Assembly (NCBI GenBank): GCA_030550015.1
Contig: JAUQQG010000024.1
Span: forward strand, 1-38,094
DNA length: 38,094 nucleotides
From: a bacterium
Lineage (GTDB): Bacteria; Sysuimicrobiota; Sysuimicrobiia; Sysuimicrobiales; Thermofontiviventaceae
Direction of reading: 5' to 3'
Positions 1-38,094 of this stretch are shown one piece after another (positions within the stretch are counted from its first letter, which is position 1; each line of letters starts with the position of its first letter). The position numbers were made by a program, and so were the translations under genes. The notes under the pieces are model-generated. The model was not told the origin of the DNA. It made no database searches and saw only the letters and a list, made by a program, of their open reading frames with translations.

Positions 1-1
1 C

Positions 2-391
2 AAGCACGGCGACGAGATCCCCCTGCCAGCGAGCGAGAGGCGGTATAGCAGGCGTGTACTGGTTCGGATGCCAAGATCGTTGCACCGTAAGCTTGCATTA
101 GCCGCGGAACGCGAAGGAGTGAGTCTTAACCAGTACATCGTCACACTCCTTTCCGAGAAGAACGCTCTTGCACTGCTGAAAGGAGAATTTCGTATTCAGC
201 AAGATTTTCCCAGTTACTCTCCAGTTGCGAGTTCTCGGCGCGAATTCATGCGGAGCTTTTTGTCTTCACATTCCAAGCAGATGTTCTATCCTAAACCAGA
301 TGAGCCTGAGATCCCGTCGGTGTGGTTGTTCACACGAGAGGGTAGTGGAACCGGAGCGCTGGAGCAGGGGACGTTGCGAAGAAGGAGCTGA
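2..391 (+). CDS. HicB-family antitoxin, C-terminal part (5' end outside window)
   Basis: The frame is already open at base 2, so only the C-terminal portion is present. Around residues 20-50 of the visible part it reads RMPRSLHRKLALAAEREG followed by VSLNQYIVTLLSE, which is the ribbon-helix-helix segment typical of HicB antitoxins (basic strand, two amphipathic helices, S-L-N-x-x-I). In this family the N-terminal part is a degraded RNase-H-like fold that binds the HicA mRNA interferase, and the RHH tail binds the operator. Here the tail after the RHH is unusually long (about 75 residues) and not recognisable. An ATG at 68 exists but would cut off the preceding conserved residues (EIPLPASERRYS), so it is not the real start. 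Any hicA partner would lie upstream, out of view. Confidence 0.7.
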   Translation, partial: KHGDEIPLPASERRYSRRVLVRMPRSLHRKLALAAEREGVSLNQYIVTLLSEKNALALLKGEFRIQQDFPSYSPVASSRREFMRSFLSSHSKQMFYPKPDEPEIPSVWLFTREGSGTGALEQGTLRRRS

Positions 392-397
392 AGAGCC

Positions 398-796
398 ATG
401 GCTGCAAGGACTTCAACTAAGGTTAGTCGACGCAACCTTGCTGGTGTACGAACAATTCCCATTAAGGTCAGATATCCCGAAGGTGTCCCAACATTGTACG
501 TGCATGGTGCTTGGGGTGGCGTTGGACCGAAGGGAGAGATTATCGTCTATTTGTACCAAGAGTCCCAAGAGTTTCCTTCGGCATTTCAAGTTACCGTGGA
601 TGCTAGGGGGAAGGTTCAAAGACACGAAGCGGTCGAATACAGTGGGGCAGTGGAGAGGGAGGTTCTGGCGAAGTTACTAATGCCCCCAGAAGTTGCTAGA
701 GCGGTAGGAGAGTGGCTCAAAAGTAAAGCAGAGGAATTTGAGAAACTCACGCGAGATCTCGCGTCCGGGGATAGAGAAGCTGGCCCCTCTACTTAG
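398..796 (+). CDS. Small protein, possibly DUF3467-like
   Basis: A 132-residue soluble protein without signal peptide or membrane helix, starting at an ATG 11 bases after an AAGGAG. I do not recognise it firmly. The C-terminal stretch VLAKLLMPPEVARAVGEWL and the following KAEEFEKL resemble the end of DUF3467 proteins (a residue pattern for 'marker position, helix, K-x-x-E-x-E'), and the middle part (IPIKVRYPEGVP, GEIIVYLYQES) looks like beta strands. The last 17 residues are read from DNA that, in another frame, encodes the tail of a PIN toxin, so the original C-terminus may have been altered by the event that truncated that toxin. Function unknown; the position next to HicB suggests a defence/toxin-antitoxin neighbourhood. 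Confidence 0.5.
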   Translation: MAARTSTKVSRRNLAGVRTIPIKVRYPEGVPTLYVHGAWGGVGPKGEIIVYLYQESQEFPSAFQVTVDARGKVQRHEAVEYSGAVEREVLAKLLMPPEVARAVGEWLKSKAEEFEKLTRDLASGDREAGPST

Positions 797-914
797 TTTT
801 GCGGATGCGAGTGTCATCACGTGTGCCGAACGAAACGGCGGTTGTGTCCTCACCCTTGACAAACAGGACTTCCAGGTTGCCGCCCGGGAAGGGAAGCTAG
901 CGGTGTTCCCCTGA
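768..914 (+). pseudogene. PIN-domain toxin remnant (C-terminal third only)
   Basis: In the frame that includes 798-800 the DNA reads FADASVITCAERNGG, then CVLTLDKQDFQVAAREG and ends FP-stop at 912-914. This is the characteristic end of VapC-type PIN ribonucleases: the D-A-x-x-x acidic site, then the 'LTLDxxDF' strand. The N-terminal part with the first catalytic Asp is absent: upstream the frame meets a stop at 705-707 and contains no plausible ATG. The remnant overlaps the 3' end of the preceding small gene in a different frame and the convergent 3' end of pepA by 18 bases. It is therefore a decayed toxin, not a working gene. Confidence 0.65.
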
Positions 915-2417
915 TCCCTGCTTATTCGTTTCGTCCACAGTCGAAGTCAGGTACTCCAAGAGGGTCCGGACCCCGAACCCAGTGCCGCTTCCCTTAGGCC
1001 AGTAAGGGCCTTTGGCCTCGTCGTGCTCCACGAAGGCAGGGCCAGCGATGTCCAGGTGGGCCCAGGGCTTCCCCCCCACGAACTCCCGCAGGAAGAGGGC
1101 CCCCTTTTGAGCTCCGGCGTAACGACCACCAGAGTTGCGGAGGTCAGCGATTTCGCTCTTCATAGGTTCAAAATACTCCTCGAAGAGGGGGAGCTGCCAC
1201 ACTTTCTCCCCAGCCCTGGAAGCAGCTTGGACCAGGCGGTCGATGAGCCGCTGGTCGTTCCCCATGATCCCCGCACAAATCGGCCCCAGGGCGATGATAC
1301 ACGAGCCGGTGAGCGTGGCTAGGTCGATGATCTCCTCAGCTCCTTGCTGGACGGCGTAAGCAAGGGCATCGGCGAGGATCAGCCGCCCTTCGGCGTCGGT
1401 GTTGTTGATCTCGATGGTGTGGCCGTCCATGGCGCGCACGATGTCCCCGGGTTTCGTGGCCGTCCCGCTGGGGAGGTTCTCCACGGCAGGAGCAATACCG
1501 AGGACGTGGACAGGAGGTGCTAGGTCGGGGAGGGCGCTCATCGCAGCGATGACGGCAGCGGCGCCGGCCATATCCATCTTCATGGTCTCCATCCCCTCGG
1601 TGCTCTTGATGTCCAAGCCTCCACTATCGAAAGTAACACCCTTACCCACAAGAGCTACGGTGCGTTTTGCTTGGGGAGGAGTATACTCCATGACAATGAA
1701 CCGAGGGGGCTGCGAGGACCCCTGCGCGACGGATAGGATAGCCCCCATGCCCATCTGGCGCATCTCCTCAGGCCCATAGATGGTGCAACGAATCCCTTTT
1801 TGGGTCGCTACCTCTCGGGCGATCTCAGCAAGCCGGGAGGGAGTCAGCTCGTTCGGTGGCTCGTTCACCAAATCGCGGGCAAAGCAGGTGGCGCTAGCAA
1901 AGATCGCTGCCCTGCGGATGGCCGTGTTGACCTCCTCCCCGCGATCCGGGGTGGTTAGGAGTTCCACCTTCTCCACCATTCCCTCTTCATCCGCCCGCTT
2001 GTACTTGCGGAACCGGTAGCTTCCCAGGATGGTCCCCTCAACCACAGCCTGGGCTTCTTCCTTGGCCGGGAAGCGGTCCAGGAGAGGCATCGCGATGTGG
2101 GCGAGGTGATGGCTCTGGGCGGTGTTCACGCCAATGGCGGCGGCCTGCCGGAGGTGATCTGTGGTCAGGCGGGAGGGGGATCCTAGTCCCACGAGCAATA
2201 ACCTCCTTGGGGGGATGCGATCGTGGGTGTGAAAGAGGAGAGTACTCCTGCTCTTCCCTGTAAATCTCTCTTCCTGAACAACCTTCCTGAGGATTCCTCC
2301 GAGGGCTTGGTCTACCGTTGCGGCAGGGCCCACAAGGATCTCTCCCTCAGGAATCCCCAAGATCAACAGGTCGCAGGGACAATTCTCGGGTGCAATGGTT
2401 GAGACGGTAAACTCCAC
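897..2417 (-). CDS. pepA: Leucyl aminopeptidase (M17 family)
   Basis: Cytosolic, bimetallic aminopeptidase that removes N-terminal residues from peptides. With a GTG start at 2417 the protein has 506 residues, normal for the family. The catalytic C-terminal half is complete: VGKGVTFDSGG at 257-267 (K259, D264), K271, D282, and the family signature NTDAEGRL at 339-346 (D341, E343), equivalent to the two-metal site of E. coli PepA. The start at GTG 2417 is preferred over the longer ATG 2528 because an AGGAGG lies just upstream of the GTG and because a sigma-70-like promoter sits inside the longer version. It is divergent from the TIM-barrel isomerase gene at 2576. The last 18 bases overlap the broken PIN remnant on the other strand. 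Confidence 0.95.
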   Translation of the reverse strand: MEFTVSTIAPENCPCDLLILGIPEGEILVGPAATVDQALGGILRKVVQEERFTGKSRSTLLFHTHDRIPPRRLLLVGLGSPSRLTTDHLRQAAAIGVNTAQSHHLAHIAMPLLDRFPAKEEAQAVVEGTILGSYRFRKYKRADEEGMVEKVELLTTPDRGEEVNTAIRRAAIFASATCFARDLVNEPPNELTPSRLAEIAREVATQKGIRCTIYGPEEMRQMGMGAILSVAQGSSQPPRFIVMEYTPPQAKRTVALVGKGVTFDSGGLDIKSTEGMETMKMDMAGAAAVIAAMSALPDLAPPVHVLGIAPAVENLPSGTATKPGDIVRAMDGHTIEINNTDAEGRLILADALAYAVQQGAEEIIDLATLTGSCIIALGPICAGIMGNDQRLIDRLVQAASRAGEKVWQLPLFEEYFEPMKSEIADLRNSGGRYAGAQKGALFLREFVGGKPWAHLDIAGPAFVEHDEAKGPYWPKGSGTGFGVRTLLEYLTSTVDETNKQGSGEHR

Positions 2418-2475
2418 GCGTGGCTCCTCCTTTCGTGATGTGCGCCCTCGCACTTGGTGCCAGATCGCCTTCCCC

Positions 2476-2505
2476 ATTGTAAAGAGGGATGGCGCACGAG
2501 CGCAA
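2476..2505 (-). promoter_or_regulatory. Predicted sigma-70-type promoter of pepA
   Basis: On the minus strand TTGCGC (2505-2500) and TACAAT (2481-2476) are separated by 18 bases. Transcription would begin near 2469, giving a leader of about 50 bases before the GTG at 2417. Fits the divergent arrangement and argues against the upstream ATG. Predicted from sequence only. Confidence 0.45.
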
Positions 2506-2575
2506 CCCCTCCCAAGGGAATCTCCCAAGGACGGCGAAAAAGGAAAGAACTGGTAGTGTCGACAGGAGGTTCTCC

Positions 2576-3433
2576 ATGAACATTGGCGCGAACCTGCTTC
2601 CTCTCGTTGGGAATGTCGTGAACCGGGAGGATCCTGATGGAGAGAGGCGGAGGCACCTTCAAGCCATCCGCGCGCTCGTCCAGGACTATGGGTTAGGAAC
2701 GATTGAGCTGACTGGGGACTTCCCAGCTATCTATCCCGAGGTGATGGATCGCCGCTTTTATGAAGAGATCGCAGGAATCCAAGAGGAGCTTGGGTTCAGG
2801 TGCACTGTCCACTTGCCCTTTCTCTGGCTTGATCTGGGGAGCCTCAACGAGGAGATCCGCAGGGCAAGCATCGCTTCCACTCTTGCAGTGGTGGAGGCCA
2901 TGGCCCCTTTAACCGTAGCGATCTATGTGGCGCACCTGTGGGGGTTGTGGTCGAAGGCAGTTGTGGAGGAAATCCCGCCTGATGCGGAGCGTGCAGTGTA
3001 CAAAGCGCTCATTGCGCAGGCCGCCCGGAGCATCGAGGAGCTCAAAAAGAAGATTCCCGCGGAGCAGTTGTGCATCGAGAATCTGACTCCCACGCCGCTC
3101 GACACGTTGCTGATGCTGGCCCGGTCCCAGGGGGTACGTCTCTGCCTCGATGTAGGCCATCTCGCCTCGCGGGGAGAGGATCCTGGGGAAGCAATCAGGG
3201 AGAGCCGCGACGTCCTCGCCCACGTCCACTTGCACGACGTCCTGCGCCGGCAACGGCACGATGGGACCTGGGAGAACCGCGATCACCTGGGGTTGGGAAG
3301 AGGGGATGTCGATTACGCGAAGGTCCTCCAGGCCCTTCGCCAAGGGGGGTTTACGGGGGCAATTGTCCTGGAACACAGCTCGCGCGAGGATCTGGAAGCA
3401 AGCCTAGCAGTGCTCCGCGGCCACCTCCCCTGA
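2576..3433 (+). CDS. Sugar phosphate isomerase/epimerase-like TIM barrel
   Basis: A 285-residue member of the AP-endonuclease-2/xylose-isomerase-like TIM-barrel superfamily, whose members use a divalent metal to isomerise or epimerise keto sugars. Expected metal ligands are visible: E168 (in CIENLTPTP), D192 and H195 (in CLDVGH), H218/H220 with D221 (in HVHLHD), and E266 (in IVLEHS); a His-Leu-Gly-Leu-Gly loop near 237-241 is typical. The ATG at 2576 follows GACAGGAGG at 6-base spacing and is chosen over the upstream ATG 2489, which would have no such site and would run through the promoter region shared with pepA. The substrate cannot be told from sequence. It is not closely like IolO, IolI or Hyi found later in the window, so it is a fifth separate barrel type here. 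Confidence 0.8.
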   Translation: MNIGANLLPLVGNVVNREDPDGERRRHLQAIRALVQDYGLGTIELTGDFPAIYPEVMDRRFYEEIAGIQEELGFRCTVHLPFLWLDLGSLNEEIRRASIASTLAVVEAMAPLTVAIYVAHLWGLWSKAVVEEIPPDAERAVYKALIAQAARSIEELKKKIPAEQLCIENLTPTPLDTLLMLARSQGVRLCLDVGHLASRGEDPGEAIRESRDVLAHVHLHDVLRRQRHDGTWENRDHLGLGRGDVDYAKVLQALRQGGFTGAIVLEHSSREDLEASLAVLRGHLP

Positions 3434-3475
3434 GGTCCCTGGGGCCGTCTTTCATTCCGCCGCCTTGCTCACCTC

Positions 3476-4423
3476 CTATAAGACCTGTCCCACGCCAAGA
3501 TCCTGGGCGCGATCATAGACGAGCTTCGCCGCAGTCACGTCCTCCAAGGCGATCCCTTGGGACTCGAACAAGGTGATCTCCTCAGAGGAACGGCGTCCCG
3601 GGGCGCGCCCGGCGACTACATCGGCGAGCTCAACGACCTCCTCCCAGTTGAGCTTCCCGGCGTTCGCGGCTGCGATAAGGTCTCCGGATTCGATGCGCGC
3701 CTGTTCCCTGGAGTCCACCACGACGATGTGGCTGCGGGAGACGGTCTCTATATCCACCTCCTGCTTGTGGGCCCAGTTGGACCCAATGGCGTTGATGTGG
3801 ACGCCTGGCCGGAGCCAGCTCCCCCTGAGGACAGGCTGGGAGGCTGTTGTGGCTGTGATGAGGATATCTCCTCCTTCCACAGCTTCCTCGGCGCTTTTGA
3901 CAGCTTCCACCTGGACTCCCAGCGTCTGAACCATCTCCTCAGCGAACGCAGCGCACCGTTCAGGGTTCCGGCTGTAGGCTTTCACGAGCGCGATGGGGCG
4001 GACGGCACAGACACCTCTCAGCTGCGTCCTGGCCTGTTTTCCGGATCCAATGATCCCCACGGACCCGGACTCCGGCCGGCTCATGTACTTGGTGGCTACA
4101 GCGCTCGCCGCTCCTGTGCGCAGTTGCCCCAACAAGTCTGCCTCGATGACCGCCAGAAGTTCCCCATCCTCGATGCGGTAGAGCAACACCACGAAGCGGG
4201 TACCCCGCGGAGTGGTGGCGTAAGACTTGAGGCCCATCACACCGAATTCTCGGATCCCCGCGGACATGACGTGGAGGACTTCCTTCCCCAGGATCACCCG
4301 GTCCCGGGGACGGTTCACCGCTTTCCCTATGGCCAAGAGACGGAAAGCTTCTTCCAACGCGTGGATAAGGTCTCCCATCGGAAGTAAGCGCTCCACGTCT
4401 TCTTCGCGTAGGTAGAGAGCCAT
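3476..4423 (-). CDS. Ornithine cyclodeaminase/mu-crystallin family oxidoreductase
   Basis: A 315-residue NAD(P)-binding protein of the family that includes ornithine cyclodeaminase, alanine dehydrogenase of archaea, ketimine reductase (mu-crystallin) and opine-type synthases. It shows the substrate-lobe features (K66 in GLKSYAT, R102-T-G in QLRTGAASAVATKYM) and a Rossmann dinucleotide loop GIIGSGKQA at 123-131, followed by VKAYSRNPERC typical of the second strand. Start at ATG 4423 follows GGGAGG, giving the usual family length; an in-frame ATG at 4459 lacks a ribosome site. Faces pepA's isomerase neighbour convergently with a gap of about 40 bases that shows no clear terminator. Exact substrate cannot be assigned: cyclodeaminase, imine reductase and amino-acid dehydrogenase activities all occur in this family. 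Confidence 0.85.
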   Translation of the reverse strand: MALYLREEDVERLLPMGDLIHALEEAFRLLAIGKAVNRPRDRVILGKEVLHVMSAGIREFGVMGLKSYATTPRGTRFVVLLYRIEDGELLAVIEADLLGQLRTGAASAVATKYMSRPESGSVGIIGSGKQARTQLRGVCAVRPIALVKAYSRNPERCAAFAEEMVQTLGVQVEAVKSAEEAVEGGDILITATTASQPVLRGSWLRPGVHINAIGSNWAHKQEVDIETVSRSHIVVVDSREQARIESGDLIAAANAGKLNWEEVVELADVVAGRAPGRRSSEEITLFESQGIALEDVTAAKLVYDRAQDLGVGQVL

Positions 4424-4476
4424 TCCCACCCCTCCCTTCGGTATGCTCCTTTTCAACAATCGTAGGCCCTAGCTGC

Positions 4477-5352
4477 TTAGCCCATGAGGGTCTGCACGAA
4501 CTGCTCTAGCGACCGCTGGGATGGGGGGCCGGTTTTGGCCATATACTCCTGCCAAGCCGCGGTGAGAGCAAGAGCGGTTTCTTCCCGGAGCGCCTCCGTT
4601 GCCCTCTGGAGAGGGAGAGGAGGTTCCCACGGGGGGCCTTCGAGGTGGAAGGCGACCTGATCGCAGTAATCCATGCAGTCGTTCAGGAACGTTCGGGTCT
4701 GCTCTCCATCCAGGTCGGAGAGGGTGAACTTTTTTCTGGTCATGTCCTCGTACGCTCCTATGAGGACCCCAGCCAGTGCAGCCAGTGCCGCGAGGGCACG
4801 GGTTCCCGACCATGTCGCCTGGATGCTCTGGGCAGCGCCAGGTGCCACGGACACCTCCAGGGCGAGATGCTCCGTCCATCGGTTTACAACGCCGGCACAC
4901 AGGGCTGCGGCACGATGGAGGGTTTCGGGGGGATTTTCCGTCTGGACCGCGCGACGGAGGATCCTCACGGCTGCTGTTTTGGCTTTCTTGGAGATCTCTG
5001 GCGTCGCGATTCTCGGCATGAGGATATCCCGTTCGAACAGCCACTCCACCAGGAGTGGAAGGGATCCCGGTGAGCGGTAGCGGTCAGCCCTCTTGCGGAC
5101 CTCTTCCACTAGGGAACGCTTGAGCTGGCTTCCCCAGCTTCCTGCGGCCTCCAGGAGGATCTGCAGGGGCAAGTAGACGAGGATGATCCAGGCAATAGCT
5201 GCGATGAACCATCGTTCGGCCAGCATCTCCAAGGTGGCGAGGACGAGGAGGGTGAGGGCAATCCCGGACAAGGTTGCTCCCAACAGCCACCGCCGCGCCG
5301 CTTTTCTTGCCTCCGGTGCCGCGAGCTGAGCGAGCCACAATCGCAGGAACAT
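4477..5352 (-). CDS. Unrecognised membrane protein with two N-terminal helices
   Basis: A 291-residue protein I do not recognise. Residues about 23-42 (LLGATLSGIALTLLVLATLEML) and about 48-68 (FIAAIAWIILVYLPLQILLEA) form two hydrophobic helices joined by a very short turn. The rest is mostly soluble alpha-helical sequence, with another hydrophobic, alanine-rich stretch around 183-200 that may be a third helix. No catalytic motif is evident. The start ATG has no obvious Shine-Dalgarno site, so the true start may differ slightly. It lies downstream of, and divergent from, the fused isomerase/aldolase gene; the 64-base gap must hold promoters for both directions. It may be co-transcribed with the cyclodeaminase-family gene that follows it on the minus strand. 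Confidence 0.6.
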   Translation of the reverse strand: MFLRLWLAQLAAPEARKAARRWLLGATLSGIALTLLVLATLEMLAERWFIAAIAWIILVYLPLQILLEAAGSWGSQLKRSLVEEVRKRADRYRSPGSLPLLVEWLFERDILMPRIATPEISKKAKTAAVRILRRAVQTENPPETLHRAAALCAGVVNRWTEHLALEVSVAPGAAQSIQATWSGTRALAALAALAGVLIGAYEDMTRKKFTLSDLDGEQTRTFLNDCMDYCDQVAFHLEGPPWEPPLPLQRATEALREETALALTAAWQEYMAKTGPPSQRSLEQFVQTLMG

Positions 5353-5416
5353 GGTGGGCTAAATTTCGACACAGGAAGCCCCCGTTCCTCGGGCGGTGAA
5401 GGAGGAAGAGGCCTGC

Positions 5417-7492
5417 ATGGCGTCGAAGAGTGGTAAACGTTTACCAACGATGGCCTTGGAGCGGAGCACGATCAGTGTTGTCCACTGGATGGTTTTCCCT
5501 GGTCCGGGGAGCACCCGATCCACGGCGCGAGGGGAAGCACCGGCAGAGTACGTCCTGAGGACCGTCGAGCAAGTCCTCAAGGATCCCGCGTTTGGGGCAC
5601 TTGAGGTGACGCGCGTCAAGGACCCGAGGGTGCGCCGCCGCATCGCCGAGCTTGCTGCACAGCACGGGAAGACGCTGTACTTCGGCGCGCAGCCAGTCCA
5701 GCTCCTCAACGAGGAGCGGTGGATCCCCCCCACCGATCTCTCCAGCGCCAACGAGGTGGCCCGCCGGCAGGCCGTGGAGCGGATCCTGCGTTGCGTCGAC
5801 GAGGCCTATGAGATCGGCGCCGCCCGCATCAGCCTCCTGAGCGGCCAGGACCCAGGGGAATCCCCCAGCAACCGCTTGCGACAGGAGGCCACGGAGGCTC
5901 TCGTTCGGTCGCTTGCCGAGATCTGCCGCTACGCCCGCGAACGCGCCGAGGAGCTTGGGCGGGAGCCCCTGATGGTCGTCCTGGAACTATTCGACCGCAG
6001 GCCTGAGCGAGGGTTCCACAACCAGCTCATCGGTCCTTCCACGGAAGCCTTGGCCGTGGCGCGTATCGTCAGGGCGCACCTCGGGCACTACAACTTCGGT
6101 CTTCTCTATGACCTGGCCCACATGCCATTGATCCAGGGACCCGACGGTGCTCCCGAGACCCCCGATGCCGTGCGCCTGCTCGCGCCGTTTCTGGTGCATG
6201 TCCACATCGGGGGTACTGTTCTCGATCCGGAAGACCCCCTTTACGGGGACAGTCATGTGCGCCTGGATCACCCGAAGAGCGTCGTGAAGGAGGAAGAACT
6301 GGCTGGTTTTCTCGCCGCCCTCATGGACATCGGCTACACCGGCCCCATCGGCATTGAAGTTGTTCCTCGCCCGGGGGAGCTCTCTGAGGCAGTCCTGGAG
6401 AGCACCCGTGCCTTCCTTGAGGTAGCCCGTAACCGCACCGATGTGAACTACTCCCTCGGGACCTTTTACTGGCACACACGCCGGTTTTTCCCGGAGGCAC
6501 TGTGGTTGCTGCTCACCGAGGCCCGCGTGCGTCAGTCCCAGCGCATTGACGAGGCTGCCAGGAACCGCCGGCGCCCGCAGGCGATCACCCCGCCAGATGG
6601 GAAGCTCTTGATCCTAGCGGCGGACCACCCGGCGAGAAGAGTCACGGCCGCCCTGGACGACCCTACGGCCCTTGGAGATCGGATGGAGTACCTCGGTCGT
6701 GTCTTGCGCGTCCTCACGAGCCCCCTGGTGGACGGCGTGATGGCGACCCCCGACATTGTGGATGACCTCCTCCTGGTGGACTACCTGCTGAAGGACGCGG
6801 GGCACGATGGGCTCCTGGATGGGCGGGTGGTGATCGGGTCGATGAACCGCTCCGGGCTCGCGGGTGTGGAGTACGAGATGGAGGACCGCATCACCGCCTT
6901 CACTCCAGAGGCGATCCACAACCGGGGCCTGGACGGCGGGAAGGCGCTCCTGCGCATCGACCCTGGACGTTACTCGCGGTACTCCATCCAGACCATGTCC
7001 TACGTGGCCCAGGCGTTGAACGCGCTGCGGCGTTATGGCCTGGCGGCGTTCGTGGAGATCCTCCCGGTGGAGCGGGTAGAGGGCCGGTACAGGGTGGTCA
7101 TGGAGCCGGATGAGATGATCCGGGCGGTGGGGGTGGCTTCTGGCCTCGGTGAAGCCTCGGACCGCACGTGGATCAAGATCCCCTATGTCCGGGACTTCTG
7201 GCGCGTTGCCCGGGCCACAACGCTTCCCATCCTCCTCCTGGGAGGGGAGGCACAGGAGAATCCCATTACCATCCTGGAGGACTTCGAACGGGGCATGGGG
7301 GAGGGACCGAACGTGCGCGGCGCCATGGTCGGCCGCAATGTGCTCTACCCAGGCAGGGATGACCCCCGTGCCGTCGCCGAAGCTATCAGCCTGATCGTCC
7401 ACCAAGGTGCCTCCGCCAACGAGGCGGTACGTCATCTCGCCCGGAACCGTGGGGCTGAGGAAAGGTACCTGATGACACGCCTCCTCAGGTAG
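5417..7492 (+). CDS. Fusion: TIM-barrel sugar epimerase + Cgl0159-type aldolase-like domain
   Basis: About 691 residues, two enzymes in one chain. Residues ~20-350 are an AP-endonuclease-2-like TIM barrel (LELFDRRPERG, LLYDLAHMP, LVHVHIGG, GIEVVPRP supply the expected Glu, Asp, His and Glu metal ligands). Residues ~390-690 resemble the Cgl0159 family, an aldolase-like beta/alpha barrel encoded in the Corynebacterium glutamicum inositol cluster: LILAADHPARR, MATPDIVDDLL, VVIGSMNRSGL, LDGGKALLRIDP, WIKIPYVRDF and GAMVGRNVLYP. A role in cleaving or epimerising an inositol-derived keto acid is inferred. The start is uncertain: ATG 5417 has AGGAGG at 5400-5405 (11-base spacing), while ATG 5450 has none but would leave the 5431-5446 operator outside the gene. 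The lacI-type gene follows after about 100 bases. Confidence 0.85.
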   Translation: MASKSGKRLPTMALERSTISVVHWMVFPGPGSTRSTARGEAPAEYVLRTVEQVLKDPAFGALEVTRVKDPRVRRRIAELAAQHGKTLYFGAQPVQLLNEERWIPPTDLSSANEVARRQAVERILRCVDEAYEIGAARISLLSGQDPGESPSNRLRQEATEALVRSLAEICRYARERAEELGREPLMVVLELFDRRPERGFHNQLIGPSTEALAVARIVRAHLGHYNFGLLYDLAHMPLIQGPDGAPETPDAVRLLAPFLVHVHIGGTVLDPEDPLYGDSHVRLDHPKSVVKEEELAGFLAALMDIGYTGPIGIEVVPRPGELSEAVLESTRAFLEVARNRTDVNYSLGTFYWHTRRFFPEALWLLLTEARVRQSQRIDEAARNRRRPQAITPPDGKLLILAADHPARRVTAALDDPTALGDRMEYLGRVLRVLTSPLVDGVMATPDIVDDLLLVDYLLKDAGHDGLLDGRVVIGSMNRSGLAGVEYEMEDRITAFTPEAIHNRGLDGGKALLRIDPGRYSRYSIQTMSYVAQALNALRRYGLAAFVEILPVERVEGRYRVVMEPDEMIRAVGVASGLGEASDRTWIKIPYVRDFWRVARATTLPILLLGGEAQENPITILEDFERGMGEGPNVRGAMVGRNVLYPGRDDPRAVAEAISLIVHQGASANEAVRHLARNRGAEERYLMTRLLR
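5431..5446. promoter_or_regulatory. LacI-type operator 1 (TGGTAAACGTTTACCA)
   Basis: A perfect 16-bp palindrome with a central CpG, the classic form of LacI/GalR-family operators. The identical 16 bases recur at 7562-7577 before the lacI-type gene, so one regulator probably controls both genes. If the fusion gene starts at 5417 the operator lies in codons 5-10; if at 5450 it lies just before the start. Confidence 0.8.
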
Positions 7493-7561
7493 AGCGGAAT
7501 TCCTCTCTCTCTGCGGAACAGTACAGGAGGATGAGCAAGGAAAGACGTCGAAGGGGAAGTT

Positions 7562-7577
7562 TGGTAAACGTTTACCA
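7562..7577. promoter_or_regulatory. LacI-type operator 2, identical to the site at 5431
   Basis: Same perfect palindrome TGGTAAACGTTTACCA. It lies 4 bases before the GGAGGGG ribosome site (7582-7588) of the regulator gene starting at GTG 7592, as expected for autoregulation by a repressor binding within the leader or promoter. Confidence 0.8.
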
Positions 7578-7591
7578 CAACGGAGGGGGAA

Positions 7592-8632
7592 GTGACGCCG
7601 ACGATCCGGGACGTAGCAAGGAAGGCTGGCGTTTCCGTGGCCACGGTCTCCCGGGTAGTCAACGAGAGCGCCCACAAGGTCCGTGAGGAGACGCGCCAGC
7701 GCGTTCTGGAAGCGATCCAAGCGCTTGGCTACCAACCCAACGACGTCGCTCGAGGCCTCAAGAAACGGACATCGCACACCATCGGTCTCATCGTCCCTGA
7801 CATCAGCAACCCCTTCTACCCTGCCATCGCCCGCGGCATCGAGGACGTGGCCAACGCTCACGGGTACGCGATTGTCCTCTGCAATACCTACGAGGACCTT
7901 GCCAAGGAGCGGGAGTACCTCTCTCTCCTTCGGAGACGATGGGTGGATGGCCTGATCTTCGCGACCTCCGGGGTCAACACCAAGCACCTCCAGTGGTTAC
8001 GGGGTCACCGTGTCCCTGTGGTGCTCGTGGCCAGGGATGTCGAGGGGTTAGAGATCGACGCTGTGCTCGTGGACAATTTCCGGGGAGCCTACCTGGCCGT
8101 CCAGCACCTGATCGGGCTCGGCCACCGCAGGATCGGGTTCATTGGGGGCCCATCGACGCTGCACGTCTCTCAGGAGCGCCGGAGAGGGTACCTCCAGGCT
8201 CTTGACGACGCGGGCATCGCACCGGATCCTGCATACAGCGTGGAAGGGAACTTCCGCGCAGAGGGCGGGGATAGCGCGATGCAAAAGCTCTTGCAGCTTT
8301 CCCCTCCCCCGACCGCTGTGTTCGCTGCAAACGACCTGATGGCCATCGGGGCGATGAACGCCATCAAGAGAGTAGGCCTGCGCATCCCGGGAGACGTTGC
8401 TGTGGTGGGGTTCGACGACATTCCCTTCGCCTCCCTCGTAGAGCCGCGCCTCACAACCGTTGCCCAGCCGAAGTACAAGATGGGGGCCATGGCGATGACG
8501 CTGCTCTTGGAGCGCATCGAGGGGAAGGGGGATGGCCCTAGGAAGATTCTCCTAGAGCCGGAGCTCATTGTGCGAGATTCGTGCGGGGCGCGCGAGAAGG
8601 AGGCGGAGGAAATCCCAGCTCCGCCGCCGTGA
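7592..8632 (+). CDS. LacI/GalR-family transcriptional regulator (first)
   Basis: 346 residues. N-terminal helix-turn-helix with the family pattern TIRDVARKAGVSVATVSRV at residues 3-22 plus the hinge helix (PNDVARGL), followed by a periplasmic-binding-protein-like effector domain (IGLIVPDISNPFYPAIARGI, FAANDLMAIGA, VAVVGFDDIPFA). Starts at GTG 7592 behind GGAGGGG. The two identical palindromes at 5431 and 7562 are its probable sites, so it should control itself and the upstream fusion enzyme, and by read-through possibly the iolM-iolI-iolG genes that follow. Effector unknown; an inositol-derived intermediate is a reasonable guess from context. The C-terminal tail (KEAEEIPAPPP) is a disordered extension. 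Confidence 0.93.
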   Translation: MTPTIRDVARKAGVSVATVSRVVNESAHKVREETRQRVLEAIQALGYQPNDVARGLKKRTSHTIGLIVPDISNPFYPAIARGIEDVANAHGYAIVLCNTYEDLAKEREYLSLLRRRWVDGLIFATSGVNTKHLQWLRGHRVPVVLVARDVEGLEIDAVLVDNFRGAYLAVQHLIGLGHRRIGFIGGPSTLHVSQERRRGYLQALDDAGIAPDPAYSVEGNFRAEGGDSAMQKLLQLSPPPTAVFAANDLMAIGAMNAIKRVGLRIPGDVAVVGFDDIPFASLVEPRLTTVAQPKYKMGAMAMTLLLERIEGKGDGPRKILLEPELIVRDSCGAREKEAEEIPAPPP

Positions 8633-8657
8633 TTCACCCTCAGTATTTTGATTGCGT

Positions 8658-8674
8658 TGACTGTGTAGACCGCG
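8658..8674 (+). repeat. Short 9-bp-period repeat, two copies
   Basis: The intergenic sequence GACTGTGTAGACCG is about one and a half units of the TAGACCGTG array that occurs in full at 10694-10735. It sits between the regulator gene and the ribosome site of iolM. Confidence 0.45.
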
Positions 8675-8689
8675 GAGGAGGGAGGTTCT

Positions 8690-9859
8690 ATGAAAGGACT
8701 GGTCTTGCATGCGGAATGGCAGCCCCGCCCTGGGTACGTGGTGAGCGAGTTTGAGCGGTCTACGGGGAAGGCAATCACTGGGAGTAGCGTCTGGCGGTAC
8801 CCTAAGCTTAGCCTGGAGGAACTCCCAGAGCCTCGCCTGGGTCCCAAGGACGTCCTCATCCGCCCCAAGGCGTGTGGAATCTGCGGGTCTGACGTGCACT
8901 TCTACGAGACGGACGAGGAGGGGTACATGCTCTACCCCGGTCTCACGAAGTTCCCTGTGGTGATTGGCCACGAGTTCTCCGGGGAGGTCGTAGAGGTGGG
9001 TTCCGAGGTGCGGGACCTCCGTCCAGGGGATATGGTGACCTCGGAAGAGATGATCTGGTGCGGTGAGTGCACTCCCTGCCGCAACGGCTATCCCAACCAG
9101 TGCCTCAACCTCGAGGAGATCGGCTTCACCATCCCAGGCGCTCAGGCCGAGTACATCGTCGTGGGAGCCAAGTATTGCTGGAAGATCAACGACCTGGCAG
9201 AGCGATATGGGGATATTGACCGCGCCTACGAAGCAGGCGCCCTCTGCGAACCAACAAGTGTGGCCTACAATGCTATGTTCACCCGCGCCGGGGGCTTCCG
9301 CCCAGGGGGGTATGTGGCGGTGTTCGGGACAGGGCCTATCGGCTTCGCCGCCATTGCCCTGGCCCGGGCTGCGGGAGCGGGGAAGATCATTGCCTTTGAG
9401 GTCTCCCCAGTTCGTCATGAGCTCGCCAGGAAGATCGGCGCCGACGAGGTGTACAACCCCGTGGAGCTGGAGAGGCAAGGAATCTCCCCGCGCCAGGTAC
9501 TCCTGGAGAGCACGAAGGGGGAGGGGGTGGATATGCATGTGGAGGCAGCGGGTGCTCCTAGTCGTACCATCCCAGAAATGGAGGCGACACTTGCCATTGG
9601 CGGCAAGATCGTGATGATCGGGAGGGCCTCGGAGCGGACGCCGATTTATCTCGAACACTTCCAGACCCACGCCGCCCAGATTTACGGCGCGCAGGGGCAC
9701 TCGGGCTACGGGAACTTCCCCTACGTGATCCGCCTCATGGCCTCCGGGAAGATCGACATGACCCAGATTATCACCAGCAGGTTCCCTTTGGATCGCGCGG
9801 TGGAGGCCGTCCAGAAGGCCGCCCGGCGCGAGGACGGTAAGATCATGATCCGGCAGTGA
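8690..9859 (+). CDS. iolM: Zinc-dependent scyllo-inosose 3-dehydrogenase (IolM-like)
   Basis: 389-residue medium-chain zinc dehydrogenase. Catalytic zinc ligands C62 (in KACGICGSD) and H94-E95 (GHEFSG) and all four structural zinc cysteines C124, C127, C130, C138 are present, as is the NAD loop GTGPIG at 213-218. Beyond the generic fold, the N-terminal HAEWQPRPG, the segment SSVWRYP, TDEEGYMLYPGLTKFPV, and GAQGHSGYGNFP match what I recall of T. maritima TM0412 (IolM), which oxidises 2-keto-myo-inositol a second time. It starts a run of genes (iolI 9 bases later, then iolG) and follows the lacI-type gene. In context it should feed IolN encoded about 10 kb downstream. A sorbitol-dehydrogenase-like activity cannot be excluded, but all partner enzymes are nearby. 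Confidence 0.88.
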   Translation: MKGLVLHAEWQPRPGYVVSEFERSTGKAITGSSVWRYPKLSLEELPEPRLGPKDVLIRPKACGICGSDVHFYETDEEGYMLYPGLTKFPVVIGHEFSGEVVEVGSEVRDLRPGDMVTSEEMIWCGECTPCRNGYPNQCLNLEEIGFTIPGAQAEYIVVGAKYCWKINDLAERYGDIDRAYEAGALCEPTSVAYNAMFTRAGGFRPGGYVAVFGTGPIGFAAIALARAAGAGKIIAFEVSPVRHELARKIGADEVYNPVELERQGISPRQVLLESTKGEGVDMHVEAAGAPSRTIPEMEATLAIGGKIVMIGRASERTPIYLEHFQTHAAQIYGAQGHSGYGNFPYVIRLMASGKIDMTQIITSRFPLDRAVEAVQKAARREDGKIMIRQ

Positions 9860-9868
9860 GATTCTTCC

Positions 9869-10696
9869 ATGCGGTTCGGGTTGAACGGGGCAACGACGGG
9901 GAAGGCCGACCTCCTCCTGGACATCCGCGTAGCTGCAGCAGCAGGGTACCAGTACCTTGAGATCCGAGATGTCAAGCTTGAATCCTACCTTCAACGTGGG
10001 GGGACTATCGAGGCGCTGGCCAGAACATTTGAGGAAGCGGGCGTACGCCCTTTGAGCGTGAACGCCCTGGAACGATCCACCCTGGGCACGCCTGAGACGC
10101 GGAAGACGGTCCTTGATCGCCTGAGGAGGTTCTGCGAATGGGCGGAAGGCCTCGATTGTCCGTACGTTGTGGCTGTGCCAAGTCCCCTGGAAGCTCCGAT
10201 GGCCCGCGAGGAGGTCGTCACACAGTCCATGGAGGCGTTGCAACAGATAGCGGAGGTGGCGAAGGAGTACGGCGTCAAGGTGGGGTTCGAATTTCTTGGG
10301 TTCGCGAGCTGTTCTGTGAACACCCTGGAGCTCGCTGCGGAGATTGTGGACCGTGTGGGCGATCCCTCCCTTGGCCTCGTCATTGACACTTTCCACTTCT
10401 ACGTGGGAGGGTCGTCGTGGAGCGCCCTTGAGACATTAGATCCCCAGAGGATCTTCATCGTCCACCTCGACGACGCAGAGGATCGGCCGCGCCATACGTT
10501 GACCGATGCGAATCGGGTTCTCCCTGGAGACGGGGTGATCCCCTTGCGTGACCTGGTCGGTCGCCTGGAGGCGCGCGGGTACCGTGGGCCTTACTCCATC
10601 GAGCTCTTCCGGCCGGAGTACTGGGAATGGGATCCGCTAGACCTTGCAGTAAAGGCCAGAGAGCGGATGGAACAGCTCCTCCCGATTTCTCTTTAG
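9869..10696 (+). CDS. iolI: 2-keto-myo-inositol isomerase (inosose isomerase)
   Basis: 275 residues, close to Bacillus subtilis IolI (278). The resemblance runs end to end: LNGATT, YLEIRDV, LSVNALE, YVVAVPSP, GVKVGFEFLG, CSVNTLELAAEIV, LVIDTFHFYVGGSS, IFIVHLDDAED, LTDANRVLPGDGVI and SIELFRPEYWEWDP. Metal ligands fall at E141, D173, H199 and E245, the spacing of the TIM-barrel isomerase site. IolI interconverts 2-keto-myo-inositol and 1-keto-D-chiro-inositol, letting other inositol stereoisomers enter the route. It lies 9 bases after iolM. The stop codon TAG is the first three bases of the 9-bp repeat array that fills the gap to iolG. Confidence 0.9.
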   Translation: MRFGLNGATTGKADLLLDIRVAAAAGYQYLEIRDVKLESYLQRGGTIEALARTFEEAGVRPLSVNALERSTLGTPETRKTVLDRLRRFCEWAEGLDCPYVVAVPSPLEAPMAREEVVTQSMEALQQIAEVAKEYGVKVGFEFLGFASCSVNTLELAAEIVDRVGDPSLGLVIDTFHFYVGGSSWSALETLDPQRIFIVHLDDAEDRPRHTLTDANRVLPGDGVIPLRDLVGRLEARGYRGPYSIELFRPEYWEWDPLDLAVKARERMEQLLPISL

Positions 10697-10735
10697 ACCG
10701 TGTAGACTGTGTAGACCGTGCAGACCGTGTAGACC
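10694..10735 (+). repeat. Tandem array of TAGACCGTG (9-bp unit, 4.7 copies)
   Basis: Units at 10694, 10703, 10712, 10721 and a partial at 10730, with single-base variants (TAGACTGTG, CAGACCGTG). The first TAG is the stop codon of iolI and the array ends just before the AGGAGGG of iolG. A shorter relative lies at 8658-8674. Confidence 0.85.
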
Positions 10736-10754
10736 AAGGCAGGAGGGAGAGACA

Positions 10755-11735
10755 GTGACGGTCAAGGTTGGGATTCTCGGAGGAGGGTTCATTGGCCGCG
10801 TGCACGCGCTCAACTTACGGAAGGATGCACGGGTGCACATCGTGGGCATCGCCGACATTGTCCCTGCGGTAGCGAGGCGCCTGGCAGAGGAGGTAGAGAC
10901 GCGCGCGTTCCAGAACCTGGAAGATCTCCTGAATGCAGGGGCGGAAGCGATCTACGTCTGCACCCCCAACGTCCACCATGTGGAGCCCGTCCTTCAGGCC
11001 CTCGCGGCGGGCGCCCACGTCTTCAGCGAGAAGCCCATGGCGACCTCCCTGGAAGGGGCCCGCAAAATTCTAGAAGCCACAAAGCAGGCAAAGGGGATCT
11101 ACCAGCTGGGGTTCAACAGGAGGTTCAGCAACGTCTACAAGTTCGCCAAGCGTCTCATCGACGATGGGCGCATCCGTCCCCTCCTCGCCCAGATGAAGCA
11201 TAACCGGGGTGAGCTACAGCAGCCTCCCTGGACCGGCGATCCAAAGGTCACGGGAGGATATCTCTATGAGACCCCCATCCACCTCTTCGACATGGGCAGG
11301 TTCCTGTTCGGGGACGTGGAGGAGGTGGTGGGGTGGGCAAAGCAGAGCGTCTATGGGGAGCTCGATGGGTTCGTCCTCCTCTTCCGCTTCCGCAACGGGG
11401 TGATCGCCTCGATTACCACAGTGGCGCACACGAGCTGGCTCTTTCCTTACGAGCGTGTGGAGATCTACGGGGAGCACCAGATGATTGTCACCGAGGAGCT
11501 GGAGCGAGCAGCCTTCAGCCCGGGCCCTCGCGAGGAGGCAGAGGCCATCGAGTGTCTCCATATGCCCTTCGAGGAGAAGTGGGGCTATGCTGAGGAGGAC
11601 CGCCTCTTCATCGATGCGGTACTCGGTGAGCGCCCTCCGGCTGTTACCGCGGAGGATGGATATCGTGCCACCGAACTTGTGGAGGCGGTCTACCAGGCAG
11701 TCAGAGATGGGCACCCTGTGCGGCTTCCGCTTTGA
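10755..11735 (+). CDS. iolG: Gfo/Idh/MocA dehydrogenase, inositol 2-dehydrogenase-like
   Basis: 326 residues, starting at GTG 10755 after AGGAGGGAGA. N-terminal Rossmann domain with GILGGGFIGRVHA (6-18) and the family motif SEKPMA (K93); the C-terminal oxidoreductase fold carries GGYLYETPIHLFDMGRFL (167-184). H176 and K93 match catalytic residues of inositol dehydrogenases, while the usual Asp four residues before the His is Glu here (E172). Such enzymes oxidise myo-inositol to 2-keto-myo-inositol with NAD. Position directly after iolM and iolI supports that role, though related sugars (scyllo- or chiro-inositol, glucose) are possible for this family. The next gene is the first transporter binding protein. 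Confidence 0.8.
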   Translation: MTVKVGILGGGFIGRVHALNLRKDARVHIVGIADIVPAVARRLAEEVETRAFQNLEDLLNAGAEAIYVCTPNVHHVEPVLQALAAGAHVFSEKPMATSLEGARKILEATKQAKGIYQLGFNRRFSNVYKFAKRLIDDGRIRPLLAQMKHNRGELQQPPWTGDPKVTGGYLYETPIHLFDMGRFLFGDVEEVVGWAKQSVYGELDGFVLLFRFRNGVIASITTVAHTSWLFPYERVEIYGEHQMIVTEELERAAFSPGPREEAEAIECLHMPFEEKWGYAEEDRLFIDAVLGERPPAVTAEDGYRATELVEAVYQAVRDGHPVRLPL

Positions 11736-11814
11736 ACCGGATAAGCTCGTGAGTCGTGAGGGGAGACAGAGAGATCAGCAAGATAGACGACAGGGACAAT
11801 AAGGGGGGAGGCAC

Positions 11815-12822
11815 ATGTGGAGACTTGGAGTGGTGTGCATCGTACTACTCCTCATCGCGGGGATGCTCCTCCCCGCGCAGGGGCAACCCCAGCGTCTTAT
11901 GGTCTACGGGGCGATCCATGAGACGGAGATCGCCAAGATGCTGGAGGCGTTCACGAAAGCCACGGGGATTCCCGCAGAGTTCATCCGCGGCTCTAGCGGG
12001 GAGCTTGTGGCCAGGATCAAGGCAGAGCGGGCCTCTCCAAAAGCAGACGTCAAGCTAGGAGGCCCAGCCGATTCCCACGAGGCCCTGGCCCTGGAGGGAC
12101 TCTTGATGCCCTACATCCCGCCGGAGGCCAAGAACATCGACCGGCGTTTCCGGAGTCCGCTGCACTACTGGCATGGTTTCTACATTGGAGCCCTTGGGAT
12201 TGCCATCAACAAACCTCGTTTTGACAAGGAGCTGCGGCCCAAGGGCGTTGACTATCCTAAGACCTGGGAGGATCTGCTGAACCCTGCCTTCAAGGGGGAG
12301 ATCGTCGTGGCCAACCCCGCTACCTCCGGGACGGCCTTTACCTTCGTGGCTACCCATCTCCAGCGCCTGGGCTGGGAGAAGGGGTGGGAGTACTTGACGG
12401 CGTTCCACAAGAACGTCAACCATTATACTCGGAGCGGTGCGGCACCAGCCAACATGGCGGCAACGGGGGAGTTCATCATCGGCATCGCTTTCGGTCATGA
12501 CATCCTGAAACCGGCGAAGCAGGGGTATCCCGTAATGCTCGTGTACCCACCAGACACGGGGTGGGAGATCGGGGCAGTCTCCATTATCAAACGAGGTCCG
12601 AACCCTGAGGCGGCGAAAAAGTTCGTCAACTGGGTCCTCACCCGCGAGGCGGGGAAGCTCCACACCGAGATCTCCCTGCGGATCTCCGTGCGTCCTGATG
12701 TTCCCGTTCCCGAGGGTGTCATCCCCATCAGCCAGATCAAGCTACTGAAGAACTATGATCTGAGCTGGGCCGCCCGCGAGCGGAATCGCATCCTGGCAGA
12801 GTGGGAGCGAAGGTTTAAGTAG
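11815..12822 (+). CDS. ABC transporter substrate-binding protein, Afu/Fbp class (copy 1)
   Basis: 335 residues with a secretion signal (hydrophobic residues ~5-20, likely cut after AQG near 23), then a family-1/6-type extracellular binding protein of the kind annotated as 'iron(III)-binding'. LMVYGAIHETEIAKMLEAF, the segment HYWHGFYIGALGI, PKTWEDLLNPAFKG and PPDTGWEIGAVSIIKRGPNP are class features. The paired tyrosines that bind ferric iron in FbpA are not seen, and AfuA of the same class binds hexose phosphates. I therefore infer a phosphorylated sugar or inositol as ligand. Strong GGGGGGAGG ribosome site. It is a clear paralogue of the protein at 15511 and is followed by its own permease. 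Confidence 0.88.
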   Translation: MWRLGVVCIVLLLIAGMLLPAQGQPQRLMVYGAIHETEIAKMLEAFTKATGIPAEFIRGSSGELVARIKAERASPKADVKLGGPADSHEALALEGLLMPYIPPEAKNIDRRFRSPLHYWHGFYIGALGIAINKPRFDKELRPKGVDYPKTWEDLLNPAFKGEIVVANPATSGTAFTFVATHLQRLGWEKGWEYLTAFHKNVNHYTRSGAAPANMAATGEFIIGIAFGHDILKPAKQGYPVMLVYPPDTGWEIGAVSIIKRGPNPEAAKKFVNWVLTREAGKLHTEISLRISVRPDVPVPEGVIPISQIKLLKNYDLSWAARERNRILAEWERRFK

Positions 12823-12909
12823 AGTTGGGATTTTGTACTTCGTGCGTCGTGAGCGGGGAGATCGCAGGTGAACCAAATCAAGAGATGACCAGATCGGCAA
12901 GAGGCTAGG

Positions 12910-14553
12910 ATGCTGGACCAAGTGCGCCTTCAAGCCAAGGAGTTCCGGCGCATCGCCGCGGACCCGCTGCTGCTCACCCTCCTTGTCATAGTGGCGGGGT
13001 TGCTTGTCGTGTTTATTCTCTTCCCCGTGGTGAGGGTATTGACCCTCCCGCGCCTCGAACACTGGCACGAGTTTCTGGGAAGGCCAGCCCTGTTGAGGGC
13101 TGCGATCCACAGCTTGGTCATGATGATCCTTTCCACCACCACGGCCACCCTCGTGGGGTTGCTGTTCGCTTACGCCCTGGTGCGGACCCAGATGCCTATG
13201 AAAGCATTCTTCAGGACGCTCACGCTCCTCCCGCTCATCTCCCCGCCGTTTGTGACGGGACTTGCGTTCATCCTGTTGTTCGGGCGCAGGGGACTGTTCA
13301 CCTATTCGGTGCTCGGGCTTGACCTCAACCCCTATGGATGGCACGGCCTGTGGATGGCCCAAACGCTGGCCTTCTTCCCTGTGGCCTACCTCACGATTGC
13401 CGGGGTTCTGCGGTCCATCGATCCGGCCCTGGAGTTGGCAGCGCAGGACCTCGGCGCGAGCGGGTTCCAGATTTTCCGCACCGTCACCCTTCCCCTTCTC
13501 ACGCCGGGGATCGCGAGCGCTGCGCTCCTCGTGGGGATCTTCGTCCTCGCCGACTTTGGGAATCCTATGCTCATCGGGGGCAACTACTCTGTCCTGGCGA
13601 CGGAAGCCTACATGCAGGTGATTGGCCGGTACAACACGGAGATGGCAGCGTTGCTCGCCTCCGTTCTCCTCTTGCCCTCCCTCGCCCTTTTCCTTGCCCA
13701 GCGCTATGTGATGGAGAAGAGGTCGTTTGTGACGGTGACCGGGCGCCCAAGCGCGCTCGGGCGGAAGCCCGCGCCCTGGTATGTGACCTGGCCGCTGTTT
13801 GGATTTTGCCTTGCCGTTTCCCTGGTGATCCTGGCGATTTATCTCGTCATCGTCCTTGGGGCTTTCTCGAAGGTCTGGGGGGTCGACTGGAGCCTCAGCC
13901 TGCGTAACTTCCAGTACACCATTTTCCGCCAGCGTGATCTCTACAACAGCGTCCGGTTTGCCCTCTCCGCGGCTGTCCTGACGGCGGCCCTCGCGACCCT
14001 GAGCGCTTACCTCATCGAGCGGAAGAGTTTCCTGGGGAGGGAAGTTCTGGACTTTTTCACCGTCCTACCTGCGGCGGTCCCCGGGACCCTCATCGGCATT
14101 GGCTACGTCCTCGCCTTCAACCAGCCTCCGTTGGAGCTCACAGGGACGGCGGCGATCATCGTCCTGTGCATGGCCTTCCGCACACTCCCTGTGGGGTACC
14201 GCAACGCCGTCTCTGTCCTCCACCAGATCGACGTGGCCATCGAGCGGGCATCGGAGGACCTCGGGGCGGACAGCCTGCGGACGTTCGTGCACATCGTCTT
14301 GCCCCTCCTCAAGTATGCGTTCTTCGCCACGTTGGTTTACACGTTCGTGAAGTCCATCAATACGCTCAGCGCAGTGATCTTCCTGATTTCCCCCGGGAAT
14401 GTCGTGGCTTCCGCATCAATCCTTGGTCTCGCGGAGCACGGCTACTGGGGGCAGGCTGCAGCCCTTGCCACCGCGCTCATCACCTTGGGCCTCCTCAGCG
14501 TGGTGGTCTTCCGTCTCATTGCCGGGAGGCGGGCGCAGCTCTTTGAACTGTGA
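12910..14553 (+). CDS. ABC permease, double-domain FbpB/AfuB type (copy 1)
   Basis: 547 residues with about 12 membrane helices in two homologous halves. Each half has the ATPase-docking EAA loop: AAQDLGASGFQIFRTVTLP around residues 177-195 and ASEDLGADSLRTFVHIVLP around 438-456. One such polypeptide replaces the two permeases of ordinary importers. It lies 87 bases after its binding protein and is followed 13 bases later by the HAD phosphatase gene. No ATPase follows directly; the one at 18213 must serve this pair as well as the second. Confidence 0.9.
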   Translation: MLDQVRLQAKEFRRIAADPLLLTLLVIVAGLLVVFILFPVVRVLTLPRLEHWHEFLGRPALLRAAIHSLVMMILSTTTATLVGLLFAYALVRTQMPMKAFFRTLTLLPLISPPFVTGLAFILLFGRRGLFTYSVLGLDLNPYGWHGLWMAQTLAFFPVAYLTIAGVLRSIDPALELAAQDLGASGFQIFRTVTLPLLTPGIASAALLVGIFVLADFGNPMLIGGNYSVLATEAYMQVIGRYNTEMAALLASVLLLPSLALFLAQRYVMEKRSFVTVTGRPSALGRKPAPWYVTWPLFGFCLAVSLVILAIYLVIVLGAFSKVWGVDWSLSLRNFQYTIFRQRDLYNSVRFALSAAVLTAALATLSAYLIERKSFLGREVLDFFTVLPAAVPGTLIGIGYVLAFNQPPLELTGTAAIIVLCMAFRTLPVGYRNAVSVLHQIDVAIERASEDLGADSLRTFVHIVLPLLKYAFFATLVYTFVKSINTLSAVIFLISPGNVVASASILGLAEHGYWGQAAALATALITLGLLSVVVFRLIAGRRAQLFEL

Positions 14554-14566
14554 GAAAGGGAATAGG

Positions 14567-15406
14567 ATGCGGTACAAGATGCTCGTAGCGGACATCGATG
14601 GGACTCTCGTCCGGGTTGTTCCCGAGGGGCAGGGATCGAGAGATGCCCCTGTGGTCCCTGTGGAGACCCTGGAGGCGCTCCGGGAGATCCGAAGGAGGGG
14701 AGTCCGCTTCCTCCTTGCCACTGGGCGGATGTGGGCTTCCGCCCGAAGATTCTTCGAGATGGCAGAGGCAGATCCCCCGGCGATCCTCTACAATGGGGCA
14801 ATGGTCTACGACTTTGCTCGGGGGACGACGCTCTATCGCCGGCAGGTGCCTCTTGCCACGGCACAGAAGGTCCTGCGCCTCCTCCGGGAGTTCCCTGAGG
14901 TGCAGCCTCATGTCTACGTGGACGATCAGGTGTACGTTGGGCGCATCAACCGGATCACCGAGGAGTACCAACGCAAGGACAGCATCCCCGTGCGGGAGGT
15001 GGGAGACCTCCTGCAATTCCTTGAGGCGGATCCCGTGAAGATCCTCATCATCGGGGAGAGAGCCCGTTTAGAGCAGCTTGCCCAGGCGATCCGCGCGCTC
15101 CCGGGAGACCCCGTAAACTTCGTCTTCTCAGAACCGACCTATCTGGAGATCCTACCTCCCGGGACCTCGAAGGGGAAGGCCCTGCAGTTCGTCGCCGAGA
15201 CCCTCGGTATCCCTAAGGAGGCTATTGTCGCGGTGGGGGATGATCTCAACGACCTGGAGATGATCCGCTACGCAGGGGTGGGTGTCGCTATGGCCGACGC
15301 CCCGGAGGGGCTGCGTGCAGAAGCGGACTACGTTTGCGGAACGGTAGAGGAAGGAGGGCTGAGGGAGGTCATCGAGCGTTTTCTCCTTAGGGAAAATCCC
15401 TACTGA
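14567..15406 (+). CDS. HAD-superfamily (Cof-type) phosphatase
   Basis: 279 residues. Motif I is ADIDGTLV with nucleophile D9 and acid/base D11; motif II is LLATGRM (T52); motif III lysine is in GTSKGKAL (K202/K204); motif IV is VAVGDDLNDLEMI with G224-D-D-x-N-D. The large cap between motifs II and III (residues ~80-195) marks the Cof/YbiV subclass, which dephosphorylates small phosphate esters including sugar phosphates. The ATG at 14567 follows AATAGG, 13 bases after the permease gene. Its place between two copies of a transporter whose class includes sugar-phosphate importers suggests it removes the phosphate from the imported substrate. That link is inference. Confidence 0.88.
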   Translation: MRYKMLVADIDGTLVRVVPEGQGSRDAPVVPVETLEALREIRRRGVRFLLATGRMWASARRFFEMAEADPPAILYNGAMVYDFARGTTLYRRQVPLATAQKVLRLLREFPEVQPHVYVDDQVYVGRINRITEEYQRKDSIPVREVGDLLQFLEADPVKILIIGERARLEQLAQAIRALPGDPVNFVFSEPTYLEILPPGTSKGKALQFVAETLGIPKEAIVAVGDDLNDLEMIRYAGVGVAMADAPEGLRAEADYVCGTVEEGGLREVIERFLLRENPY

Positions 15407-15510
15407 AAATCTGGCGGGTTGGCATCGAGGGCTTCCACACCATGCCAGGAATGCGGTGGGATTTTCGCAAGGGAAGGCAATAAGACCAATACAGGAGGGG
15501 AGGGATTCCC

Positions 15511-16536
15511 ATGCAGAGACGGCTTCTCTCCATAGCCCTTCTGAGCGTCCTGGTCCTAGCCCTGGCCAGCGGGATCCAGACCAGTGCGCAGCCCAGGAAG
15601 ATCGTCATCTACTCCGCCATCGAGGAGAAGGTGACGACGGAGATCGTCAAGGCGTTCCGCGCCAGGACTGGGATCGAGAGCGAGGTCTTAAGCCTAGCGG
15701 CAGCAGGGACGCTCGCCACGCGGATCCGGGCCGAGAAGGCGAAGCCAAGGGCGGATGTGTTCATGGGAGGATCCGCGGACATCCATGCTCCTTTGGCCAA
15801 GGAAGGGTTGCTGCTCAAATACATCCCCAGGACCCTCGCCGAGGCCAAGATCGACAAGCAGTTCTACGATCCCGAGCACTACTGGCACGGGTGGTACCTG
15901 GGGGCCCTGGGCATCTTGGTGAACCGGGACCGGTTTGAGCGGGAGATCGCTCCAAAGGGCGTCTCCATGCCCAAGACCTGGGATGATCTGCTTAACCCCG
16001 TATACAAGGGCCACTTCGCTATGCCGAGCCCCGTGACGACGGGAGGGGGATATATCTTCGTAGCTACCCAGGTCTTCCGCTTGGGGGAGGATCGGGCGTT
16101 TACTTGGCTCAAGCAGCTCATGGCAAACGCCGCCCACATCACTCCTACGGCCCCAGCTACAGTGACGCTCATCTCCCGTGGAGAGGCGATCGTGGCGATG
16201 ATGTGGGCCCATGAGGGGTTTGTGGCCCGCCTCATGGGCTTCCCGGTGGAGGTGATCCTGCCTCCGGATACGGGGTTTGAGATCGGATCCGTCTCGATCA
16301 TCAAGGGTGGGCCCAACCCTGAGGGAGCAAAGGAATTTGTGGATTTCCTCATGACGCCCCTCCCGCAGGGAATCAACGCGGCGTACGGGATGCGCTATCC
16401 GGTGCGTCCAGATGCCGCTTCCCCCAGAGGGGCACCGCCTTTTGCCTCGATCAAGTTTGTGAAGTACGACCGGGTGTGGGCCATTGAGAACCGGGACCGG
16501 CTCATCCGGAGATGGCAGACGGAGATTGGTCGCTAG
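15511..16536 (+). CDS. ABC transporter substrate-binding protein, Afu/Fbp class (copy 2)
   Basis: 341 residues with a signal peptide (LLSIALLSVLVLALASG; cut probably after TSAQ region near 26). Parallel to the copy at 11815 throughout: YSAIEEKVTTEIVKAF, HYWHGWYLGALGI, PKGVSMPKTWDDLLNP, PPDTGFEIGSVSIIKGGPNP. As in copy 1, there is no tandem Tyr pair for ferric iron. The residues after the hinge differ (HITPTAPATVTLI here, HYTRSGAAPANMA in copy 1), which could give the two copies different ligands. Strong ribosome site AGGAGGGGAGGG. Followed by its own double-domain permease after 12 bases. Confidence 0.88.
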   Translation: MQRRLLSIALLSVLVLALASGIQTSAQPRKIVIYSAIEEKVTTEIVKAFRARTGIESEVLSLAAAGTLATRIRAEKAKPRADVFMGGSADIHAPLAKEGLLLKYIPRTLAEAKIDKQFYDPEHYWHGWYLGALGILVNRDRFEREIAPKGVSMPKTWDDLLNPVYKGHFAMPSPVTTGGGYIFVATQVFRLGEDRAFTWLKQLMANAAHITPTAPATVTLISRGEAIVAMMWAHEGFVARLMGFPVEVILPPDTGFEIGSVSIIKGGPNPEGAKEFVDFLMTPLPQGINAAYGMRYPVRPDAASPRGAPPFASIKFVKYDRVWAIENRDRLIRRWQTEIGR

Positions 16537-16548
16537 GAGGGTTATCCT

Positions 16549-18186
16549 ATGCTCGAGTGGGCGGGGACGCGCAGGGGGCGGGTTCTTCTCGATGATCCAG
16601 GGCTGGCTCTCGTATTCGCACTTGTGGCTACCCTGCTCGTGGTCTTCGTGGTTCTCCCCACCCTTCGTGTGATCAGCTATCCCGCTCTGGCCGACTACCT
16701 CGCCGTCCCCGCCCAACCCCGCTGGATCCAGGCCATCCGGAACAGCCTGGTCATGATGGTCCTCTCGACGGCTACGGCGACGAGCGTGGGGTTCCTCTTT
16801 GCCTTCGCCATCTCCCGCGGCCTTCCAGGGGCACGGTTCTTCGCGACCATGGCCATGCTCCCGCTCTTCGCCCCTCCTTTCATGGTGGCCTTCTCCTACA
16901 TCCTGATGTTCGGCCGAAACGGGCTGATCACCAAAGAACTCCTCGGGCTCAATGTCAATATCTTCGGCTGGCCAGGCCTCTGGCTGGTGCAGACCGTGGC
17001 CTTCTTCCCCTATGCGGCCTTGATCATCGGGGGCGTTCTCGAGGCCATCAATCCATCCATGGAGTATGCGGCCAGGTGGCTGGGGGCGCGGGAGTGGGAT
17101 GTCTATCGAACCGTGGTGATCCCTCTGGCGAAGCCTGGGATCACGGCAGCGGCGCTCCTTGTGGCCATCTCGGTTCTGGCTGATTTCGGAAACGCCGTGC
17201 TCATCGCCGGGAATTTCCCCCTGCTGGCAACCGAGGCGTGGTTCCTCATCGAGGGGTGGGCCGATCTCAAAGGGGCGGCCATCGCCGTGAGCCTCCTGCT
17301 CATCCCCACAGTGGGCCTCTTCCTCCTCGAGCGGAGGTGGGTACGCCAGCGGATCTACACCGTGGTGACGGGACGGGGGACGCGCGTTTCCCGGGCTTCT
17401 GTCCCTACCTTCCTCAAGTGGCCTATGGTATTTGGTTGTTCTCTCGTCTCCCTGCTTGTCCTGATTGTCTATGTGGGTGTATTCGCCGGGAGCTTCGTCA
17501 CCACTTGGGGATACAATTGGCGCCTGACCCTGGATCACTGGCTCCTGGCAAAGGAATGGCTCGGCCCGCTCCTCAACAGCCTGAAGGTAGGAGTGATGAG
17601 CGCGGTATTGACCACGGCCATCGCTGTGACCGCGGCATTCCTCACCGCCTGCTACCGGCTCTATGGCGCAAGGTTTCTGGACTTCACGGCAGTGGTCCCG
17701 GCCGCCCTTCCCGGCGTCTTCGTGGGTGTGGGATTCCTCCTGACGTTCTCACGTCCTCCCTTAGAGCTGGTGGGTACGGCTTGGGCACTGATCCTGGCCC
17801 TGACGTTTTGGCACATGCCTATGGGGTACCAGGCAGCCCTGGCCGGGCTGGCCCAAATCGAGCGGGCGATCCAGGAGGCGGCGGCAAACCTGGGTGCTTC
17901 GGGGCTCAGGACGTTCGTGGACATCTACCTCCCCTTGTTGCGCCACGCCGTGATCGCCTCCTTCACGACCTCGTTCATGCGTGCGGTAACGAATTTGAGC
18001 ATCGCAGTCTTCCTCGTCACACCAGGGAACATGGTAGGGACCTTCGCTATCCTCATGGCGATCAATAATGGGAACTGGGGAACAGCGGCTGCGCTGACTG
18101 TGGCGCTCCTTTTGGTGAGCCTAGGGATCCTGGCCTTAGGCCAGACGCTTCTTGGCCGTGGGCTGCGCCCGTTGCCCTCAGGATGA
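16549..18186 (+). CDS. ABC permease, double-domain FbpB/AfuB type (copy 2)
   Basis: 545 residues, about 12 helices, two EAA loops: AARWLGAREWDVYRTVVIP (residues ~178-196) and AAANLGASGLRTFVDIYLP (~443-461). Same size and order of segments as the copy at 12910 (GRNGLITKELLGLNVNIFGW here, the equivalent GRRGLFTYSVLGLDLNPYGW there), so the binding-protein/permease unit was duplicated. AGGAGGG precedes the ATG. The ATPase gene follows after 26 bases. Confidence 0.9.
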   Translation: MLEWAGTRRGRVLLDDPGLALVFALVATLLVVFVVLPTLRVISYPALADYLAVPAQPRWIQAIRNSLVMMVLSTATATSVGFLFAFAISRGLPGARFFATMAMLPLFAPPFMVAFSYILMFGRNGLITKELLGLNVNIFGWPGLWLVQTVAFFPYAALIIGGVLEAINPSMEYAARWLGAREWDVYRTVVIPLAKPGITAAALLVAISVLADFGNAVLIAGNFPLLATEAWFLIEGWADLKGAAIAVSLLLIPTVGLFLLERRWVRQRIYTVVTGRGTRVSRASVPTFLKWPMVFGCSLVSLLVLIVYVGVFAGSFVTTWGYNWRLTLDHWLLAKEWLGPLLNSLKVGVMSAVLTTAIAVTAAFLTACYRLYGARFLDFTAVVPAALPGVFVGVGFLLTFSRPPLELVGTAWALILALTFWHMPMGYQAALAGLAQIERAIQEAAANLGASGLRTFVDIYLPLLRHAVIASFTTSFMRAVTNLSIAVFLVTPGNMVGTFAILMAINNGNWGTAAALTVALLLVSLGILALGQTLLGRGLRPLPSG

Positions 18187-18212
18187 TATCTTAAAGAGGG
18201 GGAAAGGGATCC

Positions 18213-19283
18213 ATGAGCACTGTGCACGTTCGGCTCATTCACGTCGTGAAGCGCTTTGGAACGACCCCTGCTGTGGACGATGTCTCGTTGGATGTCCTGG
18301 AGGGGAGCTTCACCACTTTACTAGGACCCAGCGGGTGCGGGAAAACGACGACGTTGCGCCTCATTGCAGGTTTCTACGAGCCCGACCAGGGGGAGATCTG
18401 GATCGGTGGGAAAAAGATGAACGATGTTCCTCCTCACAGACGCCCCACAGCCATGGTCTTCCAAGAGTATGCCCTGTTCCCCCACATGACCGTGTTCGAG
18501 AACGTCGCCTACGGGCTCCGCATGCGTCGTCTCCCCCGGAGGGAGATTGAGGAGCGGGTAGGTTCCATCCTGGAGTTCGTAGGCCTTCCAGGGCTGGAAG
18601 GGAAGTTCCCCCACCAGCTCAGCGGCGGGCAACAGCAGCGCGTGGCCTTGGCGCGCGCCCTCGTGGTGGAGCCAGAGGTTCTCCTTTTGGATGAGCCCCT
18701 GAGCAACCTAGACGCCAAGTTGCGCATCCGTGTACGCACGGAGATCCGGGAGATCCAGCGGCGGTTGAAGAAGACCACCATCTATGTCACCCATGACCAG
18801 GAGGAGGCCTTGTCCATCTCCGACGTCATCGCGGTGATGGACCGCGGGCGCATTGTGCAAGTGGGGACGCCCACGGAGATCTACCACCGCCCTGCCAACA
18901 GGTTCGTGGCGGACTTCGTGGGGCTGGCGAACTTCGCCACGGGGAGGGTTGTGGAGGCATCCGACGGTCGGGTGAGCGTGGACATCGGGGTGAGCCGCCT
19001 CTCCCTCATTGAGGAGGATGCCCGCCTACGCCCCGGCGACCAGGTGGTGGTCTCGGTCCGGCCAGAAGCCATCCATCTCAGTCTGCATCCCCCTGCGCAG
19101 GAGAACACGCTGAAAGGGGTGATCACTTCGGCAAGTTTCCTCGGGAGTGTCACGCGGTACTGGGTGCGCGTGGGGGAGATGGAGTGGATCGTTGATGTGC
19201 CGGGTGGGGCACCCGAAGGTGCCACCGGGGAGCGTTACCTGTTCCTCCCACCGGAGAACATCCGAGTAGTGGAGAAGGTGTGA
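18213..19283 (+). CDS. ABC transporter ATP-binding protein (FbpC/AfuC/PotA type)
   Basis: 356 residues. Complete nucleotide-binding domain: Walker A GPSGCGKTT (38-46), Q-loop VFQEYALFPHMTV (Q84), signature LSGGQQQRVALARAL (136-150), Walker B LLLDEP with E161, D-loop SNLD, H-loop H194. The C-terminal ~110 residues form a TOBE/MOP-type domain (QVVVSVRPEAIHL, GSVTRYWVRVG), usual in importers of this class. It is the only ATPase in the window, yet there are two Afu-type permeases and a CUT1-type permease pair. It may energise all of them, as MsmK/MalK-type subunits can. A hairpin follows in the gap to iolN. Confidence 0.93.
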   Translation: MSTVHVRLIHVVKRFGTTPAVDDVSLDVLEGSFTTLLGPSGCGKTTTLRLIAGFYEPDQGEIWIGGKKMNDVPPHRRPTAMVFQEYALFPHMTVFENVAYGLRMRRLPRREIEERVGSILEFVGLPGLEGKFPHQLSGGQQQRVALARALVVEPEVLLLDEPLSNLDAKLRIRVRTEIREIQRRLKKTTIYVTHDQEEALSISDVIAVMDRGRIVQVGTPTEIYHRPANRFVADFVGLANFATGRVVEASDGRVSVDIGVSRLSLIEEDARLRPGDQVVVSVRPEAIHLSLHPPAQENTLKGVITSASFLGSVTRYWVRVGEMEWIVDVPGGAPEGATGERYLFLPPENIRVVEKV

Positions 19284-19291
19284 AGAGTCGG

Positions 19292-19319
19292 CCGGCAAAC
19301 GTCGGATGGCTTTTGCCGG
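19292..19319 (+). other. Intergenic stem-loop after the ATPase gene
   Basis: CCGGCAAA (19292-19299) pairs perfectly with TTTGCCGG (19312-19319) around a 12-base loop. No U-tract follows, so it is not a classical terminator; it could adjust read-through or mRNA stability between transporter and iolN. Confidence 0.45.
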
Positions 19320-19352
19320 GGCTCTGAATTCTGGCAAAGGAGGAGGAGTGGC

Positions 19353-20318
19353 ATGGGAGACTGGAAGCTGCCCCCCGAGGGAGGGCACATGGACAAACGG
19401 ACGGGCATCTACCTCCAGAATATGACCTGGAAGGAGATCCAAGAGCGCCTCAAGAAGAACGATGTCCTCATCGTTCCCCTCGGTTCCACCGAGGCCCATG
19501 GTCCTCATGCCCCGCTCGGCGAGGACATCTGGCTCGTCTGCCGCATGGCTGAGCTCGTGGCCGAACGGACAGGATGTACCGTCGCCCAGCCCCTCTGGTA
19601 TGGGTCCCATCCCTACCATCACCTGGGGATGCCTGGTACGGTGGTAATCCCCGAGGACGTATTCACCGCGTTCGTCCGTGCGATGATCGCCGGGTTTTGG
19701 AATATGGGGTTCCGCAAGCAGATCCTCCTCAATGGCCACGGCCATGAGTACGTGATCCCTACAGCGATCCATCAGTTTGCCAAGCGCTACAAGGTCCCAG
19801 CGGTGATCATCAACCTGAACTGGTACCATGCCATTCCCGATCACTTCAAGACGAAAGAGCAGGGAGGGGTGTACGAAACGCCGTTCATCCACGCGGACGA
19901 GGTGGAGACCTCCTGGTCCCTCGCCCTGTTCCCCGAGATGATCGAGATGAAGGACGCGGTGGACACGAATCCTTTTGGCTTCCTCCCTGAGGGCCACATC
20001 GATAAGGCCGGAAACCTCCTGCGCAGGCCCATCGCTTGGTATGGACATGTCGGGGGCGGGCCCATTGAGGTGAAGGCCTACATCGAGGGGGTCGTGGGGA
20101 AGGCTACCCTGGCCAGGGCGGAGAAGGCCTACCCCGGTGTAGAGGCGCTCCTGGACTACATGGTGAAGCTCGTCAACGACATCCTCGAGCGGTTCCCGCC
20201 TGGCCAGCTTCCACCTATTGAACTGGTGACTGAGCGAGACAAGGAAGAGCTTGAGGCGGTCCTGCGGGGTCCACTCCAGGGAGGGAAGAGCATCTATACA
20301 TTGGCATATCCGCCTTGA
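19353..20318 (+). CDS. iolN: Creatininase-superfamily hydrolase, 3-dehydro-scyllo-inosose hydrolase (IolN-like)
   Basis: 321 residues of the creatininase fold, a metal-dependent amidohydrolase-like family. Metal-binding motifs: VPLGSTEAHGPHAPLGED (E47, H49, D58), LLNGHGHE (H129/H131) and HADEVETS (180-187). T. maritima IolN (TM0413), which hydrolyses the doubly oxidised inositol ring to 5-keto-L-gluconate, belongs to this superfamily. Together with iolM, iolG and iolO in the same locus this makes the assignment likely; creatinine or mycofactocin roles have no supporting neighbours. Start ATG 19353 follows GGAGGAGG; an ATG at 19389 is an alternative. The stop codon abuts a 9-bp repeat array that leads into iolO. 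Confidence 0.78.
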   Translation: MGDWKLPPEGGHMDKRTGIYLQNMTWKEIQERLKKNDVLIVPLGSTEAHGPHAPLGEDIWLVCRMAELVAERTGCTVAQPLWYGSHPYHHLGMPGTVVIPEDVFTAFVRAMIAGFWNMGFRKQILLNGHGHEYVIPTAIHQFAKRYKVPAVIINLNWYHAIPDHFKTKEQGGVYETPFIHADEVETSWSLALFPEMIEMKDAVDTNPFGFLPEGHIDKAGNLLRRPIAWYGHVGGGPIEVKAYIEGVVGKATLARAEKAYPGVEALLDYMVKLVNDILERFPPGQLPPIELVTERDKEELEAVLRGPLQGGKSIYTLAYPP

Positions 20319-20352
20319 TCGCATCTATAGGGTCTATCGCGTCTATCGGGTC
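20317..20352 (+). repeat. Tandem array of TATCGSGTC (9-bp unit, 4 copies)
   Basis: GATCGCATC, TATAGGGTC, TATCGCGTC and TATCGGGTC follow each other at 9-base spacing, beginning in the stop codon of iolN and ending before the leader of iolO. Same period and same kind of position as the array after iolI, but a different unit sequence. Confidence 0.8.
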
Positions 20353-20385
20353 AAAGGCAAGAGAGCGGGAGAGGGATCGCGCGTC

Positions 20386-21198
20386 ATGAAGCTGAGTATG
20401 GTGGTCTCTCCTTCTCCGACGACGTTCGAGGCCGTGGCCTTCCAAGGGGAAGTAGCTTCGCACCTCCATGAGCTGAAGGCCTTGGGATACGAGGGTGTTG
20501 AGCTGGCGATCCGGGACCCTGGATCCGTGGATCGAACGGCCCTCCGGGCCCTCCTCGACGAGGTAGGGCTTTCGGTTCCAGCCCTCGGGACAGGCCAGGC
20601 GTACCTCGCCGATGGTTTGAGTTTCACCAATCCCTCAAAGGGCGTTCGTCGCGGGGCTGTTGCGCGCGTCCGCGCCCATATTAGCCTGGCCGCAAGCCTC
20701 GGGGCCATGGTGGTCATTGGGTTGATCCGGGGGAAGGTGGAGGAAACCCCGCGGGAACAGGCGGTAGCGTGGATGCTGGAGTGTCTCAAGGAATGCGCCC
20801 AAGTTGCAGAGGATGCGGACATGCGCCTTGTTCTGGAGCCCGTGAACCGCTATGAGTCCAATCTGATCAATACGGTGGAGGAGGCCTTGGCGGTGATCCA
20901 GGAGGTAGGCTCGCCCTACCTCGGCCTCCTGGCGGACACCTTTCATATGAACATCGAAGAGCCCTCCATAGAGGCGTCGCTGAGGGCTGCCGGGAGCCTG
21001 CTCTGGCATGTGCACATCGCCGATAGCAACCGCAGGGCCCCTGGCCTCGGCCACCTCGACTTCCCCCGTATCCTCAAGACCCTGCGCGAGATAGGGTACT
21101 CTGGCTATCTCTCCGCCGAGATCCTTCCCTTCCCGGACCCTCATGAAGCCAGCCTCCAAACGGTGCGCTACCTCAAGGGGATCATGAGCTCTCCATAA
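20386..21198 (+). CDS. iolO: 5-keto-L-gluconate epimerase (IolO-like)
   Basis: 270-residue TIM barrel. It matches what I recall of T. maritima TM0416 along its length: MKLSMVVS, EGVELAIRDP, LGTGQAYLADGLSF, GAMVVIGLIRG, EPVNRYESNLINT, LLADTFHMNIEE, HVHIADSNRRAPG-GH and AEILPFP. Metal ligands at E151, D184, H210 and E245. TM0416 converts 5-keto-L-gluconate to D-tagaturonate, the product that leaves the inositol-specific part of the pathway. ATG 20386 is preferred because earlier in-frame codons run through the 9-bp repeat array. The uronate enzymes needed next (tagaturonate reductase, mannonate/altronate dehydratase, KDG kinase) are not in the window. Confidence 0.88.
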   Translation: MKLSMVVSPSPTTFEAVAFQGEVASHLHELKALGYEGVELAIRDPGSVDRTALRALLDEVGLSVPALGTGQAYLADGLSFTNPSKGVRRGAVARVRAHISLAASLGAMVVIGLIRGKVEETPREQAVAWMLECLKECAQVAEDADMRLVLEPVNRYESNLINTVEEALAVIQEVGSPYLGLLADTFHMNIEEPSIEASLRAAGSLLWHVHIADSNRRAPGLGHLDFPRILKTLREIGYSGYLSAEILPFPDPHEASLQTVRYLKGIMSSP

Positions 21199-21234
21199 TC
21201 ACGGAAGAAGGAAACTTTCTTTGCACGTCGAAAA

Positions 21235-21250
21235 ATGACAACGTTGTCAT
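21235..21250. promoter_or_regulatory. LacI-type operator (ATGACAACGTTGTCAT)
   Basis: Perfect 16-bp palindrome with central CpG, ending at the base before the ATG of the second lacI-type gene. It differs from TGGTAAACGTTTACCA in the half-sites but keeps the AACGTT core, so it is probably the autoregulatory site of the second regulator. Confidence 0.8.
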
Positions 21251-22243
21251 ATGCCGGTGACGATTCGAGATGTAGCCAGGCAAGCTGGTGTATCGGTAAA
21301 GACGGTCTCCAGGGTGATCAACGGGGACGGTCCCGTCCGAGAGGCGACGCGGCAGCGCGTCCAGGCGGTAATCGAGGCCCTGCACTATCGTCCGAACGCA
21401 GTTGCGCGGAGCCTCGTGACGCGTCGCACCATGGCCCTGGGCCTCCTGATCGCCGACGTTATCAACCCCTTCTTCCCAGAAGTTGTACGAGGGGTTGAGG
21501 ACGCAGCGAAAGTGGCTGGGTATACCGTCCTTCTTGGGAACACAGATGAGGACCCCGTGCAAGAGGAACGGTACTTGGCCCTCATGCAAGAGCGCCAAGT
21601 GGACGGTTTAGTACTTTCTGGCTCCCGTGCGGAGGAGGAAGTTTTGAGGCAAGCGGCGGATTCCGGCTTCTGGATGGCCTTGATCAACCGCGCGGTACAC
21701 CACCCACGCATCCTTTCCATCCTTGTGGACAACGCTGATGCGACAGCCCAGGCCACCTCTTACTTGATCCAGAAAGGACACCGGCGTATCGCGTATCTCC
21801 TCGGTCCCAGCAGGGCCGAAGCTGCACGACTCCGGTTCGAAGGGTACCGCCGCGCCCTCCGAGAGCATGGGATTCCCTTCCGGCCAGCGTACGTGGTGCA
21901 GGAGATCCCTCGCATAGAAGGGGGGCGAAAGGCTATGCGAACCCTCCTTGCGCTCCCCTCGCCTCCCACGGCCGTGGTTGCCTATAATGACCTCATGGCC
22001 ATTGGGGCCATAGAGGCTGTTCAAGAAGCAGGTGGCAGGGTTCCCGACGATGTTGCTGTCATCGGTTTTGATGACATTCTCCTCGCAGCGTATACCATCC
22101 CACCCCTGACCACGGTGCGCGTTCCAAAGTACGAGATGGGATACAAGGCCGCAGCTGCCCTGATCGATACCATCAAGATTGGCCGGACATCCCCTCGAGT
22201 GGTGCGGTTCAAAGGGAAGATCGTCGTACGAGGGTCGGCCTAG
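21251..22243 (+). CDS. LacI/GalR-family transcriptional regulator (second)
   Basis: 330 residues. Helix-turn-helix VTIRDVARQAGVSVKTVSRV (3-22), hinge helix (PNAVARSL), effector domain with LLIADVINPFFPEVVRGV, VVAYNDLMAIGAIEA and VAVIGFDDILLA. The likely start ATG 21251 directly follows the palindrome and has no clear ribosome site, so translation may be weak or the message may be leaderless. A bound repressor would block initiation. The gene separates iolO from the iolB-like gene, which begins 9 bases after its stop with an AGGAGG overlapping the stop codon; so regulator and iolB are co-transcribed. Confidence 0.92.
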   Translation: MPVTIRDVARQAGVSVKTVSRVINGDGPVREATRQRVQAVIEALHYRPNAVARSLVTRRTMALGLLIADVINPFFPEVVRGVEDAAKVAGYTVLLGNTDEDPVQEERYLALMQERQVDGLVLSGSRAEEEVLRQAADSGFWMALINRAVHHPRILSILVDNADATAQATSYLIQKGHRRIAYLLGPSRAEAARLRFEGYRRALREHGIPFRPAYVVQEIPRIEGGRKAMRTLLALPSPPTAVVAYNDLMAIGAIEAVQEAGGRVPDDVAVIGFDDILLAAYTIPPLTTVRVPKYEMGYKAAAALIDTIKIGRTSPRVVRFKGKIVVRGSA

Positions 22244-22252
22244 GAGGCCGGG

Positions 22253-23017
22253 ATGTACGTTACGGTACGGCCGCAGCGTGGATATCAGGAGATCTTTGGG
22301 GCGGAGAGGTTCCAGTATCTCCATCTCGGGTTTCTCTCCCTGGAGGCAGAAGACCGCTTCTCTGGTGAGACGGGGCAGCGCGAGCTGGTGATGGTCCTCC
22401 AGTCAGGGGACTGTGAAGTCCACACGGAAGGGTTTTCCGCCCCTCTCCGCCGCAAGTCCGTCTTCTCCGAGAAAGCCAGCGCCGTCTATCTTCCTCCGGG
22501 TGTTCCATTCACTGTGCACGCCCGTGGTTCATCGCAACTCGTGTTGGCGTCAGCTCCTGCGCATACTGGACCCATGCCGACGATCATCGGGCCCGATGCT
22601 GTGCGGGTGCGCGAGGTGGGGAGGGAGAACTGGCAGCGGGAAGTCCATGATATCGTGTCCATGGATTTCCCAGCCGAGAGGCTCCTGGTCGGGGAGACCT
22701 ATAATCCCCCAGGGAACTGGAGCAGCTACCCTCCTCACAAGCATGATATGGACCGTGGAGAGGAGGAAACGGCGATGGAGGAGGCCTACCTCTTCCGCAT
22801 CGACCCGCCGCATGGGTTCGGCCTTCAGTGCCTGTACTCTGGCGATGGCCGCGAGGAGGTCTACATCGTCAGGAACCTGAGCGCAGTTGCCCTCTCGGGC
22901 TATCACCCGGTGGTGGCGGCTCCTGGATACAGGCTTTACTACCTCTGGGCGATGGCGGGGAGAAGGCGGAAGCTCATCCCGCATATCGAGGAGGCACATG
23001 CCTGGATCCTAGCATAA
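22253..23017 (+). CDS. iolB: 5-deoxy-glucuronate isomerase-like protein (IolB family)
   Basis: 254 residues of the KduI/IolB cupin family. The second cupin carries the metal site SSYPPHKHD (H162, H164) with an acidic partner in METAMEEAYLFRID-like sequence (E176/E177), and WSSYPPHKHDxxxxxEE is the signature of IolB. The N-terminal cupin is present, so the protein is about full length (B. subtilis IolB has 271). IolB turns 5-deoxy-D-glucuronate into 2-deoxy-5-keto-gluconate, a step of the Bacillus-type pathway that the IolM/IolN/IolO route bypasses. No IolE, IolD or IolC is seen here, so either those are elsewhere or this isomerase acts on another uronate. Confidence 0.85.
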   Translation: MYVTVRPQRGYQEIFGAERFQYLHLGFLSLEAEDRFSGETGQRELVMVLQSGDCEVHTEGFSAPLRRKSVFSEKASAVYLPPGVPFTVHARGSSQLVLASAPAHTGPMPTIIGPDAVRVREVGRENWQREVHDIVSMDFPAERLLVGETYNPPGNWSSYPPHKHDMDRGEEETAMEEAYLFRIDPPHGFGLQCLYSGDGREEVYIVRNLSAVALSGYHPVVAAPGYRLYYLWAMAGRRRKLIPHIEEAHAWILA

Positions 23018-23070
23018 TGTCTTTCGAGCCCAGCACACGTCTATGGAAAATTGAGTCAAGGAGGGGAAAG

Positions 23071-24414
23071 ATGATGAAAGGGATTGCCACGAGAGCTCTT
23101 GTGATTCTCCTTGGGCTTGTGTTCCTTCTCACGAGTATCCCTGCGGGGTCGGCCGGCGCGCCCGTGACGATCACCGTGACCAATCGCAAGGGGTGGCGGT
23201 CCACGGAAGGGATCAAGGCCAACCTCCCCCAATTTGAGAAGGCCACGGGGATCAAAGTGAACTGGATCGACATCCCGCCAGGGGAGCTCACAGCCAAGAC
23301 CCTCGCGGAGCTCGAGGCCAGGACAGGAGCGTTCGATGTGATTATGGCCAGCGTGGAGTTCGACCTGGCCGCGTACTACCGTTACCTGATCCCCCTGGAC
23401 GAGTTCATCGCCAAGAAGTGGGGGAGCGTGGCTTCCTTCAAGCGGCTTATCAGCCCTGAGGCCGCTCGCGCCATTGTCTGGGAAGGAAAGGTCTATTATA
23501 TCCCCTTCCACGGCAATGTCCAGTTCCTCATCTACCGGAAGAAACTGTTCGAAGATCCTGCGGAGCGATCGGCGTTTAAGCAGCGGTTTGGCTATGACCT
23601 GCCCACACCTCCCAAGACCATCAAAGAACTCGTGGATGTCGCTGTCTTCTTTACCCGCCCGGAGAAGAACCTGTGGGGGCTGGGGATCCCTCTTGGGGGG
23701 AAATACCCCCAGCACTTCTTGGAACACGTGATGCTGGGTGCAGGAATTGATGTTGTGGATCTGAAGACACGGAAACCAGACTTCGCCGAGGGTGCGAAGC
23801 GCGACCGGGCCGTGGAGATCGCCCAGTTCCTGTTCGACCTCTTGTATAAGTACAAGGTGATCCCTCCCGGGGCGAAGACCATGGGACACGTGGAGATGCG
23901 GGAAATCTGGAAGCTGGGCCAGCTCGCCATGGCCTTCTCCTGGTGGGGTGACCACTGGGACAAGCTTACTTCCCCGGAGTTCGTGTCGGCGGTTGGGGAG
24001 GTGGGGAGCGCCCCGTTCCCACAGTGGCCGGGCGGGCCTCCAGGACGCAGTGGCGGGCGCATGTCCATCTGGACCGTAGGCATCGTGGGCACCACGAAGA
24101 ACAAGGACGCGGCCTGGAAGTTCATCGAGTGGCTCGTCTCCGAAGAAAACCTCCAGACCGAGGCCCGGACCTCCGGATCTGCCTCCCACTGGATCGCTGT
24201 GGACAAGGTCTCGGCAGAGCGCGGGTGGCTTGCCAAGGGTCTCGTGGAGGCGCTTCCCAAGAGCGTCCCTCCGCGCCTGGGGTTCCTGAAGGAGGGTCCG
24301 GAGATCGTCACCGCTTTTATCGAGGAAGCGCAGGCGTTGACCGTGGCAAGCGTTTCCCCGAAAGCAATGGTCGATCGGCTGGCGAAGCGCATCGCAGAGA
24401 TCCTGAAAAAGTAA
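23071..24414 (+). CDS. Sugar ABC transporter substrate-binding protein (CUT1/family 1)
   Basis: 447 residues with a signal peptide (LVILLGLVFLLTSIPAGSAG). Mature protein begins with an extracellular solute-binding family 1 fold: PVTITVTNRKGW, LPQFEKATGIKVNWIDIP, LAELEARTGAFDVIMA, YYIPFHGNVQFLIYRKKLFED, PPKTIKELVDVA, AWKFIEWLVSEENLQ. Family members bind oligosaccharides, glycerol phosphate or polyols. ATG 23071 follows AAGGAGGGG. Followed by a long stem-loop and then two permease genes, but not by an ATPase gene. It is unrelated to the two Afu-class binding proteins upstream. Confidence 0.9.
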   Translation: MMKGIATRALVILLGLVFLLTSIPAGSAGAPVTITVTNRKGWRSTEGIKANLPQFEKATGIKVNWIDIPPGELTAKTLAELEARTGAFDVIMASVEFDLAAYYRYLIPLDEFIAKKWGSVASFKRLISPEAARAIVWEGKVYYIPFHGNVQFLIYRKKLFEDPAERSAFKQRFGYDLPTPPKTIKELVDVAVFFTRPEKNLWGLGIPLGGKYPQHFLEHVMLGAGIDVVDLKTRKPDFAEGAKRDRAVEIAQFLFDLLYKYKVIPPGAKTMGHVEMREIWKLGQLAMAFSWWGDHWDKLTSPEFVSAVGEVGSAPFPQWPGGPPGRSGGRMSIWTVGIVGTTKNKDAAWKFIEWLVSEENLQTEARTSGSASHWIAVDKVSAERGWLAKGLVEALPKSVPPRLGFLKEGPEIVTAFIEEAQALTVASVSPKAMVDRLAKRIAEILKK

Positions 24415-24433
24415 AAAAGCTCAGGCGAGAATG

Positions 24434-24491
24434 GAGAAGGGTCGGGAGCTTCCCTGGGCGTGGCTGGACGCGATGGCTCCCGACCCCTCTC
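24434..24491 (+). other. Stem-loop between binding protein and permease genes
   Basis: 24434-24449 and 24476-24491 form a 16-bp inverted repeat with one mismatch (core GGGTCGGGAGC / GCTCCCGACCC), loop 26 bases, no U-tract. Such hairpins after binding-protein genes commonly protect the upstream mRNA end and reduce downstream permease expression. Confidence 0.7.
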
Positions 24492-24523
24492 TGTAGAATC
24501 GGGCCAGTTGGGGAGGGAAACAT

Positions 24524-25384
24524 GTGCGGCGACTCACCTTGGATCAGGCGGTCCTGATCGCTCCAGCGCTTGCGATCATGCTCGTCTTCTTCGCCTACCC
24601 CATTGGCCTCACTGTGTACTTCAGCCTCCTGGACTACTCCCTCATGCGTCGCACCAAGGCGTTCGTCGGCCTTGCCAATTACCTCCACGTGCTCCAGAGC
24701 GACCTTTTCGTCAGGACCGCCACCAACACCCTGGTTTGGGTCGTGATCTCCACGGTCCTTCCCCTTCTCATTGCGCTTGTTGCCGCACTGCTCACCTACT
24801 TCCGGTTCCGCGGGTATCGTGCCTTCACCGCGCTGTTCAGCCTTCCCATTGTGTTCATCCCATCCTCCACGGCGATCCTCTGGGCCCTCATGTACAGCGA
24901 CCCGTTTGGACTCGTCAACCACCTATGTGAAGCCTTCGGCCTTGGGCGACGTATCTGGCTTGCGGACCCAGCCACTGCGCTCCCGGCTGTTTCCATAGCC
25001 AACGCTTGGTATGGGACCCCGTTCGCTTATCTGATGCTCCTTGCCGGGCTAGAGAGCCTACCGCTCGAGCCGATCGAGGCCAGTGAGGTAGATGGGGCGT
25101 CTAGCCTCCAGAAGGTGCGCTACATCCTCCTTCCTATGCTCTGGCCCATTTTCACCGTGGTGTTCCTCCTGCGCCTCATCGATACGGTGCGGAGCTTTGC
25201 CCTCATCTGGATCATGACCCAGGGAGGGCCAGGGACAGCCTCGCTAACGCTCCCCGTCGCAACGTTCAAGGCTTCCTTCCTGCAGTACGATTACGGACTC
25301 GGTTCCGCGTGGGGGATCATCAACGTGATTGTGGTGATGGGGATCAGCTTTGCGATTGTGTGGAGGAGGAGGGAGGTTGAATGA
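24524..25384 (+). CDS. Sugar ABC transporter permease (MalF/UgpA type)
   Basis: 286 residues, six predicted helices. Starts at GTG 24524 behind GGGAGGG (the overlapping ATG at 24522 is in another frame). The EAA loop reads EASEVDGASSLQKVRYILLP around residues 186-205, the docking site for the ATPase. The first helix (AVLIAPALAIMLVFFAYPIGLTVYF) and the FVGLANYLHVL segment are class features. Overlaps the next permease by ATGA, so the two are translationally coupled and form a heterodimer. Confidence 0.9.
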   Translation: MRRLTLDQAVLIAPALAIMLVFFAYPIGLTVYFSLLDYSLMRRTKAFVGLANYLHVLQSDLFVRTATNTLVWVVISTVLPLLIALVAALLTYFRFRGYRAFTALFSLPIVFIPSSTAILWALMYSDPFGLVNHLCEAFGLGRRIWLADPATALPAVSIANAWYGTPFAYLMLLAGLESLPLEPIEASEVDGASSLQKVRYILLPMLWPIFTVVFLLRLIDTVRSFALIWIMTQGGPGTASLTLPVATFKASFLQYDYGLGSAWGIINVIVVMGISFAIVWRRREVE

Positions 25385-26196
25385 AGGGCGGGTGGGGAGT
25401 TCCCCTCGTTGCATTGGCTATCTTCCTTCTCTTAGTCTGGGCTCTCACCCCTGTGGTCTACGCGATGCTCATCTCGCTGGCAGGGTTCGATCTCCCTACC
25501 AAGCTGGGGTTACCAAACGATCTTACCTTCGCGAACTATCTAGATGCGCTGACGGACCGGGAGGTCTACCGGGCCATGGCGAACTCCCTGATCATCGCTG
25601 TGCTCGCTACAGCGATCTCCACCTTCTCAAGCATCCCCGCCTCCTATGTCTTCTCCCGTTCTCAGTCCAGGGTGGCATCGGCGCTCCTCCTGTTGTTCCT
25701 GTTCTTCCGCCTCTTCCCGTGGATCGCCCTGGCCTTCCCGATATTCCTAGTGATGGCCCGCTTCCGCCTCCTCGACACCTACCTCGGGGTGAGTATCGGG
25801 CACACTGTCTGGATCATCCCCACCGCCATCTGGTACATGAAGGGTTTCTTCGACCTCGTGCCCAAGGAGCTCGAGGAGTCAGCTGTTCTTGACGGGGCGA
25901 CGCCCTTTGTGCTGCTCACGAAGGTGGTGCTCCCCTTGGCGATCCCTGGGATGGTCGCCGTGAGCCTGCTGGCCTTTTTCTCCAGCTATACCGAGTACCT
26001 CTACTCACTCATCCTCACCCGGGTCCACACTGTCACGCTGCCTGTCCTGATGGCAGGATATCTTTCTGAATTCAAGGTGGAGTGGCGGAAGATCTCGGCG
26101 ATCTCCATGCTCTCGACCATCCCGATGCTGGCGTTCTATTCCTACCTCCTCAGCTACATGCGGCGGGGCCTCCTGTACGGCGTCATGAAAGGATGA
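25381..26196 (+). CDS. Sugar ABC transporter permease (MalG/UgpE type)
   Basis: 271 residues, six helices. PTKLGLPNDLTFANYLDAL after helix 1 and the EAA loop EESAVLDGATPFVLLTKVVLP (about 161-181) are typical of the second permease of CUT1 importers. Start codon overlaps the stop of the preceding permease by four bases. No ATPase gene follows; the next gene is the FGGY kinase 24 bases on, in the same operon. Confidence 0.9.
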   Translation: MKGGWGVPLVALAIFLLLVWALTPVVYAMLISLAGFDLPTKLGLPNDLTFANYLDALTDREVYRAMANSLIIAVLATAISTFSSIPASYVFSRSQSRVASALLLLFLFFRLFPWIALAFPIFLVMARFRLLDTYLGVSIGHTVWIIPTAIWYMKGFFDLVPKELEESAVLDGATPFVLLTKVVLPLAIPGMVAVSLLAFFSSYTEYLYSLILTRVHTVTLPVLMAGYLSEFKVEWRKISAISMLSTIPMLAFYSYLLSYMRRGLLYGVMKG

Positions 26197-26220
26197 GCTG
26201 CTCCACAGAAGGGGGACGAG

Positions 26221-27714
26221 ATGGAGAAGACGATCTTGACCCTCGATCTAGGCACCACCGCGGTGAAAGCGACGCTGTTCACCGTGGATGGGGTGGTCTG
26301 TGCGCAGGCAATGCGAGAGTATCCCACGGAGCGCCCACGGCCGGATTGGGCAGAGCAGGACCCGGAAGTCTGGTGGGAGGCGTCCGTGGAGGCGATCCGT
26401 GCCCTCGGGGATCTCCGAAGTGTCAAGGTAATTAGCTTGACATCTCAGCGCGAGGGGGTCGTCCCCGTGGATGCCCAGGGGAACCCGCTCGCCCGGTGCA
26501 TCATCTGGCAGGACCGACGGGCCTACCAAGAGGCCCAGGAGCTTGCTTCGGCCTTTGGCGAGGGACTCCACGCACGGACGGGGATGCGGCCGGACCCAAC
26601 GTTTACCGCCCCGAAGCTCTTGTGGATGCGACGCCACGACCCCGATTCCTTCACCCGCGCCCGTTGGTTCCTCCAGCCGCGTGACTATCTCTACCTGCGT
26701 CTTACGGGGTGTGCCGTCACCGATCCCTCCCTGGCCTCGCGCACCATGTTGTGGGATCTCCGCGCAGGCTGCTGGTGGGAGGAAGGGTTGTCCTACGTGG
26801 GCTTGCGGAATGACCAGCTCCCGCCTGTGTATCCTTCGACGGCTATGCCGGGTTCACTCTCTGTAGGGGCCGCGCACTCCCTCGGTGTGCAGCCGGGAAT
26901 CCCTGTGGTGGTTGGGGCGGGGGATCGCGCGTGTGAGGCCATCGGCGTTGGGGCGGCAGATGGCCGGGTGATGGTGAGCACAGGGACGACGACCAACATC
27001 TCCACGGCGACAGTGGCCTTACCTGCTCGCCTCGACCCACGCTTGCTCTACTCCGCCCACGGGATCCCCGGATGGTATCTCATCGAGCAGGGGCTGAGCA
27101 CTTCGGGCTCGATCCTCCGGTGGCTCCGCGATGAGGTACTAGGCGGACAGTGGACATATGCAGATCTTGACCGTCTCGCTGCAGAAAGCCCGCCCGGTGC
27201 CAGGGGATTGATCCTTCTCCCGTTCTTCATGGGCGCACGGTCGACACGCTGGAATCCCCACGCGCGTGGTCTTTTCCTGGGATTCACCCTTGGCCATCGC
27301 CTCGGCGACCTCGTGCGAAGCGTCTTAGAGGGAGTTGCGATGGAGATCCGGGCATGTCTCGACCTGTTGCGGAAAGGGAGTGTGCATGTTTCCGAGATCG
27401 TGGTAGTGGGCGGGGGTGCGCGGAGCAGCCTCTGGAACCAGATCCTGGCCGATGCCGCGGGATGTCCCGTCGTTGTGCCGAAGGAACGGGAGGCGGCCTC
27501 CCTCGGGGCGATGATCCTGGCTGCGGCAGGGATGGGCTACCTTGGGGAAATCTCTTCAAGTTGGAAAACCCTGAACCCGGTGGTCAACCTCTTCACATAC
27601 CGGGAGGAGATTGCTCGCTTTTACGAGAACCTGTACTCCCTGTACAACGCGACCTACCGCGCCGTGGAGCCCTTATACGAGAGCCTCGCTGCCTTAGACG
27701 AGGAAGGGAGGTGA
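26221..27714 (+). CDS. FGGY-family carbohydrate kinase
   Basis: 497 residues, the usual size for xylulokinase/gluconokinase relatives. N-terminal phosphate loop LTLDLGTTAVKATLF (D9), WAEQDPEVWW (43-52), second-domain acid VGAGDRACEAIGVG with catalytic-base D235, ATP-site STGTTTNI and VVVGGGARSSLWNQILAD. These kinases phosphorylate a terminal hydroxyl of a ketose or polyol in the cytosol. Substrate cannot be named; it is encoded with a CUT1 importer lacking an ATPase, a hydroxypyruvate-isomerase relative and a GarR-type reductase. Its stop overlaps the ATG of the next gene by one base. Confidence 0.88.
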   Translation: MEKTILTLDLGTTAVKATLFTVDGVVCAQAMREYPTERPRPDWAEQDPEVWWEASVEAIRALGDLRSVKVISLTSQREGVVPVDAQGNPLARCIIWQDRRAYQEAQELASAFGEGLHARTGMRPDPTFTAPKLLWMRRHDPDSFTRARWFLQPRDYLYLRLTGCAVTDPSLASRTMLWDLRAGCWWEEGLSYVGLRNDQLPPVYPSTAMPGSLSVGAAHSLGVQPGIPVVVGAGDRACEAIGVGAADGRVMVSTGTTTNISTATVALPARLDPRLLYSAHGIPGWYLIEQGLSTSGSILRWLRDEVLGGQWTYADLDRLAAESPPGARGLILLPFFMGARSTRWNPHARGLFLGFTLGHRLGDLVRSVLEGVAMEIRACLDLLRKGSVHVSEIVVVGGGARSSLWNQILADAAGCPVVVPKEREAASLGAMILAAAGMGYLGEISSSWKTLNPVVNLFTYREEIARFYENLYSLYNATYRAVEPLYESLAALDEEGR

Positions 27715-28514
27715 TGACTCTGAAGTTCTCCTGCAGCCTGACGTTCCTGTTTACGGAAGTTCCTTTCCTCGAGCGGTTTGAGCGCGCCGCCGCGGCAGGG
27801 TTCCGGGCGGTGGAATACATGTTTCCCTATGGCTATGAGATCCCGGCGATCCGAGAATGCCTGGAGCGGTTCGGCCTCCAGCAGGCGCTGTTTAACCTCC
27901 CCGCAGGGAACTGGGATGCTGGGGACCGCGGGATTGCCGTGGATCCGGATCGGCGCCAGGAGTTCCGGGAAGGAGTCCACCGCGCCCTCGAGGTTGCAGA
28001 ACAGCTCAATTGCCCTCGCCTGAATTGCCTTGTCGGCAAGCGACGCGAGGATCTGCCTTACGAGGAGCAGTGGGCCGTCCTCGTGGAGAACATGCGGTAC
28101 GCTGCAGAGGTGGTGGGGGGAGCTGGGAGAACCCTTCTCGTGGAGCCCCTGAACACCTACGATATCCCTGGTTTCTTCCTGACGACGACGCGGGAAGCGT
28201 TGCGCCTTATCGAGGAGGTTGGGCATCCCGCGCTCAAACTCCAATACGACGTCTATCACATGCAGCGCATGGAGGGGAACCTTACCTGGACCTTGCGGAC
28301 GCATCTCTCGCGCATCGGTCATATCCAGATCGCCGATGTCCCGGACAGGCACCAGCCGGGCACGGGAGAGATTCACTTCCCGTTCCTGCTCAGGGAGCTG
28401 GAGCGGTTGGGGTACGATGGGTATGTGGGGCTGGAGTACGTTCCCCTTGGTGGTACCGAGGCGTCCCTGCGGTGGATGGAGGAGATGGGATTTCCATTAG
28501 AGGTGACAAGGTGA
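27714..28514 (+). CDS. hyi: Hydroxypyruvate isomerase-like TIM barrel
   Basis: 266 residues, similar to E. coli Hyi and OtnI. Begins FSCSLTFLFTEVPFLERF, with GFRAVEYMFPYGYE, LFNLPAGNWDAGDRG, TLLVEPLNTYDIPGFFL, LKLQYDVYHMQRMEGN, HIQIADVPDRHQPGTGEI and GLEYVP. Ligand residues E144, D179, Q205 and E241 match the Hyi positions, including the Gln that replaces His in other barrels. Known activities are hydroxypyruvate to tartronate semialdehyde (Hyi) and 2-oxo-tetronate isomerisation (OtnI). With the GarR-type reductase next door the first would yield glycerate. ATG 27714 overlaps the kinase stop; an in-frame GTG lies at 27711. Confidence 0.85.
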   Translation: MTLKFSCSLTFLFTEVPFLERFERAAAAGFRAVEYMFPYGYEIPAIRECLERFGLQQALFNLPAGNWDAGDRGIAVDPDRRQEFREGVHRALEVAEQLNCPRLNCLVGKRREDLPYEEQWAVLVENMRYAAEVVGGAGRTLLVEPLNTYDIPGFFLTTTREALRLIEEVGHPALKLQYDVYHMQRMEGNLTWTLRTHLSRIGHIQIADVPDRHQPGTGEIHFPFLLRELERLGYDGYVGLEYVPLGGTEASLRWMEEMGFPLEVTR

Positions 28515-28558
28515 CAGAGTGACTGAGTGACAAGGTGACAGAGGGATGAGGTGAAAGG
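28503..28558 (+). repeat. Tandem array of GTGACAGA-like 8-bp units (7 copies)
   Basis: GTGACAAG, GTGACAGA, GTGACTGA, GTGACAAG, GTGACAGA, GGGATGAG and GTGAAAGG follow without gaps. The array starts inside the last codons and stop of the hyi-like gene and runs into the ribosome site of the next gene. Confidence 0.8.
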
Positions 28559-28572
28559 AGGTTAGGACCGAG

Positions 28573-29472
28573 ATGGCGGAGCGCGTTGGGTTCATCGGCC
28601 TTGGGATCATGGGGAAGCCCATGGCCAGGAACCTCTTAAAGGCAGGGTATTCCCTTGTCGTGCACAATCGCAGCCGGGGTCCAGTGGAGGAGCTGGCCAA
28701 AGAAGGGGCGACACCGGCGAGCTCTCCGCGGGAAGTGGCGGAGCAGGCAGAGATTGTCATTACCATGTTGCCCGACTCCCCGGAGGTGCGCCAGGTGATC
28801 CTTGGGGAGAACGGGGTGATTGAGGGGATCCGCCCCGGGTGCATCGTGGTGGACATGAGCACCATCTCGCCCATTGTGACCAAGGAGATTGCTGCGGCCC
28901 TTGCAGCCAAGGGAGTCTCCATGCTCGACGCACCAGTGAGCGGTGGGGAGCGGGGAGCCATCGAGGGGACTCTTTCCATTATGGTGGGAGGACCTAAGGA
29001 AACATTCGAGCGCGTCCTGCCAATCTTCCAGGTTCTCGGCAAGAACATTGTCCACATCGGCGAGAACGGCGCAGGCCAGGTCACCAAAGCGTGCAACCAG
29101 ATCGTCGTGGCCGTGACGATCCAAGCAGTGAGCGAGGCCTTGGTCCTGGCAGCGAAATCTGGCGTGGATCCTGCGAAAGTCCGACAAGCATTGCTGGGAG
29201 GGTTCGCCCAGAGCCGGATCTTGGAGGTCCACGGGCAGCGCATCCTCGAGCGCAACTTCAAGCCCGGGTTTAAGGCGAGGTTGCACCTCAAGGACCTGGG
29301 TATCGCCCTGGCCACAGGGAAAGCCGTTGGCGTTCCCTTGCTCACCACGAGCCTTGTCCATGAGATGCTGAACGCCCTGTGTGCAGCCGGCCGGGAGGAG
29401 TGGGACCACTCTGCCCTGGTGACCCTGGTGGAAGAGCTGAGCCACACCGAAGTCAGAGCAGCAGCTACGTAG
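28573..29472 (+). CDS. garR: Tartronate semialdehyde reductase / 3-hydroxyisobutyrate dehydrogenase family
   Basis: 299 residues. N-terminal FIGLGIMGKPMARNL with GxGxxG at 9-14, substrate-site LDAPVSGGERGA (118-129), and catalytic lysine K172 in GQVTKACNQ. These residues define beta-hydroxyacid dehydrogenases; the SGG and length favour the GarR/GlxR group, which reduces tartronate semialdehyde to D-glycerate. Pairing with a Hyi-like isomerase in the same operon supports that, since Hyi makes tartronate semialdehyde. Ribosome site AAAGGAGG is contributed by the end of the 8-bp repeat array. Confidence 0.85.
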   Translation: MAERVGFIGLGIMGKPMARNLLKAGYSLVVHNRSRGPVEELAKEGATPASSPREVAEQAEIVITMLPDSPEVRQVILGENGVIEGIRPGCIVVDMSTISPIVTKEIAAALAAKGVSMLDAPVSGGERGAIEGTLSIMVGGPKETFERVLPIFQVLGKNIVHIGENGAGQVTKACNQIVVAVTIQAVSEALVLAAKSGVDPAKVRQALLGGFAQSRILEVHGQRILERNFKPGFKARLHLKDLGIALATGKAVGVPLLTTSLVHEMLNALCAAGREEWDHSALVTLVEELSHTEVRAAAT

Positions 29473-29505
29473 GACGGGGCGACCTTCTCCATCCAAGCGA
29501 ACCTT

Positions 29506-30486
29506 ATGGGTTCAAGAACGGTCGTTGGAATCAAGTCCACCCAGATGGAAATGCTCCAGCTTGTCCGGCCGGAGCATGCCAACCCTCTCGGCACCCTCTA
29601 TGGCGGCCGGATGATGGACTGGATTGCAACGGTTGCGACGCTGGCCGCCATGCGCCTGGCGAAAGGGCAGGTTGTGCTCGGTACTATGGACGATCTGGAC
29701 TTCCTGAACCCCGTCCATGTGGGCGATGTCGTCACCCTACGGGCGCAGGTGGAGTACGTCGGGCGCAGTTCCATGGAGGTAGGTGTGGAGGTATTTGCAG
29801 AAGATCCGCGGACAGGGGTGAGGCGGCGCACAACCTCCTCACACTTGGCGATCGTTGCAGTGGATGAGAAAGGCCAGCCGCGTCCCGTGGGTGCGGAGGT
29901 CCTCCCAGACGGACCGGAGGAGCAGGAGATCTGGGAGCGTGCGCGGGAGCGGAAAGCAATGCGTAACGCCAGGTTACAAGATCGCGCCGCCCGGGCCCGC
30001 GAAGTGGAAGGGGAGGAGGTCGAGGGCGGGATCGTGCTGAGCAGGATTGTGTTCCCGGAGGATGCTGTCCTGGGGACTTTGATGTTCGCTGGCCGGTTGA
30101 TGATGGATCTTGACGAGATCGCCATGATCGTGGCCACACGCCACTGCCGGGGGCAGGTGGTGACGGCCTCCGTGGACACCCTCTCGTTCTATGCGCCCAT
30201 CCACGTGGGGGAGTTCGTCGTGTACAAGGCGGCGCTGAACCATGTAGGGAGGACCTCCATGGAGATCGGCATCAAGACCCTTGCAGAGAACCCCTACACC
30301 GGGGAGCTGCGGCACACCTGCACGGCTTTCTTTACGGCCGTCCACCTCGATCCCTCTGGGAGGCCCGCGCCAGTTCCTCCGTACGAACCCAAGACCCCCT
30401 GGGAGCAAAGACGCTGGCAGGCCGCCGAGGAGCGCCGCCGCGCCAGGCTGGCCAGAATTGCCAAGCTCCGAGAGGCACGTACATGA
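29506..30486 (+). CDS. Tandem hotdog-domain acyl-CoA thioesterase
   Basis: 326 residues with two copies of an acyl-CoA thioesterase hotdog. Repeat 1 (about 10-125) has ANPLGTLYGGRMMDWI, GQVVLGTMDDLDFLNPVHVG and VGRSSMEVGVEVFAED; repeat 2 (about 175-290) has AVLGTLMFAGRLMMDLDE, GQVVTASVDTLSFYAP and VGRTSMEIGIKTLAEN. The linker (130-175) is very basic and acidic, probably helical. Single-domain relatives such as YciA form hexamers; tandem forms like vertebrate ACOT proteins form trimers. It probably hydrolyses acyl-CoA in the cytosol; chain length unknown. Start ATG 29506 has no strong ribosome site. Overlaps the next gene by ATGA. Confidence 0.85.
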   Translation: MGSRTVVGIKSTQMEMLQLVRPEHANPLGTLYGGRMMDWIATVATLAAMRLAKGQVVLGTMDDLDFLNPVHVGDVVTLRAQVEYVGRSSMEVGVEVFAEDPRTGVRRRTTSSHLAIVAVDEKGQPRPVGAEVLPDGPEEQEIWERARERKAMRNARLQDRAARAREVEGEEVEGGIVLSRIVFPEDAVLGTLMFAGRLMMDLDEIAMIVATRHCRGQVVTASVDTLSFYAPIHVGEFVVYKAALNHVGRTSMEIGIKTLAENPYTGELRHTCTAFFTAVHLDPSGRPAPVPPYEPKTPWEQRRWQAAEERRRARLARIAKLREART

Positions 30487-30935
30487 TCGAGTGGGCCGTG
30501 GTGGTAGCGGTGAGTTTCCTCCCATGGGTGGAGCTGCGAGGGGCGATTCCCCTGGGGGTTGCTATGGGGCTTTCTCCCCTTTGGACGTGGATCCTGGCTG
30601 TCGCCGCCAACTGCCTGATCATTTTCCCTACCTTTATAATTCTGGATCTCTTCTATACTCGCTGGCTGGGTAAGATCGCCTGGATTCAGAACACGGTCGG
30701 CCGGATCCGCCGGAAGGGGGAGGGGTACATTGCCAGGTACGAGCTATTGGGGCTTGCCCTGTTTGTGGCCATCCCTCTTCCTGGGACAGGGGCTTACGCA
30801 GGGACGGTACTCGCTTGGCTGCTCGGCCTCCCCCGCAGAAAGTCGGGACTCGTGATTGCCTGCGGGGTCGCCGTCGCAGGCGTCCTTGTGACCCTTGGGG
30901 TAACGGGCACGGTCCGGCTCCTACGCCTCTTCTGA
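30483..30935 (+). CDS. Small membrane protein, PF06695-like (putative small multidrug export)
   Basis: 150 residues, about four hydrophobic segments: VVVAVSFLPWVEL, WTWILAVAANCLIIFPTFIIL, LLGLALFVAIPLPGTGAYAGTVLAWLLGL and LVIACGVAVAGVLVTLGVTG. The motifs ELRGAIPLGVAMGLSP and AIPLPGTGAYAG are typical of the family labelled 'small multi-drug export protein', whose function is poorly known and whose re-entrant loops recall DedA/SNARE-associated proteins. Translationally coupled (ATGA) to the thioesterase. Inner membrane. Confidence 0.85.
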   Translation: MIEWAVVVAVSFLPWVELRGAIPLGVAMGLSPLWTWILAVAANCLIIFPTFIILDLFYTRWLGKIAWIQNTVGRIRRKGEGYIARYELLGLALFVAIPLPGTGAYAGTVLAWLLGLPRRKSGLVIACGVAVAGVLVTLGVTGTVRLLRLF

Positions 30936-30937
30936 GG

Positions 30938-31066
30938 ATGAAGCCGATTCGCCTTTCAGGACATGCTCATGAGCAGATAAGCTATCGCGGAGCAACGGAA
31001 CAGGAGGTTGTGGAAACGATTCGGACTGCTATGTATACTATTTTTGACGCGGGGGTAACACAATGA
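30938..31066 (+). pseudogene. Truncated DUF4258-like gene
   Basis: 42 codons from ATG 30938: MKPIRLSGHAHEQISYRGAT, then EQEVVETIRTA, matches the beginning of short DUF4258 proteins (H-A-x-E-Q, Y-R-G-A-T-E-x-E-V-V), but the middle of the domain is missing and the frame ends after only 11 more residues, some of which (MYTIF) look like the family's C-terminal strand. An internal deletion is likely. It overlaps by ATGA with the DUF2283-like gene that usually accompanies this family. Confidence 0.55.
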
Positions 31067-31279
31067 GGATTACTTACGACGCCGAAGTGGATGCATTGTA
31101 CATTCGCTTTTTTTGAAACAACCGTGACCACCCAGCATGTCGCTGAGGGCATTGCTGTGGACTATTCGGCCGATGGTCGCATTACAGGTATTGAGATGTT
31201 GGACGCACGTAAACGCTTCGGCGATCCCGAGGTATTCAGGCGGGTCGTGCTTGAAGATGTGGGGATATCGAAAAGGTAA
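31063..31279 (+). pseudogene. DUF2283-family gene interrupted at a T7 run
   Basis: From ATG 31063 the frame reads MRITYDAEVDALYIRFF and stops at 31114-31116. One base out of frame, the family sequence resumes: ETTVTTQHVAEGIAVDY, then GRITGIEMLDARKRFGDPEVF, to a stop at 31277-31279. DUF2283 proteins have the form 'Y-D-x-x-x-D-A-L-Y-I-x-F ... V-x-Y-x-x-x-G-x-I-x-G-I-E-I-L-D-A'. The break falls exactly in seven consecutive Ts (31108-31114). Six Ts would restore a complete protein of about 70 residues. A sequencing error, a true mutation or slippage are all possible. Confidence 0.75.
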
Positions 31280-31305
31280 GGCTGGACCCGCTGGAGGGTG
31301 CAAGG

Positions 31306-34300
31306 ATGATCGTGCTTCACGCCGGGGTTGAGGGCGGGGCGTTTCTCCTCTGGGGCGAGGTGCCTTTGGACCGGGAAGGCACTCCTCCCGAGAGGAAAGG
31401 GCGGCGAGGGAGTGCACAGACTTCCCCACCTCTTCCCTACGATGCCGGCGCTGATCGCTTGGTCGAAGCTCTTGGAGAAGGAGGCCTTGGTTCGATACCC
31501 AAGGGAGAACGCCCTGAAGCGGTGACGGTTTGGCTGCCCACGATCAACGGTACTCCGGTAGCGTCCAGCCCGCTGATTGCTGAATTTCCTGCTTCCCGTA
31601 CTAAGCCCATCCTGAGACCTTGGAAGGTTACAGGGCTCCGCCTCCCGATCCAAAAGGCCATCGAGGTGCTCGCTGCCTGCGCAGACAGACCGATGCTGGC
31701 ACCCGGTGTCCTTGTGGGGAAGGATCTGTCGTTTTGGGCGACGGCTATGCGCTTTGCCGGTGCACTCGTGGCAGGGCAGCAATTCCTGCCTTCGCTCGCC
31801 AAAGAGAACGGCCTCTACCGGGCCTGTTGGAAGCCAGTTCTATCCGGCCCCAATGCCGAACGGTTCGCAAAGCTCGCCAAGGCAATGCCGGCCGTCGCTC
31901 GGGCATTGACCCGTGAAACCGATTCGCCTCCCTCAGTCCCTTCGGCCTCCGTCCTCAAAAGGTTCGTGGAGGAGGTCGTTGACCATCTCATTCGCTTCTC
32001 GGATAGGTCCTCACCTCCTCAGGTTGACCGGAAGCGGCGGGGAGCGGCGTTCTCAAGCGTTCATGACCAGTGGTTGTATGCCCTCCGGTCTGTCGATGGG
32101 GTGATGGAAGGTGATGAGGAGGAGCTTGAGGAGTTCTTGGCCCAGGTCCAAAGATGGCAACGCCCCGTCGCCGTTCTGACGACCGCCCCGTTCCGACTCT
32201 GCTTGCGCCTCGAGGAGCCCGGCGAGAAGGACCCAGATCGGTGGCGGGTTCGATACTTCCTCCAAGCCGTAGATGACCCTAGCCTTCTCGTCCCGGCGCA
32301 CCATGCTTGGAAATCTGAAGGAGATGGAGCATCGCCTTCCAGGGGAACCCGGCGAACCCCCCTCAAGATCTTGTTAGATTCCTATGGCGGATTCAATGCC
32401 AAGGAGTACTTGCTCTCCTCCCTGGGCCAAGCGTCCCGCTTCTGCCCGCGCATCGAGGCCAGCCTAAATGCAGTTGCCCCCGATGGATACGACCTGGATA
32501 CCCTGGGAGCCTATGAGTTCCTCACGGAGAAGGCTCCGGCGCTGGAACAGGCAGGCTTTGGCATCCTGCTTCCCTCCTGGTGGACGCGCAGGGGGACGAA
32601 GCTTCGGTTGACGGCGCGCGCCCAGGTGAAAAGCCATCCGATGCAGGCGAAGGGCCGCCTTTCCCTCGATTCCATTATCCAGTTTGACTGGCAGGTGGCC
32701 TTGGGGAAGGAGCAGCTCACGGCAGAGGAGCTGTTCGCGCTGGCGAAGCTCAAAGTGCCGTTGGTGAAAATCCGCGGCCAGTGGGTCGAGGTTAACGCCG
32801 AGGAGATCCGAGCGGCCATTGATCTCCTGAAGAAGCGGGGGTCGGCCACCGTGGGGGAGATCGTCCAGATGGCGTTGGGCGCTGGGAAGCTGCCGGCTCC
32901 CCTGGCGTTTGGAGGGGTCGTGGCAAGGGGGTGGATCGCCGATCTGCTGGCGCAGCTCGAAGGTCGGGCCGCGTTCGATATACTCCCCCCGCCAGATGGG
33001 TTTCAGGGGACGTTGCGCCCATACCAGGTGCGCGGCTACTCCTGGCTTGCCTTCCTGCGGCGCTGGGGCCTCGGGGCGTGTTTGGCGGACGATATGGGAT
33101 TGGGGAAAACGATCCAGACTCTGGCGCTCATCCAGCGGGACTGGGAGTCCAACGGAGGCCGGCCGGTCCTGGTGGTCTGTCCGACCTCCGTGGTCGGCAA
33201 CTGGCAGAAAGAGGCAGCCCGGTTCACGCCGGATCTCCCCGTCCTGGTCCACCACGGCATCGCCAGGGCGAAGGGGGAAGCGTTCAAGAAGAAGGCCGAA
33301 AGTTCGGCCATTGTTATCGTGAGCTATGCCCTTCTCCATCGGGATTTGGAGGTCCTGAAAGAGGTCCCCTGGGCAGGGGTGATCCTAGACGAGGCGCAGA
33401 ACATCAAGAACTACGAGACCAAGCAGGCGAAGGCCGCGAGGGCGCTCCAGGCGGGCTATCGCATCGCCCTCACCGGGACGCCTGTGGAGAACAACGTCGG
33501 AGAGCTATGGTCCATCATGGAGTTCCTGAACCCCGGCTTCCTCGGCGGTGCGACCGAGTTCAAGAGGAGATTCTTCGTTCCGATCCAGGTCTACCGGGAC
33601 AAGGATGCGATGGGGCACCTCAAGCGCCTGACCGGCCCGTTCATCTTGAGGCGCCTCAAGACAGACAAAACCATCATTGCCGACCTCCCGGAGAAGCTGG
33701 AGATGAAGGTCTTCTGCACACTCACCAAAGAACAGGCCTCGCTCTATGAGGCGGTCGTTGAGGAGACGACCTCCCAACTCGATTCCACCAAGGGCATCCA
33801 GCGTAAGGGCCTCATTCTGGCGACGATCATGAAGCTCAAACAGATCTGCAACCATCCGGCGCACTTCTTGGGGGATCACTCCCGCATCCCGGGCCGCTCG
33901 GGGAAGCTCGTCCGGTTAACCGAGATGCTCGAGGAGATCCTGGAGGTCAGGGATCGCGCTCTTGTGTTTACGCAGTTTGCCGAGATGGGTGCGATCCTCC
34001 AACGCTACCTCCAGGAGACCTTTGGGCGCGAGGTGCTCTTCCTCCACGGGGCTGTCCCGAAGAACCAGCGGGATCGCATGGTAGAGCGGTTCCAGAGCGA
34101 TGAAGATGGTCCACCGATCTTCGTCCTTTCCCTCAAGGCCGGCGGGTTGGGTCTGAATCTGACACGAGCGAACCATGTCTTTCACTTCGACCGCTGGTGG
34201 AACCCGGCTGTGGAGAACCAAGCTACCGACCGCGTATTCCGCATCGGCCAGACCCGGAACGTCCAGGTCCACAAATTCCTGTGCATAGGGACGCTGGAGG

Positions 34301-34440
34301 AGCGGATTGACGAAATGATCGAACAGAAGAAAGAGGTCGCTGAGATGATCGTAGGGACGGGCGAGGAATGGTTGACCGAGCTTTCGACCGCCGAGCTCAA
34401 GAAGCTGTTCGCGCTGCGTAAGGAGGCAGTGGGGGAGTAA
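31306..34440 (+). CDS. SNF2-family DNA helicase/translocase
   Basis: 1044 residues. N-terminal ~550 residues form the bacterial SNF2-associated region; the motor spans ~560-1020. Motor motifs: DDMGLGKTIQ (from residue 595), DEAQNIKN (from 695), LTGTPVENN, then the second lobe VFTQFAEMG, FVLSLKAGGLGLNLTRAN, HFDRWWNPAVENQATDRVFRIGQ. These proteins are ATP-driven double-stranded DNA translocases of the RapA/HepA and Snf2 type. ATG 31306 gives the usual start (MIVLHAGVEGGAFLLWGE). Followed 2 bases later by a SWIM zinc-finger gene, a pair seen repeatedly in bacteria. Role in DNA repair, transcription recycling or defence cannot be decided. Confidence 0.95.
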   Translation: MIVLHAGVEGGAFLLWGEVPLDREGTPPERKGRRGSAQTSPPLPYDAGADRLVEALGEGGLGSIPKGERPEAVTVWLPTINGTPVASSPLIAEFPASRTKPILRPWKVTGLRLPIQKAIEVLAACADRPMLAPGVLVGKDLSFWATAMRFAGALVAGQQFLPSLAKENGLYRACWKPVLSGPNAERFAKLAKAMPAVARALTRETDSPPSVPSASVLKRFVEEVVDHLIRFSDRSSPPQVDRKRRGAAFSSVHDQWLYALRSVDGVMEGDEEELEEFLAQVQRWQRPVAVLTTAPFRLCLRLEEPGEKDPDRWRVRYFLQAVDDPSLLVPAHHAWKSEGDGASPSRGTRRTPLKILLDSYGGFNAKEYLLSSLGQASRFCPRIEASLNAVAPDGYDLDTLGAYEFLTEKAPALEQAGFGILLPSWWTRRGTKLRLTARAQVKSHPMQAKGRLSLDSIIQFDWQVALGKEQLTAEELFALAKLKVPLVKIRGQWVEVNAEEIRAAIDLLKKRGSATVGEIVQMALGAGKLPAPLAFGGVVARGWIADLLAQLEGRAAFDILPPPDGFQGTLRPYQVRGYSWLAFLRRWGLGACLADDMGLGKTIQTLALIQRDWESNGGRPVLVVCPTSVVGNWQKEAARFTPDLPVLVHHGIARAKGEAFKKKAESSAIVIVSYALLHRDLEVLKEVPWAGVILDEAQNIKNYETKQAKAARALQAGYRIALTGTPVENNVGELWSIMEFLNPGFLGGATEFKRRFFVPIQVYRDKDAMGHLKRLTGPFILRRLKTDKTIIADLPEKLEMKVFCTLTKEQASLYEAVVEETTSQLDSTKGIQRKGLILATIMKLKQICNHPAHFLGDHSRIPGRSGKLVRLTEMLEEILEVRDRALVFTQFAEMGAILQRYLQETFGREVLFLHGAVPKNQRDRMVERFQSDEDGPPIFVLSLKAGGLGLNLTRANHVFHFDRWWNPAVENQATDRVFRIGQTRNVQVHKFLCIGTLEERIDEMIEQKKEVAEMIVGTGEEWLTELSTAELKKLFALRKEAVGE

Positions 34441-34442
34441 AG

Positions 34443-35384
34443 ATGGCTTGGCGATGGTATGATTCCAGATACTTTCCACCCTCGCACCCTATTCCCGTCA
34501 GGGGTGGAATCAAAGCGCAGTCCAAGCGGGGGACCTTTGGGGAGAGCTGGTGGGGCAGACGGTGGATCGAGATCCTGGAGAGCTTCCACATCGGGGCAAG
34601 GTTGGAACGGGGGCGATCCTACGCCCGTCGAGGTCAGGTGCTGTCCATTGACATCGGCAAAGGGATTGTCAAGGCGAGGGTCCAAGGTTCCAGGCCCAAG
34701 CCCTACGAGGTCGCCATCGAGATGAAGGTCCTTTCCAACGCCGGCTGGAAGAGGGTAGTTCAAACCCTGTCTAAGCAGGCGCGCTTTGCCGCAAAGCTCT
34801 TGGCCGGTGAAATGCCTCAGGATATTGAGGAGGTCTTCAAACAGGCGGGCGTCTCCCTCTTTCCGGAGAGGCTCAGGGACTTGAAGACGAACTGCTCCTG
34901 CCCAGATTGGTCCAACCCCTGCAAGCACATCGCTGCGGTTTACTATCTTTTGGGCGAAGAGTTCGACCGCGATCCCTTCCTGCTCTTCACCCTCAGGGGG
35001 ATGGATAGGGAGGAGTTGGTAGGACTCCTGAGTAGGACCGGTCAGAGATCCGCTGCCCCTTTGCCCGATGCAGGCGAAGCGATCCGGCAGCCTGAGCCGC
35101 TTCCCTTAGAAGCGACCCAGTTTTGGTCTGGGGGCAGTTTGCCTGAAGACCTGTTCGGCGAAGTCCAGGTTCCCCATGCCCCGGCAGCCCTGCCCAAGCG
35201 CCTGGGAAGCTTTCCATTTTGGCGCGGGGAAGTCCGGTTCCTGGAGGCCATGGAACCCATCTACACCCAGGCCTCAACACGCGGCATGGAGCTGTTCTTG
35301 AGCGGGTTATGGGGCCTGGATAGCCCATCGGCATCCTTATCGGCCCACTCTGCCCTCCCCTCTGGTGGAGGAGGGCTGCGGTGA
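34443..35384 (+). CDS. SWIM zinc-finger protein, partner of the SNF2 helicase
   Basis: 313 residues. The SWIM motif C-x-C-x(6)-C-x-H is complete: C151, C153, C160, H162 in NCSCPDWSNPCKH. The N-terminal part (GESWWGRRWIEILESF, GRSYARRGQVLSIDIGKG) is the conserved domain of these helicase partners. The C-terminal ~100 residues are proline-rich and less conserved. SWIM domains bind DNA or protein; with only two bases separating the genes, the protein presumably works with the helicase. It ends convergent with the next minus-strand gene, with a 39-base gap. Confidence 0.92.
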   Translation: MAWRWYDSRYFPPSHPIPVRGGIKAQSKRGTFGESWWGRRWIEILESFHIGARLERGRSYARRGQVLSIDIGKGIVKARVQGSRPKPYEVAIEMKVLSNAGWKRVVQTLSKQARFAAKLLAGEMPQDIEEVFKQAGVSLFPERLRDLKTNCSCPDWSNPCKHIAAVYYLLGEEFDRDPFLLFTLRGMDREELVGLLSRTGQRSAAPLPDAGEAIRQPEPLPLEATQFWSGGSLPEDLFGEVQVPHAPAALPKRLGSFPFWRGEVRFLEAMEPIYTQASTRGMELFLSGLWGLDSPSASLSAHSALPSGGGGLR

Positions 35385-35423
35385 AGGCAAAGACCCCTCT
35401 TCCGTAAAGGATCGGGATTCTTG

Positions 35424-36032
35424 CTAGCGCGACTCAGGATAGAAAAGCTCTTGCAGCTTCCACTTCTTCTTATGTGCCCAGAAGGTACCCCCAACGTCGA
35501 GGGATTTCCACAATGCGGCCTCTACAGTTACCTCTGTGATCTTCGGAGGGCAAGATCCAGCGGTCGCAAATTGTACCGGTAGCCGCACCGTCTTCCGTGC
35601 AGCAACTGGAAAATCCCCCGGGCCCTTCAGTACGGCGGCACCCGCTTTTTCATCCCCTACCCAGCTGCTGAGCAAGATTGCTGAATTTGTACTCATGCCA
35701 TGTGGCCCTAAGGACTCTTGCTTCCCGTCGGAACGGGCATAGGTGAGGATGATCGTGAGGTACTCTGCGGGAAGTACGCATTTTTGCTTGAACTCGTCTG
35801 CGAAGTATTCACCCGCCTTTGCGACTTCCAGAACTGCAGTGATCTGAAGAGGTTGGCCTACTTTGAATGGCTCCGGTGCGATGAGGATATCTTTTACCTT
35901 CACGGCATGGTAGCAGGAGATCTTAAGCGCTGGTTGTTGGATCGGTGATTGCGGAGGCTGGACCGTCTGCGACGCGCTGCTGGTAACCAACAGGAGGGTA
36001 AGGGCGACCATTGACAGGAGGACCTTTTTCAT
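35424..36032 (-). CDS. Secreted protein of unknown function
   Basis: 202 residues. Signal peptide MKKVLLSMVALTLLLVTSSAS, cleavage expected near residue 21. The mature part begins with a Pro/Gln-rich stretch and then beta-strand-like sequence (PFKVGQPLQITAVLEVAKAG, AEYLTIILTYARSDGK) reminiscent of an immunoglobulin-like fold, with four cysteines (two near C-terminal half, SCPP; one in ISCYHA; one in KQKC) that could form disulphides. Not recognised. Good ribosome site AGGAGG before ATG 36032. Neighbours give no clue. Confidence 0.75.
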   Translation of the reverse strand: MKKVLLSMVALTLLLVTSSASQTVQPPQSPIQQPALKISCYHAVKVKDILIAPEPFKVGQPLQITAVLEVAKAGEYFADEFKQKCVLPAEYLTIILTYARSDGKQESLGPHGMSTNSAILLSSWVGDEKAGAAVLKGPGDFPVAARKTVRLPVQFATAGSCPPKITEVTVEAALWKSLDVGGTFWAHKKKWKLQELFYPESR

Positions 36033-36696
36033 GGTGATACCTCCTCATGGAGTTTTCTCCATCCCCCCTGGCCGATGCACTTCTTCTCTAGACATGTCTC
36101 TTTTCCTGCGAGAAGTTGGCCTCAAATTGTAACTTCGGTTGGCTGACTCCCGTGCAGGGTTATTGTCTTACATTCCGGCCTGATCTTCCTCTGGAGACTC
36201 TGCAACGAGGTGCAACTGGAGTGTGGCGTGCGCGGCCTTCATCGTGTTGATGAGTAGCTGCGCGTCGGAATCTCTTCAGGTGGGTGAATGAAAGGACCTG
36301 TTGGACCATCCTCCTCCCCCTATTATGTGAGCTCTACATCACGCATATAACAGGAAGGGGCGTCCGAACTCATATCCGAAGGTCAGTACACACTTCTTGA
36401 CGAAACCTCCTCTCCTTGATAGAATTCGCTTAAAGCATATGGCAGGGGAGGAATGGTGCTGCGTTCCTTGCGGCCCCTTCGTGCAGCTTCCATCTGAACA
36501 ACTGCCTGCCAGGTAGTATATCCGCGCTTGCTGCAGTTATTGTTCTTACCCAGAAGCTGATCCCCTGAACCAGATCATAGAGTACAAAAACGTTACCCAA
36601 ACTACGCGTAGCTCTGAAGGCTGTGATGAGGAGGAGGTGGGAGTTTTGGATTGATTCATGGGCAGCAAGATGCTTCGGATGAGAGGAGGGATAACG
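36033..36696. other. 660-bp gene-poor region
   Basis: No frame longer than 60 codons and no RNA gene that I can recognise. The base composition looks more A+T-rich than the catabolic cluster. It holds a good plus-strand promoter at 36397-36425 and, 13 bases after that -10, a 25-codon open frame from ATG 36439 that I do not call a gene. May be a decayed or recently acquired segment. Confidence 0.5.
36397..36425 (+). promoter_or_regulatory. Predicted sigma-70 promoter
   Basis: TTGACG (36397-36402) and TAGAAT (36420-36425) with the ideal 17-base spacer. Start of transcription near 36432, giving a leader of about 265 bases before the secreted-protein gene at 36697. Sequence prediction only. Confidence 0.55.
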
Positions 36697-37104
36697 ATGC
36701 TGCGATCCAGGGGTTTAAGGAGGGTGGTGGGTTTACTAGTAGTGAGCGTGCTGGTCGTAACGGGGACGACCTTAGCTCATACCGTGAGGCAGCTTCCTAA
36801 AGGTGCGGTGAGGCTCCCAGATTGCGTGCCGGCCATGGGCTATCACGCCTTTGTACCGAAAGACATGCCCTTCGGACCGATCTACGGAGTATGGAAAGAT
36901 AATCTGGTCTTCACCGAGTATATGGTGAGATTGGAGGAGATGCAGGCGGGAAAGTTGACTAACCTGATAAGCCGCACGGGCCGCATCGACCATGTGGACG
37001 TCGAGTGGGTGCCCTCCGGCCATCCCGGCTTTGAGGTTCCCCACTTTGACGTACATCTGTGGAACGTTTCCCATAAGGAGCACATGGCCTTTGCCTGTCC
37101 GTGA
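36697..37104 (+). CDS. Exported protein, possibly TTHB210-like
   Basis: 135 residues. ATG 36697 is chosen because GAGGAGGG lies 6 bases upstream and the protein then begins with a proper signal peptide (RRVVGLLVVSVLVVTGTTLAHT); the upstream ATG 36658 only adds a non-conserved leader. The mature part PKGAVRLPDCVPAMGYHAF, MPFGPIYGVWKDNLVFTEYM, and PHFDVHLWNVSHKEHMAFACP resembles small periplasmic proteins with a 'P-H-F-D-x-H' motif (TTHB210/DUF5602-type), several His residues suggesting metal binding. This match is from memory and tentative. The frame remains open for 36 codons after the TGA stop. Confidence 0.65.
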   Translation: MLRSRGLRRVVGLLVVSVLVVTGTTLAHTVRQLPKGAVRLPDCVPAMGYHAFVPKDMPFGPIYGVWKDNLVFTEYMVRLEEMQAGKLTNLISRTGRIDHVDVEWVPSGHPGFEVPHFDVHLWNVSHKEHMAFACP

Positions 37105-37214
37105 GAGGGCAGGCTGCGCCTTCTCCTCCAGGTCTCGGGCGGCTACATTAACTGGCGGGAGGTGGTCCCAAAGCAAGCGAGGTACTCTCACTTCATCTCC
37201 GAGAGGATTCCGCC
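37105..37214 (+). other. Coding-like remnant downstream of the TGA stop
   Basis: In the same frame as the preceding gene the DNA reads [20 protein letters not shown], then [17 protein letters not shown] and a TAA at 37212-37214. The residue composition is protein-like, but it has no start codon and I do not recognise it. Probably debris at the junction with the truncated hsdM. Confidence 0.35.
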
Positions 37215-37244
37215 ATAACCTCCCTGCCGGGGGCCACCAGTAGG

Positions 37245-37634
37245 GACACGGCGGCGCTGCTTACTGGCGAGGAGATCCGGCAGATCGCCCGCACCTACCA
37301 TGCTTGGCGCGGCGAAACAACCACTCCCTCTCCCCTTGCAAGAGAGAAAAAGAATATTCCCTCCCCCTCGATGGGGGAGGGCGAGGGTGGGGGTGAATAC
37401 AAAGACATCCCCGGCTTTTGCAAGAGCGCTACTCTGGACGAAATTCGCAAGCACGGCTACGTGCTCACACCCGGCCGCTATGTGGGCGCGGAGGTACGGG
37501 ACGAAGACGATGAGCCATTCGAAGAGAAAATGCAGAGGTTGACGGCTCAGTTGTGTGAACAGATGGCCGAGGCGCGCAGGCTTGATGAAGTGATCTGGAA
37601 GAACCTGAAGGAGTTGGGCTATGGCAGCGAGTAA
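37245..37634 (+). pseudogene. hsdM: Type I restriction-modification methyltransferase (HsdM), C-terminal remnant
   Basis: The frame reads [20 protein letters not shown], is interrupted by about 25 residues of low-complexity insert, and resumes [33 protein letters not shown] and [20 protein letters not shown] to a TAA. These are the last segments of HsdM N6-adenine methylases ('A-x-T-Y-H-A-W-R-G', 'G-F-C-K-S-A', '[10 protein letters not shown]'). The catalytic domain with the NPPF motif is missing, so the fragment cannot methylate. The frame is open further upstream but without family sequence. The insert (about 37315-37390) holds a GC-rich hairpin and keeps the frame. The downstream ImmA/IrrE-type gene is a common accessory gene in such loci. 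Confidence 0.85.
37359..37381. repeat. GC-rich hairpin repeat inserted in the hsdM remnant
   Basis: CCCTCCCCC (37359-37367) pairs with GGGGGAGGG (37373-37381) across a 5-base loop. The surrounding run (CTCTCCCCTTG ... GAGGGCGAGGGTGGGGG) is of the kind common as interspersed intergenic repeats in GC-rich genomes. Here it is translated as [20 protein letters not shown]. Confidence 0.7.
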
Positions 37635-37679
37635 GCTATGCTGATCATGAGCCGTCAGAGGTGAGGAGGAGATAGCGAT

Positions 37680-38094
37680 ATGACACGCGTTAACGTCAGC
37701 CCAGTCCTCCTCCGATGGGCGTTAGAAAGAGCCCCTGAGCCTGCGACCATCCAAAAAAAGTTTCCGAAACTATCTGAATGGCTCCAAGGTTCGAATCAAC
37801 CGACTCTACGCCAGCTTGAGGAGTTCTCTAAAGCGACCCTTACTCCATTTGGCTACTTCTTCCTTTCCACACCCCCGGACGAGCGGTTGCCCATTCCCCT
37901 TTTCCGAACCATCAGCGATGAACCGGTTCTGCGCCCGAGTCCTAACCTACTCGAGGTAGTTCGCATAATGGAGCGCCGCCAGGCCTGGATGCGCGAATAC
38001 CTGATTGAACAAGGTTACGAACCCCTGCCATTCGTGCGGTCTGCTCAGCTATCTACCGACTCAGAGCAGATCGCTCGTGATATGAGGCGTACCC
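37680..38094 (+). CDS. ImmA/IrrE-type metallopeptidase/regulator, N-terminal part (runs off window)
   Basis: 138 codons are visible without a stop. The N-terminus MTRVNVSPVLLRWALERAPE, followed by FPKLSEWLQGSNQPTLRQLEEFSKAT and PFGYFFLSTPPDERLPIPLFRT, is the degenerate helix-turn-helix lead that precedes the zinc-peptidase domain (DUF955, H-E-x-x-H) in ImmA/IrrE-family proteins. The peptidase motif itself lies beyond the window edge. GAGGAGGAG upstream supports ATG 37680. Such genes occur inside type I restriction loci and toxin-antitoxin modules, in line with the hsdM fragment just before it. Confidence 0.8.
   Translation, partial: MTRVNVSPVLLRWALERAPEPATIQKKFPKLSEWLQGSNQPTLRQLEEFSKATLTPFGYFFLSTPPDERLPIPLFRTISDEPVLRPSPNLLEVVRIMERRQAWMREYLIEQGYEPLPFVRSAQLSTDSEQIARDMRRT

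Follow-up and report, generated by a model that had tools for sequence, protein, structure and literature searches.

Which reaction do proteins of the Cgl0159 family catalyse, and can a gene fusion help to tell? The structure of Cgl0159 has been solved since 2009, and we found no reaction assigned to it; the name is absent from the openly readable papers that we searched. In the 38,094-nucleotide stretch of DNA analysed here (the window), a single gene joins an epimerase-type barrel to a Cgl0159-type barrel. A preliminary description of the locus had suggested that one barrel makes what the other consumes, so that the fusion could reveal what the family does. Our analysis puts slightly above an even chance on the protein being a bifunctional keto-sugar-acid enzyme, in which a predicted Lys587 aldolase acting on a terminally phosphorylated 5-keto-hexonate is combined with an N-terminal ketose epimerase or isomerase. 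The role of the Cgl0159 barrel is indeed indicated, but mainly by its gene neighbours and not by the fusion itself.

A conserved fusion of two barrels

The + strand frame at 5396/5417–7492 is open without a break, and encodes 691 residues from the ATG at 5417 or 680 from the ATG at 5450, in agreement with the single protein of about 690 residues first described. Because the start codon in the majority of homologous fusions corresponds to ATG 5450 (residue 12), the gene probably spans 5450–7492, despite the better ribosome-binding site, which precedes 5417 and not 5450. Both Pfam domains score over their cut-offs, AP_endonuc_2 (PF01261) at residues 71–325 (E 1.6e-17) and Cgl0159 (PF22649) at residues 395–653 (E 1.1e-74), and both active sites are conserved, so the assignment as a fusion of these two barrels holds. 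Free-standing relatives of the N-half end at about residue 335 and those of the C-half start at about residue 343, which places the junction near residues 336–343 (6422–6445, + strand). It is read through in all intact fusions; the linker expected at about 6,450–6,600 is thus real as a read-through but lies slightly earlier. A two-domain structure model (mean pLDDT 79, pTM 0.61) leaves too much uncertainty to argue for a domain orientation or for channelling.

Since both halves also occur free, one might suspect two genes joined through an assembly error, a risk already raised in the preliminary description. However, the fusion runs through a single intact frame in 14 other genomes, with the same in-frame junction and all catalytic residues kept; we rule this explanation out and regard its probability as negligible. 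The protein is real and conserved, is predicted to be bifunctional, and may belong to a plausible new pathway built around known families.

The 14 further intact fusions share 45–79% identity per half with ours, and the metal ligands and the Schiff-base lysine are invariant; over the 15 intact fusions, the window's included, the two halves show comparable conservation. A 15th further genome, Limnochordaceae Bu05, carries the fusion at 80% identity with one indel, which sits in a homopolymer inside the N-half, away from the junction, and might be of the kind expected from sequencing error; the junction itself is read in one frame. A pattern scan of one genome collection gave Bu05 as the only fusion and badly underestimated the spread, and profile searches among the relatives of Bu05 gave the remaining 14. 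The search of other genomes thus found at least 15 other carriers. The two barrels, described as normally encoded separately, do exist in free versions, but their fusion is no one-off: it is a conserved architecture confined to a single clade.

Because the fusions form one clade in trees (support 100/100 for the N-half and 91/82, which is not decisive, for the C-half), their distribution is consistent with a single fusion event. The window's copy groups with those of Bu05 and another genome (G101), an affinity to Limnochordia, while the fusion was not found in 42 order-mates of this genome; the simplest reading of the trees is that it was transferred into this lineage.

The C-terminal half resembles DHAP-binding class I aldolases

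The match to PF22649 spans profile positions 1–246 of 251 (251.3 bits, cut-off 27) and is thus a strong one. The C-half (6446–7489, + strand) aligns with the solved C. glutamicum Cgl0159 (3fok) with an E value of 2.6e-51, and the two agree in fold (TM-score 0.93 by target) and in their invariant residues. The family invariants whose absence would have spoken against the assignment, AADHP, NRxGL, DR, E, WxKxP, GG and GR, are all present (20-sequence alignment; 15 fusions). D403 and H404 belong to the AADHP motif; D403 and E547, candidate catalytic residues, are invariant in the sequence alignments. After 3fok, the solved structures closest to the C-half are those of MJ0400 and LsrF, two class I aldolases that bind DHAP. 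The predicted Schiff-base residue, the invariant Lys587 (7175–7177), aligns with their lysine region. DUF2090 (PF09863), the domain of the IolC-DUF2090 aldolase, is not among the Pfam matches of the fusion protein. Cgl0159 stands free in C. glutamicum and in the iolC clusters of actinobacteria, whereas here it is fused to an epimerase-type barrel and lies in an IolMNO cluster.

The N-terminal half resembles ketose epimerases

For the N-half (5450–6421, + strand) we predict the metal ligands E190, D232, H263 and E314 (numbering from 5417), invariant in the 15 fusions. By alignment, this Glu-Asp-His-Glu set is that of ketose epimerases and of IolO, and its closest matches among solved structures are ketose 3-epimerases such as TM0416/IolO (2zvr); the phosphate-acting epimerase UlaE (3cqi, 3cqj) is also among the structural neighbours. 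Although it shares barrel family and ligand set with IolO (TM0416), the N-half is not IolO, because the genome has a separate IolO gene (20383–21198) and the N-half reaches only 29.6 bits against the IolO model NF041099 (cut-off 300). Nor is it a canonical member of the Hyi family: the fusion protein has no match to the Hyi model TIGR03234, and the window's own Hyi has Gln at the position of His263. Probably the N-half epimerises ketose uronates and draws on one keto-hexonate pool with the C-half, a weak assignment, within which we favour an epimerase of D-tagaturonate-type keto-hexonates, acting before or after phosphorylation.

The inositol cluster of the window

That the fusion adjoins inositol genes is borne out by three + strand genes over their NCBIfam cut-offs: IolM, scyllo-inosose 3-dehydrogenase (8690–9859; NF041097, 583.6 bits, cut-off 450), IolN, 3-dehydro-scyllo-inosose hydrolase (19353–20318; NF041098, 542.3 bits, cut-off 245), and IolO, 5-keto-L-gluconate epimerase (20383–21198; NF041099, 352.3 bits, cut-off 300), which also matches the TM0416 structures with an E value of 5e-75. 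On the same strand lie genes for a LacI-family regulator (7592–8632), an AP_endonuc_2 protein separate from the fusion (9869–10696), an IolG-like Gfo/Idh/MocA dehydrogenase under the equivalog cut-off (10755–11735), and a Cof-type HAD hydrolase that is kept in related IolN clusters (14399–15406). They are accompanied, still on the + strand, by an IolB/KduI-family isomerase that is marginal as IolB (22253–23017; TIGR04378, 205.6 bits, cut-off 205), an FGGY sugar kinase (26221–27714) that is our candidate keto-hexonate kinase, hydroxypyruvate isomerase Hyi (27720–28514; TIGR03234, 358.9 bits, cut-off 353) and tartronate semialdehyde reductase GarR (28573–29472; TIGR01505, 401.8 bits, cut-off 340.75). 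GarR acts on tartronate semialdehyde, which Hyi interconverts with hydroxypyruvate.

A perfect 16-bp palindrome, TGGTAAACGTTTACCA, lies where the fusion gene begins (5431–5446) and recurs identically ahead of the gene for the LacI-family regulator and of the iolM operon (7562–7577). These two matches, against 0.02 expected, are the only copies in the window. As the same palindrome precedes the fusion and the lacI-iolM operon, these predicted LacI-type operators tie the fusion to the inositol regulon.

Missing lower branches and the partial exclusion of KDPG aldolase

In T. maritima the IolMNO pathway continues through UxaE and KDG/KDPG. In the 94% complete genome studied here a search for UxaE (PF16257), UxuA (PF03786) and, as the one aldolase family of this branch, KDPG aldolase (PF01081) found none of them, whereas the set of kinase, Cgl0159 and GarR is present. 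The genome has one gene of the galactarate/altronate-dehydratase family. IolD was not found over the cut-off (best match 234.8 bits to TIGR04377, cut-off 715), and we take the sub-cut-off matches to be other thiamine-diphosphate enzymes.

Comparison of IolN genomes points in the same direction. KDPG aldolase is missing from 9 of the 12 that carry Cgl0159 in an inositol setting and present in 17 of the 18 without a cluster-borne Cgl0159 (Fisher p = 1.3e-4 over 30 order-level genomes, uncorrected for phylogeny). Inside the two families that hold both states the p value is 0.05, and 0.007 at a completeness of at least 85%. Cluster-borne Cgl0159 and KDPG aldolase thus tend to exclude each other, in part, among these genomes. 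From this exclusion, and because this genome lacks UxaE, UxuA and KDPG aldolase and has no IolD match over the cut-off, we infer that the C-half serves as the terminal hexonate aldolase of this genome.

The C-half could instead be a 2-deoxy-5-keto-gluconate 6-phosphate aldolase here too, working in the classical inositol route with an IolB-like partner and yielding DHAP and malonate semialdehyde. On actinobacterial plasmids the Cgl0159 gene does directly follow iolC, in clusters that also hold iolA, iolB and iolD, and an IolB-family gene is found in the window and beside several other fusions or free C-halves. However, with no IolD over the cut-off 5-deoxyglucuronate should not form here, the cluster holds IolM, IolN and IolO instead, and GarR and Hyi suit tartronate semialdehyde, not malonate semialdehyde. 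We therefore consider the classical route quite improbable for this genome, and prefer cleavage of a keto-hexonate phosphate.

Kinases beside Cgl0159

A sugar kinase gene is adjacent to Cgl0159 or no more than three genes away in 21 loci (raw count), and four kinase families are represented: IolC in actinobacteria (L054–L058), FGGY (L002, L033, L053, L096, L097), PPi-PFK-like (L022–L024, L026–L028, L052, L110) and ADP-PFK-like (L035, L101, L108). The FGGY kinase of the window has its relatives beside Cgl0159 in L033, L053 and L002. Four separate families would hardly recur in this way if the aldolase did not act on what the kinase makes, and the nearest folds of the C-half, DHAP-binding aldolases, point the same way. 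Outside actinobacteria Cgl0159 usually also lies near Hyi/GarR or a relative of glyoxylate/hydroxypyruvate reductase, which fits tartronate semialdehyde as a product. The best reading of the family, judged by homology and gene context, is that of a class I aldolase whose substrates would be 5-keto-hexonates with a terminal phosphate and whose products would be DHAP and a three-carbon semialdehyde, the latter best read as malonate semialdehyde in actinobacteria and tartronate semialdehyde here. Three relatives (G007, G023 and G034) have IolN, IolO and, directly after IolO, PPi-PFK, and also Hyi where the contig reaches, without Cgl0159; another aldolase must act there.

Clusters of this kind also hold either half on its own, and in this genome the fusion stands where order-mates have the free aldolase. 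In two families of the same order (f2 and f5) the IolN-IolO clusters contain a free C-half that adjoins a PPi-PFK-like or FGGY kinase and Hyi and/or GarR. In a third family (f7) free N-halves stand directly after IolO and before a 2-hydroxyacid dehydrogenase, often followed by an FGGY kinase and a PdxA-like gene; f7 genomes with both free halves have them on different contigs. In the gene order of L037–L050 free N-halves come directly after IolO and ahead of the kinase. Since the conserved neighbours place a predicted kinase step after an epimerase that takes a non-phosphorylated substrate and before an aldolase that takes a phosphorylated one, the direct handover from one barrel to the other that had been proposed does not follow, unless the N-half takes the phosphate or the C3 product.

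Both of these exceptions deserve consideration. If the kinase acted first, the N-half would epimerise the phosphorylated keto-hexonate and the C-half cleave it, making the protein a true two-step enzyme. Fused domains often carry out successive steps, the phosphate-acting UlaE is among the structural neighbours of the N-half, and a PPi-PFK-like gene directly follows IolO in L075–L077; yet the order IolO, free N-half, kinase in L037–L050 is no less compatible with a substrate that carries no phosphate, and we judge this arrangement unlikely. The main rival for the N-half is an isomerase of the C3 product, because free N-halves so often adjoin a hydroxyacid dehydrogenase: the N-half would follow the aldolase and convert the reactive tartronate semialdehyde to hydroxypyruvate, a 2-hydroxyacid dehydrogenase would then form glycerate, and the fusion would serve to hand over an unstable aldehyde. 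A glyoxylate/hydroxypyruvate-reductase relative precedes or follows free N-halves in many loci, and Hyi has the same fold family. Against this stand the N-half's His ligand, shared with ketose epimerases and IolO but replaced by Gln in the window's Hyi, the lack of a Hyi model match in the fusion, and the Hyi and GarR that the genome already has, so that this function, too, has a low probability in our view.

A proposed phosphorylative-aldolytic pathway

We return to the preferred reading, a ketose epimerase joined to a keto-hexonate phosphate aldolase. Gene content, the conservation of both active sites, the conserved neighbourhoods and the partial exclusion of KDPG aldolase are observed; every substrate and product below, and the order of epimerase and kinase, is put forward conditionally. 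In the upper route, inositol would pass through the IolG-like enzyme, IolM and IolN to 5-keto-L-gluconate, and IolO would convert this to D-tagaturonate. The N-half, as a metal-dependent ketose epimerase or isomerase, would work on the same keto-hexonate pool and most likely interconvert D-tagaturonate-type stereoisomers to suit kinase and aldolase, while the FGGY kinase would supply the phosphate. The C-half would form a Schiff base through Lys587 with the 5-keto-hexonate bearing this terminal phosphate (in ketose numbering, a hexulosonate 1-phosphate) and cleave it between C3 and C4 of the ketose, giving DHAP and a three-carbon semialdehyde acid. In this genome the acid would be tartronate semialdehyde, which GarR, with Hyi, would turn into glycerate.

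The aldolase of the classical route yields DHAP and malonate semialdehyde from 2-deoxy-5-keto-gluconate 6-phosphate, and by the same aldol chemistry a 5-keto-hexonate phosphate that bears a 2-hydroxyl would give DHAP and tartronate semialdehyde. In the actinobacterial iolC clusters, Cgl0159 would carry out the former cleavage. Taken as a general scheme, we would give just under even confidence to a phosphorylative-aldolytic branch of inositol and uronate breakdown, in which unrelated kinases phosphorylate the keto-hexonate at its terminal hydroxymethyl group, Cgl0159 cuts it to DHAP and tartronate semialdehyde, and the fused epimerase feeds in stereoisomers. In the openly readable literature we found nothing on keto-hexonate kinases or their phosphates, or on DHAP and tartronate semialdehyde as a product pair in inositol breakdown. 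Nor did we find a description of an inositol or uronate route in which a phosphorylated keto-sugar acid is split into two C3 fragments.

Relation to known pathways

In the sulfoglycolytic EMP pathway a ketose 1-phosphate with an acidic C6 group is cleaved to DHAP and a C3 acid aldehyde, and an enzyme of the GarR family then reduces this aldehyde. The proposed route follows the same logic with a carboxylate in place of the sulfonate and with unrelated kinase and aldolase families; if correct, it would be the carboxylate counterpart of that pathway. It would convert inositol and uronates to DHAP and glycerate, bypassing KDG/KDPG, and annotation pipelines would miss it.

IolJ and IolC-DUF2090 are the known aldolases for 2-deoxy-5-keto-gluconate 6-phosphate, the cleavage step of the classical route, and leave many inositol users unexplained (PMC9007349). 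The cleavage that we propose is of the same type, kinase-coupled and yielding DHAP and a three-carbon semialdehyde acid, but IolJ and DUF2090 belong to other protein families, and DUF2090 is fused to the kinase whereas Cgl0159 is fused here to an epimerase. Cgl0159 would then be a third kind of this aldolase, have a function across phyla, and account for the missing aldolase of actinobacterial inositol catabolism. The four kinase families and the partial exclusion of KDPG aldolase narrow the label 'function unknown' to a specific assay.

The upper route corresponds to the IolMNO pathway of T. maritima (Rodionova et al. 2013, as cited in PMC3750489), whose three enzymes are present here over their cut-offs. 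An IolO-type epimerase also converts 5-keto-L-gluconate to D-tagaturonate in the L-glucose pathway of Luteolibacter LG18 (PMC12632266). That pathway continues through altronate, KDG and KDPG aldolase, whereas we propose direct phosphorylation and cleavage.

Carriers outside inositol clusters

In about ten of the fusion genomes the gene lies away from any kinase or inositol cluster, several times beside an aminotransferase gene and groESL and otherwise beside other housekeeping genes. A search of 18 genomes, Bu05 among them, that have the fusion whole, in part or as separate halves gave no close IolN; the fusion is therefore not specific to the IolMNO pathway, and its role is not confined to inositol. 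Together these two observations argue for a broader pool of keto-sugar acids, which uronates perhaps enter via the IolB-family isomerase, whose gene adjoins several fusions or free C-halves. It also speaks against the preferred reading that, in one family, free copies of Cgl0159 adjoin SDR and LLM-oxidoreductase genes.

Kinases and aldolase-type barrels in other genomes

An independent instance of the kinase-Cgl0159 module is found in the distant genome G088, in which a single run of genes (locus L035, 7066-13692) encodes a hydroxyacid dehydrogenase, an ADP-PFK-like kinase, a diverged Cgl0159 protein (29%), an IolG-like protein, IolB and an IolO-like protein. In three loci from genomes that lack Cgl0159, a PPi-PFK-like kinase directly follows the epimerase IolO (L075, 1034-2206; L076, 1-747; L077, 7774-8946), and we regard this enzyme as a candidate tagaturonate kinase, partner to some aldolase. 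A sulfatase-family gene lies between a free Cgl0159 and the PPi-PFK-like kinase in locus L022 (9339-10724), with the same arrangement in genome G037. A sulfated inositol or sugar may accordingly be a substrate.

Free Cgl0159 of family f7 is adjoined by an SDR gene and not by inositol genes (L029, L030, L032, L034, L042); some of these loci also carry an adjoining LLM-class (F420-type) oxidoreductase. The fusion itself is flanked in eight loci (L095, L098-L100, L102-L105) by groESL on one side and, on the other, by a gene for an aminotransferase of the aspartate type, a gene resembling 2-phosphosulfolactate phosphatase, or both. This environment is stable, has a housekeeping character and shows no evident connection with sugar acids.

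Relatives of the N-terminal half

In nine loci (L037, L038, L039, L041, L043, L044, L047, L049, L050) a free N-half relative comes immediately after IolO and is itself followed by a glyoxylate/hydroxypyruvate-reductase-like 2-hydroxyacid dehydrogenase and, often, after that by FGGY and PdxA-like dehydrogenase genes. Such loci possibly represent an oxidative-decarboxylating branch of the proposed keto-hexonate pathway. Further N-half relatives occur in TRAP-transporter clusters, accompanied by distant IolM-like and IolN-like genes (L040, L045, L046, L048). Their first metal-binding Glu is replaced by Lys, and they may catalyse a different reaction or belong to a separate pathway.

Other genes in the window

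Two transporter gene sets inside the inositol cluster (11815-19283), found again in relatives, score as remote homologues of ABC transporters for 2-aminoethylphosphonate; their cargo is probably inositol or a keto-acid. Upstream of this cluster lies a further AP_endonuc_2 barrel, a CbiR-type cobamide-remodelling phosphodiesterase (2489-3433; NF041277, 130 bits against a cut-off of 105). A SNF2-type helicase of 1044 aa (DUF3670) and, after it, a SWIM zinc-finger protein are encoded at 31306-35384, downstream from the sugar genes.
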